A model generated the notes under the pieces. It was given only the letters and a program-made list of their open reading frames with translations, made no database searches and was not told where the DNA came from. A DNA stretch of 64,000 nt from contig JAKQSI010000084.1 of the NCBI GenBank assembly GCA_029570205.1, forward strand, positions 1-64,000, given 5' to 3'. The position numbers and the translations under genes are program-made. Source of the stretch: Candidatus Omnitrophota bacterium (GTDB lineage: Bacteria > Hinthialibacterota > Hinthialibacteria > Hinthialibacterales > JAKPRU01). This document shows positions 1-64,000 of the stretch, in pieces; the first letter of the stretch is position 1; the number at the start of each line of letters is the position of its first letter.

Positions 1-416
1 TCGGGCGGAACCTCCTCCGTGGACCGTCCCTGGCGATTACTCTTGCTCTGGAATCGAATATCGTCCTCCGAGGGCAAATAAAACTCATTGCGCATTACAC
101 TATACCGGCCCGATATCTCGTTGATCCGCGCGGTTCGGTGACGTACCCACTGCCGGGCGACAAAAATGGGCATTTTTGCATGGAATGTCAAAATTACCTG
201 CTCAAAAGGCGATGTATGCTGATGCTGCATTAAATAGTTGATGAGCAGCCTGTCTTCCCGGATGGTTTTTGTGCCTTCGCCGTAGGAAACACGGGCTGCC
301 TGTACAATCCGGCGGTCACCGCCAAGATAATCCACAAGACGCACAAACCCCCGGTCAAGAACCGGAAACTCCTTATCGAGAATGGCTTCCGCCTCAGGAA
401 CCACAATATGGGCCAT
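1..416 (-). CDS. thyX: ThyX, FAD-dependent thymidylate synthase (3' end cut by window edge)
   Basis: Flavin-dependent thymidylate synthase makes dTMP from dUMP with methylene-tetrahydrofolate as carbon donor and NADPH as reductant. The 138 visible residues begin MAHIVVPEAE and include the family signature RHRTARINEISGRY (pattern RHR..., ending in SxRY), preceded by HQHTSPFEQ, both typical of the ThyX fold. The start is ATG at 414-416 with AGGA about nine bases upstream. The reading frame runs off base 1, so the C-terminal part is not seen. The gene is divergent from the catabolic operon that starts at 600. The identification is firm because of the signature motif; only the length is unknown. 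Confidence 0.93.
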   Translation of the reverse strand, partial: MAHIVVPEAEAILDKEFPVLDRGFVRLVDYLGGDRRIVQAARVSYGEGTKTIREDRLLINYLMQHQHTSPFEQVILTFHAKMPIFVARQWVRHRTARINEISGRYSVMRNEFYLPSEDDIRFQSKSNRQGRSTEEVPP

Positions 417-599
417 GGGACTTGATCCTGCTTTTGTTTGAGATTGAAGGCTATCATAGCACGAAGAGCGGTCTGCCTTCACGGCACGGACCTCCGAATC
501 TGCTCCCGATCGGCCTTCTGATGGGTATTCCCTTCTGTGCGGGGCCACGATGAGCTACTATGCTATGATCTGAATATATACAGGAGAACCAGAGCGCCT

Positions 600-1661
600 A
601 TGAACTCCCTGTCCGTCGGGATTATCGGCCTGCAACACCTCCATCCGAGAAGTTATATGCCGCTGTTCAAAGCGGTAGAAGAGACCGAGGTGGTCTGCGT
701 GGCAGAGTCAGATGTTCAGTTGCGTGAAGCATTTACGGATGATTTCGGCGTGCGGGGGTATTCCTCCTGGACAGAGATGCTGGAAAAGGAATCGCTCGAT
801 CTCGCAGCGATTTTTCTTCCGCATGTCGATTGTCCGGATGCCGCCGTGGCCTGTGCGGAAAAGGGAATTCATCTTCTGATCGAGAAACCCATTGCGGCCA
901 ATCGCGCCGGAGCGGAAAAAATTGTGGCGGCAGCGGAAAAAGCCGATGTCAAACTGAGCGTCCCTTATGTGTGGCGGTATCACCCCGTTGCGCGGGAGAT
1001 GAAAAGTCTGATCGACCGCCGGGTATTAGGCCGGATTGTCGGCTGTGAGGGCCGATGTGCCGCCGGAAAGGTTCAGCGATATATTGACGGTCATGCGGGG
1101 TGGATGCTCGAAAAGGCCAAGAGCGGAGGCGGCCCGATGTACAACCTGGGTGTCCACTGGATCGATCTGTTCAGGTGGTTTCTCAACGATGAGGTCACCA
1201 AGGTGCTGGCACGGAATGTAAAGGTGAATACGCAGTACGATATCGAGGATAACTCGTTCGCTCTGCTGACGTTCCGAAACGGAGCCGTTCTTGCGTTGGA
1301 TATCAGCTACACTGTTCCGGACTCGTACCCCTACGGGCGGGACCTTTACCTGGGACTGCGGGGAACCGAGGGTGTGCTGTCGTGGTCGCCCTCGTTTGAA
1401 GGAGCGAAGGAAACGCTGTTCCTTTGCAGCAATGCCTCCGATTTCTCAGACTCTCCACGACGTCACCTGCAATTCGAACTGGAGAGCGCGCCCGGGTACT
1501 GCGGGACACTGGGCGTCCATTTCATTCGCGATATTGCCCGCTGCATCCTGGAGGACCTGCCGGTACCGATTACAGGCAAAGATGCCATTGAAGCGCTTCG
1601 TGTAGTCGAAGCGATCTATACCGCCGCCGAAACAGGGAAAGCGGTACAAATCCATGGTTAA
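600..1661 (+). CDS. Gfo/Idh/MocA family oxidoreductase
   Basis: A 353-residue NAD(P)-dependent dehydrogenase of the glucose-fructose oxidoreductase / inositol dehydrogenase family. The N-terminal Rossmann stretch is SVGIIGLQHLHPRSY, in which the classical GxGxxG is degenerate. The family EKP motif is present (LLIEKPIAAN), as is a GVHWIDLF segment in the substrate domain. An upstream in-frame ATG exists at 537, but ATG 600 follows AGGAGA at 582 and lines up with the usual start of the family. It is the first gene of a same-strand run reaching 8771. The substrate (a sugar, inositol or amino-sugar derivative) cannot be told from sequence. Confidence 0.85.
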   Translation: MNSLSVGIIGLQHLHPRSYMPLFKAVEETEVVCVAESDVQLREAFTDDFGVRGYSSWTEMLEKESLDLAAIFLPHVDCPDAAVACAEKGIHLLIEKPIAANRAGAEKIVAAAEKADVKLSVPYVWRYHPVAREMKSLIDRRVLGRIVGCEGRCAAGKVQRYIDGHAGWMLEKAKSGGGPMYNLGVHWIDLFRWFLNDEVTKVLARNVKVNTQYDIEDNSFALLTFRNGAVLALDISYTVPDSYPYGRDLYLGLRGTEGVLSWSPSFEGAKETLFLCSNASDFSDSPRRHLQFELESAPGYCGTLGVHFIRDIARCILEDLPVPITGKDAIEALRVVEAIYTAAETGKAVQIHG

Positions 1662-1680
1662 TCGTTGAAAGGAATTCATT

Positions 1681-2679
1681 GTGACGAACACGATCAAGGT
1701 CGTCGTTACCGATTACATTGAACCGGATATGAAATGGGAGGAAGAACAGCTGGCCGAACTCAATGTTGAGTTCCGTTATTACCAGTTGACATTCCGCCCC
1801 ATGGAAGAGGTACTCGAGAAGATACGCGATGCGCATATCATCGTAGTCAACATGGTCAAATTGCCGCGCGAACTGATCGAGAAACTGGAGAAATGCCGCC
1901 TTGTTATCCGTCACGGCGTGGGATATGACAATGTAGATGTCGATGCCCTGACCGACCGCGGGATCCCATTGGCGTACATGCCGGACTACTGTTCGGATGA
2001 AGTTGCGGAGCAGGCTATCGCGCTCATTTTCGCCTGTGCGCGGAAAATCGTGTGGAGTCGGACAGTTCTCGATGAGTCCAGTGCGTGCGGCCGGTGGAAT
2101 TTTGATGCTGTGATTCCCATGTACAGGATGAAAGGCCAGACCCTCGGGATTATCGGCTGCGGACGAATCGGGAGTCTGACATATCTGAAATTGAAACATT
2201 TCGGGTTCAATTTTTTAATCTGCGATCCGTATCTATCCACACGAAGAGTCGAGGCCTTGGGGATCACTCCGGTCGATCATGAAACGGTTTTCCGAAATTC
2301 GGATTACATCACGATACACACGCCGCTTAAGGACGAAACCCGGTACATGGTTAACGCGAACACCCTGGCTATGATGAAACCGACCGCATATATCATCAAT
2401 ACCTCACGCGGGCCTATGGTAAACGAAAACGACCTGGCCGAAGCCTTGCGCTCAAAAACCATTGCGGGAGCCGCCATCGACGTGTTTGAAAAAGAGCCGC
2501 CGGACCCCTCCCATCCGCTCTTCGGCCTGGACAACGTGATTCTCACGCCGCACCTCTCCTGGTACTCTGAAGATGCCGGTTGGTCGATTCGAGAGAACAT
2601 TATCGAGGACATCCGACGGAATATCGCCGGTCAGCCCCCGCGATTCTGCGTTAATTCCTCCGTCCTTGAAGGGAAATAA
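1681..2679 (+). CDS. D-2-hydroxyacid dehydrogenase (CtBP/SerA-like)
   Basis: A 332-residue NAD-dependent D-isomer-specific 2-hydroxyacid dehydrogenase. The nucleotide-binding motif is LGIIGCGRIGS, and the catalytic residues are visible as the Arg of INTSRGPM, the Glu in DVFEKEPPD and the His of LTPHLSWYSE. The N-terminus (VTDYIEPDMKWEEEQL) resembles the C-terminal-binding-protein group more than phosphoglycerate dehydrogenase, and no ACT domain follows. The start is GTG 1681, preceded by AAGGA. It lies 19 nt after the Gfo/Idh gene and three nt before the aminotransferase gene, so all are likely cotranscribed. The likely reaction is reduction or oxidation of a 2-oxoacid made by the neighbouring transaminase; this is an inference. 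Confidence 0.85.
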   Translation: MTNTIKVVVTDYIEPDMKWEEEQLAELNVEFRYYQLTFRPMEEVLEKIRDAHIIVVNMVKLPRELIEKLEKCRLVIRHGVGYDNVDVDALTDRGIPLAYMPDYCSDEVAEQAIALIFACARKIVWSRTVLDESSACGRWNFDAVIPMYRMKGQTLGIIGCGRIGSLTYLKLKHFGFNFLICDPYLSTRRVEALGITPVDHETVFRNSDYITIHTPLKDETRYMVNANTLAMMKPTAYIINTSRGPMVNENDLAEALRSKTIAGAAIDVFEKEPPDPSHPLFGLDNVILTPHLSWYSEDAGWSIRENIIEDIRRNIAGQPPRFCVNSSVLEGK

Positions 2680-2682
2680 ACT

Positions 2683-4011
2683 ATGACATCCAATTCGAAT
2701 GGTGTTGCTTGTGTCACAGGTCCTTTACCGGGGCCGAAATCGAAAGAGCTACTGGATCGGTGGCATCAGTTTGAGGCCAACTGCGTGGGCTACCAGGCCC
2801 CCGTTGTGTGGGATCACGCACGGGGGGTAGTCGTCACGGATGTAGACGGAAATCGCTATATTGACTGGACATCGGGCGTTCTGGTCACCAATGTCGGCCA
2901 CTGTCACCCGAAGCTGGTTAAAGCGGTCCAGGATGCCTGCGAAAAACTGATGAATAACTACGAATGTGCCAATGTGCCGCGTATCAAGGCAGCGGAGGCG
3001 GTAGTCAGCATTACTCCGCCGCATCTGGATCGATGTTTCTTTATGACGACAGGCAGCGAGACCACGGAAGCCGCGATCCGGCTGATGAAACGCAAGACCG
3101 GACGATTTGAGATTGTCGGGTTCTTCGGCGGATTTCATGGCCGAACCTACTCCGCGTCCAGTGTCGGCGGACTTTCCAGTACAAAAAAGGAATATGGTCC
3201 CACCATGCCCGGAGCCATCCGTACACCGTACCCGTACTGCTACCGATGCCCGTTCAAACTGCACCCGTCCACGTGCGACTTTCTTTGCCTGGATTTCCTG
3301 AATGAAATAGTGCGTGCCGACTCTACCGGCAGCCTGGCCGGTGTGCTGGTAGAGCCGTACATGGGATCCGCAGGGTTTATCTTTCCGCCGGACGGCTGGC
3401 TGAAACGGCTGGAGACCTGGATTCGCGAACACGACATGCTGTTCACCTTGGACGAGGTCCAGGCCTCGTATGGTCGAACCGGGAAAATGTGGGCGATGGA
3501 ATGGGAGAATCTGCAACCGGACCTGCTGTGTATCGGTAAAGGAATCGGCTCCGGCATCCCAGTCTCGTGCCTGGCGGCACGTGGCGAGGTAATCGGAGTG
3601 CTGGGCGTCGGCGAGATGAGCAGCACGGCGGGCGGCAATCCGGTGTCCAGCGCAGCAGTATTAGCCGTAATCGACATTATGAAAAGCGAGAATCTTGTTG
3701 AGAACTCTTTGCGTATCGGGACAATAATGAAGAAACGCCTCGAGGAAATACAAGAGAAATCTCGAATTCTCGGTGACGTACGCGGTAAAGGATTAGTAAT
3801 GGGTCTGGAGATCGTAAAGGATAAGAAAACGAAGGAGCCGGCTCCCGACCTGACCCGGCAAATTATCCACCGCTGTGCCGAAAATGGCCTGTTGGTCGGT
3901 TCGGTGGGGATTTTTGGAAATGTGATCCGCGTCGCGCCACCGTTAGTTATTACAGAAAGTGAGGCAGAGGAGAGTTCGGGGATTATGGAGAAAGTGTTGG
4001 TGTCTTTTTGA
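2683..4011 (+). CDS. Class III (omega/4-aminobutyrate-type) aminotransferase
   Basis: A 442-residue PLP-dependent fold-type I aminotransferase of class III. The sequence shows GSETTEAAIRLMKRKTGR (cofactor phosphate region), FTLDEVQASYGRTGKMWA (PLP-ring Asp) and LLCIGKGIGSGIPVS, whose Lys forms the internal aldimine. A Cys-rich insert near residue 185 (CYRCPF...CDFLC) is present and may hold a structural metal. The gene starts three nt after the preceding stop, which implies translational coupling. Family members act on GABA, ornithine, beta-alanine or 2,2-dialkylglycine; the substrate here is unknown. Confidence 0.88.
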   Translation: MTSNSNGVACVTGPLPGPKSKELLDRWHQFEANCVGYQAPVVWDHARGVVVTDVDGNRYIDWTSGVLVTNVGHCHPKLVKAVQDACEKLMNNYECANVPRIKAAEAVVSITPPHLDRCFFMTTGSETTEAAIRLMKRKTGRFEIVGFFGGFHGRTYSASSVGGLSSTKKEYGPTMPGAIRTPYPYCYRCPFKLHPSTCDFLCLDFLNEIVRADSTGSLAGVLVEPYMGSAGFIFPPDGWLKRLETWIREHDMLFTLDEVQASYGRTGKMWAMEWENLQPDLLCIGKGIGSGIPVSCLAARGEVIGVLGVGEMSSTAGGNPVSSAAVLAVIDIMKSENLVENSLRIGTIMKKRLEEIQEKSRILGDVRGKGLVMGLEIVKDKKTKEPAPDLTRQIIHRCAENGLLVGSVGIFGNVIRVAPPLVITESEAEESSGIMEKVLVSF

Positions 4012-4026
4012 CAGGTCCGCATATCG

Positions 4027-4097
4027 TCATTCCGGCAAAGGCCGGAATCCAGGCGATGGCCCAGCGTTCCGTCATTCCGGCCTTCGACGGAATGACG
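4027..4097. repeat. Two adjacent palindromic dispersed-type repeats
   Basis: Between the aminotransferase and M20 genes lie two perfect hairpins: ATTCCGGC (4029-4036) with GCCGGAAT (4041-4048), and CGTCATTCCG (4070-4079) with CGGAATGACG (4088-4097). They share the GTCATTCCGG core, a motif type widely dispersed in bacterial genomes. No T-run follows, so they are more likely mRNA-stabilising or mobile palindromes than terminators. The 138-nt gap is the widest inside this operon. Confidence 0.7.
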
Positions 4098-4149
4098 ATG
4101 CCAGGCCGGCCTGGACTGCGGCCTCCGACGAAATGACAGTACATAAATT

Positions 4150-5403
4150 ATGCACAAAAATACACCTGACGATATTCGACGAACCATCGAGCGCCTTCTG
4201 CCACAGACGCAGGAATTTCTGTGTACCCTGATCCGCTATCCTTCCACACCGGGACAAGAACAGGATGCGATTGACTATACCGCGACGGCCTTCGCCAACA
4301 TCGGCGCCCACGTGGAATCTGTTCCCATTCAGAACAGCATCCGTGAGGACGAGGATTACAGCACCCCGATTCCCGATTTGACTTACGACGGTCATCGCAA
4401 TCTGCGTGTGGTTCGAAAAGGTTTCGGCGGCGGAAAAACGCTGCTGCTCAATACGCATTTGGACGTTGTACCCGCCTCCGAGAATCAGGAGGACGCTTTT
4501 CATCCCACCGTCACCGATGGGGTCATTCGCGGTCGCGGCGCATGTGACGCAAAAGGTCAGGCGGCAACATTGTTTCTCGTTTTGTCTGCATTGGAAACAC
4601 TCGGGGTATCTCTCGACGGAGATATTATTCTCCACCTGGTAGTCGAGGAAGAAGTGGGCGGGAATGGAACACTAGCCATGATCCGCCGGGGTGAGAAAGC
4701 CGATGGAGCGATTATCCTGGAACCGACGGATTTGAATGTCCTCCCATCGGTTCGCGGCGCGGTGTGGTTTCGGATAACGTTCGAGGGGAGGACCGGGCAT
4801 TCCGGCAGCGGCGGCACAATCAGCGCTCTGAACATGGCGCGTCAGGTAATGAACAGCCTGGATGACTACCACGCGAAGCTGCTGGCAGCCTCCAGGGGAA
4901 TCCCGCTATTCGACAAGTTCGCTGATCCGATGCCGTTGACATTCGGAACACTCTCTGCCGGGAAATGGCCCTCTGCCGCGCCGAATCACGCCGTACTGGA
5001 GGGTGTTCTGGGATTCTTGCCGAACAAGACACGGTTTCAGATCATGGACGAAATACGCGCTGCGGTCGCGAATACGGGTGATGAATGGCTGCGCGACCAT
5101 ACCCGGGTTGAATTCATGTACCGTCACGATGCGCATGTACTCGATCCGCACCATCCGCTCGTACAGAATCTTTATGCGCAATGCCTGGCGGAGAATGTCA
5201 AATCGGAAATCTCTGCCATGACGGCTTCGTGTGACTCGTGGTTTTACAACAACCAACTGGGCCTCCCGACTGTGGTGTTCGGTCCGGGAAGTCTGGGATA
5301 TGCGCATTCCAGCGAAGAGCAAATTTCACCGGATCAAATCGCTGCCGCCGCACGAGTACTCATTCGTTTTATTCGGAACTGGTGTGGTACGGCGGCCTTC
5401 TGA
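4150..5403 (+). CDS. M20-family metallopeptidase/deacylase (ArgE/DapE-like)
   Basis: A 417-residue di-zinc amidohydrolase of the M20 family, which typically removes acyl or succinyl groups from amino acids or cleaves dipeptides. The metal ligands are visible: His in LLLNTHLDVVP, Asp in GRGACDAKG, the Glu pair in VVEEEVGGNG, and a late His in GYAHSSEEQ. The dimerisation segment RTGHSG is also present. The start ATG 4150 follows the palindromic repeats and lacks a strong Shine-Dalgarno sequence. In this operon it may deacylate an N-acylated intermediate before the transaminase or dehydrogenases act. Confidence 0.87.
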   Translation: MHKNTPDDIRRTIERLLPQTQEFLCTLIRYPSTPGQEQDAIDYTATAFANIGAHVESVPIQNSIREDEDYSTPIPDLTYDGHRNLRVVRKGFGGGKTLLLNTHLDVVPASENQEDAFHPTVTDGVIRGRGACDAKGQAATLFLVLSALETLGVSLDGDIILHLVVEEEVGGNGTLAMIRRGEKADGAIILEPTDLNVLPSVRGAVWFRITFEGRTGHSGSGGTISALNMARQVMNSLDDYHAKLLAASRGIPLFDKFADPMPLTFGTLSAGKWPSAAPNHAVLEGVLGFLPNKTRFQIMDEIRAAVANTGDEWLRDHTRVEFMYRHDAHVLDPHHPLVQNLYAQCLAENVKSEISAMTASCDSWFYNNQLGLPTVVFGPGSLGYAHSSEEQISPDQIAAAARVLIRFIRNWCGTAAF

Positions 5404-5410
5404 GGTCATG

Positions 5411-6445
5411 ATGAAAGCATTAGTTAAAACACAAAAAGGTGTCGGTTTCATCGAGATACAGGATGTGGAAGAACCGCGTCCAAAACCGGATGAGGTATTG
5501 ATCGAGATCAAAGCCTGCGGGATCTGCGGCACGGATATTCATGTCAAGTACGATGAGTTTCCGTACTGGCCGCCGGTGATTCTCGGTCATGAGTTTTCCG
5601 GTCGGATTGTGGAGGTTGGGGCGGAGGTCAAGCGTTGGAAAGTGGGAGATCGTGTCGTCGGCGAGCCGCACACACTGGCGTGCGGCGAGTGTTATCTTTG
5701 CCGAACCGGGAATATCCAGATCTGCCCCGCGAAGCGGTCTCCCGGCTGGGGCATGAACGGCGCGATGGCCCGCTACCTGGCCTATCCAGGAAAGCTGCTC
5801 CACGCGATCCCCGATACCATGTCGTTTGAGGAAGCCGCTGTGGTGGAACCGGCGGCGAATGCGGTTCATGACGTAATTGAGAGGGCACAGGTTCAGGCGG
5901 GAGATTTTGTAGTCGTACTCGGCCCCGGCCCCATCGGGCTTCTTGCCGCGATGGCCGCACGTGCTTCCGGTGCGCGAGAGGTAGCGATTATCGGGCGTTC
6001 CATGGATGAGGAACTGCGCTTTACCAAAGCCCGCGAATTGGGTTTTCAATGTTTCGTAAACGTAGACAATGAGAATTCGAAGGAAAAGATTTTGGCCCTT
6101 ACAGGCGGCATCGGTGCGGACCTGGTAGTGGAGTGTACCGGCGCTCCCCAGGCGATTGTTACCACAGTCGATCTGATTCGTAAAAAAGGGAAGATATGTT
6201 CAATCGGCTTGACCGGGAATAAGCCGGTTCCGTTTCCCTGGGACCAGGCCGCTTTCAAAGTATGTGATGTGTTTTTCTGCCTTTCCACCGGCTATACCTG
6301 CTGGGACCGAACGATTACACTGATTGCATCCGGGAAAATCCAGGCCGGAAAACTGGTTACGCACCGTTTCCCCCTTGACCAGTGGGAGACCGCATTCGAT
6401 CATGTCGAAAGCCTGAAAGCGCTGAAAGTCATACTGAATCCATAA
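5411..6445 (+). CDS. Zinc-dependent medium-chain alcohol/polyol dehydrogenase
   Basis: A 344-residue medium-chain dehydrogenase of the threonine/sorbitol dehydrogenase type. Catalytic zinc residues sit in CGICGTDIH (Cys39) and GHEFSG (His60, Glu61). The structural zinc loop is CGECYLCRTGNIQICP, and the NAD site is VVLGPGPIGLLAA. Of two adjacent ATGs (5408 and 5411), the second lies at better distance from the GAGG that overlaps the previous stop. It overlaps neither neighbour but follows the M20 gene by seven nt. It probably oxidises a secondary alcohol in the same catabolic route as its neighbours. Confidence 0.88.
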   Translation: MKALVKTQKGVGFIEIQDVEEPRPKPDEVLIEIKACGICGTDIHVKYDEFPYWPPVILGHEFSGRIVEVGAEVKRWKVGDRVVGEPHTLACGECYLCRTGNIQICPAKRSPGWGMNGAMARYLAYPGKLLHAIPDTMSFEEAAVVEPAANAVHDVIERAQVQAGDFVVVLGPGPIGLLAAMAARASGAREVAIIGRSMDEELRFTKARELGFQCFVNVDNENSKEKILALTGGIGADLVVECTGAPQAIVTTVDLIRKKGKICSIGLTGNKPVPFPWDQAAFKVCDVFFCLSTGYTCWDRTITLIASGKIQAGKLVTHRFPLDQWETAFDHVESLKALKVILNP

Positions 6446-6466
6446 CACCTCAAGGGAGAGATTCTC

Positions 6467-7534
6467 ATGTCGGAAAAACCCGTCGGATTTGGATTACTCG
6501 GAGCGGGACTTGTCGCCCCGTTTCATGCGAAATCCTTACGCAGCTCCTCCAAAGCCAAACTGGTCGCGGTAGCCGATATGAACCGCGAGCGGGCCGAGAA
6601 ACTTGCGAAAGAATACGAATGCAAGTGCCTGACAACGCTCGATGAATTGTTGAACTATCCCGGTGTGGAGGCAATTTGTGCCTTGACTCCCAATCATGCA
6701 CACCATGATGTGGTGATCGCCGCCGCCCGCGCAGGCAAGCATGTGCTGGTAGAGAAACCGCCCGCGATGACCCTTCGCGAGACCGACAGTATGATTGCTG
6801 CCTGCAAAGAGGCCGATGTGCGGTTCGGGGTCGTTCTCCAGTGCCGCGTTCGCAAGGCGATTCAGGCCATGAAGAAAGCCATCGGGTCCGGCCGGTTCGG
6901 CAGGCTGCTTCATGCGGATGCCTACATGAAATGGTTCCGGTCCACGGAGTACTACCTGAGCGACGGCTGGCGATCCTCGCGAGCCTCCGGAGCGGGGGTA
7001 ACGGTTCAGCACGCTTTCCACTATATCGACCTGCTTCAGTATCTCGCCGGTCCCGGCAAACGGGTCTGGGCACGAATGAACAACCTTTCGCATCCGCAGG
7101 TGGACCTGGAAGATACCGTGCTTTCGGTCATTGAGTTCGAGTCCGGCGCACAAGGTGTGGTCGAAGCCTCAACGGGGCTGTGGCCGGGAACGGATATCCG
7201 CATCGAGATGAACGGCGAAGACGGTACGGCCATCATGGTCGGCGAACGTATGCACACGTGGATATTCCGCGACAAACAACCGGAAGACGAGGAAATCCGC
7301 ACGTATGGCAGCGAATCCGTTCAGACCGCTGCCACCGGCCCGGCCGACTTCGCGTTCTTCGATCACAAGGTCGTGATCGAGGACATGGCCGATGCCGTCC
7401 GCGAACACCGGGACCCCTGCATCCCGGCGATCTCTGTGCGGCCATCGCTGGAAATCGTGCTGGCGATGTACAAATCCGCCCGGCTCGGCAATTGGGTCCC
7501 GATTCCTTTGGAAAGTGAGGAAGGGATTCTATAA
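6467..7534 (+). CDS. Gfo/Idh/MocA family oxidoreductase (second in operon)
   Basis: A 355-residue NAD(P)-dependent dehydrogenase. It has an intact GxGxxx Rossmann start (FGLLGAGLVAPFHAKSL), the EKP motif in VLVEKPPAMT and the substrate-site HAFHYIDLLQYL. Unlike the first copy at 600, the dinucleotide motif is standard. It starts 21 nt after the alcohol dehydrogenase gene with AGGGAGAG upstream. Two family members in one operon suggest sequential oxidation and reduction of a cyclic polyol or sugar acid, which is an inference. Confidence 0.88.
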   Translation: MSEKPVGFGLLGAGLVAPFHAKSLRSSSKAKLVAVADMNRERAEKLAKEYECKCLTTLDELLNYPGVEAICALTPNHAHHDVVIAAARAGKHVLVEKPPAMTLRETDSMIAACKEADVRFGVVLQCRVRKAIQAMKKAIGSGRFGRLLHADAYMKWFRSTEYYLSDGWRSSRASGAGVTVQHAFHYIDLLQYLAGPGKRVWARMNNLSHPQVDLEDTVLSVIEFESGAQGVVEASTGLWPGTDIRIEMNGEDGTAIMVGERMHTWIFRDKQPEDEEIRTYGSESVQTAATGPADFAFFDHKVVIEDMADAVREHRDPCIPAISVRPSLEIVLAMYKSARLGNWVPIPLESEEGIL

Positions 7535-7580
7535 TCTGAAGTTCATGCAAAACGCAAATTGATCTTCGAGGAATCACACA

Positions 7581-8771
7581 ATGAACGAACCATACAGTAA
7601 ACGTCAAATCTCCCGAATCTGCGTTCACGAAGGGGAAGAACGATATAACCCTTATGACGCCATCACGACACCGATTGTCCAGACCTCCACATTCATTTTC
7701 AAAAATACGGATGCCATTGAGGGATATACCTGCCGTGGAGAAGCACATTATGAATACACCCGGTACGGCAACCCGACTCAGACCGCAGCGCAGAAAAAAC
7801 TGGCCGCGTTGGAGGACGCCGAATCGGCGCTGCTGTTCTCCTCCGGCATGAGCGCCGTTACCACAACTTTGCTTTGCCTGCTGCAATCCGGCGACCACAT
7901 CATCATCACGGATGATGCCTATAAAAAATCCCTGGAGTTCTGCAAGTATGTCTTGCCGCGATATGGGATTCAGTTCGATATCGTCTCCGTGCACGACTAT
8001 GACGCCATGGAGAAAGCGATTCGTCCGAACACGCGCATCTTTTTCTCGGAATCCCCAACCAACCCATATCTGAACATCATGGACCTTCAGCGCATTGCCA
8101 CAATGTTGAAGGACACACAGGTTCTGCTCCTGTGCGACAGTACATTCGCCACACCTTACAACATGCAACCCCTGAAGTTCGGTGTGGACCTGGTAATCCA
8201 CAGCTGTACGAAATACCTGGGCGGACATAACGATCTCATGGCGGGAGTTGTTATGGGCAGCGAGAAGTTGATTGAGGAAATCCTGAAGTTTCACAAGATC
8301 CTGGGCGGGGTTGTGGACCCGCTTGTGGGATATCTCCTGATTCGCGGGTTGAAAACATTTGATTTGCGGATGCAACGACTGAACGAAAACGGAATGCGGG
8401 TCGCGCAGTTTCTGGAAAATCATCCGCGAGTACAGAAAATCTACTATCCGGGGTTGCCGTCGCACCCGCACTATGAAATCGCAAAACGTTATATGACCGG
8501 TTTCGGCGCTGTTGTTTCTTTTGAAATGGATGCCGACCTGGAGGGAACAAAACGCTTCTTAGATCAGCTAAAACTGTTCCGAATCGGGCCGAGTTTCGGG
8601 GGCGCGGAGTCCCTGATTACTCACCCGGCCAGTGTATCCTATTACGATTGCACACGGGATGAACGAATTGCCCTCGGAATCAAAGACAATTTGATTCGTC
8701 TCGCTGCCGGCATTGAAGAGGCCGAGGCGATTATCGAGGACCTGGAACAGGCGTTCGCGGCGAGTGTATAA
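7581..8771 (+). CDS. Cys/Met-metabolism PLP enzyme (cystathionine synthase/lyase-like)
   Basis: A 396-residue fold-type I PLP enzyme of the trans-sulfuration family. It contains the YTRYGNPT segment, LFSSGMSAVTT, the PLP-binding SCTKYLGGHND (Lys near residue 213) and the C-terminal GGAESLITHPAS. Family members include cystathionine gamma-synthase, cystathionine beta- or gamma-lyase, O-acetylhomoserine sulfhydrylase and methionine gamma-lyase, and sequence alone does not decide between them. It is the last gene of the run, 46 nt after the second Gfo/Idh gene. A beta- or gamma-elimination step would release ammonia and a 2-oxoacid, which the hydroxyacid dehydrogenase upstream could use. Confidence 0.85.
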   Translation: MNEPYSKRQISRICVHEGEERYNPYDAITTPIVQTSTFIFKNTDAIEGYTCRGEAHYEYTRYGNPTQTAAQKKLAALEDAESALLFSSGMSAVTTTLLCLLQSGDHIIITDDAYKKSLEFCKYVLPRYGIQFDIVSVHDYDAMEKAIRPNTRIFFSESPTNPYLNIMDLQRIATMLKDTQVLLLCDSTFATPYNMQPLKFGVDLVIHSCTKYLGGHNDLMAGVVMGSEKLIEEILKFHKILGGVVDPLVGYLLIRGLKTFDLRMQRLNENGMRVAQFLENHPRVQKIYYPGLPSHPHYEIAKRYMTGFGAVVSFEMDADLEGTKRFLDQLKLFRIGPSFGGAESLITHPASVSYYDCTRDERIALGIKDNLIRLAAGIEEAEAIIEDLEQAFAASV

Positions 8772-8796
8772 TCTCCCTCGCCCATGAACCCCACTA

Positions 8797-9104
8797 TGCC
8801 TTGGAGTGCGGCAGCGCAGCTGCCGCCTCTGGTTCATTTATGCCTTGGAGTGCGGCAGCGCAGCTGCCGCCTCTGGCTCATTTATGCCTTGGAGTGCGGC
8901 AGCGCAGCTGCCGCCTTTGGTTCATTTATGCCTTGGAGTGCGGCAGCGCAGCTGCCGCCTCTGGCTCATTTATGCCTTGGAGTGCAGCAGCGCAGCTGCC
9001 GCCTTTGGTTCATTTATGCCTTGGAGTGCGGCAGCGCAGCTGCCGCCTCTGGCTCATTTATGCCTTGGAGTGCGGCAGCGCAGCTGCCGCCTCTGGCTCC
9101 TCTA
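8797..9104. repeat. Seven tandem 44-nt units, each with an 8-bp hairpin
   Basis: Seven head-to-tail copies begin at 8797, 8841, 8885, 8929, 8973, 9017 and 9061. Each unit carries the hairpin GCGGCAGC-GCA-GCTGCCGC. Copies differ only at a few sites (CTCTGG/CTTTGG, GGTTCA/GGCTCA, one G-to-A in the fifth unit). Because 44 is not a multiple of three and the unit lacks stops, all three plus frames stay open across the array. There are no spacers, so it is not a CRISPR. It lies between the trans-sulfuration gene and the thiC riboswitch. Confidence 0.95.
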
Positions 9105-9244
9105 CTTTCGGGAAAGGGTCCGGCTGGGGGAAGAGGAGCCTCTTTGAAAATCCGATTTCTACATCTTTAATGAATTAAACCATCGTTCGGACAAGGTTCC
9201 CCGTTCAGCCGATGCGGTATCGTGGTAAACTGCCTGTGAAGCAA

Positions 9245-9335
9245 GCTGGGGGTGGGACTTGTCCCTGAGAACCGGAAGAAGAGTCCGGTAACCCTTTGAA
9301 CCTGATCCGGGTCATACCGGCGTAGGGAATGCCGT
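9245..9335 (+). promoter_or_regulatory. TPP (thi-box) riboswitch upstream of thiC
   Basis: The conserved thi-box elements occur in order: GGGGGTGGGACTTGTCC then CTGAGA, later ACCCTTTGAACCTGATCCGG, then GTCATACCGGCGTAGGGAA. These match the TPP-binding aptamer, which senses thiamin pyrophosphate. It sits about 75 nt before thiC, a classical target, and is followed by a terminator hairpin at 9362-9392, so control is probably by transcription attenuation. Confidence 0.95.
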
Positions 9336-9361
9336 TCAAGATCGAATCGACTCGCGAGTTG

Positions 9362-9392
9362 AACCGCTTTCCCTGGAAGTAAGCGGTTTTTT
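9362..9392 (+). terminator. Intrinsic terminator of the TPP riboswitch
   Basis: AACCGCTT (9362-9369) pairs perfectly with AAGCGGTT (9381-9388), followed by TTTTATTT. It stands between the aptamer and the thiC Shine-Dalgarno sequence. The natural reading is that thiamin pyrophosphate binding favours this hairpin and stops transcription before thiC. Confidence 0.85.
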
Positions 9393-9409
9393 ATTTGAAA
9401 GGCGATATA

Positions 9410-10729
9410 ATGACAGGTATGAGCACCGATCCGATAAAAGAGGCGAAGACCCAGATCGCCGAAGCCCGTCAGAACCGGATCACCCCGGAGATGCACCTGG
9501 TTGCGGCGGATGAGCGCCTGGACCCTGAAGAAATCCGCGCCGAGGTTGCCCGTGGGCGTATGGTCATCCCTGCTAATCCCAGGCACACAAATCTGCACCC
9601 GATCGGAATCGGAATCGCGGCACGGTGCAAAATCAATGCGAACATCGGTAATTCGCCAACCACGTCAAGCCTGAAAGAAGAGCTTGACAAACTCGACGTC
9701 GCCCTGAAATACGGCGCGGACAGCGTCATGGACCTCTCTACCGGCGGCGAAATCAACCGAATTCGCGATGAGATCATTCGGCACAGCCCCGCTCCGGTCG
9801 GCACGGTTCCCCTGTATCAAATGATGTCCCTGGTCGAGGAGCCGCAGGATCTGACCCCGGAGATCATTCTGGACGTTATCCGTATGCAGGCCGAGCAGGG
9901 GGTGGATTTTATGACACTCCATGCGGGGCTGCTGCATCACCATTTGCCGCTGGTGGAACGTCGATTGACCGGCATTGTCAGCCGTGGGGGCGCGATTGTC
10001 GCCTGCTGGATGAGTTTCCATCAGCGCGAGAATCCCTTGTATACACTATTCGATGAAATCCTGGATATCTGCAGGAAGTATGATGTAACGCTCAGCTTGG
10101 GGGATGGCCTTCGTCCCGGTTGCCTGGCGGATGCGAGCGATGAGGCGCAATTCGCGGAACTGGATGTTTTGGGGGAACTAACCGAGCGTGCCTGGGCGGC
10201 AGGAGTCCAGGCGATGATCGAGGGACCAGGGCATGTGCCGCTCGATCAGATCGCCATGAACGTCGAGCGGGAACGGCAAGTATGCAAGGAAGCACCGTTC
10301 TATGTTTTAGGCCCACTGGTGACCGACATTGCGCCGGGGTATGACCATATCACCTCGGCGATCGGGGCAGCTGTTGCGGCCTATCACGGCGCGGCAATGC
10401 TCTGCTATGTTACTCCCAAAGAGCATTTAGGTTTACCGAACCTGGAGGATGTCAGGCAGGGTGTGATCGCCTATAAGATCGCCGCTCATGCTGCCGATGT
10501 TGCGAGAAAGCGTCCCGGTGCGCGTGACCGCGATGATGAGATCTCCCGTGCCCGTTTCGCCTTTCAATGGAATCGGCAATTTGAACTCTCCGTGGACCCC
10601 GAATTGGCGCAGATCATGCACGATGAATCTTTACCGGGGCAAGAATACAAGATGGCCGATTACTGCTCCATGTGCGGGGCGCGATTCTGCGCCATGAAAC
10701 GCACAAAAACAGCCAATTCCCGGAAATGA
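9410..10729 (+). CDS. thiC: ThiC, phosphomethylpyrimidine synthase
   Basis: A radical SAM enzyme that rearranges aminoimidazole ribotide to hydroxymethylpyrimidine phosphate for thiamin synthesis. The 439 residues carry the unusual C-terminal iron-sulfur motif CSMCGARFC (CxxCx4C) and the core segments [18 protein letters not shown]-type [12 protein letters not shown] and [18 protein letters not shown] at 9395 also opens the frame, but ATG 9410 is seven nt after GAAAGG and is preferred. It is a single gene under the TPP riboswitch, and no other thi gene is in the window. Confidence 0.97.
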
Positions 10730-10737
10730 GCTACTTG

Positions 10738-10809
10738 CCGGACATGAATGTCCGGGCTATTGTCGTGCCGCCCAAAGGGCGCTTCAAAGCCCGGCATTTC
10801 AATGCCGGG
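10738..10809. repeat. Cluster of palindromes between convergent thiC and glycosyltransferase genes
   Basis: Perfect hairpins CCGGACAT/ATGTCCGG (10738-10755) and CCCGGCATT/AATGCCGGG (10790-10809) flank a smaller GCCC/GGGC hairpin near 10770. The last one covers the stop codon of the glycosyltransferase gene. The set may act as a bidirectional transcription stop between convergent genes, although T-runs are lacking. Confidence 0.65.
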
Positions 10810-12562
10810 TAAATCCCAAATCGCCAACAACCCTCCTCAGTCTGTGTGCATACGTATGCCCCGTGAGAACTGCCCGTTGGCCGCACCGCGCAATCTCTCT
10901 CCGGCGTTCCGGGTGGGCTAAGTAGAATTCAACTTTCTCTTTCAGTTCCCCAGGTGTCCGAAAAACGTCCAGTTCCTCTCCAACCCGAAAACTGTCCTCG
11001 AACGCCGGAGTGTATTCCGACAAAAGAAATCCCCCACATGCCATGACATCATATACCCGTAAAATGAGGGAACGTTCGCATTGCAAATGGAAGAGGTTGA
11101 TATTGATCTCGCTGGACGCATAAATGGCTGCCGTTTCAGTCGGATAGTAAGTTCCTCGACCGGCATAATGATTGGTGAGTGCACCGACTCGTGTGGTATC
11201 CGCCCACGCGGAGTCGCCGAAAATGATCAGGGGCGATCCGATCAGAGCGTTCAGGTACCAGAGATGTCTTTGTATGGTGGCGGTTTCCTCGATCATCTTC
11301 AGCAGAAGTCCCGGGCTACCGATACGGGAAAGATCCACTCTGTCGGGGATTTCCTTTTTCAACCAATCGGCTCCGAATTCCAGGAGGCCATCCTTCAGTT
11401 GTTGAAAAACTCTGCCGACTCCCGGACACACCCGTTCCATCTGGTCGAAATAACGCTCCACACCGCGATTGAATCCGGATGAGCCGACAAATGTGACGGC
11501 ATACCTGGGCGAATCTGTCGGAGTGGAAGGCGCGCGAAGAGCCGCCGCAGGCGGCAACATACGGCGGCCCTTGTATCCCATCGCTTCCAGGCGTTTGCCG
11601 TGGCCCGGATCGAACACGTAGACACGGTCAAGAAGGCTCCAGGTTTCCGGATTCGGGTCATACCAGTCAGGGTCTTCCAGGAAATACAGCGCCTGCGGGA
11701 TACCGGATTCCGCCACAGCCTTCTCCGCAGCCGGCGGGAGCGCTCCTCGATTCAAACCCAATAGGAATCCCGGCTTCGTTCCTTCCAGGAAATGAGTCCA
11801 TTCCGGCGGAGAGCAGAGGAATCGGAATCGGGCATCGCTCGATGATCGTGCTGTAGATTTGAAATCCAGTGATCCTGCGCTTTCCAGCATGGCCGGAAAA
11901 AACATCGCCGTCGTCGGGGGACCGTGCATCCAGATGTCAACAGAGCGGGAATCCATCGGTATGCGCGGCTCGGATTCCCGTGCCCGTTGGCGTGCCTCTC
12001 GGGTCAAATCCTCCAACTCCGCAAGGAGTTCCTCGCTCCGTTCAATTCCCATAATCCATTTCCAGGGTGCATGGAAAAAACCCGCGACGTTGCGGATCAA
12101 CGACAGAAAGCGGTTCCGGCATTCGGGACCGAGGATCAACAGGCATCGCTGCGAAGAGAGGATTTCCGTCCAATCGGTGACTTCCAGGCTTAACGCGAAT
12201 AACTCTTCGTCCGGCTCCAGGACAATCAGCCGGGAAAACGGTTGTTTAACGGCTAAGGCCGGCACATATCCAAGTCCAGGCCGCCAAATCGCCACCGGTG
12301 TGCTTTCATCCGAGGCGATTCTGTTCAAGGAGTCTTGTGCCCGGAGAGAGGGTATAACGGGACCGTGAATCCATTTCCCCTCACACAAGCCTGAAGTGCG
12401 ACATAGATACTGCGATCCAAGTGGCGAAAGCCGAAACCGTGGTTTCTGCCTTCCCGACCGAAGATTGTCCAGGATACGTCGGACACGTCGTTCCTCCGAA
12501 GGGTAAAAATGTCCCAGGCAAGACAGGTTATTCCCGAATGGAGAAGGGGCTTTTTCAGACAA
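10799..12562 (-). CDS. CgeB-like glycosyltransferase, putative flagellin glycosylation
   Basis: A 587-residue cytoplasmic protein. The C-terminal 200 residues match the CgeB / Glyco_trans_1_2 type: YAVTFVGSSGFNRGVERYFDQM, then INLFHLQCERSLILRVYDVMACGGFLLSEYTPAFEDSF, then a helical tail with YLAHPERRREIA. The N-terminal half is less conserved and may be the DUF3880-like domain. No membrane segment or signal peptide is visible. It lies on the same strand just downstream of flaG and flagellin, and such enzymes often modify flagellin; that role is inferred from position only. Confidence 0.72.
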   Translation of the reverse strand: MSEKAPSPFGNNLSCLGHFYPSEERRVRRILDNLRSGRQKPRFRLSPLGSQYLCRTSGLCEGKWIHGPVIPSLRAQDSLNRIASDESTPVAIWRPGLGYVPALAVKQPFSRLIVLEPDEELFALSLEVTDWTEILSSQRCLLILGPECRNRFLSLIRNVAGFFHAPWKWIMGIERSEELLAELEDLTREARQRARESEPRIPMDSRSVDIWMHGPPTTAMFFPAMLESAGSLDFKSTARSSSDARFRFLCSPPEWTHFLEGTKPGFLLGLNRGALPPAAEKAVAESGIPQALYFLEDPDWYDPNPETWSLLDRVYVFDPGHGKRLEAMGYKGRRMLPPAAALRAPSTPTDSPRYAVTFVGSSGFNRGVERYFDQMERVCPGVGRVFQQLKDGLLEFGADWLKKEIPDRVDLSRIGSPGLLLKMIEETATIQRHLWYLNALIGSPLIIFGDSAWADTTRVGALTNHYAGRGTYYPTETAAIYASSEININLFHLQCERSLILRVYDVMACGGFLLSEYTPAFEDSFRVGEELDVFRTPGELKEKVEFYLAHPERRREIARCGQRAVLTGHTYAHRLRRVVGDLGFTRH

Positions 12563-12691
12563 CTTCTCGGGCTCCGAATTGTTTGTGCGGATGAGACACT
12601 ATAGAACTTCAGGAAGGAGGACTCTACTGAGGGACAAAAAGATACCCCCGCCCGGCAAGGGTTGTTGAGAGGAAAATCGCGGGCAATTTGG

Positions 12692-12732
12692 AGCACAGAG
12701 CCGACCGGCTGCGGAGCCAGTGGCTCTGTGCT
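12692..12732 (-). terminator. Hairpin downstream of flaG (possible terminator)
   Basis: AGCACAGAGCC (12692-12702) pairs perfectly with GGCTCTGTGCT (12722-12732), an 11-bp stem after the flaG stop. No run of T follows on the minus strand, so termination is possible but not assured. It separates flaG from the glycosyltransferase gene. Confidence 0.5.
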
Positions 12733-12784
12733 TCATTCTACGGAAATTCAGCCGGCATACGAATTCTCAATTTACTCATCGGGT

Positions 12785-13153
12785 TCATGCTTCCTGATCC
12801 AATACTTTTCCGAGAAAAGAATGGAGGTTTTCCAGCATATTCACCAGCTGTTCAGGCGGCACTTCCCGAATCACCTCGTTGGTCTCATTGTCAATTACGG
12901 AAACAATGGGTCTTTGCATACGATTCAACTGAATCCTGACTCGTTTGCTCACGATATCCGTTTGGGGAGCCTCCGGTTCCTGCCGGAGAGCTGAGGAAGC
13001 CCGGATGCTCCGGTCGGAAGAGCCAAAACGAGGTGCCGTTGATTTGAGAAAGTCGTATTCCCCGGATTGCGCTTGCCCGGTTTTTTGCACAAAGAAGTCT
13101 TCTTCCGATAGAGCGAACGGAGAAGAGATGGATTGAATGGCTTGAATCTGCAT
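12785..13153 (-). CDS. flaG: FlaG-family flagellar protein
   Basis: A 122-residue protein whose C-terminal 60 residues fit the FlaG domain (RPIVSVIDNETNEVIREVPPEQLVNMLENL). FlaG proteins accompany flagellin genes and affect filament length; their exact biochemical role is not settled. The N-terminal half is variable and low in conservation, as is usual. The gene follows flagellin by 93 nt on the same strand. Its AAGGAGG ribosome-binding site falls inside a small hairpin (13159-13178). Confidence 0.85.
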   Translation of the reverse strand: MQIQAIQSISSPFALSEEDFFVQKTGQAQSGEYDFLKSTAPRFGSSDRSIRASSALRQEPEAPQTDIVSKRVRIQLNRMQRPIVSVIDNETNEVIREVPPEQLVNMLENLHSFLGKVLDQEA

Positions 13154-13158
13154 TGGAA

Positions 13159-13220
13159 TGCCCTCCTTTGTAAGGGCATTTTGCGGGGGAGGGATCAGGC
13201 TGCGAGTCGAGCCTGATCCC
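13159..13220 (-). promoter_or_regulatory. Two hairpins between flagellin and flaG, one covering the flaG RBS
   Basis: On the minus strand the flagellin stop is followed by an 11-bp stem, GGGATCAGGCT (13191-13201) with AGCCTGATCCC (13210-13220). A second short hairpin follows, TGCCCT...AGGGCA (13159-13178), whose loop and arm contain the AAGGAGG of flaG. The first could be a weak terminator or mRNA-end stabiliser that sets the flagellin to FlaG ratio, and the second could limit flaG translation. Confidence 0.6.
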
Positions 13221-13246
13221 TACCCACGCCCCCTATTTTTCGCCGG

Positions 13247-15763
13247 TTAGCCGAGCAGGGAGAGGAAGCTCTGCTGAATGTAATTGGCTTGCGCCAACAC
13301 AGAGGTTCCGGCCTGCAGGAGAACCTGGTTCTTCGTGAATTCCGTGCTTTCTCGGGCAATATCAGTGTCCTTGAGTCTTGAGTACGATGCCGTCAAGTTC
13401 TCAGAGGTCACCGACAGATTGGAGACCGTGGCTTCCAGGCGGTTGGTCGCTGCGCCGAGCAGGGACCGGGTCTTGTTGACCTGATCCAAGGCCTCGTCGA
13501 TGATCCGCAGCCCTTCGTCCACACCCTCTATTGTGGTGATATCGATGTCTTCCACGGTTCGGCCGGACCCGCGTCCGAATCCGAGGTTGTCGGCACGCAG
13601 ATCGCCGATCGCATTGCGGAACCGCTGCCCTGCATACGCGCCGATGTGGTAGTTCATCGACTTGTTGACCGTCGAAATGATGATCGTAGTTCCGGAATCG
13701 GCGAGGCCTGTGGAGGACTTGGTTACATCCAGAATGGCGTCAAAGTCCACGGTGACGAACTTCGCCTGGCCGGTGGTTTGTGCCCCGCTGATGAAGACAA
13801 CATCCTGGTCGCCGTTCTGGAATGTCACGCTGGCTCCACCATTCAGCTGTCCCACGAATTCCTTCGCCTGGGTTTCCAGGACGTCGTTTCCGATGGTCAA
13901 TCCGCTGCCTACACGCAGGGTGACCTGCGGAGTCGGGACACCGTCCACGGTCGATTGTGGCCCGTACAGAGTGACCACCTGGCCGGCCTCGACTCGGACC
14001 GCGTCCCCGCCATTGATACTGAGCGTGGCGGATTCCGCAAAGCCTTCCAATTTCAGCTCCGCATCATCCTGCAGGGTGACGTGGTTTGTAACGTCTTGGA
14101 AGAAGGTCAGAGTGAACGTAGACTGCGATCCGGTAATGCCGATATCGTCGGTCAGACGGAAGGTCGCGCTGTTCGTATAAGTGAACTGCGACAGGCTGAA
14201 ACGGGACACATCGCCATCGGCAATGTTCAGGGTTCCGGCGAACGCCGTATAGGACCGGGTTCGATAGTTGATCTCTTCGATCAGCCCGGAGATCGACTGG
14301 AACCGGAAGTCGTTGTAAGCCGTGTCCGTGGAGGCGGTCAGCGTCGTGTCGAGCGTATAGGTGGCGGAGAACGTGGTTCCGTCAATCTCCGTTCCGGTGA
14401 GTGTGATCGTACTGTCGTTGAACAGTGTCACACCGCCCGTGTACACGCCCTCAACAAACGTTCCGTTGATAACAGCCGCTGTGTTGACTGCGCCCAGAGA
14501 CGCGGTTCGTTTCATCAGTGCGCCGTTTGTATCAAGCCACTGAATCATGCTTTCCGTGGATCGCTGTTGGGCCGAGACAACATCTTCCACAGCAATGTTG
14601 AAGCTGCCGGTATCGAAAGTCGAACCGGTGATTGCCGACAGGCTATTTCCGATCTGCCCCCCACCGGACAGAATGGAGACATTTCCAATCGCGGCCCGTG
14701 TGACCCCGATTGCCTGGGCAGCCAGCTCTCCATTTCGGCTGTTTCGTGTGACGGAAATGGAGATACTTGCCTCCGAGAATGTCTCGGTCGTATTGCGAAG
14801 AAGAATCCGGCCCGCATTCGCATCGGCTCCGAAAGTGGCTGTGATGTGATAGTTGGACGGAACGGCTGCCGCGCTTCCGAAATAGGCATTCTCCGCATCG
14901 CGGATCGCCTTGTTGATCGCGCTCAACAGATCGGAGATATGATAGCTGGCGGCCACGGAGATGGATCCGACGAATCGCTGGACACCATCAGAAAGAACTC
15001 CTTCAAAAACGATCGAGTCGCCGGAGTACAGCGAGACGCCTTGAAAATAGGCGCTCGTTAAAACCGTTGACGTTGACGCATTCGCACCGTCGATGGTCGC
15101 GGTTGAGGTCCAATGTCCCAACGATACCGCGATATCGGTCTGATTGCGCGTGCCCATATTGATGGTCTGCGCTGTCAATTGGGTTTCGCCTGCGACAATT
15201 TGCGCGGAACCGACTTCAGTTCGGTGAATGTTAAGGAAGGACAAACCACCGTCCAACGTGCTGGCAACCGGAGATTGGTCGATCCGAACGCCGACATAAT
15301 CCTGACCGTCGATCAGGTTGCTTTTGATCTCGAAATCTCCATTGAGCAGATAGTTGGTATTGAACTGGGTGGTGTTGGCAATTCGGTTGATCTCGTCAAT
15401 GCTTTGGAAGATTTCATCCTGAAGCGCCTGACGAGCCTGGATGTCGTTTACGCCGGTGTTACCGGCCTGAATGGCAAGAACTCTCATGCGGGTCAGGCGG
15501 TTGGTAACTTCTTCCAGCGCGCCTTCTGCCACATTGATCAGGTTGATGCCGTCCTGGGCATTCTCGACCGCACGGTTGATACCGGAAAACTGGGCTTTCA
15601 AACGAGAGGATACGGTCATCCCGGCGGCGTCATCACCCGCACGGTTGATGCGTAATCCGGAAGACAATCGTTCGATGGATTTCTGTATCCTGATCCCGGT
15701 GTTGTCGAGGTTTCGGTTGGCGTTAATTGCAGCGATGTTGTTTACTACACGAGTGATACTCAT
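13247..15763 (-). CDS. fliC: Flagellin, unusually large (838 aa)
   Basis: The filament subunit of the bacterial flagellum. The N-terminal D0/D1 region is canonical (INANRNLDNTGIRIQKSIERLSSG..INRAGDDAAGM..LKAQ), as is the C-terminal one (SVTSENLTASYSRLKDTDIA...QAGTSVLAQANYIQQSFLSLLG). About 550 residues of Thr/Ser-rich, beta-predicted variable domain lie between them, making the protein nearly twice the length of common flagellins. AAGGAGG stands seven nt before the ATG. A sigma-28 promoter lies about 340 nt upstream. The large surface domain and adjacent glycosyltransferase suggest a glycosylated filament, which is an inference. Confidence 0.95.
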   Translation of the reverse strand: MSITRVVNNIAAINANRNLDNTGIRIQKSIERLSSGLRINRAGDDAAGMTVSSRLKAQFSGINRAVENAQDGINLINVAEGALEEVTNRLTRMRVLAIQAGNTGVNDIQARQALQDEIFQSIDEINRIANTTQFNTNYLLNGDFEIKSNLIDGQDYVGVRIDQSPVASTLDGGLSFLNIHRTEVGSAQIVAGETQLTAQTINMGTRNQTDIAVSLGHWTSTATIDGANASTSTVLTSAYFQGVSLYSGDSIVFEGVLSDGVQRFVGSISVAASYHISDLLSAINKAIRDAENAYFGSAAAVPSNYHITATFGADANAGRILLRNTTETFSEASISISVTRNSRNGELAAQAIGVTRAAIGNVSILSGGGQIGNSLSAITGSTFDTGSFNIAVEDVVSAQQRSTESMIQWLDTNGALMKRTASLGAVNTAAVINGTFVEGVYTGGVTLFNDSTITLTGTEIDGTTFSATYTLDTTLTASTDTAYNDFRFQSISGLIEEINYRTRSYTAFAGTLNIADGDVSRFSLSQFTYTNSATFRLTDDIGITGSQSTFTLTFFQDVTNHVTLQDDAELKLEGFAESATLSINGGDAVRVEAGQVVTLYGPQSTVDGVPTPQVTLRVGSGLTIGNDVLETQAKEFVGQLNGGASVTFQNGDQDVVFISGAQTTGQAKFVTVDFDAILDVTKSSTGLADSGTTIIISTVNKSMNYHIGAYAGQRFRNAIGDLRADNLGFGRGSGRTVEDIDITTIEGVDEGLRIIDEALDQVNKTRSLLGAATNRLEATVSNLSVTSENLTASYSRLKDTDIARESTEFTKNQVLLQAGTSVLAQANYIQQSFLSLLG

Positions 15764-16105
15764 TGTTTCTTCCTCCTTGAAGGCGGGTTCGGCATCCCTG
15801 CCGAACTTGTTCCGGGGGGTGCTCCCGGTGGGTGATTGTGAGAGTCTTTGCCGGGTTTACTCGCCGGGTCGTGACCCCCATTGAGTTCCCTTTTTGTGGC
15901 GGGTGACACTCAACCTGGGTGTTTTAAGGGGATTCGCCCAAACCCCTTAGCCGCTTCACCGGCTCGGAACTCCGATCTCCGCCGGTAATTTGGCGTTTCT
16001 TAATTCATACATCCCTCCCTTCTACGTTAACACCGGCGCTCCGATGCCGGCGTTTCTGTTTTTTTTCATAGTTTCCCGTTCACTCCGCAATTTCTCTGTG
16101 AAAAA

Positions 16106-16132
16106 TTATCGGCGGAGGCGCCTACTTCTTGA
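16106..16132 (-). promoter_or_regulatory. Sigma-28 (FliA) promoter for flagellin, with a ~335-nt leader
   Basis: On the minus strand a perfect GCCGATAA -10 box (16106-16113) is preceded after 11 nt by TCAAGAAG (16125-16132), close to the TAAAGTTT -35 box. Transcription would start near 16098, leaving about 335 nt before the flagellin ATG at 15763. The leader (15764-16098) contains GC-rich hairpins and a short open frame at 15956-16012 preceded by GGGAGGG. No other gene lies in this stretch. Confidence 0.8.
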
Positions 16133-16274
16133 GATACATGTATTGAAGATTTTCTGTCGTCGGGTCACATGCTATCTGTCAAAAGGGGGGCAGCGCATGA
16201 AAAAGTCTCAGGTGGGCCATTTTGGCACAGGTGTTATTCCGGAGAATCGCAACCAATCTACGTTTTAATCTGTT

Positions 16275-17000
16275 CTACTCTGCGATTTTAACAGCAACGA
16301 TCAGAAATCGTTTTGTTTGCCCAATTTCTTCCGTGTTCCCGGCATTCATCAGGGTCTTTCCGGGCAGGGTGGAACGGAGCCTTTCACCATCCGCCGAAAG
16401 CCAGAGTTCTACACCCCCGATGGCTTTCCAATCGGTGCGAGTCACGGTCATGGGCGAGGAGAGAAGATCGGGTGGCTGGGCGGATACTTTGGGCGGATGG
16501 GTGACCTCCATCGCGCCTTGTTGTCCGGCCAGGAATTCGCGTCGCACTGCCGGTTCGCCCTCATCTCGACACACCGAGACTCTGGCTTTAACGATTCCTC
16601 GAGCCGCATCCGCCGCCAGGGTTTCTACGACCAGGTAATGACCGGGGACTACCTGGACAACGGTCTGCTCTCCCGGCCAGGCCACAACGTGAAGCGTGTT
16701 CCATAAAGAATAAGTTGTATAGTTGAACTTGTGTTGCAGAACATCACACATATCATCCAGGTCCGGTGGAAGCGTGCCTACAACGCCGGCTTTCTGGCCG
16801 AGCAGCACCCGGACCTCCAAATCCAGATCGGCCCCGAAATCATCCACCGTCAACGGTTGATCCTCCTGTGGTTGCGATGCTGGTTGCCCTGCCTGGGGAG
16901 CAGAGGATGGCTCGGAGGGGGCAACCGGCTTTTCTTGCCCGAAGGCGGGCAGAATTGTCACGATACATGTAAAAAAAACGGCAACAATTTGTTTATTCAT
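16275..17000 (-). CDS. Secreted protein of unknown function
   Basis: The 241 residues start with a Sec signal peptide (MNKQIVAVFFTCIVTILPAFGQ), followed by a Pro/Gln/Ser-rich linker of about 35 residues and a globular domain with no motif I recognise. ATG at 16998-17000 was chosen over an upstream start at 17039 because GGAG precedes it and the signal peptide begins there. The C-terminal half (VTRTDWKAIGGVELWLS, LIVAVKIAE) resembles type II/III secretion or curli-type accessory strands only weakly. It is convergent with nothing and lies beside the AEC permease on the same strand. Confidence 0.6.
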   Translation of the reverse strand: MNKQIVAVFFTCIVTILPAFGQEKPVAPSEPSSAPQAGQPASQPQEDQPLTVDDFGADLDLEVRVLLGQKAGVVGTLPPDLDDMCDVLQHKFNYTTYSLWNTLHVVAWPGEQTVVQVVPGHYLVVETLAADAARGIVKARVSVCRDEGEPAVRREFLAGQQGAMEVTHPPKVSAQPPDLLSSPMTVTRTDWKAIGGVELWLSADGERLRSTLPGKTLMNAGNTEEIGQTKRFLIVAVKIAE

Positions 17001-17067
17001 GGGATAATCTCCTGATCTCACCCAACGGCCAGAACTCATACTAAAATAGAAGCAAACCCCATTCCTA

Positions 17068-18015
17068 TTATACCAGGAATTTGCACAGGATCGGGATAGT
17101 TACGCAGCAGATCAGGGAGGAGAGAACAATGCACAGGGCAACATATCGCCGGTCTGGAGGTTGCCCATAATAGGCGGTGAATACACAGGCAATGGCAGCA
17201 GTCGGCATGGCGGTTTGAAGGATGAGCAAATTCCCCAGGGCCGGGCCGATAGGCATGATATGCACAAGAAGAACTCCAATTATGGGCGAGAGAACCAGTT
17301 TCAGGGCTGTTGCAATTCCGGCGGCAAAAAGGATCTGGGCGGAACTCAATAATTCAAAAAGATGCAGTCCCCTACCGATCAAAAATCCCAGCAGCAAGAA
17401 TGTCAGCGGCATAGCGGCCTGCGCGGAAGGCGACAGGATTTTCGGGATGGTTTCCGCCAATCCGACCCGCAACAGCCCCAGCGCAAATCCAAGCAGCCCA
17501 AAGCACGCCACGGGCACGGTGAGCATTTCAAAAAGCCGTTCCGGAAAAGACATCTTCTGGCTTCCGAGGTACATCCCCAGAACGGCCACAATCACAAGCG
17601 CAACATGGTATATGTTCGCAGCAGTCTCCGTGGCAATGCCGGTCTCACCGGTTAATGGGGAAAGCATTTGCGGCGGGATCAGGAAAGGATGTGCCAAAAG
17701 GATCGTCATCAAAATGAGCGAATGAGCTTTCTGGGATAAATGAAACATCCTCAAAACAAATGAGGAGACAATCCAGAGGGCGGCAGTATGAAAGAAAAAG
17801 AAGAAAAGAACCAGCCCCAGATCCTTGTCCACTTGCATGGGCCGCGCCAAATTGAACAATAGATATACCGGAAGGAAAAAGAACAGGAGGCAAATCGCCA
17901 CGGTCCGGTCTTCCATGCGCTGAGAAAAACGGCCGAATAAAATACCCAACAGGACCGGGAGAAGGACTGAGCCGAGCGATTGAACAAGCGCTATGAGCGT
18001 CGAAATAAAAGTCAT
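17068..18015 (-). CDS. AEC-family transporter (auxin efflux carrier fold)
   Basis: A 315-residue inner-membrane protein with about ten hydrophobic segments. It has the two-fold repeat layout of the auxin efflux carrier family and motifs such as VLLPVLLGILFGR near the N-terminus and LQTAMPTAAIACVFTAYYG near the C-terminus. Bacterial members export or import organic acids such as malate, but the substrate here is unknown. The gene is 67 nt from the secreted-protein gene downstream and divergent from uvrA. Confidence 0.8.
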   Translation of the reverse strand: MTFISTLIALVQSLGSVLLPVLLGILFGRFSQRMEDRTVAICLLFFFLPVYLLFNLARPMQVDKDLGLVLFFFFFHTAALWIVSSFVLRMFHLSQKAHSLILMTILLAHPFLIPPQMLSPLTGETGIATETAANIYHVALVIVAVLGMYLGSQKMSFPERLFEMLTVPVACFGLLGFALGLLRVGLAETIPKILSPSAQAAMPLTFLLLGFLIGRGLHLFELLSSAQILFAAGIATALKLVLSPIIGVLLVHIMPIGPALGNLLILQTAMPTAAIACVFTAYYGQPPDRRYVALCIVLSSLICCVTIPILCKFLV

Positions 18016-18164
18016 TTCGTTTCTGTTCGAGATCGACCCTCTAACAACCCTGTGTGTTCGGAACGGATCGGTCTCGGGCTGTACCGAAGTTGTGTTGTTG
18101 GAACGTGTTATATCGTTTCAGGACTCCACCGCGCGAACAACCGGAGTCCCCGGTAAAAGGTAAC

Positions 18165-20978
18165 ATGAAGTTTATCCGTATACGAGGGGCGAGAGAGCAT
18201 AATTTGCAGCGAATCGACCTGGATCTTCCACGAGACCAGCTGGTGGTGTTCACGGGAGTCAGCGGTTCCGGGAAATCCTCGCTTGCATTCGACACGATCT
18301 ATGCGGAAGGGCAACGCCGCTATGTGGAGTCTCTCAGCGCTTACGCCCGTCAATTTCTGGGGCAAATGGAAAAACCCCGCGTCGACCTGATTGACGGCTT
18401 GTCCCCTGCTATCTCCATCGAGCAAAAAAGCGCCGCCAAGAATCCGCGCTCCACAGTCGGCACAGTCACGGAAATCTATGATTACCTGCGCGTTCTGTTC
18501 TCCCGGTGCGGAATCCCGTACTGCCCCGATTGCCATGAGCCGGTCGGCTCCCAGACCGTTGATCAGATCGTGGACCGCATTTTTGAGCTGCCTCAAAACA
18601 CAAAATTCATGGTTCTTGCACCACGGATCCGCGAACGAAAAGGCGAATACAAGGACATTTTTGAAGATGCAAAGAAGGATGGGTTTGTCCGGGTCCGTGT
18701 GAACGGGGTCATTCACGATCTGGAAGAGGAGATCGTTCTCGACAAACGGCTGAAACACAACATCGAGATCGTTGTGGACCGTCTGGTAATGCGTGGTGAC
18801 ATTCAATCCCGTCTGTCCGACTCGGTTGAGACCGCCTTGCGTGTGGGCGAAGGAACCCTGATTGTCTCCGTCGTGGATGGTGAAGACCTGTTTTTCAGCG
18901 CAAAGAACGCCTGTCTCAAGTGCGGGCGATCCTTTGACGAACTCACACCGCAGCATTTCTCGTTCAATCATCCGCTGGGCATGTGCCCGGAGTGCGATGG
19001 GCTGGGGCGGAAATTGGAGCTGGACCCGGATTTGGTGGTCCCAAACAAGCATCTCTCCGTTGTGGAGGGCGCGATCCATCCATGGCGGAACTTGTTTGAA
19101 GGAAACAGCGATGCCTATTGGGCAAGGCAGATTCGGAGTCGCTTACAGACCGTAGCCCGAAAATTCGGATTTTCCCTCGATACTCCCTGGGAAAAACTGT
19201 CACAAAAGGCCCAACAGGTCTTGCTCTATGGCGATATGAAAAACAAAGGAGGTTCCTATCGCGGGATTATCCCGGAAATGGAGGAATGGTATGCCACGAC
19301 ATCCTCCGAGGGGTTCCGCAGTTACTTACTGGAGAATTTTATGCACCGGATCCCCTGCCATGTCTGCAACGGTGGGCGGCTTCGGGAGGAATCGCTGTCG
19401 GTCTATTTCAACGGGTGCGCGATTCACGAGGTCTGCGGGAGAAATGTGGCACAGGCTCTGGACTTTTTCGATCATGCCTCACTTACCGCTCGCGAGGAGA
19501 AAATTGCGGGACAGGTTCTGAAAGAAATTCGAAACCGACTCCGGTTTCTTTGCGATGTGGGGCTGAATTACCTGACTCTGGACCGGGCCGCTCCAAGCCT
19601 TGCCGGTGGAGAGGCACAGCGAATCCGTCTTGCCAGTCAAATCGGCAGCGCACTGGTTGGCGTTTTGTATGTATTGGATGAACCGAGTATCGGTCTGCAT
19701 CAGCGGGACAATCGCCGCTTGATCGATACGCTCTGTCAGCTGCGCGACCTGGGTAACACTGTCCTGGTGGTGGAACACGACCAGGAGATGATGGAATCCG
19801 CCGATTACATTGTAGATTTCGGTCCCGGAGCGGGTCGGGATGGCGGTCGGATTGTTGTTGCCGGGCCACCCGATGCGGTCCGGGCTTGCCCGGAATCACT
19901 CACCGGCGCCTATCTTTCCGGAACCCGCAAGATCGATATCCCCGAGAGCCGACGTAAATCAAAGGCGCAGTTCCTCCGCGTGATCGGAGCGGCGGAAAAC
20001 AACCTCAAACAGATCGATGTCTCCATTCCACTCGGTCTGTTTACCTGTGTCACCGGCGTCTCCGGTTCCGGGAAAAGCAGTCTGATACGGGAAGTGCTGT
20101 ACAAAGCATTGGCGCAGCGGCTCCACGGCTCCAAAATCCCCGCCGGTGCGCATCAAGAAATCAAGGGAGTCGATCAGATCGATAAGGTGATCAACATCGA
20201 TCAGAATCCCATCGGGCGAACACCGCGTTCCAATCCCGCAACTTATGTGAAGGTATTCGATCCCATTCGTTCCCTGTTTGCTGAACTGCCGGAAGCGAAA
20301 GTCCGTGGGTATAAACCCGGACGGTTTTCATTCAATGTGCCCGGTGGCCGGTGCGAGGCGTGCGACGGTGACGGATTCAAACGAATCGAAATGCACTTCC
20401 TCGCGGATGTGTTTGTCACCTGTGAAATCTGTAAAGGAAAACGGTTTAATCGAGAAACGCTTCAGGTGAAATTCAAGGGGCGGTCCATTGCCGATGTTCT
20501 GGACCTGACCGTTACCGAGGCGCTGGAGCTGTTCGAGAATTTCCCACGGATCAGCCGGATTCTCGATACGCTGGCGGATGTCGGACTCGATTACATTCAC
20601 CTCGGCCAGCCGGCGCCTACTCTCTCCGGCGGAGAGGCGCAGCGCATTAAATTGGCCAAGGAACTCTCCCGTCGCGACACCGGTAATACCCTGTATATTC
20701 TCGATGAACCCACCACCGGCCTTCATTTCGAAGATATTCGGAAACTGTTGCGTGTGCTGAATACCCTCGTGGACCGTGGCAACACGGTGGTTGTGATCGA
20801 GCATAACCTGGATGTCATCAAGTGCGCAGATTGGATTATCGACCTGGGGCCGGAGGGTGGCGATGAGGGGGGCCGGGTGATCGCCGAAGGGACGCCGGAG
20901 GAGGTTGCCCAGAACCGTAGTTCCTTCACGGGCCAGTTCCTCAAGAACATCCTGAACGGCAAGAAAAACCGCGCCTGA
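18165..20978 (+). CDS. uvrA: UvrA, excinuclease ABC subunit A
   Basis: The 937-residue damage-recognition ATPase of nucleotide excision repair, which loads UvrB at lesions. Two ABC modules are seen. The first has Walker [10 protein letters not shown] near residue 34 and signature LAGGEAQRI. The second has [10 protein letters not shown] near residue 632 and LSGGEAQRI. Zinc fingers CxxC pairs are at [10 protein letters not shown]...CPECDG and CEACDGDG...CEICKG. The long frame opens at 18054, but ATG 18165 ([14 protein letters not shown]) is preceded by AAAAGG and matches the family start. It is divergent from the AEC permease. Confidence 0.97.
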
Positions 20979-21145
20979 GAGTCGTTTCCCCTCGCAATTC
21001 AACTTTTACCCTTTTCGTCCCTCCTATCTTCTTTTTCAATCTGCAATTCTTATTCTCGCCCCTTGCGTAGCACGAATATAAGAATTATGCTATCAGCGCC
21101 AGTAAAATCCTGGTACAATAACCTATATAAAGAGGAGAACAAGCA

Positions 21146-21949
21146 GTGAAGAAGCCAGTGAGTTATGCCACAATCTGTGTGTTCGTGTTCGCGGTCACCC
21201 CAATCTGGGCAGGGGAGACCCTTTGGGAGCTCCAGGCGGTCAATCCGGACGGGACCGGCTCGCATCCCAAGGTTGGGGCGGCTCCCGAGGAGGCCAATAA
21301 AGTGGTGATTGAGGGTATTTCTCTTGCCTCGACCGGGGAGGTCGATGCGCCGACCGATCCGGGGTTCGCATGGTTCTCGCTTTGGGTGCAGGCTGAAGTC
21401 GGACATGGCGGCATCCAGGTATGGGCCGGGCCGTGGAGTAAAAGTGTGTGGCAGGGGTATTCCGTCCAGGCAGGTGACCGAGTTCGAGTCGAAGGTTGGG
21501 TGATGGACCACAACGGTAAAGTGTTTCTGAACGACCGGCACAGTTTGGCCACAATGTGGACCATGCAGGTCTTGTCCCACGGACCGATGCCCGAACCGGA
21601 AGTGATTCCCAGCATCGCGGCCTGCAACTATTTCGATCCGACACGAGCAGGAGGTGCGGAATACTATCAAACCCGGTGGGTTCGCCTGAACGGTGTCCGG
21701 ATTGTTTCCGGCGAATGGGGCGCGGGCAATGAGATTGTGATCACCGATTCCTCCGGTGCGGAATTGACCATGCTGCTTTCCTCGCAAGGTACGTTCGGGA
21801 CTGCTCCGACAGGTGCGTTCGACGTAATGGGAATCTTCGATCAGGAAGACTCCGAAGCTCCGTTTGTCGACAGCTACAGACTCTGGGTGAAAAAGGCCGA
21901 GGATATCCTGCCTCGGTCCATGGTTCCATCATGGGATCTTTACGAATGA
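21146..21949 (+). CDS. Secreted OB-fold-like protein with C-terminal SWDLYE
   Basis: The 267 residues begin at GTG 21146 (GAGGAG eight nt upstream) with a signal peptide ending near TPIWAG. The body alternates short beta strands, for example QAGDRVRVEGWVMDHNGKVFLNDRHS and TRWVRLNGVRIVSG, resembling OB-fold domains of exported nucleic-acid or sugar-binding proteins; this is a tentative reading. The last residues, VPSWDLYE, are echoed at the end of the 712-aa exported protein (VPVSDWELY) at 26667. The stop overlaps the pseudopilin start as ATGA. Confidence 0.6.
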   Translation: MKKPVSYATICVFVFAVTPIWAGETLWELQAVNPDGTGSHPKVGAAPEEANKVVIEGISLASTGEVDAPTDPGFAWFSLWVQAEVGHGGIQVWAGPWSKSVWQGYSVQAGDRVRVEGWVMDHNGKVFLNDRHSLATMWTMQVLSHGPMPEPEVIPSIAACNYFDPTRAGGAEYYQTRWVRLNGVRIVSGEWGAGNEIVITDSSGAELTMLLSSQGTFGTAPTGAFDVMGIFDQEDSEAPFVDSYRLWVKKAEDILPRSMVPSWDLYE

Positions 21950-22638
21950 GACAAGCCAGGAAGGTCTTTCGGGAAGAGAAGCTCCATGCCGGACTGTCCG
22001 GGGTTCCACCTGGGCGGTCCGGCCGTTTGCCTGCGTTCACCCTGATTGAATTGCTCATCGTAGTCGCAATCATCGGGATTCTTGCCGCTATTGCCGTTCC
22101 GAACTTCATCCAGGCGCAGATCCGATCCAAAGTTGCCCGCGCGAAAGCGGATCTGAAATCTATCTCCATCGCACTCGAGTCTTATTACCTGGATCAGAAA
22201 GCCTATCCCATCGCACGGACTTTCTGTGCCGGCTCCATGAACGAGATTGACGACTACAATATCTGCCCGCCTGAGATCACTACTCCCGTGGCCTATATCA
22301 ACCACCGTCCGCTCGACGTGTTTAATCCGGGTAGACAGTACAAGTACCTGGCTCCCGGACTCGGATACAGCAACCATGTTTTGACCTATCTGACCATCTG
22401 GGTCCCGAAATCTTTCCCATCCGAGTCCGGTGCCGATCAGGATTTGCCTTATTTCAGCCAGGAAGACTCCCCGGTCAACTACGGGATCTGGAGCGTTGGT
22501 CCCAAGGGCGCAAAGAGCTTTTGGGAATCGGATCTTGCACACATCCCCGTACCGAAACGGACCTGGTATGACCCCAGCAATGGTGTAGTCAGCGAGGGTA
22601 TCATTGCCCGTCTCTCCGGCGGCCATCAGTCGCCCTGA
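21946..22638 (+). CDS. Type IV pilin-like / type II secretion pseudopilin
   Basis: The 230-residue protein has a prepilin signature: PAFTLIELLIVVAIIGILAAIAVPNF, with the cleavage before Phe and the Glu at +5, after a long leader of about 30 residues. The C-terminal domain includes NYGIWSVGPKGAKSFWESD, which fits the calcium-loop type pseudopilins of candidate phyla and PVC-like bacteria. ATG 21946 overlaps the stop of the upstream gene (ATGA); ATG 21931 in the same frame is an alternative. Coupling to the secreted OB-like protein suggests shared export or surface assembly. Confidence 0.82.
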   Translation: MRQARKVFREEKLHAGLSGVPPGRSGRLPAFTLIELLIVVAIIGILAAIAVPNFIQAQIRSKVARAKADLKSISIALESYYLDQKAYPIARTFCAGSMNEIDDYNICPPEITTPVAYINHRPLDVFNPGRQYKYLAPGLGYSNHVLTYLTIWVPKSFPSESGADQDLPYFSQEDSPVNYGIWSVGPKGAKSFWESDLAHIPVPKRTWYDPSNGVVSEGIIARLSGGHQSP

Positions 22639-22848
22639 GAATCTCACCCGAGAATCCGAACTGCCGAAATCACGCTAATGTTCCATAAACGGAAGTTCCT
22701 TTAACAAAGAATACATATAACCAGCTGCCATTACCAGGCATTTCGCAGAATTCAGTGTGTCATTGCCGGCCACATTAGAAGTGTACACCGAATCCTGACT
22801 TTACCTAACCGATCTCATGCAACATTCGTCGCAAATTCCGATTAATTC

Positions 22849-25830
22849 TTAGTTTCTCCCCTCTTCTGTCAAATACAACCATCGACCCCCAATGGAGCCG
22901 TCCGCCTCAAACACTACCGTGTTTCCGGTGATCGTACATGGGATTTCCTGCCCCCGACTTCCCGGTTTCTGTCCCTCAGTGTACAGGTGCGCCGATTTGG
23001 GCGCTTTCTCCAATGGAATTGTAATCCGTCCGCTGCCATTCACACGAATTTGAAGCACCGCCCCATTCTCTACTTGCCGATCCCCGGGAACGGGCGCCCA
23101 GGCAATCTCTCCCAGCGGCCGGTCTGCAAATACTGTTTCCTTGCCGTCAATTGTAATTCGATCCGTCCTGTTCCCCGCAAACCCAATCAATTCATTATTC
23201 GCATTGACCAGAAATGTCATCGCCGACCGTCCCCGGTAGTTGACAACATGCCCATTCACGGCAAAGTCATTCAGCGCAATTTCATCCGATGGCGGCGGCA
23301 CACGTGTCAGGTACTCCCGGTCCTTCTCTTCGTCTCTCGCAAAACCTCCCTCCCAGTCCTCCACAACGGTCCGGAGATGGGGCGCAACGGATACGGCTCC
23401 GTTGGGAAAACGGCAAACCATGTAGTCGCTTGTTCGGGACACGTAATCCGTATTATCATTCCTGGCGGCTGATTTCCCTGTTCCGGGATACGCACCCAGC
23501 GCACTGAGAATCTCAAACCAGTTCCGTGTCTCGTAACCCAGGCTCTGCGATTGATCGTCACGCGGGCGATATCCCAGGAAACAGGCCGTTCCGCCCCCCT
23601 CGTATCTCCGGACCGTCCCAACAACCCGATGCCCGACACGCGCGGCAGGCGCCGTCGCATCTCTCGGCGTTACCGGATAAATCCGGTCTACCAGCAGATG
23701 CGTTAAAATGGTCTGCGGCTCAACTCCGCTAAGCACGCCCTCAAACTGAATCACTCGTCCCGGCGCATATTCGCCGATCGTCCATACCGGTTCATAGTCC
23801 ACTCCGAACAGATTTTCCCATTCGTGCAGTACAGGTTCGCCATCCCGATCCACCAGAGGCGGCGGGCCGGACCAGATCACTCTCCCGCCGCTATCAATAA
23901 GCGTGCGCATGAATCGCAACAGCGCCTTGTCGGGGAAAGGCTCAAAAGTCGCAACCAGTGTTTGAAAAGTCCGGTTAGCCATCCATATCGCGCCGTCTTT
24001 TGCTTCGGCGCGCTCGAGCAGTTTGTCCTGAGTCACGTAATTCGCATAAGCGTACTGTGTCATCCAACTGCCAAACCGCTCGTCTACACTCACGAGGTCG
24101 ATCGGGTAAAGCATCAGCACATCGGTATCCCGATGCTGCATATCCTGTACAATTCCGTGCAGCGATGACCCGGCGGCGCCGTAGACACTCGCGAGCGCGG
24201 CCCGACGTGCCGCCATTTCGTTGGGCATCCCCCAATGCGCTCCGTATGAATACGGTATCTCGTTCAGTATCCCTGTCGAACAGGCCAGCGCCAACCCCAG
24301 ATAGTTACGGTCCAGCCAACCGCATTCGGCATGATCGTTACCCGTCCCGGTCAGGTAGTCGCCCCAGGCAAAATAGTCGTAGCAAGCCGAGGCGGCCTGC
24401 TGCACTGTATTGGACCAGATAAAGTTGGATGTGTATTCATACTTGCTGCGATATTCGTTCTCGCGTCCGGTCTCCCACTTGTCGATCGTCGGACTTTCCG
24501 CCCAGGTGGCATGAGCGCGTGTATACAGCCGGTGTCCCATTCGTTTCTCTGCATGGTGTTTCGCGCGGACAAACAGATCGACTACCCCTGTTTGCAAGAA
24601 CCTGTAATATCGCGACCGAAACAGGGCTGTATTCTGAATATCCTCCGGTGTCTCGCCCCACACGTGCATGATGTCCGCTTTCGCGTCCAGTTGGTAGCTG
24701 AAATCCTCCTGCCCGTGTACGAAGTAGACCAGGTACTTTGCGAAATCCCGGTATTCCTCTCCGTACCGCGCCGCGAACGCTTTTGCAAATCCGTCGCTGA
24801 CATATCGCATGGCAAACTCCCCGTGATCGTGATGGCTGAAATAATTCCAGTCCTGCTGAATGTGCATTTCATCGGAATACAGCCCGTTCAGTTTGACACC
24901 GGCGTCCGCATAGCGGTCAATCAGTCCTGTGAGATACGGCAGCGCGTTCGCGCTGAAATAGTCCATTTCCGGTGTGACATATTGCTGCACAACAAGTACT
25001 CGATTCAGCGGACCGATATCGGCACGGCCGGTTCCGTAAATACGGATACGCTCTGCCGCAAAGTCGCCCGGGGTCACCGTCAAACCTTCGTACCGCTCCA
25101 CCTGGGCCGTGTCGGTAATCTCTACAATTTCATCGGGATTTACAACACGATACGGTGTACCGCGAATTGCCTTCTCCCGGAACGCAAAGACGCGCACTCC
25201 ACCGTCCATGAGACTCACCGGCCCTTTGTTGTTCACCCAGCGCAGATGTCGCCAAAGTTGGACGCTGTATGTGCCGGACTGCGGGTCGCGGACCCCTTTC
25301 CGGTAGTGCATCCACCGCCCGGTTTCTCCGGTGGCCTTGGCGTAAGCCGGACCGATTTCCAGGGGGCTTAACAGGCTCAGCTCCAGCCCCATGCCGTGCT
25401 GTTCGGCAAATCGACCGATGGCGGCGATGCGGGCAATATACTCGTCCATGTCCGGCATGAGACGGCGGGGACGGTCGCCCTGGCCGGGACGGTACTGGCT
25501 GAAAAAATGGTCGAATGCCAAAACCAGCGTTCGATGTCCCGCTTCCTGGGCACGTTCACAAATCTCGCGCAGGCTTTCGATCCTTTCCTGGCGCCCAAGG
25601 CTCAAATTGAGCTTCGCGTCGGGGTCGGACAACTTTTCCAGTTCCTCGTCGCTCACCAGAATGATATGCGAACCGGGAAGCATAAATGCCCACGGGCCCG
25701 GGTAGCGCACAAGCTCGCCCTGGTAGACATTCTCCGGGGCACGTCCGACTTCCGGCGCGGTGTCCATGGCCCATGTGGTCGGGACAGAGAGCATCAGGAA
25801 AACAGTCAGTAACGTACGTTTTACCATCAT
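22849..25830 (-). CDS. Large secreted protein, putative glycoside hydrolase
   Basis: The 993 residues start with a signal peptide (MMVKRTLLTVFLMLSVPTTWA). The N-terminal 550 residues look like a TIM barrel of the beta-galactosidase/GH42-like kind (LVLAFDHFFSQY, LNGLYSDEMHIQQDW with possible acidic catalytic residues, CYDYFAWGDYLTGTGNDHAECGW). A Rossmann-like trimerisation-type domain with LRFMRTLIDSGGRVIWSGPPP and beta-rich C-terminal domains follow. The family cannot be fixed by eye. ATG 25828-25830 was chosen for the signal peptide, although the frame is open to 25992. A promoter lies at 25964-25992. Confidence 0.55.
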   Translation of the reverse strand: MMVKRTLLTVFLMLSVPTTWAMDTAPEVGRAPENVYQGELVRYPGPWAFMLPGSHIILVSDEELEKLSDPDAKLNLSLGRQERIESLREICERAQEAGHRTLVLAFDHFFSQYRPGQGDRPRRLMPDMDEYIARIAAIGRFAEQHGMGLELSLLSPLEIGPAYAKATGETGRWMHYRKGVRDPQSGTYSVQLWRHLRWVNNKGPVSLMDGGVRVFAFREKAIRGTPYRVVNPDEIVEITDTAQVERYEGLTVTPGDFAAERIRIYGTGRADIGPLNRVLVVQQYVTPEMDYFSANALPYLTGLIDRYADAGVKLNGLYSDEMHIQQDWNYFSHHDHGEFAMRYVSDGFAKAFAARYGEEYRDFAKYLVYFVHGQEDFSYQLDAKADIMHVWGETPEDIQNTALFRSRYYRFLQTGVVDLFVRAKHHAEKRMGHRLYTRAHATWAESPTIDKWETGRENEYRSKYEYTSNFIWSNTVQQAASACYDYFAWGDYLTGTGNDHAECGWLDRNYLGLALACSTGILNEIPYSYGAHWGMPNEMAARRAALASVYGAAGSSLHGIVQDMQHRDTDVLMLYPIDLVSVDERFGSWMTQYAYANYVTQDKLLERAEAKDGAIWMANRTFQTLVATFEPFPDKALLRFMRTLIDSGGRVIWSGPPPLVDRDGEPVLHEWENLFGVDYEPVWTIGEYAPGRVIQFEGVLSGVEPQTILTHLLVDRIYPVTPRDATAPAARVGHRVVGTVRRYEGGGTACFLGYRPRDDQSQSLGYETRNWFEILSALGAYPGTGKSAARNDNTDYVSRTSDYMVCRFPNGAVSVAPHLRTVVEDWEGGFARDEEKDREYLTRVPPPSDEIALNDFAVNGHVVNYRGRSAMTFLVNANNELIGFAGNRTDRITIDGKETVFADRPLGEIAWAPVPGDRQVENGAVLQIRVNGSGRITIPLEKAPKSAHLYTEGQKPGSRGQEIPCTITGNTVVFEADGSIGGRWLYLTEEGRN

Positions 25831-25963
25831 AACATTCCGTTTCTTTTTCTTGTGGTGTGGATTCTCGCGACCGCGACTTCCTACACAGGCCGGCATCTCG
25901 CTTTCAGGAGGAGCAGTTCGGGGGGTATCCCCGGCGTGGAAGTCCCACATGTCACTGTCTGGG

Positions 25964-25992
25964 AGGATACTCCACCGTTTCCAGCCTGTCAA
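25964..25992 (-). promoter_or_regulatory. Sigma-70-like promoter for the 993-aa secreted enzyme
   Basis: On the minus strand TTGACA (25987-25992) is followed after 17 nt by TATCCT (25964-25969). Transcription would begin near 25957, about 127 nt before the ATG. The -35 box is perfect and the -10 box matches four of six. Confidence 0.6.
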
Positions 25993-26162
25993 TCAGGAAG
26001 TCAAGGCACATCATGGAGTTGCAGACGGTGTAATTACAGTCGGGATAATTGTGTATCCTCCATCTGCTTGTGATTCAGAAACATAGCTGCAAATCGCGCA
26101 GGTTTATCCGACAGGGAAATAGAAAAAATCGGGATTGTTTTTAAAATTTTTTGTTTCAGCTA

Positions 26163-26598
26163 TTGCCCTTGCTATTCCGTGTGATACAATAAGGTTTGTC
26201 TGAGGCACTGGGATAGGTTCCCTCTACCGCCGATCCCGTCGTGAGGCGGGAACAGGCCGGGGGCGCCGGAAGACATCGTTTGTGCCCAGGCGCGGGAGGC
26301 TCAGCTGGCAACGGTTGAGCCTCTTTGGCTTTATTATGGCTCTGCCCTGGCGCCGCGGAGTTGCTATACGTTGTGGCGCGGCCATCTTACCGTGGGATGG
26401 TTTGCTAAGTTCAAGACAATCCGAGTGTTTCCGCACAGCGTAGAAAAATCCCCCAGTCAAGCTTAAATCCGCTTTTTGTTGCCATAGTGTTCTCTCTACG
26501 TTCCGATAGGGGGCGCAGAAACAGGGGTTAGATTCGGTCAGTGCGCCGGGAGTAAAAGAACCTCCCCCTGGATCCGAGGAGACCAGGGGGAGGTTTTT
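26163..26598 (+). ncRNA. Candidate structured RNA with its own promoter and terminator
   Basis: TTGCCC (26163-26168), a 16-nt spacer and TACAAT (26185-26190) form a sigma-70-like promoter. About 400 nt later a 13-bp stem (26559-26571 with 26583-26595) followed by TTTTT ends the unit. Inside there is no convincing gene, but there are paired elements: GCACTG (26205-26210) with CAGTGC (26539-26544) would close the whole structure, and GAGGCTCA (26296-26303) pairs with TGAGCCTC (26316-26323). It does not show the hallmark boxes of RNase P, tmRNA or SRP RNA. It could instead be the untranslated region between two divergent minus-strand genes. Confidence 0.35.
26559..26598. terminator. Strong 13-bp terminator hairpin, possibly bidirectional
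   Basis: AACCTCCCCCTGG pairs perfectly with CCAGGGGGAGGTT around an 11-nt loop. The plus strand ends in TTTTT, and the minus strand continues TTCTTTTACT. It follows the stop of the 712-aa exported protein on the minus strand by about 70 nt and closes the candidate RNA on the plus strand. Confidence 0.85.
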
Positions 26599-26666
26599 CG
26601 TCGCCCGTGATCGGGCAGTTTGCAGGGAACCTCTATTTGTGCAATGCGGACAGATTTCCGCACGGA

Positions 26667-28805
26667 TCAGTACAATTCCCAGTCGGAGACTGGAACGAAT
26701 ACGGATGGGGCTTCGTCGGTACCGGCGCGGAAAGCCAGGTAGTCAATCTCTATCGTGCCCGCATCTCCTGTGTTCACGAAGGTGAAGCGGAACATGGCAT
26801 TGCCTTCAGGGATATCCCCTTCCGTGTCTTCGCAGCGATTAAAGAACGCGCCGCGCGCCTGCGCATCCCGGAACTCGGCCGAGTCCTCATAGTTCGGATC
26901 GCCCGGTTGAAGGGGGAACGCGAAGGTCGGTTGCAGCGCACCATCAATATACAGCGCAGTGGCTTTTTGGCCTTCCGTTACATTCCAGGTCAGCCAATAC
27001 TCATGCCACACGGTGTTGTCGTAGGATTCGAGAAACGGGCCGGGAATGTATTGTTCCACCACACCACCTCCGTTGAGGAAGTTCAAAACATCCGGGTAGT
27101 CGCTGCTGTAATACAGACCGGCGTATGAAAGTTCATCGAAACTGAGGAGAGAACCCACATCCCTGTTGATGAGCAGGCCCAGGAGCGGCAGCTCGTCTCC
27201 GTTTTTATATCCGAAGGGAACATGGACGCCGAATTCGTCGGTGAACTCTCTGGAACGGACCCGGAAAGCGGCGACAGCCTTGGTCGCTACTCCCAAGTCG
27301 AAACTGATGGTTATCTTACGAAGACTGGGATCAGGCAGAAGATAGGGTGCATTTCGTGGATCCCCGGGGTCATACATCCGCAGCGCTTTTCCGCCGAAGT
27401 CTTCATCGTTGATGAAAGCCGGATTTTTCCATACGACACCTGACGGCAATGTCGGCTGAAAGACATACATATCGGAACCATTGTTGTGCTTCCAATTATC
27501 ATCCTCGAGGTTTTCCGGGCTGCCGAGATCGGGGTCGTAGATATAGTCCCACCCGCCTGCCGGAGGCTGCCAGGCGGTATAAAGCGGAGCAAAGCCGCGC
27601 ACGAGCGTAAGTGTATTCGTGCCGCCAGTGGCGATGGATCCAATGGAACCCGAAAATTGCGGCGACGAAGTGAGGGATTTGGGGGAGTTCGCCGAATAAG
27701 TCAAGTCCGTCGTTCCGAAGGGCACGGTGATGTTCCAGGTAATGCGACCGGAAGCAACCGTCCCACCGTTGCTGATATCTGTCGCGGTCCAACCCTCGGG
27801 GATTTCTTCCGTAACCGTGACCGCCTGACTGGAGGACGATGGGTTGAAGACGGTCAAACGAACCCCTATTGATTCACCGGGGAAGAACCTGACCTTGTCT
27901 AACGAGCGGCGGGCAACGGGTTCATTCCCTCCGCCTGCGCCCGGTGACGGATTTTCATCCGTGATACACAAACTGAACATCTCGAATTGGATAGCGCCAC
28001 TACCCGAAAAATCGCCGACGGCGACCAAAGCATTGCTATCCCCGTCGGTGCCGCCAAAAGCGTTGTTCGTTGGGGAAAGGCTGTACGCACTGTTGATCCG
28101 AACGTACGGACCATCCCCGTATTTCGCATCGACCAAAACGATACCGGGGAATGGAGAACGTGTTATGCGCAATACCAGCAGGCGGCGGTCGAGGTTGGGA
28201 GCCGGTCCACTCTCGATTCGATAGCCATCGCTGATCATGGTATTTTGGTCGATTCCGCCGTTCCCGATTGCCGTGAAAAACAGTGTCCCTTCGGTATTGT
28301 ACTCCCCGGCGAGGTAGTCGAGGCCGAAGGTTTTGCCGTCGCTCGTGTTGAAGGAGATTGCGAAGACCTGACACCGGGTACTGTCCACCGATCCCGGGAC
28401 ATCGTTTGCACGGTGACCGTACTCGATCATGCGATGGTCGCAGATCACCCAAAGTCGATCACCGACCTCATTCAGGGCGTAGGCATTGCGGAGTTCCGCG
28501 TTTTGAGCGGTTCTCAGCCCGGCATCGCCGCTTGTCTGCAGATCGTCGGTAAAGATCAACGACGGACCTGAGAGATCGACGGTCGCTGCCGACGCCGAAG
28601 GGTTCAGCGGGTGCGGCATCAACGCCCAATCGTTTGCCGTCCCTGCCAGGGTTGCCACAGTTGGGACGATCGGCAACGTATCACCGGCGAAATCCCATTG
28701 CACTTTCCCCGCCTGAACTTCCATACCCCCGAAAACCATCAGCGCCAAAGCGACCTGAAAACAAATCCGCTGTATTTCCGTCTGCTTGCCTCTGACTTTG
28801 TTCAT
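26667..28805 (-). CDS. Large exported surface protein with C-terminal SDWELY
   Basis: A 712-residue exported protein. ATG at 28803-28805 lies eight nt after AGGAGG, and a signal sequence follows (IQRICFQVALALMVFGGMEVQAG). A first beta-sandwich region comes next (FSLCITDEN near residue 290), then an Ig- or DUF11-like repeat (FFPGESIGVRLTVFNPSSSSQAVTVTEEIPEGWT) and a C-terminal concanavalin/LamG-like region (VWHEYWLTWNVTEGQKATALYIDGALQP). The protein ends VPVSDWELY, similar to the end of the 267-aa secreted protein. The function is probably carbohydrate or surface binding, and no catalytic motif is evident. Confidence 0.6.
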   Translation of the reverse strand: MNKVRGKQTEIQRICFQVALALMVFGGMEVQAGKVQWDFAGDTLPIVPTVATLAGTANDWALMPHPLNPSASAATVDLSGPSLIFTDDLQTSGDAGLRTAQNAELRNAYALNEVGDRLWVICDHRMIEYGHRANDVPGSVDSTRCQVFAISFNTSDGKTFGLDYLAGEYNTEGTLFFTAIGNGGIDQNTMISDGYRIESGPAPNLDRRLLVLRITRSPFPGIVLVDAKYGDGPYVRINSAYSLSPTNNAFGGTDGDSNALVAVGDFSGSGAIQFEMFSLCITDENPSPGAGGGNEPVARRSLDKVRFFPGESIGVRLTVFNPSSSSQAVTVTEEIPEGWTATDISNGGTVASGRITWNITVPFGTTDLTYSANSPKSLTSSPQFSGSIGSIATGGTNTLTLVRGFAPLYTAWQPPAGGWDYIYDPDLGSPENLEDDNWKHNNGSDMYVFQPTLPSGVVWKNPAFINDEDFGGKALRMYDPGDPRNAPYLLPDPSLRKITISFDLGVATKAVAAFRVRSREFTDEFGVHVPFGYKNGDELPLLGLLINRDVGSLLSFDELSYAGLYYSSDYPDVLNFLNGGGVVEQYIPGPFLESYDNTVWHEYWLTWNVTEGQKATALYIDGALQPTFAFPLQPGDPNYEDSAEFRDAQARGAFFNRCEDTEGDIPEGNAMFRFTFVNTGDAGTIEIDYLAFRAGTDEAPSVFVPVSDWELY

Positions 28806-29244
28806 GTCGAATCCTCCTGGCTTGTTGTTTTTCACTCAGTTGACTAGAGCGCCATCAGTTAAGGGGACCGTGATGAATGCCTATTGGAACCAGACCGTTT
28901 GGCTTTCCGGCGAATCGACACACTTTGACCGGGTTCGCCACAGACCCTCAAAAGGGTTTCCCCGTGCCTGCCCACCTGTCACACAGGCGTATTCGCATCG
29001 TCCCGAACGTGTGTTTCATAACTCGCCGGATTACTTCGGGTTTTTTATTTTATATGACTTATTATGTGTTCTCGCCCGATTGGTTTGTCAAGAGTGGCCG
29101 AACCAGGTTTTTAATCCGAGTCCTGTCCGCTAAGCGCACTTTCACTTATATTATCGAAAGGAGAGCGAGTTCTTCGGATCGCACCAGTATCTTGACTGTG
29201 TTTATTCAGGCCGGTGAATTGTCAGACGATACGGTTACGCAACC
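28806..29244. other. Intergenic stretch with several hairpins upstream of the exported-protein gene
   Basis: No gene is supported in these 439 nt. Hairpins are seen at 28909-28939 (GGCGAA/TTCGCC), 28944-28957 (ACCCT-CAAA-AGGGT) and 28966-28988 (GCCTG/CAGGC), all in what would be the minus-strand leader of the 712-aa protein gene. A TTGACA on the minus strand near 29081-29086 has a CATAAT 19 nt later, a possible promoter. An AT-rich tract (29041-29060) follows. Confidence 0.45.
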
Positions 29245-29868
29245 CTAATGCTGGGGACGTTCCGCTTCACGGATCATCACATAGATGGCCTCTTCCACCA
29301 AGGGCATTTTCGGAGCCAGCTCGTACTCCAGAAGATCCGAGAGTTCAAGAAATCGTTGTTCCTGAAGGTGCCGTGTTGCATCCTCCAGGAGCTGAAGAAC
29401 CTGCAAATGAATCTCCGAGGCGGATTGCTGCCCGACAGCAATTCGGTCATGGTCAACCCCCAAAATGGCTGATGCGCCATTCAGGCCATGATACAGCTGA
29501 GACCAGGCATACATCAGCTGCTGGAGACGGTTGAAGGCTTGTTCCTCCTGCCGGGACTGAAGAAAACTGGAGATATCGACCAGCTCTTTTTGGATCGGAG
29601 ACATGTATTTGGCAATGTCATAAAGGACCTTGATGGCCAGTCGGCGCGGCTCCTCGCTGATCAGACGAAGGGAGTTGATTTCCCGGATGTGCTGTTCCGC
29701 GAACGGATCGTTCTGCCAATCCCCCTGGGGGACCTCATCCACATAGACTTCACACACGACGCGGTTCCGGCCTTTCAGATCGTCGGATACACGGTTGATA
29801 ACATCGCGAATCGTGGCTTCGCTGTCTTCTATAACAGCGAGGGGTTGGTTATCAAGAAAAAGATCCAT
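29245..29868 (-). CDS. Helical protein of unknown function, paired with GntR regulator
   Basis: A 207-residue soluble protein, not recognised. The first 60 residues (MDLFLDNQPLAVIEDSEATIRDVINRV...VCEVYVDEVP) look like a small alpha/beta domain. The rest is predicted mainly helical with repeated Glu/Leu/Gln, ending LLEYELAPKMPLVEEAIYVMI. The LLEYEL segment resembles helical accessory proteins seen near flagellar genes, but this is weak. ATG at 29866-29868 follows GGAG at nine nt, and the frame upstream to 29976 is not used. It is 61 nt downstream of the GntR gene and likely in one operon with it. Confidence 0.6.
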   Translation of the reverse strand: MDLFLDNQPLAVIEDSEATIRDVINRVSDDLKGRNRVVCEVYVDEVPQGDWQNDPFAEQHIREINSLRLISEEPRRLAIKVLYDIAKYMSPIQKELVDISSFLQSRQEEQAFNRLQQLMYAWSQLYHGLNGASAILGVDHDRIAVGQQSASEIHLQVLQLLEDATRHLQEQRFLELSDLLEYELAPKMPLVEEAIYVMIREAERPQH

Positions 29869-29929
29869 GGCGATTTCTCCAATCCGGAGGGGAGGATACC
29901 TGTTTGAAATTGCACGGGTTACTGGTCCG

Positions 29930-30706
29930 TTATGCATGAAAGTTCTGAATGGTGATTCGATACTCGTCGCTTCCATTCAGAATCCGGATGAAAGCGGCCA
30001 CCCGGTCTCCGGTAGTGTAAACGATCCGATCCATCAACAGAACTGTTTGTCCGACTTTTTTTCGAAGTAATTTGGCCTCATGCTGCTCCAGGGTGGTGGT
30101 GGCAAACGAGTCTGCCGTGCGGGCGATGGGCACACCATACCGGTGAAGCAACAATTCAAAGAAGGAGTTCACGCGCAAATCCTCCAAAGCCAGCCCCGGA
30201 CAGAGGTCCGCCGAGACATAAGAGGTCTCCAGGAGAACCGGAGTCCCTTGCACCAGTCGAAGACGCGCCGTTTTGAATACCTGCCCGGCTTTCTCAGAGG
30301 AAAACAGCTGGGCGATATCGGATGGCGGTGTCACCATCATTTTCTGGACGACTTCCGTGGTCCATTCGAGGCCGTAATCCAGAACCCGTTCTGTAAGAAG
30401 GGTCCGCAGCACAATTTCGTCCATTTGCGCGGCCCGCTGCACAAAGGTTCCTTTCCCCGCAATCTTGATAATCATCCCCTGCCGCGCCAACTCCTGCATC
30501 GCGGCCCGCACAACCGCGCGGCTCACGGAATGCTGCCGACACAACTCTTCCTCCGTGGGGAGCTTGTCGCCTTCACGGATCTCGCCGGAGCTGATCGCGA
30601 GACTGAGACTCTCCACCAGTTGGAGGTAATACTTTCTGGGGCTGGATCGATCGATCAGGCGCACGGAGATGCTCTCTGTCCTTCCAGGTTCCGACCCGAA
30701 TATCAT
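29930..30706 (-). CDS. GntR-family transcriptional regulator with UTRA domain
   Basis: A 258-residue DNA-binding regulator. The N-terminal winged helix has the GntR layout (KLPTEEELCRQHSVSRAVVRAAMQELARQGMIIKIAGKGTFV), and the C-terminal half fits the UTRA ligand-binding fold of the HutC/FarR group (FKTARLRLVQGTPVLLETSYVSADLCPGL...FATTTLEQHEAKLL). The ligand is usually a small metabolite such as an amino sugar or histidine derivative. ATG 30706 lacks a clear ribosome-binding site; GTG at 30664 (after GAGAG) is an alternative. Its target genes are not evident, but it may control its downstream partner. Confidence 0.87.
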   Translation of the reverse strand: MIFGSEPGRTESISVRLIDRSSPRKYYLQLVESLSLAISSGEIREGDKLPTEEELCRQHSVSRAVVRAAMQELARQGMIIKIAGKGTFVQRAAQMDEIVLRTLLTERVLDYGLEWTTEVVQKMMVTPPSDIAQLFSSEKAGQVFKTARLRLVQGTPVLLETSYVSADLCPGLALEDLRVNSFFELLLHRYGVPIARTADSFATTTLEQHEAKLLRKKVGQTVLLMDRIVYTTGDRVAAFIRILNGSDEYRITIQNFHA

Positions 30707-30960
30707 CGGGGATAATTAAGCCCCCCGCGCGAATAAAGTCGGTTCGTTTCGCTGCACAGTTGAGTCATACAAGACATCACGGAATAGCAACTTAGTATAA
30801 GCAGGTATCCCCTCTCCCGTCAACGCGCAGCCCCGTCGGATTTTAGTATCCTATACGCATACAATCCGGTCGGTATTCCAATCCACCGGCTTTGACTATT
30901 GGCCATTCCCAAGGTACGCTCCTATGCGTGGCGCAGAACCCGCACCAGACTTTGGAGGAT

Positions 30961-31314
30961 ATGGTGGTTCGCAGATTCATCTTGCCTGTAGCGGCGATGG
31001 TTCTTCTCGCATTCGGAGGTTGTCTGAAAACCGTGGCGCTCCTCGAATCGGATCCCCCCGGAGCCGAGGTCTATTACGATACCCGCCTGCTGCCGGAAAA
31101 AACCCCGACAACCATCGACGTGGAATGGTACGGCCAACACACGGTCACATTCGTTCGGGAAGGCCACCCACCCAGTAAATATGTGATCGACATTAAATCT
31201 CCCAAACATTTATGGGTTCCGCTCGATTTCTTTGTGACCATTCTTCCGTTTACCGTAACGGATCAACACGAATTCCATTTCGATTTGAATGAAACCCAGG
31301 CAAAGGGGGAATAG
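30961..31314 (+). CDS. PEGA-domain lipoprotein
   Basis: A 117-residue envelope lipoprotein. The N-terminus MVVRRFILPVAAMVLLAFGGC carries a lipobox (AFGGC). A PEGA domain follows (LESDPPGAEVYYDTRLLPEKTPTTIDVEWYGQHTVTFVREGH), a small beta fold common in surface proteins. ATG 30961 was chosen because GGAGG stands directly before it; the frame is open to 30892. It is four nt upstream of a membrane coiled-coil protein gene on the same strand, suggesting a joint envelope role. Confidence 0.75.
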   Translation: MVVRRFILPVAAMVLLAFGGCLKTVALLESDPPGAEVYYDTRLLPEKTPTTIDVEWYGQHTVTFVREGHPPSKYVIDIKSPKHLWVPLDFFVTILPFTVTDQHEFHFDLNETQAKGE

Positions 31315-31317
31315 AAG

Positions 31318-31695
31318 GTGGCTCGCCCACGTTCCCGCTCCCAGGACAGAGATATTCCGGCACCGTCATCCGGCAAGTGGATAGTCCTTTTCGGGGGATT
31401 GACCATCCTGGCATTGATGATTGTCGGCTGGGTACTGGTTAACGGCGGTTTTGTGTTACCGGGCAAGGGAGTTTTCGGAAACCTTCTGTCCAGTGAAGCA
31501 GGCGAGAAAGTGACCGTGGATGACTTCAAGGCCACCATCGAACAGTACGAAAAGCGCATTCAGGACCTTCAGGAAACCCATCAGAAAGAGATTTCGGCGA
31601 TCAAAGAGCAATACCAGCAGCAGATCGACGAACTGAACATGCAGATCAAAATTCTCCAGGACGAGAACGACCGTCTGCGCGAACCCGAGAAATAA
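31318..31695 (+). CDS. Membrane-anchored coiled-coil protein
   Basis: A 125-residue protein that starts at GTG 31318. A short basic N-terminus is followed by one transmembrane helix (WIVLFGGLTILALMIVGWVLV). From about residue 65 to the end it is a coiled coil (DDFKATIEQYEKRIQDLQETH...LNMQIKILQDENDRL). This layout suggests a bitopic inner-membrane protein with a periplasmic or cytoplasmic coiled-coil domain. The function is unknown; coupling to the PEGA lipoprotein suggests envelope work. Confidence 0.65.
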   Translation: MARPRSRSQDRDIPAPSSGKWIVLFGGLTILALMIVGWVLVNGGFVLPGKGVFGNLLSSEAGEKVTVDDFKATIEQYEKRIQDLQETHQKEISAIKEQYQQQIDELNMQIKILQDENDRLREPEK

Positions 31696-31706
31696 CACCG
31701 CCGGTT

Positions 31707-33059
31707 TTATTTTCCCACCTTTTTTATTTTCAAATCGATATTCTGTGCATTCGGACCGAGTTGCATTCTCGGCTCATGTGGGCTGTACACGGAAATGGAG
31801 CCGACCAGATCCCGGACACCAAAACTGCTCTCGTCCTCCAAGGCCCACAGAACCGGACGATAGACATCGTCGTAGACCGAGCAATCGACAAACTCCACAC
31901 CGCCGTATTTCTGAGTGATCTCGCTTTGTCGCAGATGGATGAGGATCGGCACACGCGGACCGCCATCATCGCTGTGTCGCGAAACCCAGCCGTTTTTCCA
32001 CTTGCAATTGACAAAACGGACCCGGACATTCTCGGCAGACTTGTCGAATACTTTCGCTCCTTCTTTGCCGGTGTTCTCCGCCGTGCAGTTGATGAACTCA
32101 ACCGTCCCCTTCGGCCCATCATCTTTCACCGCACCGACCGCCATCCCCGCCCAACCCATTCGGTCATAGTCCTCAAACGCATCGAGGGGAAGCCCGGCCG
32201 AATGCCCCATGCGGGAAAGGCAGTTCTCGAACCGAACGGAAACCGGTTCGCTCCCGCTCGTGAGCGGTTTAAGATAGACGAGCATGGCATGGCCCTCGTT
32301 GTTCTCCATAATGCAATTCCGAATGACACAGTTCACCAGCCTTTCATCCTCGCTGTCCGGTTCCAGGTCGATTCCCGCTCCGGGAGCCGTGCCGGATGTA
32401 TCGGACAGGATACAATTTTCGATCAGCAGGTTCTGGGCGCTGGTCACACTGATTCCCTGACGATGATTATCATGGCAAACACAGTTTCGAATCACAACAT
32501 CTTCGGACCAGCGGTTCTGTCCGCTTGATCCGACATAAATCCCGTCCCCGCCGCTGCTTTCCATTCGCAATCCTTCTACCAGCACCCGTTTGCATCCCAT
32601 GAATCGAAGCGTCATTCGCCATTCGGCTTTCTGGTAGGCTTCGCTCTGGTAGTCCTTCTTGTGCATCCGCAGAGTTGCGCCGTATCCTCGGATTGTGATA
32701 TCGGTCTCATCGATGGCGCTGAACAGGGAATCCCCGCCGCCTTTGAACTCGCCTTTCTTTGCAAGAACCAGAACTCCCGGCTCGAAAACAATCTCCAGTT
32801 TGCTTCGGAGTTTGATCGGACGCACAATCCACGGGTCGCCCATATAAGGAATTACCAGTTTCGGTACGCCGGAGTCGATGGCCGCCTGAAGGAATTCGGT
32901 GGAATCTTCCTTGTCGAATCCCCACCAGGCAGCGTTCGCCGTAGTCCGCGTACCGGCAAGGACTTCCTGGACCGCTTGCTCGTCTTTCGGAATCGACTGC
33001 TCGGCGGGTGCGCATAATCCGCAGAAAACAACGGCCATAATCAAAAAGTACCGTGTCAT
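31707..33059 (-). CDS. Secreted right-handed beta-helix protein
   Basis: A 450-residue exported protein. The signal peptide is MTRYFLIMAVVFCGLCAPAEQ, after ATG 33057-33059 with GGAG at eight nt. The body has the repeating pattern of pectate-lyase-like parallel beta helices (VLVEGLRMESSGGDGIYVG, VVIRNCVCHDNHRQGISV, LLIENCILSDTSG, CVIRNCIMENNEGHAM). This fold is used by polysaccharide lyases, epimerases and hydrolases, but the catalytic residues cannot be assigned. It is convergent with the PEGA gene pair. Confidence 0.75.
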   Translation of the reverse strand: MTRYFLIMAVVFCGLCAPAEQSIPKDEQAVQEVLAGTRTTANAAWWGFDKEDSTEFLQAAIDSGVPKLVIPYMGDPWIVRPIKLRSKLEIVFEPGVLVLAKKGEFKGGGDSLFSAIDETDITIRGYGATLRMHKKDYQSEAYQKAEWRMTLRFMGCKRVLVEGLRMESSGGDGIYVGSSGQNRWSEDVVIRNCVCHDNHRQGISVTSAQNLLIENCILSDTSGTAPGAGIDLEPDSEDERLVNCVIRNCIMENNEGHAMLVYLKPLTSGSEPVSVRFENCLSRMGHSAGLPLDAFEDYDRMGWAGMAVGAVKDDGPKGTVEFINCTAENTGKEGAKVFDKSAENVRVRFVNCKWKNGWVSRHSDDGGPRVPILIHLRQSEITQKYGGVEFVDCSVYDDVYRPVLWALEDESSFGVRDLVGSISVYSPHEPRMQLGPNAQNIDLKIKKVGK

Positions 33060-33176
33060 CGTATCAACTCCAAAATCTTTCAATGTCGGTTCTATCAATC
33101 TTTTATCATAGGGGATCAATTCCATTGTTCCATGGAGGATGACACCGGCGGGGCCGATGATCTGACAAAGCCATGA

Positions 33177-33293
33177 AATCCTTTTCCCGAAGATCGGGGG
33201 AGGCCAAGTGGGGGTTAACTCGAAACCCGGCCAAAATCCTGCCTTCTCGAATCAACCCCCCTTGTATTCCCCCCGATCTTCGGGAGAAGGATT
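33177..33293. repeat. Inverted pair of ~47-nt palindromic repeats
   Basis: The copy at 33177-33223 and the opposite-strand copy at 33247-33293 share the core TTTTCCCGAAGATCGGGGG and the flank GGGGGTTAACTCGA, and together form a large inverted repeat with a 23-nt centre. A third copy of the same family sits inside hypF at 34977-35027. The repeats lie in the 506-nt gap between the beta-helix gene and the pseudopilin gene. The remainder of that gap shows only small hairpins (CACCC/GGGTG near 33446 and CCGGT/ACCGG near 33460). Confidence 0.8.
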
Positions 33294-33565
33294 CAACCGG
33301 CATCTGACTTTCGCCGGTTCTGTCGGATTGGTGAATTCTTATTACAAATGTGAGAGTGCCACCATGTTGGAAGGTTCAAACTGACCACTGACATTCCGAT
33401 TGTTGCTTTTCTTTTTTATAGTATGATAAGAGTGCTTGGTTCCACCCGACTGGGTGTCCGGTTTGATACCGGGGAATTCGATCGCGTTTCATATTCAACA
33501 TCGTCTTAACGGCCAGGAATCAGAAGGATGGAATCGGGCAGATTTTGCATGTCTGAGGTCAACCT

Positions 33566-34144
33566 ATGGCAAAACACCGGGCTTTCACATTGATCGAACT
33601 TCTCATCGTTGTTGCGATTATCGGTATCCTCGCAGCGATCGCCGTACCCAATTTTTTGAATGCCCAGATGAGAGCGCGGCTGGCGCGGACGGAGGCGGAT
33701 ATGCTGGCGTTTGAGAGAGCCTATGATATGTATCGTCTGGATTGGAATGTCTATCCGCCGCATGTCGGGGGGCATCCGGTCTGGCAGAATCGGTTCGTCA
33801 CCACCCCTGTTGCTTATATTGCCTCGGTTCCGCAAGATATTTTCCAGGTGGGTATGGCAAAAACCCAGCCGGATGTTCTCAGCTATACGCACGGGGAGTT
33901 TCACGTCGATCCGTGCCCAGGCAGCCGTCTGGAAGAAGATCCGGCATTATTTGCGCGGGTCCGAAATTGCACAACGAAAGAGTGGCGCGATCCGAATTAC
34001 AGCTCATCGACTGTTGGTTATTTCTGGAGTCCCGGACCGAATATGATCCATGATTCCGGGCAGGCCAAGAGCAAAGGGAAGATTTACAACATCACGAACG
34101 GCGTGAAAAGCGACGGCGACCTGGTTCGTGTTGTCGGCCCGTAA
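33566..34144 (+). CDS. Type IV pilin-like / pseudopilin
   Basis: The 192-residue protein has a short prepilin leader (MAKHRA) and the class III signal FTLIELLIVVAIIGILAAIAVPNFLNAQMRARLARTEADMLAF, followed by the C-terminal domain with YFWSPGPNMIHD. The sequence resembles the pseudopilin at 21946 in the N-terminus and in overall plan. GAGG lies eight nt before the ATG. The gene is a single unit. Both may be processed by a PilD-type peptidase not seen here. Confidence 0.85.
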   Translation: MAKHRAFTLIELLIVVAIIGILAAIAVPNFLNAQMRARLARTEADMLAFERAYDMYRLDWNVYPPHVGGHPVWQNRFVTTPVAYIASVPQDIFQVGMAKTQPDVLSYTHGEFHVDPCPGSRLEEDPALFARVRNCTTKEWRDPNYSSSTVGYFWSPGPNMIHDSGQAKSKGKIYNITNGVKSDGDLVRVVGP

Positions 34145-34371
34145 TCCCGACTGACCGACCGGGAAGAGGGCGAGGAACTAAGAATTAAACATTGAAGAAA
34201 GAAGAGAGGGAGAAGGAAAGACTCTCACACCAACCTCTAGCGGGGGCTTTTCAATGTTGCTCCCGGAAGGAGAGAGGACAACATGCGCAAACAGCCACGT
34301 GCCCCTATACTGAAAAGTCTCCCAACCCCCAACTGGAAACCGGAAATCCCGGTCGGGGTATGCTTAAACTC

Positions 34372-36744
34372 ATGGACTCCTGCCGTGAAAGAATATCCGT
34401 TCGTGGAATTGTTCAAGGTGTAGGATTCCGTCCGTTTGTGTCTCGGCTTGCGGAACAGCTCGATCTTACCGGGTGGGTGCGCAACACATCCGACGGTGTT
34501 TCTATTGAGGTTCAGGGTCCCGGAGATTCCGTCGAACAATTCGCATTGGAATTGGAGAGATCGGCCCCGCCGCAATCGCACATCATCGAGATTACACGGG
34601 AAGATATCGCGGCTATCGGGGGGGAAACAGCGTTCGAGATTCTCGCTTCTCCCGAACCATCCATCTGCAAGACCCTTATTTCCCCGGACCTTGCCACATG
34701 CGACGAATGCCTGGCGGAGTTGCGCGATCCATCCGACCGACGGTGGAGTTATCCGTTCATCAATTGCACCAATTGCGGGCCTCGATTCAGTATCATTCTT
34801 GATATTCCTTATGATCGTCCGTTCACGACCATGCGGACCTTTCAAATGTGTCCGAACTGCGAACGCGAATATCACGATCCAAGAGACCGGCGGTTCCATG
34901 CGCAGCCGAATGCGTGTCCGGTCTGCGGGCCGGGGATTTTTATGTTGCAGGTTGGAGCAAGGGAAACAGAGCCAATCGAGTCAACCCTCTCTGTATCTCC
35001 CCCAATCTTGGGGGAGAACTCTTTCTTGATCGCACCGCAATCCGTAATTGAAGAATCCGCGCAGCATCTGACTCAAGGCAAGGTCGTTGCGATCAAAGGG
35101 ATCGGTGGATTTCATCTGGCCTGCGATGCGACAAACCAACAGGCTGTGGAGCGACTCCGTCAGCGTAAGGGGCGAGGAAACAAGCCGTTGGCTTTGATGG
35201 TTCCCAATCTTCAATCCGCTGAGGAACTGGCTTTTATTTCTCCGAAAGAAAAGGAACATCTGCAATCGGTCCAGGCTCCCATTCTTCTGCTTCAACCCAG
35301 GATGGATGCGGAACTGCGGCGCTGGATTGCCCCCGATACGCCACGACTCGGTATCATGTTGCCGTATTCGCCGTTGCATCACCTGTTGTGCGGGACATTC
35401 GGACGCCCACTCGTGATGACCAGCGGGAATCTCTCGGAGGAGCCGCTGGCCTACGAGCCGGACGATGCGCTGGCGCGTCTGGGAAACATTGCGGATGTCT
35501 TTCTGCTGCATGATCGTCCGATTGCCCGGCCCTGCGATGATTCCGTCGGCGCGGTCTGGCGGAACCGGCTACGGCTTTTGCGACGGTCGCGTGGATTCGC
35601 TCCCCGGCCACTGGCTTTGCCGCAAGCAACGGGGCTGAAACCGTATCTCTGTGTCGGGGCAGACCTCAAGAATACGTTTTGCCTGGTTTCCCCGGATGGC
35701 CTGGCTTTTCCCAGCCAGCATATCGGCGATCTGGAGACACCCGAATCGCAGAATCACTTTCGGAATACACTGCGGGATTTGTGCAAATTATTGGACCTTC
35801 AGCCCGAAGCCGTCGTGACGGACCCTCATCCCGATTACCATTCTATGCGCCTTGCAGAAAGCATCTATCCGGGACTCCCCTCCTGCATGGTGCAGCATCA
35901 CGCGGCCCATTTTGCCGGTTGTCTTGCGGAAAACGGCCATGATGGACCCGCAATCGGCATTTCCTGGGATGGGACAGGATACGGTCTGGATGGGCGCTTA
36001 TGGGGCGGGGAATTCATTGTAGGAGATGCGGTGTTTCCCAGACGGGCTGCCACGTTCCGTGCCGTTCGATTACCCGGTGGCGAGCAGGCCATCCATCAAC
36101 CATGGAGAGTAGCTTACTCGATCCTCTGGGATTTGTTTGGAGAGACAGTCGAAGACAATCTCCCGCACACGATGAGAGAAATCCGGTACTCGTCGCGGCA
36201 TACGGTCGGACATCTTCTGAAGCGGGATCTGCATTCGCCCAAATGCACGAGTGTCGGGCGGTTGTTCGATGCGGTGGCATCCCTGGCAGGACTGCGTCAC
36301 ACGGTCACCTATGAGGCAGAGGCTGCCGTGGCCCTGGAGGAGCGCTGTGTGCGCCAATCCGGGAAAGCATACCCGTATGAAATTGTGGATTCGCTTGCGC
36401 CCTGGGAGATCGACACACGCCCGATGTTCCGTTCGCTGGTGCAGGATGTTGTTTCGGGAACGGATGTATCGGAGATCTCCGGACGATTCCATCTTACATT
36501 GGCATTGATTTGCGTGGAGATTTGTTGCAAGCTGCGAATAGAGACCGGATTGGATACCGTCGCCCTGTCGGGCGGTGTGTTTCAGAATCTCGTCCTGTTG
36601 GAGCAGGTTACCGCCGCGTTGGAAGACGAGGGATTTTCCGTGCTGACGCATTCGGAAATTCCTGCCAATGACGGCGGGATCGCTTTCGGACAGGCTGCCG
36701 CGGCGGCGGCGAGGTGGAAAGCATGTGCCTGGCAGTCCCCATGA
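34372..36744 (+). CDS. hypF: HypF, carbamoyltransferase for [NiFe] hydrogenase maturation
   Basis: The 790-residue enzyme uses carbamoyl phosphate to make the cyanide ligand of the [NiFe] centre, on HypE. Domains in order are: acylphosphatase (VRGIVQGVGFRPFV), zinc fingers (CDECLAEL, CTNCGPRFS, CPNCEREYHDPRDRRFH, CPVCGP), YrdC-like (KGIGGFHLACDATN, MTSGNLSEEPLAY) and the Kae1-like carbamoyl transferase (VQHHAAHFAGCLAENG, SWDGTGYGLDG). Between the last zinc finger and YrdC about 20 extra residues come from an inserted dispersed repeat (34977-35027). ATG 34360 is an alternative start. The stop overlaps hypC by 22 nt. Confidence 0.93.
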   Translation: MDSCRERISVRGIVQGVGFRPFVSRLAEQLDLTGWVRNTSDGVSIEVQGPGDSVEQFALELERSAPPQSHIIEITREDIAAIGGETAFEILASPEPSICKTLISPDLATCDECLAELRDPSDRRWSYPFINCTNCGPRFSIILDIPYDRPFTTMRTFQMCPNCEREYHDPRDRRFHAQPNACPVCGPGIFMLQVGARETEPIESTLSVSPPILGENSFLIAPQSVIEESAQHLTQGKVVAIKGIGGFHLACDATNQQAVERLRQRKGRGNKPLALMVPNLQSAEELAFISPKEKEHLQSVQAPILLLQPRMDAELRRWIAPDTPRLGIMLPYSPLHHLLCGTFGRPLVMTSGNLSEEPLAYEPDDALARLGNIADVFLLHDRPIARPCDDSVGAVWRNRLRLLRRSRGFAPRPLALPQATGLKPYLCVGADLKNTFCLVSPDGLAFPSQHIGDLETPESQNHFRNTLRDLCKLLDLQPEAVVTDPHPDYHSMRLAESIYPGLPSCMVQHHAAHFAGCLAENGHDGPAIGISWDGTGYGLDGRLWGGEFIVGDAVFPRRAATFRAVRLPGGEQAIHQPWRVAYSILWDLFGETVEDNLPHTMREIRYSSRHTVGHLLKRDLHSPKCTSVGRLFDAVASLAGLRHTVTYEAEAAVALEERCVRQSGKAYPYEIVDSLAPWEIDTRPMFRSLVQDVVSGTDVSEISGRFHLTLALICVEICCKLRIETGLDTVALSGGVFQNLVLLEQVTAALEDEGFSVLTHSEIPANDGGIAFGQAAAAAARWKACAWQSP
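34977..35027 (+). repeat. Palindromic repeat inserted in frame inside hypF
   Basis: The stretch matches the intergenic copy at 33247-33293: TCGAGTCAACCC, then TGTAT, then CCCCCAATCTTGGGGGAGAA. It keeps the hypF frame and encodes STLSVSPPILGENSFL, which falls in the linker between zinc fingers and the YrdC-like domain. Orientation is the same as the right intergenic copy. Confidence 0.75.
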
Positions 36745-36950
36745 AAGTTACTCAGATAGTCGGACCAAACTGTACCGCTGAAATGAGCGGGATCACGGCG
36801 CGTGTCCGTCTCGATCTTGTTCCCGATGTCCGGGTTGGGGATTATGTCATTGTCCACGCGGGCTATGCCATCCAGAGACTGGATGAACAAGAAGCGCTTG
36901 AGACGTTGAGCCTGCTGGATGAATTGTCCGCCCACGCCGCCGAGGAATAG
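36723..36950 (+). CDS. hypC: HypC/HupF hydrogenase maturation chaperone
   Basis: A 75-residue chaperone that shuttles the Fe(CN)2CO unit with HypD to the hydrogenase large subunit. The essential N-terminal MCLAVP motif gives the start at ATG 36723, although the frame opens nine nt earlier. The GDYVIVHAGYAIQRLDEQEALETL segment is typical. It overlaps the end of hypF and precedes hypD by 25 nt. Confidence 0.96.
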   Translation: MCLAVPMKVTQIVGPNCTAEMSGITARVRLDLVPDVRVGDYVIVHAGYAIQRLDEQEALETLSLLDELSAHAAEE

Positions 36951-36975
36951 CCTCTGCATTGTTTCCCAATGGAAT

Positions 36976-38079
36976 ATGACAAATCCCGATCCTTCCGATA
37001 TTTATTTCGATTCCTTTCGCGATCCTGACCGGGTCTGCCGGCTAGCCGCTTGTATTCGCCGCGAATTGGCGGGTCCCATCACGCTGATGGAGGTGTGCGG
37101 CACGCATACCATGTCGGTTCACCGGTTCGGGCTGCGGGATCTCCTGCCGACGGAGTTGAAACTGCTTTCGGGACCGGGCTGTCCGGTTTGCGTGACGCCG
37201 AATAACTATTATGAGCAGGTCCGTCTTCTTGCACAGAATCGCGATGTGGTTCTCTGCTCATTTGGGGATTTGCTTCGCGTGCCGGGGCGAGATGGCTCAT
37301 TGGAGGATTTGCGAGTAAACGGGGCGGATGTTCGGGTGGTTTATTCTCCCGCTCAAGCATTGGAATTCGCTTTGATGGATCCACTGAAGAAATTCGTATT
37401 TCTGGGGATCGGATTTGAAACCACCGCACCGCTTACCGCTGCGGTTATCGAGTCGGCTCAGAACGAATGTTGCGGAAACTTCTTTGTTCTTTCGGGTCAT
37501 AAAATCATGCCGCCGCCGATGCGGGCATTGGTTGAATCGGGCGAGGTTGCCATAGATGGATTTCTCTGTCCGGGACATGTCAGCGTCATCACCGGCGATG
37601 CCCCTTACCGATTCCTTGCCGAGGAGAAGGGAAAACCGTGTGTGATTGCCGGATTCGAGCCGGTGGATGTTTTGCAGGGGCTGCTTATGCTGATCCGTCA
37701 GCGCAATGAACGGCGTTCGGCGGTGGAGATTCAATACACCCGCGCTGTAAGACCGGAGGGGAATCCCAAGGCCCGCGAGTTGATGCAGCGGGTTTTCTGC
37801 GAGTCGGATGATGACTGGCGCGGATTGGGCCGTATTCCCTTAAGCGGACTGCGGATTCGAGAGGAATATGTCGCATACAATGCCGCGCAGCTGATTCCGC
37901 CGGTCGAGATTCCACCGGAAGATTTATCCGGTTGTATTTGCCACAAGATACTGAGAGGAATTGCCCTGCCGAATGAATGCGCGCTTTTCGGGGAGATCTG
38001 CGTTCCCGACCGTCCACGCGGCGCATGTATGGCCTCCCAGGAAGGAACCTGTTCCATCTATTACCGATATGGACGGTAG
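36976..38079 (+). CDS. hypD: HypD, Fe-S scaffold for Fe(CN)2CO cofactor assembly
   Basis: The 367-residue protein forms the complex with HypC on which the hydrogenase Fe(CN)2CO moiety is assembled. Motifs visible are MEVCGTHTMS, LLSGPGCPVCVTP (catalytic Cys pair), FLGIGFETTAP and GHVSVITG. The C-terminal cysteines CICHKILRG and GEICVPDRPRGACMAS fit the [4Fe-4S] site. ATG 36976 was chosen over upstream frame openings because it is the first in the right register after hypC. hypE, hypA, hypB and the hydrogenase are not in the window. Confidence 0.95.
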   Translation: MTNPDPSDIYFDSFRDPDRVCRLAACIRRELAGPITLMEVCGTHTMSVHRFGLRDLLPTELKLLSGPGCPVCVTPNNYYEQVRLLAQNRDVVLCSFGDLLRVPGRDGSLEDLRVNGADVRVVYSPAQALEFALMDPLKKFVFLGIGFETTAPLTAAVIESAQNECCGNFFVLSGHKIMPPPMRALVESGEVAIDGFLCPGHVSVITGDAPYRFLAEEKGKPCVIAGFEPVDVLQGLLMLIRQRNERRSAVEIQYTRAVRPEGNPKARELMQRVFCESDDDWRGLGRIPLSGLRIREEYVAYNAAQLIPPVEIPPEDLSGCICHKILRGIALPNECALFGEICVPDRPRGACMASQEGTCSIYYRYGR

Positions 38080-38131
38080 AGGATTGGGGTCTTCTCAACG
38101 AATTCAAATCTGAAATGTCTTAGAGAAAGGA

Positions 38132-38410
38132 TCAACTTGGTTGGTCATCTTTTGCCGGCGCGGACGACGTAATTCGATTCGGACGGTGATCGTTGAATAA
38201 GCCGATTTCCTTCATAATCTCGTCTGGGGTAGCCGGATGACACTCGCCGCGCTCGAATTCCTTGTTCGCCTCTTCGATTTCTTTTGCCGGTATTTTCCGA
38301 CGATGATCGATGACTCATCGGCTCAGAATGTCCAGTAAGACTTCCTGCTCCGGCAGACTCAGCTGATCCGCTGCGTCAACCAATTCTCTGAAAGGCAATA
38401 AGGAGAGCAT
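38132..38410 (-). pseudogene. Antitoxin-like gene broken by an in-frame TGA
   Basis: Translation from ATG 38408-38410 gives a 92-codon frame. It reads ELVDAADQLSLPEQEVLLDILSR, then TGA, then VIDHRRKIPAKEIEEANKEF and EFERGECHPATPDEIMKEI. This pattern (ADQLS..EQE..LDIL..RR...EEA..EF..G.C.P.TP.E.MKEI) recalls antitoxin-like proteins found beside RelE/ParE toxins. The TGA (38315-38317) stands where family members have Arg (CGA). No toxin gene is beside it. Nonsense mutation is the simplest explanation. Confidence 0.6.
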
Positions 38411-38452
38411 GATCGGTCTCCTTTCCTATATTGTTATCCTGCCATCGGAAAT

Positions 38453-39559
38453 CTACCGTAATCGGCTATATAGCCCCAGCAGAAAATCGCGATTGTCGGC
38501 GGTGATATATTTCAGTGTCCCGCCCATGCGGTTGAATGTTTTGCAGTAGCGCAGGTAATACGCGGGGTTATCCATGGGCGGTTCGCCCCGGCTCCAGTCC
38601 CACGGAGCAACCTGCAAATCCACAACTACCATCAAGTGATTTGTAATTTTGCTGCCCTTCTGCAAGTGGACGTTCTGGCTGATAGAAAGAGATTTCTCAA
38701 AAATCATGGGCGACATGACCGCAGACCCGATGGAGAGATACACACCGCCATCCAGTTGCTCGACACTGTGTGCATAGATGAGGAAATCCCTCACCGCGCA
38801 GCGGCCCAATGCGCCACCGTGGTTGTAAGGGCTGTTGTAGATAATGTCGTGCCCGATCATCGGATGGCCGGTGAACGGGACCTGGAGACAATACGCAGCC
38901 GCCTGGACTCCATACTGCTTGAACGGATGCGCGATGTTCATCCGGCCTTCCGGGATATCGAACTGCTGCATGGTCCATAGAAGGTCCGCGGCAGCCGCAA
39001 CGGTTTCCGAGATGGTCTCTGCCTTTGCCCCTTCCGCGATGATCTCCCGCAATTCGTTGACTGTGGGGAACTCAAGGCATTCCTCCTGCACCATCCGGCC
39101 CACCGATTCACCGTATCCCAACCCCCGGTATGCCCCGACAACAAAGGCCAGGTTCAAGTAGGTTCCTGTCTCGATCCAGTTTCCGAACTGGCCCCGGTCC
39201 ACATTCGCCCGAACATCCTCGCTGCTCTCTCCCTGGAACGAAAACTCCCAGTCGTGAATAATGCCTGCCCCATTTGTCGCCAGGTGGGTCACCCATTTCT
39301 CTTCCATCATGCGGATGAACAGCGGTCCGAGGCAGTTTTTGATGGAGTGCGCGCCGAAAACCAGCATCACGGGTTTCCCATTGGCCCGAGCCGTTTTGAC
39401 CCGTTCGGCCACTTCGTCCAACTGACGTTCCCCATCCCCGGGGAGGGGAGGTGGCGTGCTGTCAGGGTCGATGGCCATTTTGGCGATTTGTTGTTTATTT
39501 TTGCGTGCAGACAAGGGGAGAAATTTGACACGTCGGCGATCGAATTGCGGAAAAGGCAT
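38453..39559 (-). CDS. Deoxyhypusine synthase-like protein
   Basis: The 368-residue protein fits the bacterial deoxyhypusine synthase-like family (NAD-dependent transfer of the butylamine group of spermidine). It shows the glycine-rich GAHSIKNCLGPLFI, the highly typical THLATNGAGIIHDWE and the SSEDVRANVDRGQFGNWIETG helix. Bacterial members often act on small-molecule polyamines as homospermidine synthase rather than on eIF5A, which bacteria lack. AAGGAG lies about nine nt before the ATG. It is divergent from the FAD oxidoreductase gene. Confidence 0.72.
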   Translation of the reverse strand: MPFPQFDRRRVKFLPLSARKNKQQIAKMAIDPDSTPPPLPGDGERQLDEVAERVKTARANGKPVMLVFGAHSIKNCLGPLFIRMMEEKWVTHLATNGAGIIHDWEFSFQGESSEDVRANVDRGQFGNWIETGTYLNLAFVVGAYRGLGYGESVGRMVQEECLEFPTVNELREIIAEGAKAETISETVAAAADLLWTMQQFDIPEGRMNIAHPFKQYGVQAAAYCLQVPFTGHPMIGHDIIYNSPYNHGGALGRCAVRDFLIYAHSVEQLDGGVYLSIGSAVMSPMIFEKSLSISQNVHLQKGSKITNHLMVVVDLQVAPWDWSRGEPPMDNPAYYLRYCKTFNRMGGTLKYITADNRDFLLGLYSRLR

Positions 39560-39758
39560 TGTAAGCGCTCCTTGCAGGACATTGTTCCCGTCCGGATGCG
39601 GGATTTCTTGGAAGAAATCGTATCTGTGCCGTCCTGTTCGGAAAAGGGAGAAGCCGGATTCCGGCCGACAGATTGACCGGCGTGGATTGCACCGGACAGG
39701 AAGATGAGGTTAATGTCATAGGCGAGATTGACAAATCCGCGATCAATGAGGAAGGAAG

Positions 39759-41549
39759 ATGTGTCCTCTTCGGAAAGCCATACGCGAGATTCCAGTTGAA
39801 TGCGATTTCTGTGTCATCGGCGGCGGGATGGCCGGGATGATCGCGGCAATCGCCGCTGCCCGCGAGGGCACACAGGTGGTCCTGGTTCAGGACCGCCCGG
39901 TTCTGGGCGGAAATGCCTCCAGTGAAATTCGAATGCACGTGTTAGGGGCGGAGTGCAGCGGAAGGCGGAATGATGTGGACAGCCGCGAATCCGGCATCCT
40001 GGAGGAGATCCGGCTCACGTGCGCCGTCACCAATCCGCAGCGGTCTTTCCCGTACTGGGATTACATTCTCTACGATTTCTGTCAGCGAGAGAAGAACCTC
40101 CGGGTTTTCCTGAACACGCACCTGGAATCGGTGAAAGTGAAGAAGGGGCGAATCGAAGAGGTCGTGGCGATGAGGCCTTCCACCGAGGATGTCTTCTCTA
40201 TTCGTGCCACGCTTTTTGCCGATTGCAGCGGAGATGGACGCCTGGGCAAAGAAGCGGGTGCGGACTTCACGGTGGGCAGAGAAGCCAAATCGACCTACGG
40301 CGAATCATTGGGGCAGGAAAAGGCAGACCGAAAAACACAGGGCAGCTCGATTCTCTTTTTCACAAGAGAGTACGACCGTCCCATGCCGTTTGTGCCGCCA
40401 TCCTGGATTCGGACATACCCGCGATGCGAAGATCTGCCGCATCGTTCGCACAAGAGTTGGGAGTACGGTTACTGGTGGTGCGAATGGGGCGGGGAACTGG
40501 ACACGATCAAGGACGGCGAAACGATTCGGCATGAGTTGTACCGGATTGCCCTGGGTGTCTGGGACCATATCAAGAACCAGGTGGACCATGGGGCGGAACG
40601 CTGGGCGTTGGAATGGATCGGCGCAATTCCGGGCAAACGGGAAAGTAGACGTTTTCTTGGTCCTTATGTGTTGAACCAGAATGACTTGCAATCGGCGGTC
40701 GCATTCCCGGATGCTGTGTCGCATGGCGGATGGACCCTGGACGATCACCCACCGGCGGGGATCGACTCGCCGGACCCGGCGTGTAAACAGATCTGGCTGG
40801 ATCGCATGTATAGTATTCCCTTGCGATCTCTCTTTTCCAGGAATATCAAGAATCTATTCTTTGCAGGGCGGAATATCAGCGCGTCTCATGTAGCGTTTTG
40901 TTCTACAAGAGTAATGGGAACGTGCGCGGCGATGGGGCAGGCTGTCGGCATTGCCGCAGCCGTTTGCCTTAACAAGAAGTGCCTGCCGATGGAAGCCGCC
41001 GACCGCTATGTTCGCGAGATTCAGCAGAGACTTCTCTACCATGATCAGTTTATCCCCGGTGTCAAGAATGAAGATCCCAACGACCTGGCCCGGAATGCGC
41101 GCGTTACGGCATCCTCAGAGCAGGAAGGATATGCCGCCGGAAATGTTATTGATGGCATTGCCCGCATGACATACAACGGGAATCATGCCTGGCGTTCTCA
41201 GCCGGACGGCAAGGAAGCCTGGATCGAGTTGGATATTGGCCCGGATAAGCGATTTTCCGAGGTTCATATCACATTCGACACCGGTCTTCATCGGCCGTTG
41301 GCCCTATCGGGGAGCCAGTCATTCAACCGGAAATTTATCTGGGGAGTTCAGCCGGAGACCGTTCGGAATTTCCGGTTGGAGGCATTCGGTCCCGATGAAT
41401 GGCGTGTTGTAAAGGAAGTGCAGAATAACTACCAACGAAAAGTGGTATTGAAATTCGACCCGGTTGCCGCGTCTATGCTGCGGCTGACCTGCGAACCGCC
41501 GGATGAGACGCAGGGAGCTCGGATATACGAAATTCGCGTGTATGCATAA
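39759..41549 (+). CDS. FAD-dependent oxidoreductase with discoidin-like C-terminal domain
   Basis: A 596-residue flavoprotein of the FAD_oxidored type. The dinucleotide motif is CDFCVIGGGMAGMIAAIAAAREG near residue 20, followed by RPVLGGNASSEIRMHVLGAE, the family signature. The FAD-closing part is NLFFAGRNISASHVAF...GTCAAMGQAVG. From about residue 450 a beta-sandwich of the F5/8 type C (galactose-binding) kind follows (NVIDGIARMTYNGNHAWRSQPDGKEAWIELDIG). No signal peptide is visible. It probably oxidises a carbohydrate or other hydroxylated compound. The gene is 15 nt upstream of gltX. Confidence 0.85.
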   Translation: MCPLRKAIREIPVECDFCVIGGGMAGMIAAIAAAREGTQVVLVQDRPVLGGNASSEIRMHVLGAECSGRRNDVDSRESGILEEIRLTCAVTNPQRSFPYWDYILYDFCQREKNLRVFLNTHLESVKVKKGRIEEVVAMRPSTEDVFSIRATLFADCSGDGRLGKEAGADFTVGREAKSTYGESLGQEKADRKTQGSSILFFTREYDRPMPFVPPSWIRTYPRCEDLPHRSHKSWEYGYWWCEWGGELDTIKDGETIRHELYRIALGVWDHIKNQVDHGAERWALEWIGAIPGKRESRRFLGPYVLNQNDLQSAVAFPDAVSHGGWTLDDHPPAGIDSPDPACKQIWLDRMYSIPLRSLFSRNIKNLFFAGRNISASHVAFCSTRVMGTCAAMGQAVGIAAAVCLNKKCLPMEAADRYVREIQQRLLYHDQFIPGVKNEDPNDLARNARVTASSEQEGYAAGNVIDGIARMTYNGNHAWRSQPDGKEAWIELDIGPDKRFSEVHITFDTGLHRPLALSGSQSFNRKFIWGVQPETVRNFRLEAFGPDEWRVVKEVQNNYQRKVVLKFDPVAASMLRLTCEPPDETQGARIYEIRVYA

Positions 41550-41564
41550 TAGAAAGGACGATCC

Positions 41565-42986
41565 ATGAGTCAGGTTTGTGTTCGATTTGCCCCGAGTCCG
41601 TCGGGATTTCTCCATGTCGGGAATGTGCGGACTGCGCTGTTTAACTACTTGTTCGCCCGAAATCAGGGCGGTAGGTTTTTATTGCGCATTGAAGATACCG
41701 ACGAAGAGACCTCTACACCGGAGAACGAGCGGGTCATTTTGGAGACCCTGAACTGGCTCGGCCTGGAATGGGACGGTAACATGGCGCGGCAGAGCCGCCA
41801 TCGGGAGCGTCATTTAGCCGAAGCGAACCGCCTTCTGGCGGAAGGCCATGCGTATCGCTGCCGCTGCACACCGGAAGAGCTGGAACTCAAGCGTCATGCG
41901 GCGGAAGCGGCAGGCCGGAACCGCAAATACGACGGGACCTGTCGGGAAAAAAACTACCCGGATGACGGGACCCCGTTCTGTGTTCGTCTGAAATCCCCCC
42001 GCGAGGGCGAGACATCGTTTCATGACCTGATTAAAGGGGATATCTCCGTTCGCAATGCCGAGGTGGACGATATTATTATCGTGCGAACCAATAAAAGCCC
42101 GGTATACAATTTCGCAGTGGTAGTCGATGATCACGATATGGAGATTACGCATGTTATCCGTGGGGATGGGCATTTAACGAACACCATTCCGCAGATTCTT
42201 CTGTATCGGGCGCTTGGATATACAGTTCCGGAATGTGCGCATTTGCCTCTAGTGCTGGCTCCCGACCGTAAACCTCTGGCGAAACGTCGAGGAGCCAAGG
42301 CCGTTCTGGAATACAAACGGGAAGGCTACCTGCCGGATGCCGTGGTGAACTACATGGCGCGTCTGGGCTGGGGATACGGCGATCAGGAGTATTTCACCCG
42401 TCAGGAGTTGATCGAGAAGTTCTCGCTGGAGGGTGTGCAGGCGGCGCCCGCGGCGTTCGATCCCAAGAAATTCGATTGGCTGGCCGGTGAGCATATCCGG
42501 GCCTGTGACAACGAAAAACTATTTCGCTATTTTTCGGAGTACCTGCTGGAGTTCACATCTTATTCCGTCAACGAGTCTCTTTTTGCGCATCTGCCGGACT
42601 GGAGGAATTCCCTGATCGAGTCGGTCAAGGAACGCGCTCGGACCCTGAGTGAAATGCTCGACAAATGCCGATTCTGTTTGGTCGAAGAGGTCGAAATCGA
42701 GGAGAAGGCGGGAAAGAGATTTTTGACGGAGGCCATTCGAGAGCCGATTCGCGACGTGTTGAATTTCATCGCTTCATCGGCCGGCGAGCCGACGGAACAG
42801 GAATGGATGGATTGTTTAACGGCTATCATGGAAAAGTATCAGTTAAAGATGAAGGATATGGTTCAACCGATCCGTGTGGCGCTTACGGGCAGCACGGTCA
42901 GCCCGCCGATAGACCGGGTACTGATCCTGCTCGGTAAGGAGCGAGTTCGGCAGCGGTTGGAGGCAGCGATGGCGGGAATAAGGTAG
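41565..42986 (+). CDS. gltX: Glutamyl-tRNA synthetase
   Basis: The 473-residue class I synthetase that charges tRNA-Glu. The HIGH-type motif is PSGFLHVGNVRTALFNY, and the zinc-region and catalytic residues of GluRS are in place. The KMSKS-type loop reads KPLAKRRGA (Lys236 to Lys240), with Ala where Ser is usual in KLSKRHGA. Length fits bacterial GluRS. GAAAGGA precedes the ATG. It may be a discriminating or non-discriminating form; sequence does not tell which. Confidence 0.93.
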   Translation: MSQVCVRFAPSPSGFLHVGNVRTALFNYLFARNQGGRFLLRIEDTDEETSTPENERVILETLNWLGLEWDGNMARQSRHRERHLAEANRLLAEGHAYRCRCTPEELELKRHAAEAAGRNRKYDGTCREKNYPDDGTPFCVRLKSPREGETSFHDLIKGDISVRNAEVDDIIIVRTNKSPVYNFAVVVDDHDMEITHVIRGDGHLTNTIPQILLYRALGYTVPECAHLPLVLAPDRKPLAKRRGAKAVLEYKREGYLPDAVVNYMARLGWGYGDQEYFTRQELIEKFSLEGVQAAPAAFDPKKFDWLAGEHIRACDNEKLFRYFSEYLLEFTSYSVNESLFAHLPDWRNSLIESVKERARTLSEMLDKCRFCLVEEVEIEEKAGKRFLTEAIREPIRDVLNFIASSAGEPTEQEWMDCLTAIMEKYQLKMKDMVQPIRVALTGSTVSPPIDRVLILLGKERVRQRLEAAMAGIR

Positions 42987-42987
42987 T

Positions 42988-43004
42988 CCCGGCAGTGAGC
43001 CGGG
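42988..43004. repeat. Short GC-rich hairpin after gltX
   Basis: CCCGGC and GCCGGG form a 6-bp stem with a 5-nt loop immediately after the gltX stop. No T-run follows. It resembles the palindromes at 10790-10809 and may be one of the same class of intergenic repeats. Confidence 0.5.
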
Positions 43005-43090
43005 CCGCAGAGGGGATTGAGGCGACCCTGTCGTTGCGTCCTAACGAGCGGACAGGCAGAATCCCGTCACAAACGAATTCCCCGCATTTC

Positions 43091-45709
43091 TCACACCGCC
43101 ACTCCCTCCCCCTCCCTCTTTCTCAGCCGAAACTCCCGATTTTCAAACGTAACCTCGATTACACTATCCGGCCCGAATTTATTTTCCATAAGCGCTTCGG
43201 CTAACGGGGTTTCGACCATGCGGCGGATCGTACGCTGTAACGGGCGCGCTCCGTAGACGGGATCGAAACCGATTTTCGCCAGCTCCATCCGCGCCTCGCG
43301 ATCCAGAACCACCTTCAACCGGCGACTCGCCAGGCGTTGATTCAGGCGTTGAATCTGCAAGTCCACAATCTGTTCGATCTCCTCCATGCCCAGAGACTGG
43401 AACACGACGATTTCATCAATCCGGTTCAGCAATTCCGGGCGGAAGTGGAGTTTCACAGCCTCCCGGACTTGTTTTTCGATCTGCTCATAGTCGGAGGGGT
43501 TTCCAGGGTCACCATTTTGATAGAACTCGCTGCCGATATTCGAGGTCATAATCACAACAGTGTTTTTGAAATCGACCGTGCGCCCCTTGCCGTCAGTCAG
43601 TCGCCCATCATCCAGCAGTTGAAGCAGGATGGAGTGAACCTCCGGGTGCGCCTTTTCGATCTCATCGAGAAGGACGACCGAATAAGGCCGCCGTCGAACA
43701 GCCTCTGTCAATTGACCGCCTTCCTCGTATCCGACATATCCCGGCGGCGCTCCCACAAGGCGAGAGACGGTGTGCCGCTCGGTGTATTCGCTCATATCGA
43801 TACGGACGATATGGGTTTCATCATCGAACAGGAACCAGGCCAATGATCGTGCCAGTTCGGTCTTTCCGACTCCGGTCGGTCCGAGAAACAGGAAAGAGCC
43901 GATGGGGCGTGACGGATCCGACAGGCCCGCGCGGGATCGCCGAACCGCCTCGGATACCAGCCGAATCGCGGTGTCCTGACCGACGACGCGGCTTCGCAGG
44001 CTCTCCTCGATATGGCGCATTTTTTCTATTTCGCCTTCCATCATGCGTTGTACCGGAATGCCGGTCCAACGGGAGACAACTCCCGCAATGTCTTCCTCAT
44101 CCACTTCCTCTTTAAGCATTTTGCGAGTTTTCTGGAGTTCCTTGAGTCGCTCCTGTTCGGCGGCCAGTTCCTTCTGCAGGCCGACAATCACGCCATACCG
44201 CAGTTCGGCCACTCGTGAGAGATCGCCGTGACGTTCTGCGGACTGCTCTTCCAAATGGGTCTGTTCGATTCGTTCTTTGAGTTCCTGGATACGATGAATG
44301 GCTTTCTTTTCGTTCTCCCAGTGTGCCCGCAGGGCCTTCTCCTCTTCCCGCAAATCGGCCAGGTTTTTTTCCAGATCGGCCAGGCGTTTTTTCGAGATAT
44401 CGTCTTTTTCCTTTTTGAGCGCCTGGCGTTCGATTTCCATCTGACGAATCCGCCGGGTGATTTCATCCAGTTCGGTCGGCATACTGTCGATTTCGATACG
44501 GAGCCGAGAGGCCGCTTCATCGACCAGATCGATGGCCTTATCCGGCAGGAATCGATCGGTGATGTAGCGGTGGGAGAGTGTAGCGGCGGCGACCAGGGCG
44601 GAATCGGTAATGCGGACGCCGTGATGGACTTCGTATTTCTCTTTCAGGCCGCGCAGAATGGCGATGGTATCTTCCACTGTCGGTTCGCCGACATAAATCG
44701 GCTGGAATCGTCGTTCCAGGGCAGCGTCTTTCTCGATGTATTTTCGATATTCGTTGAGCGTGGTTGCGCCGATGCAGCGAAGTTCGCCCCTTGCCAGGGC
44801 GGGTTTGAGCAAATTGGAGGCATCGACAGAACCCTCCGCCGCGCCCGCGCCGACCACGGTGTGGAGTTCATCCAGGAATAGGATGATTTCGCCTTCCGCT
44901 GCGCGGATTTCGTTCATGACGGCTTTCATGCGTTCCTCAAACTCGCCGCGATATTTCGCGCCGGCCACGAGTTGCCCCATATCCAGGGCGAGAAGCCGAC
45001 GGTTCTTGAGGGATTCCGGCACATCGCCATCGGCAATCCGCTGCGCAAGACCTTCCACGAGGGCTGTCTTACCGACGCCGGGGTCGCCGATCAGAACCGG
45101 ATTGTTCTTGGTGCGTCGCGAGAGGACCTGCATCAGGCGGCGGATTTCATCATCGCGCCCGATCACGGGGTCGAGTTTTCCCTGCCGTGCCAGCGCCACC
45201 AGATCGACCGCATAGCGATCCAGAGCGTTATAGGTGGACTCCGGTTCCTGGGAGGAGACGCGCTGATTGCCCCGGTAGGATTTTAAGGCATCATAAATGG
45301 CCTGGCTGGTGATACCGGCTGAAGCCAGTCGCTGCGCGGCTGGGGTTTTGGTCTGTTGGACAATACCCAGAAGCAGATGTTCGGTGCTGACATACTGGTC
45401 TCCCAGTCGAGCGGCTTCCTTTTCGGCGGCGTTGATTGCAGCCACGGCGCTTCGGGAAAGGGACGCCTGCACACTCCCGTCGCCATAAATCTTTGCCCGT
45501 TTCGCCAAATCTTCCGACAAGGCTCTTGCGAGCTGGGCGATATCCACTCCGATCTTTTTCAGCAAGGATGGAACAATTCCCTCCTCTTGTCCCAACAGTG
45601 CAAGAAGAAGGTGTTCGCAGGTGATTTCCTGATGGTGATGCTCCTCGGCGAGCTGTTGGGCGTCCCGAAGGGCTTCTTGCGATTTTAAGGTTAATGTGTC
45701 TAATCTCAT
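43091..45709 (-). CDS. clpB: ClpB disaggregase
   Basis: The 872-residue AAA+ chaperone that works with DnaK to dissolve aggregates. It has the N-terminal Clp-N repeat ([22 protein letters not shown]), the first AAA module (GDPGVGKT near residue 208), a long coiled-coil M domain from about 410 to 535 that separates ClpB from ClpC, and the second AAA module (GPTGVGKT near residue 610). ATG 45707-45709 ([13 protein letters not shown]) matches the family start, although the frame is open to 45808. It is convergent with gltX and has an inverted repeat CCTGTA/TACAGG just upstream. Confidence 0.96.
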
Positions 45710-45722
45710 CTCGCCTTGACCT

Positions 45723-45738
45723 CCTGTATAATTACAGG
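45723..45738. promoter_or_regulatory. Inverted repeat upstream of clpB (possible operator)
   Basis: CCTGTA-TAAT-TACAGG lies 14 nt before the clpB start and overlaps its likely -10 region on the minus strand. It is a perfect 6-bp palindrome with a 4-nt centre. It is not the CIRCE element of HrcA-controlled genes, so another repressor is possible. Confidence 0.4.
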
Positions 45739-45854
45739 TCAAACTAAAGCAAAAGGTATGCCACGGTATAGATACCGGAAAATCAAGCAGTTGTGCAGGA
45801 GAGGGCAAAAAAGGTGTGCCATTCTTGCACAGATTCGGTTCCCGGAGAGAAATT

Positions 45855-46664
45855 ATGGTTCGACGAAATCACCCCCTTTCTTTTTTGCTGTCCGTTCTTG
45901 TTTTGTTTTGCGCTTCTTCCTGTGTAGAGTCAGAGATGACTTCAGTTTTCAATCTGTCTCATAAACAGGCATCTTCCGAACAGGTGGAATCGACGTCGCG
46001 AAAAGGAGAAGCCACCCCGGTTCCGGCTCGGGAAAGTGAGCAATCCCCGGATCTGTCGGCGTCGTCAGAGGCCTGGCATAAGAATATCACGGCGACCTAT
46101 TTCGACATTGCAGAGTATCCCACTCCGCAGACTGCCTGGAACGACTCGGATGCCCTCGATGAAAACCCGTATTACCTGGCTTTGCCGTTTAATGACAGGG
46201 TTCCGGGGTTCAATGGGTATGGTCCCTGCAAGAATCGGTGGGTGGAGGTTGTGGTGGTCTCGACCGGAAAGCGCGCATTCGGGCAATGGGAGGATGTAGG
46301 GCCGTGGTTTGTGAACGACGTAGATTATGTTTTCGATCCGACCGGCAAGACCCGTCCCTTTGCCGAACTGCATGAGGGGGAATATTGGAATATCTACCGT
46401 AGTGACCAGGGAAGCGGAGTGCGAAAGCCCCACAGAATCCTGAACAATGCCGGAATCGATCTTTCTCCGGCCCTGGCCGATGAGGTCGGGCTGGGCGGAA
46501 GGAATCAGGTGAATTGGCGTTTTGTGGATGCCTCGGAGGTTGCGGACGGTCCCTGGAAAGACAAGATATCGGAGTCCAAGCCCCATTATCGCCAGACATT
46601 TTATTTCCTGTTCGGTACGTCCTATCGCGATTGGGAACTGACCACAACCCGATTTTTGAAATAA
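45855..46664 (+). CDS. Lipoprotein with RlpA-like double-psi beta-barrel fold
   Basis: A 269-residue envelope lipoprotein. The N-terminus has a lipobox ([10 protein letters not shown]), then a Ser/Glu-rich linker of about 60 residues, and a C-terminal domain with the double-psi-barrel pattern ([32 protein letters not shown] ... [19 protein letters not shown]). Related domains bind or cleave peptidoglycan or other glycans. ATG 45855 follows GGAGAGAAATT. The frame opens at 45816 but lacks the signal there. It is divergent from clpB. Confidence 0.7.
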
Positions 46665-46781
46665 GAGTCACATCGGGACCTGTCTACACGACAAACTCTC
46701 GGAATGTTACCGTTGTTGTTCCGCAAGGAGAGATTTGCCCCGGCATCCGCCAGATCATTATGCCGGAAAGGAGGAACCAAG

Positions 46782-48134
46782 ATGAAGTTCGAAGCATTGG
46801 AGAAAGTGGGTGCGATGAGTCTTTTGTCGCCCTGGGGGCAGAACATGCACCTGCCCGCGGGGATTTTTCATTGGTCAGGACGGGCGAAAGCGGAAGCGGA
46901 GATCAACGGAACCATCGGCACCGCCAAAGGGAAAGCCCAACAGGTGTTCGGAACCGGGGGAGACAAGAAAGTCACGATGGCATTGCCGTCGATGAAGAAA
47001 TACATTCCAAACCTGGACCCCGAGCAGATTTTCCCTTACGCGCCCGATAAGGGACTGCCGGCATTCAGCTCGGCCTGGCGAAACTGGATTCTCCGCAAGG
47101 CGGGTGAGCAGGCGAAGCGGCTCGATCCGATTCTGGGGGAGTGTCAGGTTACTCCGGGCATTACGGGCGGACTGCACAACACGCTGAAATTGTTTGTCGC
47201 ACAGGGAGATCCCGTGGTGGTTCCCGATAAGCGCTGGGAAAACTACGACAATATAATCGAGATCAACCTGGGAGGCAAACCGGCCGAGTTTCCGTTTTTC
47301 AGTGGCGACCGATTCAATATCGACGGGATGTGCGATGCAATTCGTTCGGTTTGGAAACGGCAGGATCGTGCCGTCCTGATCCTCAACTTTCCCAATAATC
47401 CCACAGGTTATTCTCCGCCACGCGCCGAGGCGGAAGCGATCAAGAACAGCCTGCTGGAATTGACGGCGTCGGGAAACAAATGGCTTGTAGTCATTTTTGA
47501 TGACGCCTACGAGGGATATGTGTATGATCCCGGTGCGGCAAACAGGTCTTTGTTTTACGAAATGCTTCCGCAGAAGGGGCTGGTCACCATCAAGCTGGAT
47601 GGGATCAGCAAGGAAATGCTCTGGTATGGCGGCAGGGTGGGGACGATCACGATGGCGTATCCGCCGGATTGGGTCAGTGCCGTGGGGCGGAATGCGTTGG
47701 ACAAGGAATGGGGCAACAAGTTTGCGGGGATTTCGCGAAGCACGTATTCCAACTGCTCCATGGTAGCGCAGTCGGTAGCGGCAGCAGCCTTGCAGGATAT
47801 GGATCAGATTCTCGAGGAGAGGAAGGTGTGTATCGGAATCCTGGCGGAACGCTACCGGATTTTCAAAGAGGAACTTAAGAAGATCGACACCACGCGCCTT
47901 CAGTGCAACCCGTTTCAGGGTGGATTTTTCAACTTTTTCGACATTGTTCCGAAAGACGGTCCGTCGGCGGAGGATATGGCGGATCACCTGCTCAAGAAAT
48001 ACAAGACAGGAACCATTCCGGTACATTTCGGCTCATTGAACGGTATCCGGGTCGCGTTCTGCAGCGTGGAGGCCGAGGACATTCCGAGGTTGTGCGATAA
48101 TCTCAACAATGCGGCGAAGGACCTGATGCCGTAG
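46782..48134 (+). CDS. Class I/II aminotransferase (PLP-dependent)
   Basis: A 450-residue fold-type I aminotransferase. It shows LILNFPNNPTGYSPP (the Asn-Pro-x-Gly loop), VVIFDDAYEGYVYD (PLP-ring Asp) and KLDGISKEMLWYGGRVG, whose Lys binds PLP. The first 75 residues contain ALPSMKKYIPNLDPEQIFPYAPDKGLPAF, typical of the aspartate/tyrosine group. AAAGGAGG lies seven nt before ATG 46782, which is preferred over the frame opening at 46704. The substrate is unknown. It sits 9 nt before the cyclophilin-like gene. Confidence 0.85.
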   Translation: MKFEALEKVGAMSLLSPWGQNMHLPAGIFHWSGRAKAEAEINGTIGTAKGKAQQVFGTGGDKKVTMALPSMKKYIPNLDPEQIFPYAPDKGLPAFSSAWRNWILRKAGEQAKRLDPILGECQVTPGITGGLHNTLKLFVAQGDPVVVPDKRWENYDNIIEINLGGKPAEFPFFSGDRFNIDGMCDAIRSVWKRQDRAVLILNFPNNPTGYSPPRAEAEAIKNSLLELTASGNKWLVVIFDDAYEGYVYDPGAANRSLFYEMLPQKGLVTIKLDGISKEMLWYGGRVGTITMAYPPDWVSAVGRNALDKEWGNKFAGISRSTYSNCSMVAQSVAAAALQDMDQILEERKVCIGILAERYRIFKEELKKIDTTRLQCNPFQGGFFNFFDIVPKDGPSAEDMADHLLKKYKTGTIPVHFGSLNGIRVAFCSVEAEDIPRLCDNLNNAAKDLMP

Positions 48135-48143
48135 AGGATTTCC

Positions 48144-48521
48144 ATGAAAATTCGCATCATAGTCGGAGAAATCCGCCTGGAAGCCGAGTTGCTCGCCAAC
48201 GAAACCGCGCAAGCGATCTACCAGGCCTTGCCGATTGAATCCGGGTTCTCCACGTGGGGGGATGAGATTTATTTTTCCATCCCTGTGAAGCGGGAATTGG
48301 AGAAGGGGACAACGGATGTGGAGATGGGCGATTTGGGATATTGGCCGCCGGGGAAAGCGTTTTGCATTTTTTATGGTCCCACTCCGGCGTCGGATACGGA
48401 CAAGCCTGTTCCGGCAAGTAAGGTGACCGTGATCGGCAGGGTGATCGGCGATGCGACGGTTTTGCGGGATGCCGCCGCGTCCAAGATTCGCCTGGAGCCT
48501 GTTTCGGCGGAAAGCGAATGA
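48144..48521 (+). CDS. Cyclophilin-like fold protein (DUF369)
   Basis: A 125-residue protein of the bacterial cyclophilin-like family: MKIRIIVGEIRLEAELLANETAQAIYQALP, the central TWGDEIYFSIP, then GDLGYWPPGKAFCIFYGPTPAS with VTVIGRVIGD near the end. The fold resembles cyclophilin, but prolyl isomerase residues are not conserved and no function is established. It starts nine nt after the aminotransferase stop and likely shares its transcript. Confidence 0.8.
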   Translation: MKIRIIVGEIRLEAELLANETAQAIYQALPIESGFSTWGDEIYFSIPVKRELEKGTTDVEMGDLGYWPPGKAFCIFYGPTPASDTDKPVPASKVTVIGRVIGDATVLRDAAASKIRLEPVSAESE

Positions 48522-48582
48522 CCGTGAGTCGCCCACCCGATTTGTGCGGCGCGTGAATTAAGCGATGAAGAACAGGGCGGCC

Positions 48583-48612
48583 TTGTATGGACGGATCGGG
48601 CCTCTCTATAGT
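48583..48612 (+). promoter_or_regulatory. Sigma-70-like promoter for tRNA-Thr
   Basis: TTGTAT (48583-48588), an 18-nt spacer and TATAGT (48607-48612) precede the tRNA by about 50 nt. The predicted start is near 48619. Confidence 0.55.
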
Positions 48613-48662
48613 AAGAAAGTGAGTGGCGGAAAGCGAATCGGCTTTGTTGTTTGATTTTTCAG

Positions 48663-48735
48663 GCCGGCGTAGCTCAGTCGGCAGAGCAGCGGTTTCGTAA
48701 ACCGCAGGTCACGGGTTCAAGTCCCATCGCCGGCT
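48663..48735 (+). tRNA. tRNA-Thr (anticodon CGU)
   Basis: A cloverleaf can be drawn: acceptor GCCGGCG with CGCCGGC, D-arm GCTC/GAGC, anticodon arm GCGGT-TTCGTAA-ACCGC with anticodon CGT at positions 34-36, and T-arm with TTCAAGT loop. One mismatch is present in the T-stem (C against A). The discriminator base is T and CCA is not encoded. It reads ACG codons. Confidence 0.92.
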
Positions 48736-48897
48736 CGTTGATTTTGGAACACTTCGACCCATCAGCCCCCGCATTGCCCTCAGATTTTGCCCGAATGTCG
48801 CCCAAACTCTCGTTCTCTGTCATTCTGCTTGACACATTCCGTATAGTCTGCAGTATGGGGAATGAGGAAATAGACGTCTGAACCCTGATTTCGTGGC

Positions 48898-48966
48898 GGG
48901 CGATTTCACACTGCCGAATACATGGACCCACTCGCCGAACTTCGGATTCGCAGTCACAATCGCGGA
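48898..48966 (-). pseudogene. Remnant of an IS21 IstB-like ATPase
   Basis: Translation of the minus strand gives SAIVTANPKFGEWVHVFG, which matches the IstB pattern VTANxxFxEWVxVFGxxK found in the helper ATPase of IS21 elements. Beyond this the frame diverges and no ends or istA are present. It sits directly after metV and is probably an old insertion-sequence scar at the operon end. Confidence 0.5.
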
Positions 48967-48971
48967 CCCTG

Positions 48972-49664
48972 CTATGCCTTCGGTCCCAGACCGGCGATAC
49001 ATTGATCTTCCCGAATAACCTTTCGTGGCCCGCCATCCGAAGCGGTTGACCAATCATGCGGCTCGGCAATCCGTGCAAATTGTTCAAGAACACCCAAAGC
49101 ACACGCCCGATCATAAATGAGCTGCCAGGCACAATCTCGCTCAGCAACAATCTCGCATTTGCCGTCCCGAGATCCGGCGCACGGTCCGTTTAATAAACGT
49201 TTCGCACAACGAGTAATGGGGCAAATCCCGACGAATTCGCCCAGCCTGCAATTACCACAAGCGGCACATTTCTCGGTCCAGACTCCCGGCGCCTCCAGGA
49301 TACCGATGAACTGCGTGTTCACACCGGGATAGACTGTCGTATTTGGGAACCGATCGGCTAACGCCTGCACACCGGCTCCGCAACCCAGCGAGCAAATAGC
49401 GTCATACGGCTTCACGCGGGGAGCAAGAAGATCAATAAAGGCATTCTCGCATTGCCGCTCAATCGTACACTCATCTACAACTACATTGCCCCGACCGATA
49501 AGACGAAGCGCCATGCGAAGCGCGGAACCCAGGATCCCCGTCTCGCGTTCTCCACCGGCGAGGCATACCGTAACACAGGTCCCGCAGCCGACAAGCAGAA
49601 CACGGCTATGGTCCTTTATCATATCCCGAATTTCAGGTACTTTTTTCCGGTCCGCAACAATCAT
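48972..49664 (-). CDS. metV: MetV, Fe-S partner of methylene-THF reductase
   Basis: A 230-residue iron-sulfur and zinc-binding protein of the MTHFR C-terminal (MetV) family. It forms the MetFV methylene-tetrahydrofolate reductase of acetogens and related anaerobes. Cysteine clusters are LLVGCGTCVTVCL, ICSLGCGAGVQ and CAACGNCRLGEFVGICPITRCAKRLLNGPC. Its start overlaps the mvhD stop (ATGA). It is the last gene of the ten-gene operon. MetF is encoded at the other end (61736-62653), and partnership is inferred from family pairing. Confidence 0.9.
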   Translation of the reverse strand: MIVADRKKVPEIRDMIKDHSRVLLVGCGTCVTVCLAGGERETGILGSALRMALRLIGRGNVVVDECTIERQCENAFIDLLAPRVKPYDAICSLGCGAGVQALADRFPNTTVYPGVNTQFIGILEAPGVWTEKCAACGNCRLGEFVGICPITRCAKRLLNGPCAGSRDGKCEIVAERDCAWQLIYDRACALGVLEQFARIAEPHDWSTASDGGPRKVIREDQCIAGLGPKA

Positions 49665-50146
49665 TTCGTCTCTCCTTGAGGAATCGCCTCCTCTTGTATA
49701 ATGCGTCCGCCCAATTCCCGCTCCTGGTGCAGCCTGTTCGAGTGCAACGGGCTGAGTCCCAGCCGGGAAATGCGCTCGGCCATCTCTGTCACAATTTGCG
49801 CGAAGCGTCCCCCTTCGCCGGAAGACAGGTTATACATTTCCAGCCGCTCCGGTTCGAGACCGATTTCCGCCAGTATTTTCTTGGCGCGCTCTACCCGTCG
49901 CCGCGCCCGCACATTGCCCTCAAGAAAATGGCATCCCCCCTCCAGGCAACCGGCAACAATTACCCCGTCCGCTCCATACTCAAATGCCAAAAGCAGATGA
50001 TTGATCTCTACTCTGCCGGTGCACGGCAAGCGAAGTACCCGAACACTCTCCGGGTATTGAATCCGCATGGAGCCTGCCAGGTCGGCCGCTGCATACGCGC
50101 AGTAATGGCAGCACAATGCGAGGATAATCGGCTCTCTGTCGGCCAT
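49661..50146 (-). CDS. mvhD: MvhD-type [2Fe-2S] protein (second copy)
   Basis: A 161-residue ferredoxin-like delta subunit that passes electrons between HdrA and a partner such as hydrogenase, formate dehydrogenase or MetFV. Cluster-binding cysteines are seen in LCCHYC (residues 12-16), RLPCTGRVE (42) and GCLEGGCHF. The domain fits the MvhD family in length. It starts nine nt after hdrA and overlaps metV, which is the arrangement of Hdr-linked MTHFR complexes. Confidence 0.93.
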   Translation of the reverse strand: MADREPIILALCCHYCAYAAADLAGSMRIQYPESVRVLRLPCTGRVEINHLLLAFEYGADGVIVAGCLEGGCHFLEGNVRARRRVERAKKILAEIGLEPERLEMYNLSSGEGGRFAQIVTEMAERISRLGLSPLHSNRLHQERELGGRIIQEEAIPQGETK

Positions 50147-50155
50147 TTCTCAATC

Positions 50156-53100
50156 CTATTCATTACGCCGGAGCGGTTCCGCCGCCCCGATTTCTTCAAG
50201 ATAATCAATCGAGCTATCCCACTCACCGGAAGCAACGCGCAGCAGACTCTCTACCGCACCAAGGATCTGCGAGTCAAGGTAGTGCCGAAGCTGGACCGCC
50301 CTCGCCGGACACTCCGCCGCACAACTTCCGCATCCCATACAGACTGCCGTCCGGATCTCCGCCTTGTTGAACGAGTTGATTTGCGGGGCCATATACGGGC
50401 ACACATGCACGCATGTCATACAGGAAATACATTTGTCCGGGTCAACCCAGGCGACCTGTCCGCTCACCGCCATTTCTTTATGAGACAAGATCGATGCCGC
50501 CCGCGCGGCTACAGCGTTGGCCTGTGAAATTGTTTCGCTGATGAATTTTGGCGCCTGCGCTGTGCCGCAGAGGAACACCCCCTCGCTTGCAACATCTACC
50601 GGTCGCAACTTTATATGCGCTTCCAGGAAAAATCCGTCCGCATTCAACGGGACACGAAGCAGATTCGCTATCACCTGCCGATCCGCACGCGGTTCCATGG
50701 GGGCCGCGAGGACCAACAGATCGGGCCTCAATTCCAGATAACTGCCAAGCGACGGTTCCTGTACTCTCACACGAATATCACCGCTCGCCGACACATCCGG
50801 CGGGTTATCCGGCTCATAACGTATGAACAAAATACCTTTCTCACGCGCTTCCCGGTACGCCGCCTCCCGGAAACCGTATGTCCGCATATCCCGATACAAA
50901 ACAACAATACGCAGATTCGCATAGCGCTCCCGCAGGGCCAAAGCATTCTTCACCGCGGTGGTGCAACATACACGGCTGCAATACGGGCGTTCGGCATTCC
51001 GCTGCTCTACGCATTGAATCATTACCACAGTCCCGTCGGCGCGAAGAATTAGAGAATCATTTGCGAGATTCTCTGTGAGCTCCAGTTGCGTCACAATCCT
51101 ATTGTGCCTGCCGTATCCGAAAGTGTGCGGTTTCATTTCAACAGCGCCTGTAGCGACCACAATTACGCCGTGCTCAATCTCCCCTTCAGCCCCCTCAATA
51201 GCCAATATGGAGCGAAACTCCCCTACATGTCCGCCGACATGTGAAACACGAGTATTCAAATGGACCGTGATACGTGGATTGGTCGTTACACGTTCGATGG
51301 TCTGAAGAAGAAAAGTCTGTACATTTTCCCCATCCAGAGTCCGATGCACACGCAGCGCCGTACCTCCAAGATGCTCACTCTTCTCAATTAAATGCACAGG
51401 GAAACCCTGCTCCGCAAGGGAGAGAGCGACGGTCATACCGGCGATACCTCCACCCACCACCAGAGCCGTATTATTCACAGGCACCCTCTCTTCCTGTAGC
51501 GGTAACAACTGGGTTGCGCGCCCCACCATCATTCGAACCAGGTCCACCGCCTTCTCGGTAGCCTTTTCCGGACGCCCAGAATGAACCCAGGAACATTGGT
51601 CACGAATATTGGCCATCTCGAGAAGATACGGATTCAGTCCGGCATCCCGCAAGGTATCCCGGAAAATCGGTTCGTGCGTTCGTGGTGTACAGGAAGCGAC
51701 GACTACACGATTGATACCCCGCTCTCGGATAATCTGTTTCATCTTGTCCTGGGTGTCATCGGCACAGGTATAGATGTTATGATCCGCATAAACTACATGC
51801 GGTAATCGCCGCGCCTCCCCAACGACGGCTTCAATGTCTACAACAGATGCGATGTTGCTTCCGCAGTGACAAACAAATACACCGACTCTTGGCGGCTCGT
51901 CCGTAATGTCTCGCTCGGGCGGATAACTCTTCCTGCGCGTCTCGCTTCCTCGAGCGGGGGCAAGAAGCGACATCGCCCGCGCTGCCGCAGCGCTTGCCTG
52001 TACAACCGTATCTGGAATATCCTTCGGTTCCTGGAACACTCCGCCGACATAAATACCGTCTCGCGATGAATCCAACGGAGCCAATTCGCGAGTTCTCGCA
52101 AATCCCCATTCGTTTAAATCCACTCCCCACTCCTCGGCTTGTCTACGAATCGATGAACTCGCCTCCAATCCCACCGACAACACGACCAGATCGAATTCCT
52201 CTTCCACCTGCTTCAGATCCGATCCGATATAGGTCAACAAGATGTTCTTTGTATCGGGCATTTCGTATGTTCGTGAGACAAGAGATCGAATATACCGAAT
52301 TCCCCGATTTCTTGCCCGCTCATAGTAGCGGTCACACTCCTTACCGAACGCCCGCAAATCCAGAAAGAACACCGTTACCTCCAAGGCCGGCTCATGTTCC
52401 TTCGCAAGAATCGCCTCTTTTGTCGCCGCCATGCAGCACACCGACGAGCAGTAATCGTTACCGCATGACGTATCCCGTGATCCGACACATTGAATGAATG
52501 CAAGACGTCTCGGCGTGTTTCCGTCTGAAGGTCGAAAGATTCTGCCCCCTGTCGGTCCGGAAGCGGACAACATGCGTTCAAACTGTACATTTGTTACAAC
52601 ATTCTTTGCAACTCCAAAGCCAAACTCCGCACGACGCGTCGCGTCAAACGGCTCAAATCCCGGTGTCAACAACACAGCGCCGGCCTGCAACTGGAACGTA
52701 TGACTACTTTCGCTATGGTTAATCGCCCCCGCTTGACAGGCCTGGACACACAACATGCACTCCGAACATCCGGCGCAGTTCAGACAGCGTCGTGCCTCCC
52801 GCTGAGCCTCGTCCGCGGTATATGTACATTCTACTTCCCGGAAATTCCCAATACGATCTGCAGGGGCAAGTTCCTCCGTATTGACTCGCGGGACGCGGGA
52901 TATCGTTCTCTTAAGCCGGGCCACATCTTTCTTGCTGAGCGGATTTGCCTCTCTTTCCGGCAGTCTCAAACCGTCACTTAACGGACGACCTGACAGGTAA
53001 TTATCAATGGCGCGCGCGGCCCTAGTGCCTTGCGCGATGGCTTCAATAACATTGGATGGCCCGGTCACGACATCTCCAGCCGCAAAAATTCCCTCCTTTG

Positions 53101-54682
53101 ATGTAGCCATCGTGATGTTGTCCGTTACAACGGTTCCCAATTCACTGATCTCGAGTTCAAATAATTCCGCCAGTCTTGTGTCGGCGTATTGGCTAATTGC
53201 CGGAATCAGCATATCTGCTTCAAAGAAAAACTCCGTGCCCTCGATCGGCGCCGGCTCCCATCTCCCGCTTGCATCCCGCTCGCCCAGCTTCATGCGAATA
53301 CACTGAGCGCCCGTCATTCGCCCATTCTCACTGACAACTCTAATCGCTGTCGCACCCGCCATGATTTCGATGTTCTCTGCAAGTGCGCCCGCAATTTCCT
53401 CCGGCGCGGCAATCATTTCATCGCGACATCGAATCAATATCGTAACTGTTTCAGCCCCCAAGCGCCTGGCTACTCTTGCGGCATCGAACGCCGTATTCCC
53501 CCCACCGACAACCATTACACGTTTTCCTACCTCTGCCCCTTCATTCAATGAGAATCGTCTCAGAAACTCTACTCCATAAACGACTCCAGCGCACTGCTCA
53601 CCGGGGATGCCTAATTTCCGGCTTTCATGGGCGCCGGTCGCGATAAACACCACATCGAATTCTTTCTCTATCTGCTCTCTCGGAATGTCCTTTCCGACAG
53701 AACTTCCCGGTAGGAATGTTACTCCCAGCTTACGAATCGCGGAAATGTCCCTCTCCAGAATGTGGCGAGGCAGCCGATACTGTGGAATACCGACCGCCAA
53801 CATACCGCCCAGAACAGGTAATGCCTCATAGACAATACAGTGATGCCCGGCGAGAGCTAATGAATGAGCAGCGGCCAGACCCGCCGGCCCGGACCCGATA
53901 ATGGCTACGGATTTCCCACTCGGCTCAGTCCGGTTCGGCTTGTCCGATTCGGGAAAGAGATCCATTGCGAATCGTTTCAGTCCGCGTATATTGATCGGCT
54001 CATCAATCTCGCGCCGACTGCAGAGAGACTCACACGGATGAAAACAGACGCGACCACAAATCGAAGGTAGAGGATTATCCCGACGAATCACATCCGCTGC
54101 CTCCTTAATTCTGCCCGCCGCGATCAGAGCCACATACGCCTGAACACTGGAGTCGATGGGGCACCCTGTGCTGCACATTCCGCGACCGTTCTTGCGGATC
54201 ACGTACGCATTCGGAGCGGCCTGTGCATAGACCCGGTCAATTGCCTTTCGGGTCCCTATCCCCGCGTCAAAGGTACTCGGCAAGTTAACCGGACAGACAG
54301 CCGCGCAATCACCGCACGCCGTGCATTTGTGGATATCAACATAGCGTGGCCGCCGGCGAACCGTAACCCTAAAGTGCCCGGCTTCTCCTTCAATACGTAA
54401 CACATCCGAAAGGGTAAATACATCGATATTGATGTCCCGCATACATTCCACAAGTTTTGGAGAGATGATGCAGGTAGCGCAATCCCCAGTTGGAAAAGTC
54501 TTATCCAGACGGGACATTCCGCCACCCACTGCCGGGCTTTCCTCTACCAGGTAAACACGGAATCCGGCAGCGGAGAGATCGAGAGAGGCCTGAATCCCGG
54601 CGATTCCCCCGCCGCAGACCAATACCGCACCGCACAAATCGTTCGATCCTCCCGAGGCTGAAGGGCAACCGTTCGGATTCAT
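50156..54682 (-). CDS. hdrA: HdrA, duplicated and carrying an embedded GltD domain (1508 aa)
   Basis: The FAD subunit of a heterodisulfide-reductase-type complex, about twice the usual length. Residues 18-60 form the first FAD domain start (LVCGGGIAGIQ), and 120-130 an Fe-S motif (CTACGDCAAVC). Residues 168-560 form a complete glutamate synthase small-subunit-like unit (GltD/PreT type): STGCPID, GSGPAGLAAAHSLA (263-276), VVGGGNTAFDAARV (391-404), GIFAAGDVVTG (531-541). Residues 633-650 carry CLNCAGCSECMLCVQAC. 728-760 show the HdrA QCVGSRDTSCGNDYCSSVCC motif. A second HdrA half follows (VVGGGIAG at 1075, QCVEQRNAERPYCSRVCC at 1223), ending in two ferredoxin motifs (1418-1460). The ATG overlaps hdrB. 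Confidence 0.9.
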   Translation of the reverse strand: MNPNGCPSASGGSNDLCGAVLVCGGGIAGIQASLDLSAAGFRVYLVEESPAVGGGMSRLDKTFPTGDCATCIISPKLVECMRDINIDVFTLSDVLRIEGEAGHFRVTVRRRPRYVDIHKCTACGDCAAVCPVNLPSTFDAGIGTRKAIDRVYAQAAPNAYVIRKNGRGMCSTGCPIDSSVQAYVALIAAGRIKEAADVIRRDNPLPSICGRVCFHPCESLCSRREIDEPINIRGLKRFAMDLFPESDKPNRTEPSGKSVAIIGSGPAGLAAAHSLALAGHHCIVYEALPVLGGMLAVGIPQYRLPRHILERDISAIRKLGVTFLPGSSVGKDIPREQIEKEFDVVFIATGAHESRKLGIPGEQCAGVVYGVEFLRRFSLNEGAEVGKRVMVVGGGNTAFDAARVARRLGAETVTILIRCRDEMIAAPEEIAGALAENIEIMAGATAIRVVSENGRMTGAQCIRMKLGERDASGRWEPAPIEGTEFFFEADMLIPAISQYADTRLAELFELEISELGTVVTDNITMATSKEGIFAAGDVVTGPSNVIEAIAQGTRAARAIDNYLSGRPLSDGLRLPEREANPLSKKDVARLKRTISRVPRVNTEELAPADRIGNFREVECTYTADEAQREARRCLNCAGCSECMLCVQACQAGAINHSESSHTFQLQAGAVLLTPGFEPFDATRRAEFGFGVAKNVVTNVQFERMLSASGPTGGRIFRPSDGNTPRRLAFIQCVGSRDTSCGNDYCSSVCCMAATKEAILAKEHEPALEVTVFFLDLRAFGKECDRYYERARNRGIRYIRSLVSRTYEMPDTKNILLTYIGSDLKQVEEEFDLVVLSVGLEASSSIRRQAEEWGVDLNEWGFARTRELAPLDSSRDGIYVGGVFQEPKDIPDTVVQASAAAARAMSLLAPARGSETRRKSYPPERDITDEPPRVGVFVCHCGSNIASVVDIEAVVGEARRLPHVVYADHNIYTCADDTQDKMKQIIRERGINRVVVASCTPRTHEPIFRDTLRDAGLNPYLLEMANIRDQCSWVHSGRPEKATEKAVDLVRMMVGRATQLLPLQEERVPVNNTALVVGGGIAGMTVALSLAEQGFPVHLIEKSEHLGGTALRVHRTLDGENVQTFLLQTIERVTTNPRITVHLNTRVSHVGGHVGEFRSILAIEGAEGEIEHGVIVVATGAVEMKPHTFGYGRHNRIVTQLELTENLANDSLILRADGTVVMIQCVEQRNAERPYCSRVCCTTAVKNALALRERYANLRIVVLYRDMRTYGFREAAYREAREKGILFIRYEPDNPPDVSASGDIRVRVQEPSLGSYLELRPDLLVLAAPMEPRADRQVIANLLRVPLNADGFFLEAHIKLRPVDVASEGVFLCGTAQAPKFISETISQANAVAARAASILSHKEMAVSGQVAWVDPDKCISCMTCVHVCPYMAPQINSFNKAEIRTAVCMGCGSCAAECPARAVQLRHYLDSQILGAVESLLRVASGEWDSSIDYLEEIGAAEPLRRNE

Positions 54683-55575
54683 GATCGTTTGCCTCCTTCG
54701 GCCGGATTCAGAATCCCGTGTTTCGCTAGAAGCGGCATGGCATCAACCGCCGGAGCCTCCAGCGCCAATTCATCCACCGACAGCCCCAACGCCAACCCCA
54801 GTAGTTGTGTAATGTAAAGAATCGGGATCTCCGGGACCTCACCGAACGACTTCCCGATATCCGCCTGGCGAAGGTCAAGATTGGATTGGCAAAGCGGGCA
54901 CGCAACGGCGATACATTCGGCTCCGGCGCGGTGCGCCATTGAAAGTAACCTGTACCCGAGTCGTCGGACGACATCCGGATCGGTAATAGAAAGACTTGCC
55001 CCGCAACATTCCGTCTTGTATGGCCAATCAATCGCCTCGGCTCCAACGACGCGCAGCACTTCCTCCATACAGGTCGGGTATTCCGGATCGTCGAACGCTA
55101 CTATTTCGGGAGGCCGCGACAGGAGACAGCCGTAATAACAGGCCACTTTCAGACCGCCAAGCGGATGTGAGACATTCCTTCGAATTTCCTCTGTTCCCAG
55201 ATCGTTAGCCAAGACATCCAGGATGTGCTGGACCTGTACAGAACCGTCATACGGCATGCCCGTGATTCTCTCGGCACGACTGCATTCCGCCGGATCATGC
55301 GTGATCTTATAGTTGGCTGTCCGAAGGCGGGAGTAACATGAGGCGCACGCCGCCATCACGGGCATCCCCATGTCCCGTGCCCTGAGCAAGCTGAACACGG
55401 GAAGCGCCACGGCTAACGACGCATTGCTGGCATGTGCCGGTGTGGAACCACAACAGATCCAGTCGGCTATCTCATGCAACTCCAAGCGGAGGGCGGCGCA
55501 AACGGAAAGCGTGGATTTCTTAAAATCCCAAGCCGTTGATTCCAGGCTGCAACCGGGGAAAAAAGCGTATTTCAC
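54679..55575 (-). CDS. hdrB: HdrB, heterodisulfide reductase subunit B
   Basis: The 298-residue catalytic subunit with two CCG domains that bind non-cubane [4Fe-4S] clusters. First: PGCSL (Cys9), CCGS (41-43), ACASC (77, 80). Second: YYGCLLSRP, ECCGAS, CPLCQSN. All ligands are intact, so it should reduce a disulfide or act as an electron-transfer unit. Its stop overlaps the hdrA start and its start overlaps the hdrC stop, both as ATGA, which implies a 1:1 complex. Confidence 0.94.
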   Translation of the reverse strand: MKYAFFPGCSLESTAWDFKKSTLSVCAALRLELHEIADWICCGSTPAHASNASLAVALPVFSLLRARDMGMPVMAACASCYSRLRTANYKITHDPAECSRAERITGMPYDGSVQVQHILDVLANDLGTEEIRRNVSHPLGGLKVACYYGCLLSRPPEIVAFDDPEYPTCMEEVLRVVGAEAIDWPYKTECCGASLSITDPDVVRRLGYRLLSMAHRAGAECIAVACPLCQSNLDLRQADIGKSFGEVPEIPILYITQLLGLALGLSVDELALEAPAVDAMPLLAKHGILNPAEGGKRS

Positions 55576-56132
55576 CGATTTCTTTCCTCCTCATCCGCTC
55601 TCTGAAATATCTCTGTAACCTGCGCGACATTAGCCGATCGTGGGGCTAACACAGAAAGTTTCCTTTTTGCCAATAATTTCCGCGCTTTGTCCAGGTCGGT
55701 AAGAAAGTCAAAGCACCGGAATTTGTATGCAGTAAGCATCCCCAGTTCGAAAATCCGCCCGTGCCTGCGCACGCTCGAAAGAAAAGAACGGTAAAACGTC
55801 TCGCCCCGCTTACCGGGAACTCGCAATTTACGTCGGGCCGCGAGGATTCGAAGAGTATCCATCACGGTAGCAACGTCGATCCCCATCGGGCAGCGGCTTG
55901 TGCAGGCTTCACACGATGCGCAAAGCCAGATCGAGCGACATTTCAGTACCTCCTCCTCTCCTCCGAGATGGATTAGCCGCATAATTTGGCTTGAAAGAAG
56001 ATCCATTTCCCGGCCGATGGGACAGCCGGCAGAGCATTTGTGGCATTGGACACACGCGCTTACAGGTGTACCGCTGAGTCGCTCAACCTCGCGAAGGAAC
56101 GCGATGTCTCTCCACTCCAACGTGTCGTTCAT
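55572..56132 (-). CDS. hdrC: HdrC, ferredoxin-like subunit
   Basis: The 186-residue iron-sulfur subunit that links HdrA and HdrB. Two CxxCxxCxxxC[P] motifs are present: ACVQCHKCSAGCP (Cys27, 30, 33, 37) and CASCEACTSRCPMG (Cys71, 74, 77, 81). The rest is helical, as in HdrC of methanogens and bacteria. It overlaps hdrB (ATGA) and follows the GltB1/3 gene by three nt. Confidence 0.93.
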   Translation of the reverse strand: MNDTLEWRDIAFLREVERLSGTPVSACVQCHKCSAGCPIGREMDLLSSQIMRLIHLGGEEEVLKCRSIWLCASCEACTSRCPMGIDVATVMDTLRILAARRKLRVPGKRGETFYRSFLSSVRRHGRIFELGMLTAYKFRCFDFLTDLDKARKLLAKRKLSVLAPRSANVAQVTEIFQRADEEERNR

Positions 56133-56135
56133 CTC

Positions 56136-58766
56136 TTATTCGTCCATTTCATCCAAATCCGGCTCCTTGACCGCATCCTTCACGGGGACTACTTTACGAT
56201 AAACTTCTGACGGGCTCCGCAGAACCCCGTCTACTGTGAGCAAATCGCGCTCCACCTTAACTCCGAATAGCCGCTCGTTCTCGCGAAGATACGGCAGGAT
56301 TACTTTCCAGTCCGCGCCGTTTACAGTCTGATACACACCACCGTTCAGCTGCTCATTGACAAGTGTACGGTAAGGGTCTCGAATATAAATCGCGCCCCCG
56401 GAGGCTAACGAGAGCAGGTTACTGCCGGGGTAAGGTAAATCCAATGGAACCACATTTCCGTCAACATGAAATCGAATTCCATTCACAATCGCAAAACCGC
56501 CACCCTGCAAAGGATTGCCCGCCATAAACGACTCGCCCAGAAAATCGAGAGCGGTTCCGTTGATAACGACCCTGGGGCGCCCCACCGCATTGATCAGTGG
56601 ACGACCCGCTGTATTCCCCATCACATAGATTTCCCCTCCTTTTGCGCCGTACAGGAACGTCTGGCCCACATCCCCATAGATGACTACCTTACCGCGCTTC
56701 GCGATCTGGCACAGCTGATCCTGAGCATTACAGTGAACATACACCTCCAGGCCGTCGATCCCGGAAGCCAGGTAGTCACCGGGATTATCATAACAATCGA
56801 TGCGCAGCCCGTCCGTATTGGGGCCGAATCCGACTGCATGAAAACGGGTTCCACGTGTATTGTAATGAATCAGGTGTCGCCAACCGAGTGTATAGGCTTC
56901 GACAGCCAGCCTTGCATCGCATTGTTGCCCCTCCGCGGAGAAACCGCGCGCATCAATCAACAGCACGGTCTCTCCCGCCAGAGGCCCGCGCAGTTGTCTT
57001 CGGGAGTCCCACGTAATTCTTCTACACGCCCCCTCGCGGGAATCACCGAGAAACGGTTGTCGTCGAAATAGATGTTCGAGGCCATTGCGGAATACCATGA
57101 GAACGGAACTACGTTTCTTGTGCCCTGTCGGGTATCTCCGGTCCATACAGGCAGTTAATATGTCGATTCCCAAAAGAGGTAACCTGACCGCCGTCTGTGC
57201 GACAATTTCATCAACTATCCAGCGAAGTCGGTTGTAATCCATGTCCACGACGGAATCCCGCATGTATTGAAATAACTCGTCCGATGAATTTGAGCGAACG
57301 GCTTGTTGAATCCTGGAAAGAGCCTCTTTCTTTTCTTCCGGCGGATTGACCGCGATGGAGAAATCGCATGACACCTGCCCCGGAGGAACGGTGACCGCTT
57401 CGCCAAACTTGTTCGTTACATGAAGGTCGTAGCCGCCATTGTCTCCCCTGCCGTGTTCATTCGGAACCACATTCATGAGAAACGCGCCGCCGTCGGTATG
57501 GCTGCCGCCCCGCGCGTTCCAGTACAGATCGGCGACCGGACAAAACCGAGAATCCTCCCCGGCGAGACTTGCCAGCGTTGCATCAATAGCCTGTTTCTCG
57601 GAACAGATCAAGCCGATCGACACCTCGCCTTCCTGGAGAGCAAACACTTGCGGGCGGAGCATCGCTGTATCGGTAATTCCCAGCAGTTGAAAACCACCCT
57701 TGTTATCAAGAACGCGCGCAATAATGAAGAACCACGGTCCGTCCGGAGAGCCGTGAATATGCGACGCCTGGATCTGACGATAGATGCGGCGTTTTTCGGC
57801 AGGCAGGCGATCAACATCCAGTTCTGCAGTCGGGGCTAATGCTTCAATAATATATTCGATGGGATACTTGTACACACGGTGAAGCAAATCGAATAAAAGA
57901 ACGGAGACTTCCGTATCGGTCAGGAATTTCGGAAACAGGTGTCGCTGTGCAAGGTATTCGGTAACGGAATGGTAATTCGCAAAGTCCCCATTATGCACAA
58001 GCGCCTCGTTCATGCCGATGAATGGGTGTGCCCCGCCCGGATGCCAGACACGGCCCCGAGTCGGATAGCGCTGGTGCGCCAGCCAGACATGCGCCCGCAG
58101 TTCTCGCATCTGGTAATATTCCACCGCCGCTTCCGCATACCCGACTATTTTGATAATAAACAGATTTCGGGCATGAGACAGCACAAAGGCACGTTTCTCT
58201 CCCAGGGAAGAATAAAAACGATCGTTCAGCCGATTGGAATTCTGGAAAACAAATTCATCCTCACTCTCGCGTTCAGTGAGGCCGATCAGATTCTTTTCCT
58301 CGACAAACCGCTCAAGAATAGCCGATTTGACGCGGACAAAATATCGAGCAACGTCCGGGGGCCTGATCTCGAGCAGAGCAATATCACGATAGTCATCCAC
58401 AGTGGGGATGATCCCACCCTGCTGCACATCGAAATATGGTTCCAGGAAAGTTTTCTCTACTTCGCCACGCGCCGTGGAATCCAGCAAGGCAATCTGAAGA
58501 ATGTAACTTTCCTCGAGTGTTCCTCGCGAAACTCTCAAGTCTTCGGGAACGAGACCACATGCGGCAATTCCACCTCCTTTACCGTTGCCTCGGTTCCGCA
58601 TTTGGATTGATGGTTCATAGATGTGTTTGCCGCTTACGGGGATGGTGCACGCCAATCCGGTAACTCCGCATCCACCTTCGGCTTCGGGGCATTTTCGGAA
58701 CCAATCAGAAAGTGGCGGACGAAGATCCGACCGAGCCTGAATATATTTCCATACCCGTTTATCCAT
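56136..58766 (-). CDS. Glutamate synthase amidotransferase (GltB1) fused to GltB3 (GXGXG) domain
   Basis: An 876-residue protein. The N-terminal part is a class II glutamine amidotransferase: Cys33 in GGCGVTGLA would become the N-terminal nucleophile after removal of a 32-residue propeptide, and RYPTRGRVW with GAHPFIGMNEALVHNGD are present. The C-terminal part is the beta-helical GXGXG domain (YGDVGQTFLYGAKGGEIYVMGNTAGRP). The FMN-binding domain is absent and encoded separately by the next gene. It overlaps nothing but lies 22 nt after gltB2 and three nt before hdrC. It would supply ammonia from glutamine inside the complex. Confidence 0.9.
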   Translation of the reverse strand: MDKRVWKYIQARSDLRPPLSDWFRKCPEAEGGCGVTGLACTIPVSGKHIYEPSIQMRNRGNGKGGGIAACGLVPEDLRVSRGTLEESYILQIALLDSTARGEVEKTFLEPYFDVQQGGIIPTVDDYRDIALLEIRPPDVARYFVRVKSAILERFVEEKNLIGLTERESEDEFVFQNSNRLNDRFYSSLGEKRAFVLSHARNLFIIKIVGYAEAAVEYYQMRELRAHVWLAHQRYPTRGRVWHPGGAHPFIGMNEALVHNGDFANYHSVTEYLAQRHLFPKFLTDTEVSVLLFDLLHRVYKYPIEYIIEALAPTAELDVDRLPAEKRRIYRQIQASHIHGSPDGPWFFIIARVLDNKGGFQLLGITDTAMLRPQVFALQEGEVSIGLICSEKQAIDATLASLAGEDSRFCPVADLYWNARGGSHTDGGAFLMNVVPNEHGRGDNGGYDLHVTNKFGEAVTVPPGQVSCDFSIAVNPPEEKKEALSRIQQAVRSNSSDELFQYMRDSVVDMDYNRLRWIVDEIVAQTAVRLPLLGIDILTACMDRRYPTGHKKRSSVLMVFRNGLEHLFRRQPFLGDSREGACRRITWDSRRQLRGPLAGETVLLIDARGFSAEGQQCDARLAVEAYTLGWRHLIHYNTRGTRFHAVGFGPNTDGLRIDCYDNPGDYLASGIDGLEVYVHCNAQDQLCQIAKRGKVVIYGDVGQTFLYGAKGGEIYVMGNTAGRPLINAVGRPRVVINGTALDFLGESFMAGNPLQGGGFAIVNGIRFHVDGNVVPLDLPYPGSNLLSLASGGAIYIRDPYRTLVNEQLNGGVYQTVNGADWKVILPYLRENERLFGVKVERDLLTVDGVLRSPSEVYRKVVPVKDAVKEPDLDEMDE

Positions 58767-58788
58767 CGATTATCCTTCGCCGGAATCT

Positions 58789-60333
58789 TCATTCTTCATA
58801 GTCAAGATGTCCGAGCAAATCCGTTCGCCCGCGTAAGGCGGTTACAGAATCGAGACCCAGGCGATACAGAATGTCGATCAGCATTTCGCGCCAGGCGTTA
58901 TACATATTCACCAGTCGCTGTGTGCACCAATCGATTGTGACCATTTCCAGGAGTTCCGTGTCCGTGGTACAGATTCCGCGCGCGCATCCCCGTCCGCTTT
59001 CACAGCATCCGCAGCGAACACAGCCGAGGGCCACCAGCTCCGCCGTCCCAATCACCACACCGTCCGCGCCCAATGCAATGGCCTTGGCCATATCTGCCGG
59101 TGTACGAATTCCGCCGCTTGCGATCACATTTATCTCATCCCGAACCCCCTCGCCCAGCAAAAACCGATGAACCTGGTTGATCGCATATTCAATCGGCATG
59201 GCTATATTCTTCTTCGCGATGTTCGGCGCGGCCCCGGTTCCGCCGTAGCTGCCGTCAATGTGGACGATATGCGCCCCGGCACAGTACACTCCAACGGCTA
59301 CCATGTCGATATCCGCCGGAGTAGACACTTTTGCTGAAAGCAAAGCGCGCGGATTCACGTGCGAAATCCAGTCCAGATGTTTCTTGTGGTCCTCAATCGA
59401 GTACACGCTGTGAAACGGAAACGGCGAGAAAAGGGATGTTCCCACAACCGCTTCCCGCATCCGCGCGACCTCCGGCGTGTTCTTATCGCCCAGCAGATGT
59501 CCGCCGAGGCCGGGTTTTGCCCCCTGCGCGTATTTCAATTCAACGATCGGGGCACGTTGGATCGTGTCCTCGCGCACACCGAACAATCCTGTAGCCACTT
59601 GTGTAATGATATGGTCGGAGTACGGAATAAGTCTTTCATGATAGCCGCCTTCGCCCGTAGAGGTAAAGGTATTCCATGCTGTTGCCGAGCGAGACCTGCC
59701 CAGTAGAGCGCGGATATTCGTGGATCCGAACGACATCCCCCCGCCATACCAGGGCACATCAATCTTTATTTTCGGCCGTGTATCCTTTCGTTTGTTGAGC
59801 AGTATCTCTGTCGAAATGTCCTCCCGACGGATATCCGCCGGTGGGTGGTCAGGGTAACGGAAGTACAGGCGGTCGAATCCCCCGCCTGAATTGCCGATCT
59901 CACTTTCCAGGTGGGACGGCGGAATCCGGCCGGTTTCCGCCATGGCCCACGTAGCGGCAAGCAGATCGCCGGTCCAACGACAGTCCCCAAGGGTATCAAA
60001 AGCCGGATTCCTGAGAAGCGAAAGCGCGCCCTGCGGGCAAGCCTCAATACAGTAATGTTCCGTGTTCGAACAATCGAATCCGATACATCGGTAGTCTTGC
60101 GGACGAACAATCAATCCGTCCCCATCCGGGCTGGAATGGACACCGTACGGACAAATCTCTACACATCTGCGACACCGGATACAGGTTGAGGCACGATGGA
60201 TACTGAATTTGCCGATTTCATTTCGGTAACGGGACGGAGCCGGGCGCACTGCCCGGGAGACCTCCGAATAGTCCGGCGTGGGTCGCTTCTTCTCCGTCGG
60301 TGTTGAAAGAACGGCGGCTTGTGCAGCATTCAT
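58789..60333 (-). CDS. Glutamate synthase FMN domain with N-terminal ferredoxins (GltB2)
   Basis: The 514-residue FMN/iron-sulfur subunit that reduces 2-oxoglutarate plus ammonia to glutamate. An N-terminal ferredoxin part has CIRCRRCVEICP (Cys51, 54, 57, 61). FMN and catalytic motifs follow: YGGGMSFGS, GEGGYHERL, GAKPGLGGHLLG, IDGSYGGTGAAP and IASGGIRTPADMAKAIALGADGV. The 3Fe-4S motif is CGCCESGRGCARGIC. This is the archaeal-type split form. It starts eight nt after the paralogue at 60342 and sits next to gltB1/3. Confidence 0.92.
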   Translation of the reverse strand: MNAAQAAVLSTPTEKKRPTPDYSEVSRAVRPAPSRYRNEIGKFSIHRASTCIRCRRCVEICPYGVHSSPDGDGLIVRPQDYRCIGFDCSNTEHYCIEACPQGALSLLRNPAFDTLGDCRWTGDLLAATWAMAETGRIPPSHLESEIGNSGGGFDRLYFRYPDHPPADIRREDISTEILLNKRKDTRPKIKIDVPWYGGGMSFGSTNIRALLGRSRSATAWNTFTSTGEGGYHERLIPYSDHIITQVATGLFGVREDTIQRAPIVELKYAQGAKPGLGGHLLGDKNTPEVARMREAVVGTSLFSPFPFHSVYSIEDHKKHLDWISHVNPRALLSAKVSTPADIDMVAVGVYCAGAHIVHIDGSYGGTGAAPNIAKKNIAMPIEYAINQVHRFLLGEGVRDEINVIASGGIRTPADMAKAIALGADGVVIGTAELVALGCVRCGCCESGRGCARGICTTDTELLEMVTIDWCTQRLVNMYNAWREMLIDILYRLGLDSVTALRGRTDLLGHLDYEE

Positions 60334-60341
60334 CGTAGCGA

Positions 60342-61733
60342 TTACGCTCCAATCCGGTCTTTCCGTTTGCCGAAAAGTCTGCCGAAGTTGTCTCGCTCTA
60401 AATCCTCGAAAAACATACTTCGACCCGTTTCCCCGCGCAACCGGCGCACTTCCCGGATACCCATTGCGCCGAGCATTTCAAGCATCTGGTTGTACCAGGC
60501 TCCCATCAGGTTGACGATGCGTCGAACCGCATATTCCGGTTCGATCCGTGCGAGATCGACCGGACAGATTTCCCCGCGTTCGCATTCGCCGCACAACCGG
60601 CATTCCAAGGCTACCATGAGAGGAATATCAACGGCTACAAGATTCGCGCCGCAGATGATCGCCTTCGCCGCATGTTCGGCGAGGGCGATACCGCCGGATG
60701 CAATTAACGTAACTTCGTCGCGAATTCCTTCCCGGACAAGAGCGCCGTGAATCTCGCGCATTACATCGCGAAGGTGTCGCGGATCCGAAGATTCATGTTC
60801 CATCCCATGCGGGTCGAAATCGAATTGAATCACCTCTACACCTTCCCGGGTCAATTCAACGGCTCGTTTGTGGGATTTGGGAGTCGCCGGCGCACGAACA
60901 GCGACTATTTGATCGGGATTCTTTTCTTTTAGAGATTTCTGTACAGAAACAACGTTCGGCGAATCGGCTAACATCACCATCGCAGCGGAATTGTCGGCGG
61001 ACGTCGGCGCATCTTCCGCGTTTCGATAAAGCGGGATGATATGCCCGGATTCCGCGGGGATTTCGTCGCCGGGAACAATTGCCATCAAGCCGATTTCCGA
61101 GGCCGCCCGGATGACCGAATAGCAGATCGCGCCCTTCTGCCAGGGTTCCGGGACAACATCGAAAATAACCGGGAAAGGGATTTCGATTAACGTCGGAGGC
61201 GAAGCCGTCGGTTGCCCGTCCTGAAAGGAAAGATAAGGCAGGGTTCGTCCGATATCTACACTGGTGCTGATGTACTCACGCCCGTGAATACCGTCACGAG
61301 TGGGGCGGACAATTTCGGACATATCCGTCCACATCGAATCGAATCCGGGACCGCTGAACGGCCCTCCGTATCCGGAGCCTGAAACAGGAATCTTACCGGT
61401 TTCCGCCTGAAACCACGTGGTGAGAATAATATCCGGCGTATAGTAGGAGTCGCCGAGCTGCATGTATTCGGGATTAACCACGCGCGTCAAAATCCCTTTG
61501 GTACAGTTTTGGACGCAGGTTAAACAACCTTTACATTGATATATGTAGTCCAGGTAACCCGGTTCATCGTGAAGGATATCGGCCTCTTTACGGTAGAAAC
61601 CGTAAACGCAGCTTTTCTTGACACAATTGTGACAACCGGCGCAATCCTCCCTCCAATCCACGATGCCGAGTTTTCCGACAGGACGAAATCGTGGGGGAGC
61701 CGGTTCGGTATGGATGTGGTATTTAGCCGGCAC
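60342..61733 (-). CDS. Divergent GltB2 paralogue (glutamate-synthase-like, altered active site)
   Basis: A 463-residue paralogue of the preceding subunit. An N-terminal ferredoxin region has CAGCHNCVKKSCV and CKGCLTCVQNC. The motif FSGPGFDSMWTDMSEIVRP is shared with related archaeal-type proteins, and the end has CRLCGECERGEICPV. The expected DGSYGGTGAAP stretch is replaced by FDFDPHGMEHESSD, and the GAKPGLGGHLL stretch is missing, so glutamate formation is unlikely. It may be a structural or electron-transfer partner of the active subunit. It follows metF by two nt. Confidence 0.8.
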   Translation of the reverse strand: MPAKYHIHTEPAPPRFRPVGKLGIVDWREDCAGCHNCVKKSCVYGFYRKEADILHDEPGYLDYIYQCKGCLTCVQNCTKGILTRVVNPEYMQLGDSYYTPDIILTTWFQAETGKIPVSGSGYGGPFSGPGFDSMWTDMSEIVRPTRDGIHGREYISTSVDIGRTLPYLSFQDGQPTASPPTLIEIPFPVIFDVVPEPWQKGAICYSVIRAASEIGLMAIVPGDEIPAESGHIIPLYRNAEDAPTSADNSAAMVMLADSPNVVSVQKSLKEKNPDQIVAVRAPATPKSHKRAVELTREGVEVIQFDFDPHGMEHESSDPRHLRDVMREIHGALVREGIRDEVTLIASGGIALAEHAAKAIICGANLVAVDIPLMVALECRLCGECERGEICPVDLARIEPEYAVRRIVNLMGAWYNQMLEMLGAMGIREVRRLRGETGRSMFFEDLERDNFGRLFGKRKDRIGA

Positions 61734-61735
61734 GT

Positions 61736-62653
61736 TCAGTCCACCCCAAGCCCCGATGTTGCCGTGACTTCCAGAGCGGCGTCGTCATCCCCTGCGCCAT
61801 CGATTTCAAAACCGCGTACGCCCTCCAGCCCGGAGAGTTCGCGGAGGGTCTCCAGAGCGATCGCAATTCCCTCAGTCCGCTGCGCATCCGGACCTGATTT
61901 CGACGCAAGACGTTGAAGAACAGACTCAGGAACTACCGGATTGGGGCGTTCCGCCACGAAAAAGTTCGCCTGTTCGACATTTCCCAACACGCGAATCCCC
62001 GCAAGAACGGCAACTGTTTCATGTATACGCACACGGACAATTTCTTTCCACCATGCTTTGAATCGTTCCAAATCAAAGACGGGCTGAGTAATCAGAAAAT
62101 GGACTCCGGCATTAACCTTCTTAACCAGGCGCATGATCTGCAATTCCATCGGATCGGCATACGGAGCCGCCACACCACCCAGGCAGAACGGACCGGCGTT
62201 GTCGAATCTCTCCTCTCCGACAACGGTTCCATTCTCAGCCAATCCCGCAATCGCCCGGATCAGTTGGACCGAGTCGAGATCGAAAACATTCCTGGCCGCG
62301 CGGCATCGCCCCAGGGTCTGATGGGTTCCGCCGGTGCAGAAAACGTTGCGAATACCCAGCGCATCGGCTCCCAAGCAATCGGAAATCAACGCAATCCGGT
62401 TCCGGTCCCGTGTCACAAGGTGGAGAATCGGCTCGACTCCCTGAGCCGCAACCAATGACGCCGCCGCAAAAGCAGACATGCAGACTCCGTGCCGATTGTC
62501 GCTGATCCCAAGCGCATGAACTTTTCCTGCGTACCGTTTCACTGTGGCGACCACAACGGAGGAATCGCTGCCGGTTGGAGGGCAGATTTCCGCAAGAAGA
62601 ATCCGTTTTCCCGATTCGATTCGTTCGTGTAAGGCCGTTTTCTCTTTTGCCAT
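61736..62653 (-). CDS. metF: MetF-type methylenetetrahydrofolate reductase
   Basis: The 305-residue TIM-barrel flavoenzyme that reduces methylene-THF to methyl-THF. Motifs: RILLAEICPPTGSD near the N-terminus, LHLVTRDRN, FCTGGTHQT, RLVKKVNAGVHFLITQPVFD (MetF signature) and LAGIRVLGNVEQANFF. The start is ATG at 62651-62653; a TTG nine nt earlier is an alternative. With MetV at the operon end it should form the MetFV enzyme of anaerobes. The C-terminal 20 residues are acidic and atypical. Confidence 0.92.
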   Translation of the reverse strand: MAKEKTALHERIESGKRILLAEICPPTGSDSSVVVATVKRYAGKVHALGISDNRHGVCMSAFAAASLVAAQGVEPILHLVTRDRNRIALISDCLGADALGIRNVFCTGGTHQTLGRCRAARNVFDLDSVQLIRAIAGLAENGTVVGEERFDNAGPFCLGGVAAPYADPMELQIMRLVKKVNAGVHFLITQPVFDLERFKAWWKEIVRVRIHETVAVLAGIRVLGNVEQANFFVAERPNPVVPESVLQRLASKSGPDAQRTEGIAIALETLRELSGLEGVRGFEIDGAGDDDAALEVTATSGLGVD

Positions 62654-62683
62654 GGTTTTCAACCGGGGGAACCGGTCGGGAGA

Positions 62684-63148
62684 TCATGCCCGACATTGAT
62701 AATCCTGCCGTATTGCCTCCTGAAGTGAATTGACACCGAACGGCACTGGGCCAAGCCCGCAAATCCGTTCCACCACCGCATGAATTCGCTGCTCAAACGA
62801 TTCGGGAGATTCCCGAGGGGAAGATTCCAGTATCTGCGCCCGTTCCGGTTCCAATCCGATCTCGCCCAGCAGGCGCTGTACGGTCTGAACGCGAATCCGG
62901 GCACGGTAGTTCCCCTGGGCGAGGTGACATTCGCCCGACGGGCAGGTCACTACGCAAAAACCATATCCCCCGCCTTCCAGCACATGAAACAAATACTGGA
63001 TGTCCGTCTTACCACTGCACGGGATTTGCCTGACCTGAACCAGAGCGCCGTTCAGTCGCCATTGCCGCATCATACGTGTTCCAGGCGGAACGCAGTTGTG
63101 GCAGACATACACAATGACATCAGGGCGCATCGGTTCAGGCATTCCCAT
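62684..63148 (-). CDS. mvhD: MvhD-type [2Fe-2S] protein (first copy)
   Basis: A 154-residue ferredoxin-like delta subunit with cysteines in YVCHNC, QIPCSG and TCPSGEC, the pattern of MvhD proteins. It is the first gene of the operon, 30 nt before metF. The second copy (49661-50146) lies between hdrA and metV. Two copies suggest two distinct electron-transfer contacts, one possibly with MetF and one with HdrA, which is an inference. Confidence 0.9.
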   Translation of the reverse strand: MGMPEPMRPDVIVYVCHNCVPPGTRMMRQWRLNGALVQVRQIPCSGKTDIQYLFHVLEGGGYGFCVVTCPSGECHLAQGNYRARIRVQTVQRLLGEIGLEPERAQILESSPRESPESFEQRIHAVVERICGLGPVPFGVNSLQEAIRQDYQCRA

Positions 63149-63258
63149 ACCCTAATCGGCCTTCAAAAAAACGTGAAGAAATGGAGTGGATCATCAGGCA
63201 AGCGGCAATCCTTTGCGGATCGCGAAACAGCCCATGGAGTCTCACTCAAATGCGCCTT

Positions 63259-63288
63259 CTTATACTACCTGAGAAGGGAAGATGTCAA
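63259..63288 (-). promoter_or_regulatory. Strong sigma-70-like promoter of the mvhD-metF-glt-hdr-metV operon
   Basis: On the minus strand TTGACA (63283-63288) is followed after 18 nt by TATAAG (63259-63264). The predicted start is near 63252, about 104 nt before the mvhD ATG. In the leader GCGATCC-GCAAA-GGATTGC forms a 7-bp hairpin near 63205-63225. No known riboswitch consensus was recognised there. Confidence 0.7.
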
Positions 63289-63367
63289 CGGTTTCAGCGC
63301 CTGAAACCGCTCGGTTTGGGCGGGAAAAAGCCCGGGACAATGTTGCACATGTCCGCATAACCGTCGC

Positions 63368-64000
63368 CTAAATCTTCCAGGGACGGCGATATCGCCGTTT
63401 CAGGAAACGATTCGCCTGATTGTTTCCGACAAACCGCTCCTTGCCGTCGTCCCAAGTCAGGCTCTCGCCGGTGCGGAATGCAATCAGTCCCAAGTGCAAT
63501 CCCTTGGCCAGTTGATGGGCATAAAACACATTGCAATCGGGCTGTTTTCGGCTCTTAATGCAGTCCAAAAACTGGCGAATATGACCGGGGGAGGGTTCCA
63601 GCGCCGGGGTATTCCCCAAATCAGGGTTCTCGACTTTCTGGTTGTCGAGATAGACCTCGTGGGTGTCATAATTGGTTACCACCGTGCCTTTGGTTCCCTG
63701 AATCATGCAACCGATGCCGCCCAAATGGAGGAACCCGGGAATCCCGGTCGGGCTGAGCGTAAACACCAGTGGGACACCGTCATAATCATAGATTACTTCC
63801 ATGGAGTCCGGGGTTTCGCCGATATCATGGGCGAATTGTTCACCGCCGACGGCGGCAATCGTGCGTGGCGCTTTCAAATCCAGCGACCAGTAAGCAATAT
63901 CGCTGATATGACACCAGAAATCGGCGAACATCCCGCCCGAATAATCCCAGAAATACCGGAAGTTGAAGTGGCAACGTGCGGGGTTGTAAGGGCGCTTTGG
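63368..64000 (-). CDS. Gfo/Idh/MocA family oxidoreductase (5' part outside window)
   Basis: The C-terminal part of an NAD(P)-dependent dehydrogenase. The frame continues to base 64000 with YNPARCHFNFRYFWDYSGGMFADFWCH, the usual WDYSGGxxxDxxxH segment of the substrate domain, so the N-terminal Rossmann domain lies outside. The C-terminal end is YRRPWKI. It belongs to the group fused with long substrate domains common in planctomycete-like bacteria. It is same-strand as the operon but 220 nt upstream of it, with the operon promoter between, so it is a separate unit. Confidence 0.85.
   Translation of the reverse strand, partial: PKRPYNPARCHFNFRYFWDYSGGMFADFWCHISDIAYWSLDLKAPRTIAAVGGEQFAHDIGETPDSMEVIYDYDGVPLVFTLSPTGIPGFLHLGGIGCMIQGTKGTVVTNYDTHEVYLDNQKVENPDLGNTPALEPSPGHIRQFLDCIKSRKQPDCNVFYAHQLAKGLHLGLIAFRTGESLTWDDGKERFVGNNQANRFLKRRYRRPWKI

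Follow-up and report, generated by a model that had tools for sequence, protein, structure and literature searches.

A conserved operon combining Moorella-type HdrABC-MvhD-MetFV genes with a split glutamate synthase

Why should the genes of a Moorella-type methylene-tetrahydrofolate (THF) reductase complex stand in one operon with those of a glutamate synthase, and does the unit couple the two reactions that these names imply? The question is raised by a stretch of 64,000 nucleotides from a Candidatus Omnitrophota bacterium, here called the window, in which ten co-directional genes occupy positions 48972-63148 of the minus strand. A first-pass annotation, made from the letters alone, had given these genes, their single strand and their order; all of this was borne out, and the Pfam and NCBIfam assignments agree with the names of all ten. 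The features are as follows.

63259-63288, minus strand: promoter-like sequence, TTGACA-18-TATAAG, its first base 140 nt ahead of the mvhD1 start
62684-63148, minus strand: mvhD1 (first gene), MvhD/FlpD-like [2Fe-2S] protein that retains the Cys pattern in the window copy (PF02662, E 5e-23)
61736-62662, minus strand: metF-like flavoprotein without the catalytic Asp of methylene-THF reductases (MTHFRs) (PF02219, E 1e-20)
60342-61733, minus strand: GltB2-like (G2L), ferredoxin domain and degenerate glutamate synthase FMN barrel (PF01645, E 2e-12, C-terminal half)
58789-60333, minus strand: GltB2, ferredoxin domain and FMN/2-oxoglutarate synthase domain with Fe-S cysteines (PF01645, E 6e-87)
56136-58766, minus strand: GltB1/3, class II glutamine amidotransferase fused to a GXGXG domain (PF01493)
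55572-56132, minus strand: hdrC, two [4Fe-4S] cluster motifs (TIGR03290, E 3e-17)
54679-55575, minus strand: hdrB, two CCG (non-cubane [4Fe-4S]) motifs (TIGR03288, E 2e-52)
50156-54682, minus strand: hdrA, two HdrA units, GltD-type FAD/NAD(P)H insert and C-terminal ferredoxin domain (HdrA2 NF040770, E 8e-291)
49661-50146, minus strand: mvhD2, MvhD/FlpD-like [2Fe-2S] protein (PF02662, E 6e-49)
48972-49664, minus strand: metV (last gene), MetV-type zinc/Fe-S partner of MetF (PF12225, E 2e-33)

The short gaps and several overlaps that had been described are also there: from mvhD1 to metV the intergenic distances are 21, 2, 8, 22, 3, -4, -4, 9 and -4 nt, a range of -4 to +22 with three 4-nt overlaps. 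The strong promoter proposed in front of the operon was only partly upheld. A near-consensus sequence lies at 63288-63259 (11 of 12 consensus bases, counted by eye), but promoter-like matches in the region showed no excess over shuffled sequences (5 against a mean of 10.1). TTGACA-18-TATAAG is itself missing from the scanner's list: the scanner accepts only T as the final base of the -10 box, and here that base is G. A terminator scan likewise did no better than shuffles, and no sigma-54-like motif was found ahead of the window operon with up to two mismatches allowed. A promoter function of this sequence is plausible but unproven.

We scanned for relatives with the GltB2-like protein and inspected gene order in the best 80 of at least 538 relatives, almost all of them from metagenome-assembled genomes. 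The run mvhD-metF-GltB2L-GltB2-GltB1/3-hdrC-hdrB-hdrA was present in at least 35 of these best 80 and, because the same run recurs in so many related loci, the eight-gene order is far beyond chance. The full run through metV was found in 20 genomes outside the window's genus, under about 15 phylum labels. Where metV seemed to be missing from many relatives, the 10-kb flank had ended too early: hdrA-mvhD-metV was present in 25 of the 28 stretches that were extended further downstream. A plasmid collection yielded general glutamate synthase homologues only, with no close relative. The first-pass annotation had proposed a search of other genomes for metV close to gltB1/gltB2 and hdrA, and this order is widespread, in many phyla; of its concern that the order might be common and already characterised, the first half proved true, whereas no description was found. 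The literature covered was that of openly accessible journal papers, which makes this weak evidence; it includes papers on MetVF-HdrABC-MvhD and on HdrA-GltD/NfnB, none of them combining these with gltB.

These data support the view that the conserved unit joins a Moorella-type HdrABC-MvhD-MetFV set and a split glutamate synthase. The window has the complete Moorella-type gene content in one unit (hdrA with two units and a GltD insert, hdrB, hdrC, mvhD, metV and metF), and these are the families of the MetFV-HdrABC-MvhD complex of Moorella thermoacetica, an Hdr-type MTHFR also found in S. ovata and marine Chloroflexi (PMC9430772, PMC5736913). Compared with that complex, the window operon has three extra genes of GltB origin and two mvhD genes rather than one, keeps metF apart from metV and encodes a MetF without the catalytic Asp. 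No tight co-purification of HdrCBA-MvhD and MetVF was seen in S. ovata (PMC9430772), which speaks against a complex.

The Hdr part carries the sequence features of an electron-bifurcating HdrABC: FAD and ferredoxin domains in HdrA, two CCG motifs in HdrB (both present in 43 of 43 family members), [4Fe-4S] motifs in HdrC, and MvhD. The window HdrA matches that of solved Hdr complexes (E 1e-182) and can be aligned over its whole length with the HdrA of Moorella-type operons that lack GltB; GltD family matches place its GltD-type domain at about residues 166-565. This domain had been counted within a full set of glutamate synthase domains. All the domains are present, but GltD belongs to the Moorella-type HdrA (PMC9430772) and is not specific to glutamate synthase: HdrA of the GltB-free operons L212 and L213 likewise carries it, and in many relatives of the window operon this NAD(P)H module is exchanged for a NuoF-like NADH subunit. 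HdrA9-11 of ANME-1 likewise carry an NADPH-type GltD/NfnB domain (PMC9012536), and the passages covered mention no accompanying glutamate synthase subunits.

To judge from their sequences, the glutamate synthase parts seem to possess a complete catalytic apparatus. GltB2 matches the GltS structures 1ea0/2vdc (E 2e-48, 168 bits) and has the FMN synthase domain, 2-oxoglutarate-site residues and [3Fe-4S]-type cysteines of a glutamate synthase (GOGAT); K273, R293, S312, E314, C438 and C444 are invariant in 78 family members, and C450 is kept in 77. The first four correspond by alignment offset to 972, 992, 1011 and 1013, which we take to be 2-oxoglutarate-site residues of Fd-GltS. GltB1/3 retains the class II amidotransferase residues C33, R59, R233, N259, G260 and D284 in 65 of 65 members, the nucleophile Cys33 being preceded by a leader of about 32 residues. 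Its model (pLDDT 85) is closest to Fd-GltS 1ofe (Z 26.4 over 586 residues), with Cys33 superposed on residue 1 of the GltS chain, Cys1, and the GXGXG domain is recognised both by PF01493 and by the fold match across the C-terminal region. The gene first named GltB2-like does encode a GltB2 paralogue (model pLDDT 80; best PDB match GltS 7mfm_G, Z 24.5), but a degenerate one, in which the FMN/2-oxoglutarate segment is deleted and the Fe-S cysteines are retained; it is probably an Fe-S relay.

The set thus resembles GltBD and Fd-GltS in its amidotransferase with an N-terminal-type Cys, its FMN domain with 2-oxoglutarate-site residues and Fe-S cysteines, its GXGXG domain and its GltD-type FAD/Fe-S domain. 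It differs in that the alpha subunit is split into an amidotransferase-GXGXG fusion and a separate ferredoxin-FMN protein, a degenerate GltB2 is added, and GltD is located within HdrA. A separate FMN subunit with a ferredoxin domain is also found in the archaeal-type GltB1, GltB2 and GltB3 (36-37% identity to the copy in locus L021), whereas in the window GltB1 and GltB3 are fused and linked to metF and hdr genes. Several operon-bearing genomes encode no further PF01645 protein. The window's genome also encodes a normal 1680-aa GltB and so has another glutamate synthase besides the ten-gene set.

The neighbourhood of the relatives is one of nitrogen assimilation, not of C1 metabolism: genes for AmtB, P-II, NrpR or GlnA lie near 32 of 85 operons, whereas 3 of 40 controls have one nearby (Fisher p 2e-4). 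In the flanks of the window operon, a search for five types of nitrogen-assimilation gene found none.

Mapping of the window MetF onto E. coli MetF placed Thr113 at the position of Asp120, while Glu25 (E. coli Glu28) is retained; the Glu28 and Asp120 pair of an Hdr-type methylene-THF reductase is therefore incomplete. The Asp120 equivalent is kept in 26 of 26 comparison MTHFRs, but 59 of 60 long operons, as we call those of the window's type, lack it, with residues such as Thr, Tyr or Phe in its place, and the long-form MetF has also changed near E. coli positions 61-69 and 226-228. The Asp-less proteins form one clade (SH-aLRT 99). In E. coli, the mutation D120N lowers kcat to 0.3% and raises the Km for methylene-H4F more than 40-fold (PMC11094777). 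There is also a short form of the operon (mvhD-metV-metF-GltB2L-GltB2-GltB1/3, no Hdr), and in all 13 short operons, where MetF adjoins metV, the Asp is kept. GltB-free Moorella-type operons keep it as well; since L209, L212 and L213 retain it despite HdrABC, we rejected the idea that association with HdrABC alone removes this residue. The Cys columns of MetV are conserved in 41 family members; in the PDB, no relatives of MetV and only remote relatives of MetF were found.

The first-pass annotation had suggested that a working methylene-THF reductase and the glutamate synthase share the HdrA flavins, so that the formation of methyl-THF and that of glutamate are coupled or kept in balance. Such a coupling would agree with the genes present and their conserved linkage, as well as with the retained Glu28 and MetV cysteines; with Glu28 in place, MetF may still have weak MTHFR activity or act on another pterin. 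Without the Asp120 equivalent, however, the coupling is unsupported in this window, whose genome encodes two other MTHFRs; at least one other is present in every long-form genome tested. AcsB (PF03598), the AcsB/CdhC marker of a host with a Wood-Ljungdahl (acetogenic) operon, was not found in the window's genome (93% complete) or in two genomes of the same genus, and the nitrogen genes around the relatives also speak against the coupling. We consider it unlikely for the long form. In the short form a C1 link may exist, because there MetF is intact and 8 of 9 genomes encode AcsB, against 11 of 39 for the long form.

It is also improbable, in our judgement, that the operon simply places under common control enzymes that work apart, a conventional glutamate synthase dependent on ferredoxin or NAD(P)H and an Hdr module of the Moorella type, between which no electrons pass. 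Enzymes that never touch often share operons, many of the same genomes have a canonical GltB, and a different operon, L218, has an archaeal-type gltB1-B2-B3 together with metV-metF, next to ORFs that resemble homoserine dehydrogenase and aspartokinase (named by eye). Yet the order is fixed across phyla, long and short forms stand back to back in locus L043, a dedicated degenerate GltB2 paralogue retains its Fe-S cysteines, and MetF and GltB1/3 have diverged in a correlated manner (tree distances, r 0.81, 57 loci). Very improbable is a GltB-like trio of the N-methylglutamate synthase kind (MgsABC/GlxBCD type) handling C1-N units beside MetFV, for although MgsABC is composed of the same three domains and the folate-enzyme association would be accounted for, GltB2 scores 168 bits to GltS structures and about 150-170 to glutamate synthase records, against 95 to a rhizobial trio (amidotransferase, GXGXG and FMN proteins beside sarcosine oxidase genes), the neighbours are AmtB, P-II, NrpR and GlnA, and no sarcosine-oxidase-like or N-methylglutamate dehydrogenase genes were found among the recurrent flank families.

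The reading that we prefer, with a probability of about 0.5, is an NAD(P)H-driven glutamate synthase that is coupled to HdrABC, may bifurcate electrons and contains a repurposed MetF. Against it weigh the S. ovata co-purification result, the retained Glu28, the further GltB of the window's genome, the lack of the five nitrogen-gene types in the flanks of the window operon and the origin of nearly all relatives in metagenome-assembled genomes. We infer that the gene products form a complex. As fold and invariant residues suggest, GltB1/3 would hydrolyse glutamine and pass ammonia to GltB2, whose FMN would reduce the 2-oxoglutarate imine to glutamate. Electrons would enter from NAD(P)H at the GltD domain of HdrA, or through the NuoF subunit in many relatives, and would run from the flavins of HdrA along an Fe-S chain of HdrC, HdrB, MvhD and G2L to GltB2; flavin-based bifurcation seems the most likely mode and would send a second electron pair to ferredoxin. 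MetFV would derive from the Moorella-type methylene-THF reductase complex, and the long-form MetF, having lost the Asp that anchors the pterin, probably works as an FAD relay, as a docking subunit or on a different substrate. The short form, which has an intact MetF and occurs chiefly in genomes that encode AcsB, may tie glutamate synthase directly to methyl-/methylene-THF. More tentative, and on balance doubtful, is the full claim of a new type of flavin-based bifurcating enzyme in many phyla of uncultivated bacteria, a glutamate synthase whose HdrA would divide the electrons of NAD(P)H, some for ferredoxin and others for the FMN that forms glutamate, and whose MetF paralogue, once a folate catalyst, would now be a redox or docking subunit.

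MetF in such operons should not be taken as evidence for the Wood-Ljungdahl pathway or for methyl-THF formation, and electron exchange between methyl-/methylene-THF and glutamate synthase can be examined directly in the short form. If the preferred reading is true, the operon would clearly illustrate how a folate reductase subunit can lose its catalytic residue after joining another complex. Glutamate synthesis could then also give reduced ferredoxin, the known acceptors of Hdr complexes would be joined by another, and nitrogen assimilation in many uncultivated bacteria would be tied to HdrA-based electron splitting. The ten-gene set may be an undescribed energy-saving route for anaerobes during nitrogen assimilation.

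Gene calls and family assignment confirmed the existence and placement of the ten genes that the first-pass annotation had described, listed here in transcription order:

62684-63148, minus strand, mvhD1 (first)
61736-62662, minus strand, metF
60342-61733, minus strand, G2L (GltB2-like gene)
58789-60333, minus strand, gltB2
56136-58766, minus strand, gltB1/gltB3 fusion
55572-56132, minus strand, hdrC
54679-55575, minus strand, hdrB
50156-54682, minus strand, hdrA with GltD insert
49661-50146, minus strand, mvhD2
48972-49664, minus strand, metV (tenth)

Intergenic distances lie between -4 and +22 nt, and three pairs of neighbours overlap by 4 nt. The sequence claimed as promoter, TTGACA-18-TATAAG, is present at 63288-63259, but promoter-like matches in the region are no more frequent than in shuffled sequences. 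A 4.39-Mb draft genome, 93% complete, contains the window as contig C46. A class I/II aminotransferase gene (46704-48134, plus strand) converges on the operon 3' end and is absent from the flank families recurring in relatives.

The GltD domain had been read as a mark of glutamate synthase, a view that could not be maintained. Exactly this insertion has been described in Moorella HdrA (PMC9430772), the full-length HdrA of two GltB-free hdrB-hdrA-mvhD-metV-metF operons (loci L212 and L213) aligns end to end with that of the window, and about 15 relatives lack GltD and place a NuoF-like NADH subunit between hdrB and a split hdrA. GltD is therefore part of HdrA, an exchangeable NAD(P)H entry.

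The glutamate synthase part of the operon looks functional. An AlphaFold2 model of GltB1/3 (pLDDT 85) resembles the ferredoxin-dependent glutamate synthase in 1ofe over 586 residues (Z 26.4), its residue 33 superposing on residue 1, the nucleophilic Cys, of the mature enzyme. All members (65/65) keep C33 and the residues of class II amidotransferases; since a leader of 29-35 residues always precedes C33 in these, the sequences suggest a propeptide. In GltB2, the positions equivalent to Fd-GltS 972, 992, 1011 and 1013, whose roles there are to bind 2-oxoglutarate and control the tunnel, do not vary among 78 members, nor do two of the cluster cysteines, the other two being present in 77. The G2L model has the same barrel fold (best structural match GltS, Z 24.5); its ferredoxin cysteines and cluster cysteines are kept and the segment with the FMN/2-oxoglutarate residues is deleted, and we read G2L as an electron relay or scaffold. 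Its most invariant stretch, residues 131-155 (WTDMSEIVRPTRDGIHGREYI, window 61269-61343 region), falls in the least confident part of the model, as expected for a contact or cofactor site that a partner completes.

The operon is widespread and conserved. A single GTDB genome scan, with the G2L alignment as query, gave at least 538 loci with G2L relatives, the best 80 of which were compared. The order mvhD-metF-G2L-gltB2-gltB1/3-hdrC-hdrB-hdrA (long form) was seen, up to contig or flank ends, in 35 of these best 80 of at least 538 loci, and hdrA-mvhD-metV was found further downstream in 25/28 stretches. Both surveys combined, 20 genomes outside the window's genus carry the complete ten-gene run, a few with split hdrA and an extra nuoF-like gene. 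The closest named relatives among the matches listed are MAGs labelled Candidatus Omnitrophota; other NCBI labels include Planctomycetota, Thermodesulfobacteriota, Chloroflexota, Myxococcota, Hydrogenedentota, Sumerlaeota, Armatimonadota, Fibrobacterota, Bacteroidota, Ignavibacteriota, Kiritimatiellota and Verrucomicrobiota, individual labels being possibly wrong because nearly all are metagenome assemblies. MetF and GltB1/3 tree distances correlate (r 0.81, 57 loci), as expected for a unit inherited together.

MetVF-HdrABC-MvhD is already known (PMC9430772, PMC5736913, PMC7325909), and so is HdrA with NADPH-type inserts (PMC9012536). The first-pass annotation had considered that the gene order might be common and already characterised: it is common, but in our search, with preprints and most subscription papers outside it, we found no paper joining MetVF-HdrABC-MvhD or HdrA-insert systems with glutamate synthase genes. 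We file the operon as a glutamate synthase to which a Moorella-type Hdr module is joined, and not as a methylene-THF reductase (MTHFR), because one of the residues defining the latter was tested and found replaced.

In the alignment with E. coli MetF, the window protein keeps Glu28 (Glu25) and has Thr113 at Asp120. This Asp anchors the pterin and is termed invariant and catalytically essential (PMC9900621); D120N lowers kcat to 0.3% and raises the Km for methylene-H4F more than 40-fold (PMC11094777). It is present in 26/26 comparison MTHFRs from other genomes, in GltB-free Moorella-type operons, in all 13 metF genes adjoining metV in a short form of the operon without HdrABC, and in three metF relocated elsewhere. 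It is lost in 59 of the 60 distinct long-form metF genes (60 raw Asp-less rows, one contig appearing twice), the exception being L065, whose contig ends after gltB2. Proteins without the Asp group in a single clade (SH-aLRT 99), inside which L065 falls, and further positions near the pterin site are also altered. Each of the long-form genomes tested encodes a further MTHFR, and the window's encodes two; its second metV-like gene (G000:C59:136180-136443) and an Asp-containing MetVF-type metF (G000:C14:48440-49342) lie on different contigs. Given the lost Asp, the nearby changes and these other MTHFRs, we think that long-form MetF is probably no longer a normal methylene-THF reductase. Since S. 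ovata pulldowns show HdrB interacting with MetF (PMC9430772), a role as FAD relay between HdrB and G2L would be attractive.

The short form runs mvhD-metV-metF-G2L-gltB2-gltB1/3 (e.g. L020, L021, L081, L089, L094) or mvhD-G2L-gltB2-gltB1/3-metV-metF (L053, L076), and the two forms stand back to back in L043. AcsB occurs in 8/9 short-form versus 11/39 long-form genomes (Fisher p 0.0014) and is lacking in the window's genome and its two congeners. With MetF intact and hosts bearing AcsB, it is conceivable that methyl-THF and glutamate synthase exchange electrons directly in the short form.

Several loci carry further arrangements. L110, L111, L114 and L115 have an additional hdrC, a second hdrA (~1000 aa) and a third mvhD after metV, with no hdrC and hdrB at the usual position. 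A little 3' of metV, L123 (7079-11106) and L131 (3594-7621) have a second GltB2-type gene (553 aa), followed by a protein of 806 aa that carries a GltD/HdrA-like domain. Adjoining the short-form operon of L021 is a divergent archaeal-type gltB1-gltB2-gltB3 set (14227-19048) with an HdrBC-like fusion protein of 454 aa. L218 (5262-12999, genome G147) encodes on a single strand HdrB-like, archaeal-type gltB1-gltB2, FMN-binding glutamate synthase-like, gltB3, metV and metF, then aminotransferase-, homoserine dehydrogenase- and aspartokinase-like ORFs (assigned by eye); it forms a second and apparently independent metVF-gltB link without G2L.

Genes for AmtB, P-II, NrpR, GlnA or GlnD lie near 32/85 operons versus 3/40 control windows (p 2e-4), the probes being general families taken from the operon flanks themselves. 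In several operon-bearing genomes the operon proteins are the only PF01645 proteins; the window's genome has a separate 1680-aa GltB.

Most likely, NAD(P)H would reduce the flavin of GltD (or NuoF) and HdrA would split the electrons between two branches, one leading to ferredoxin, reduced at the C-terminal domain of HdrA, and the second running through HdrC/HdrB, MvhD, MetFV and G2L to GltB2. The redox potential of glutamate formation is similar to that of the CoM-CoB heterodisulfide, and the reaction would therefore suit the high-potential branch. We infer complex formation, this electron path and bifurcation in an Hdr-linked glutamate synthase.
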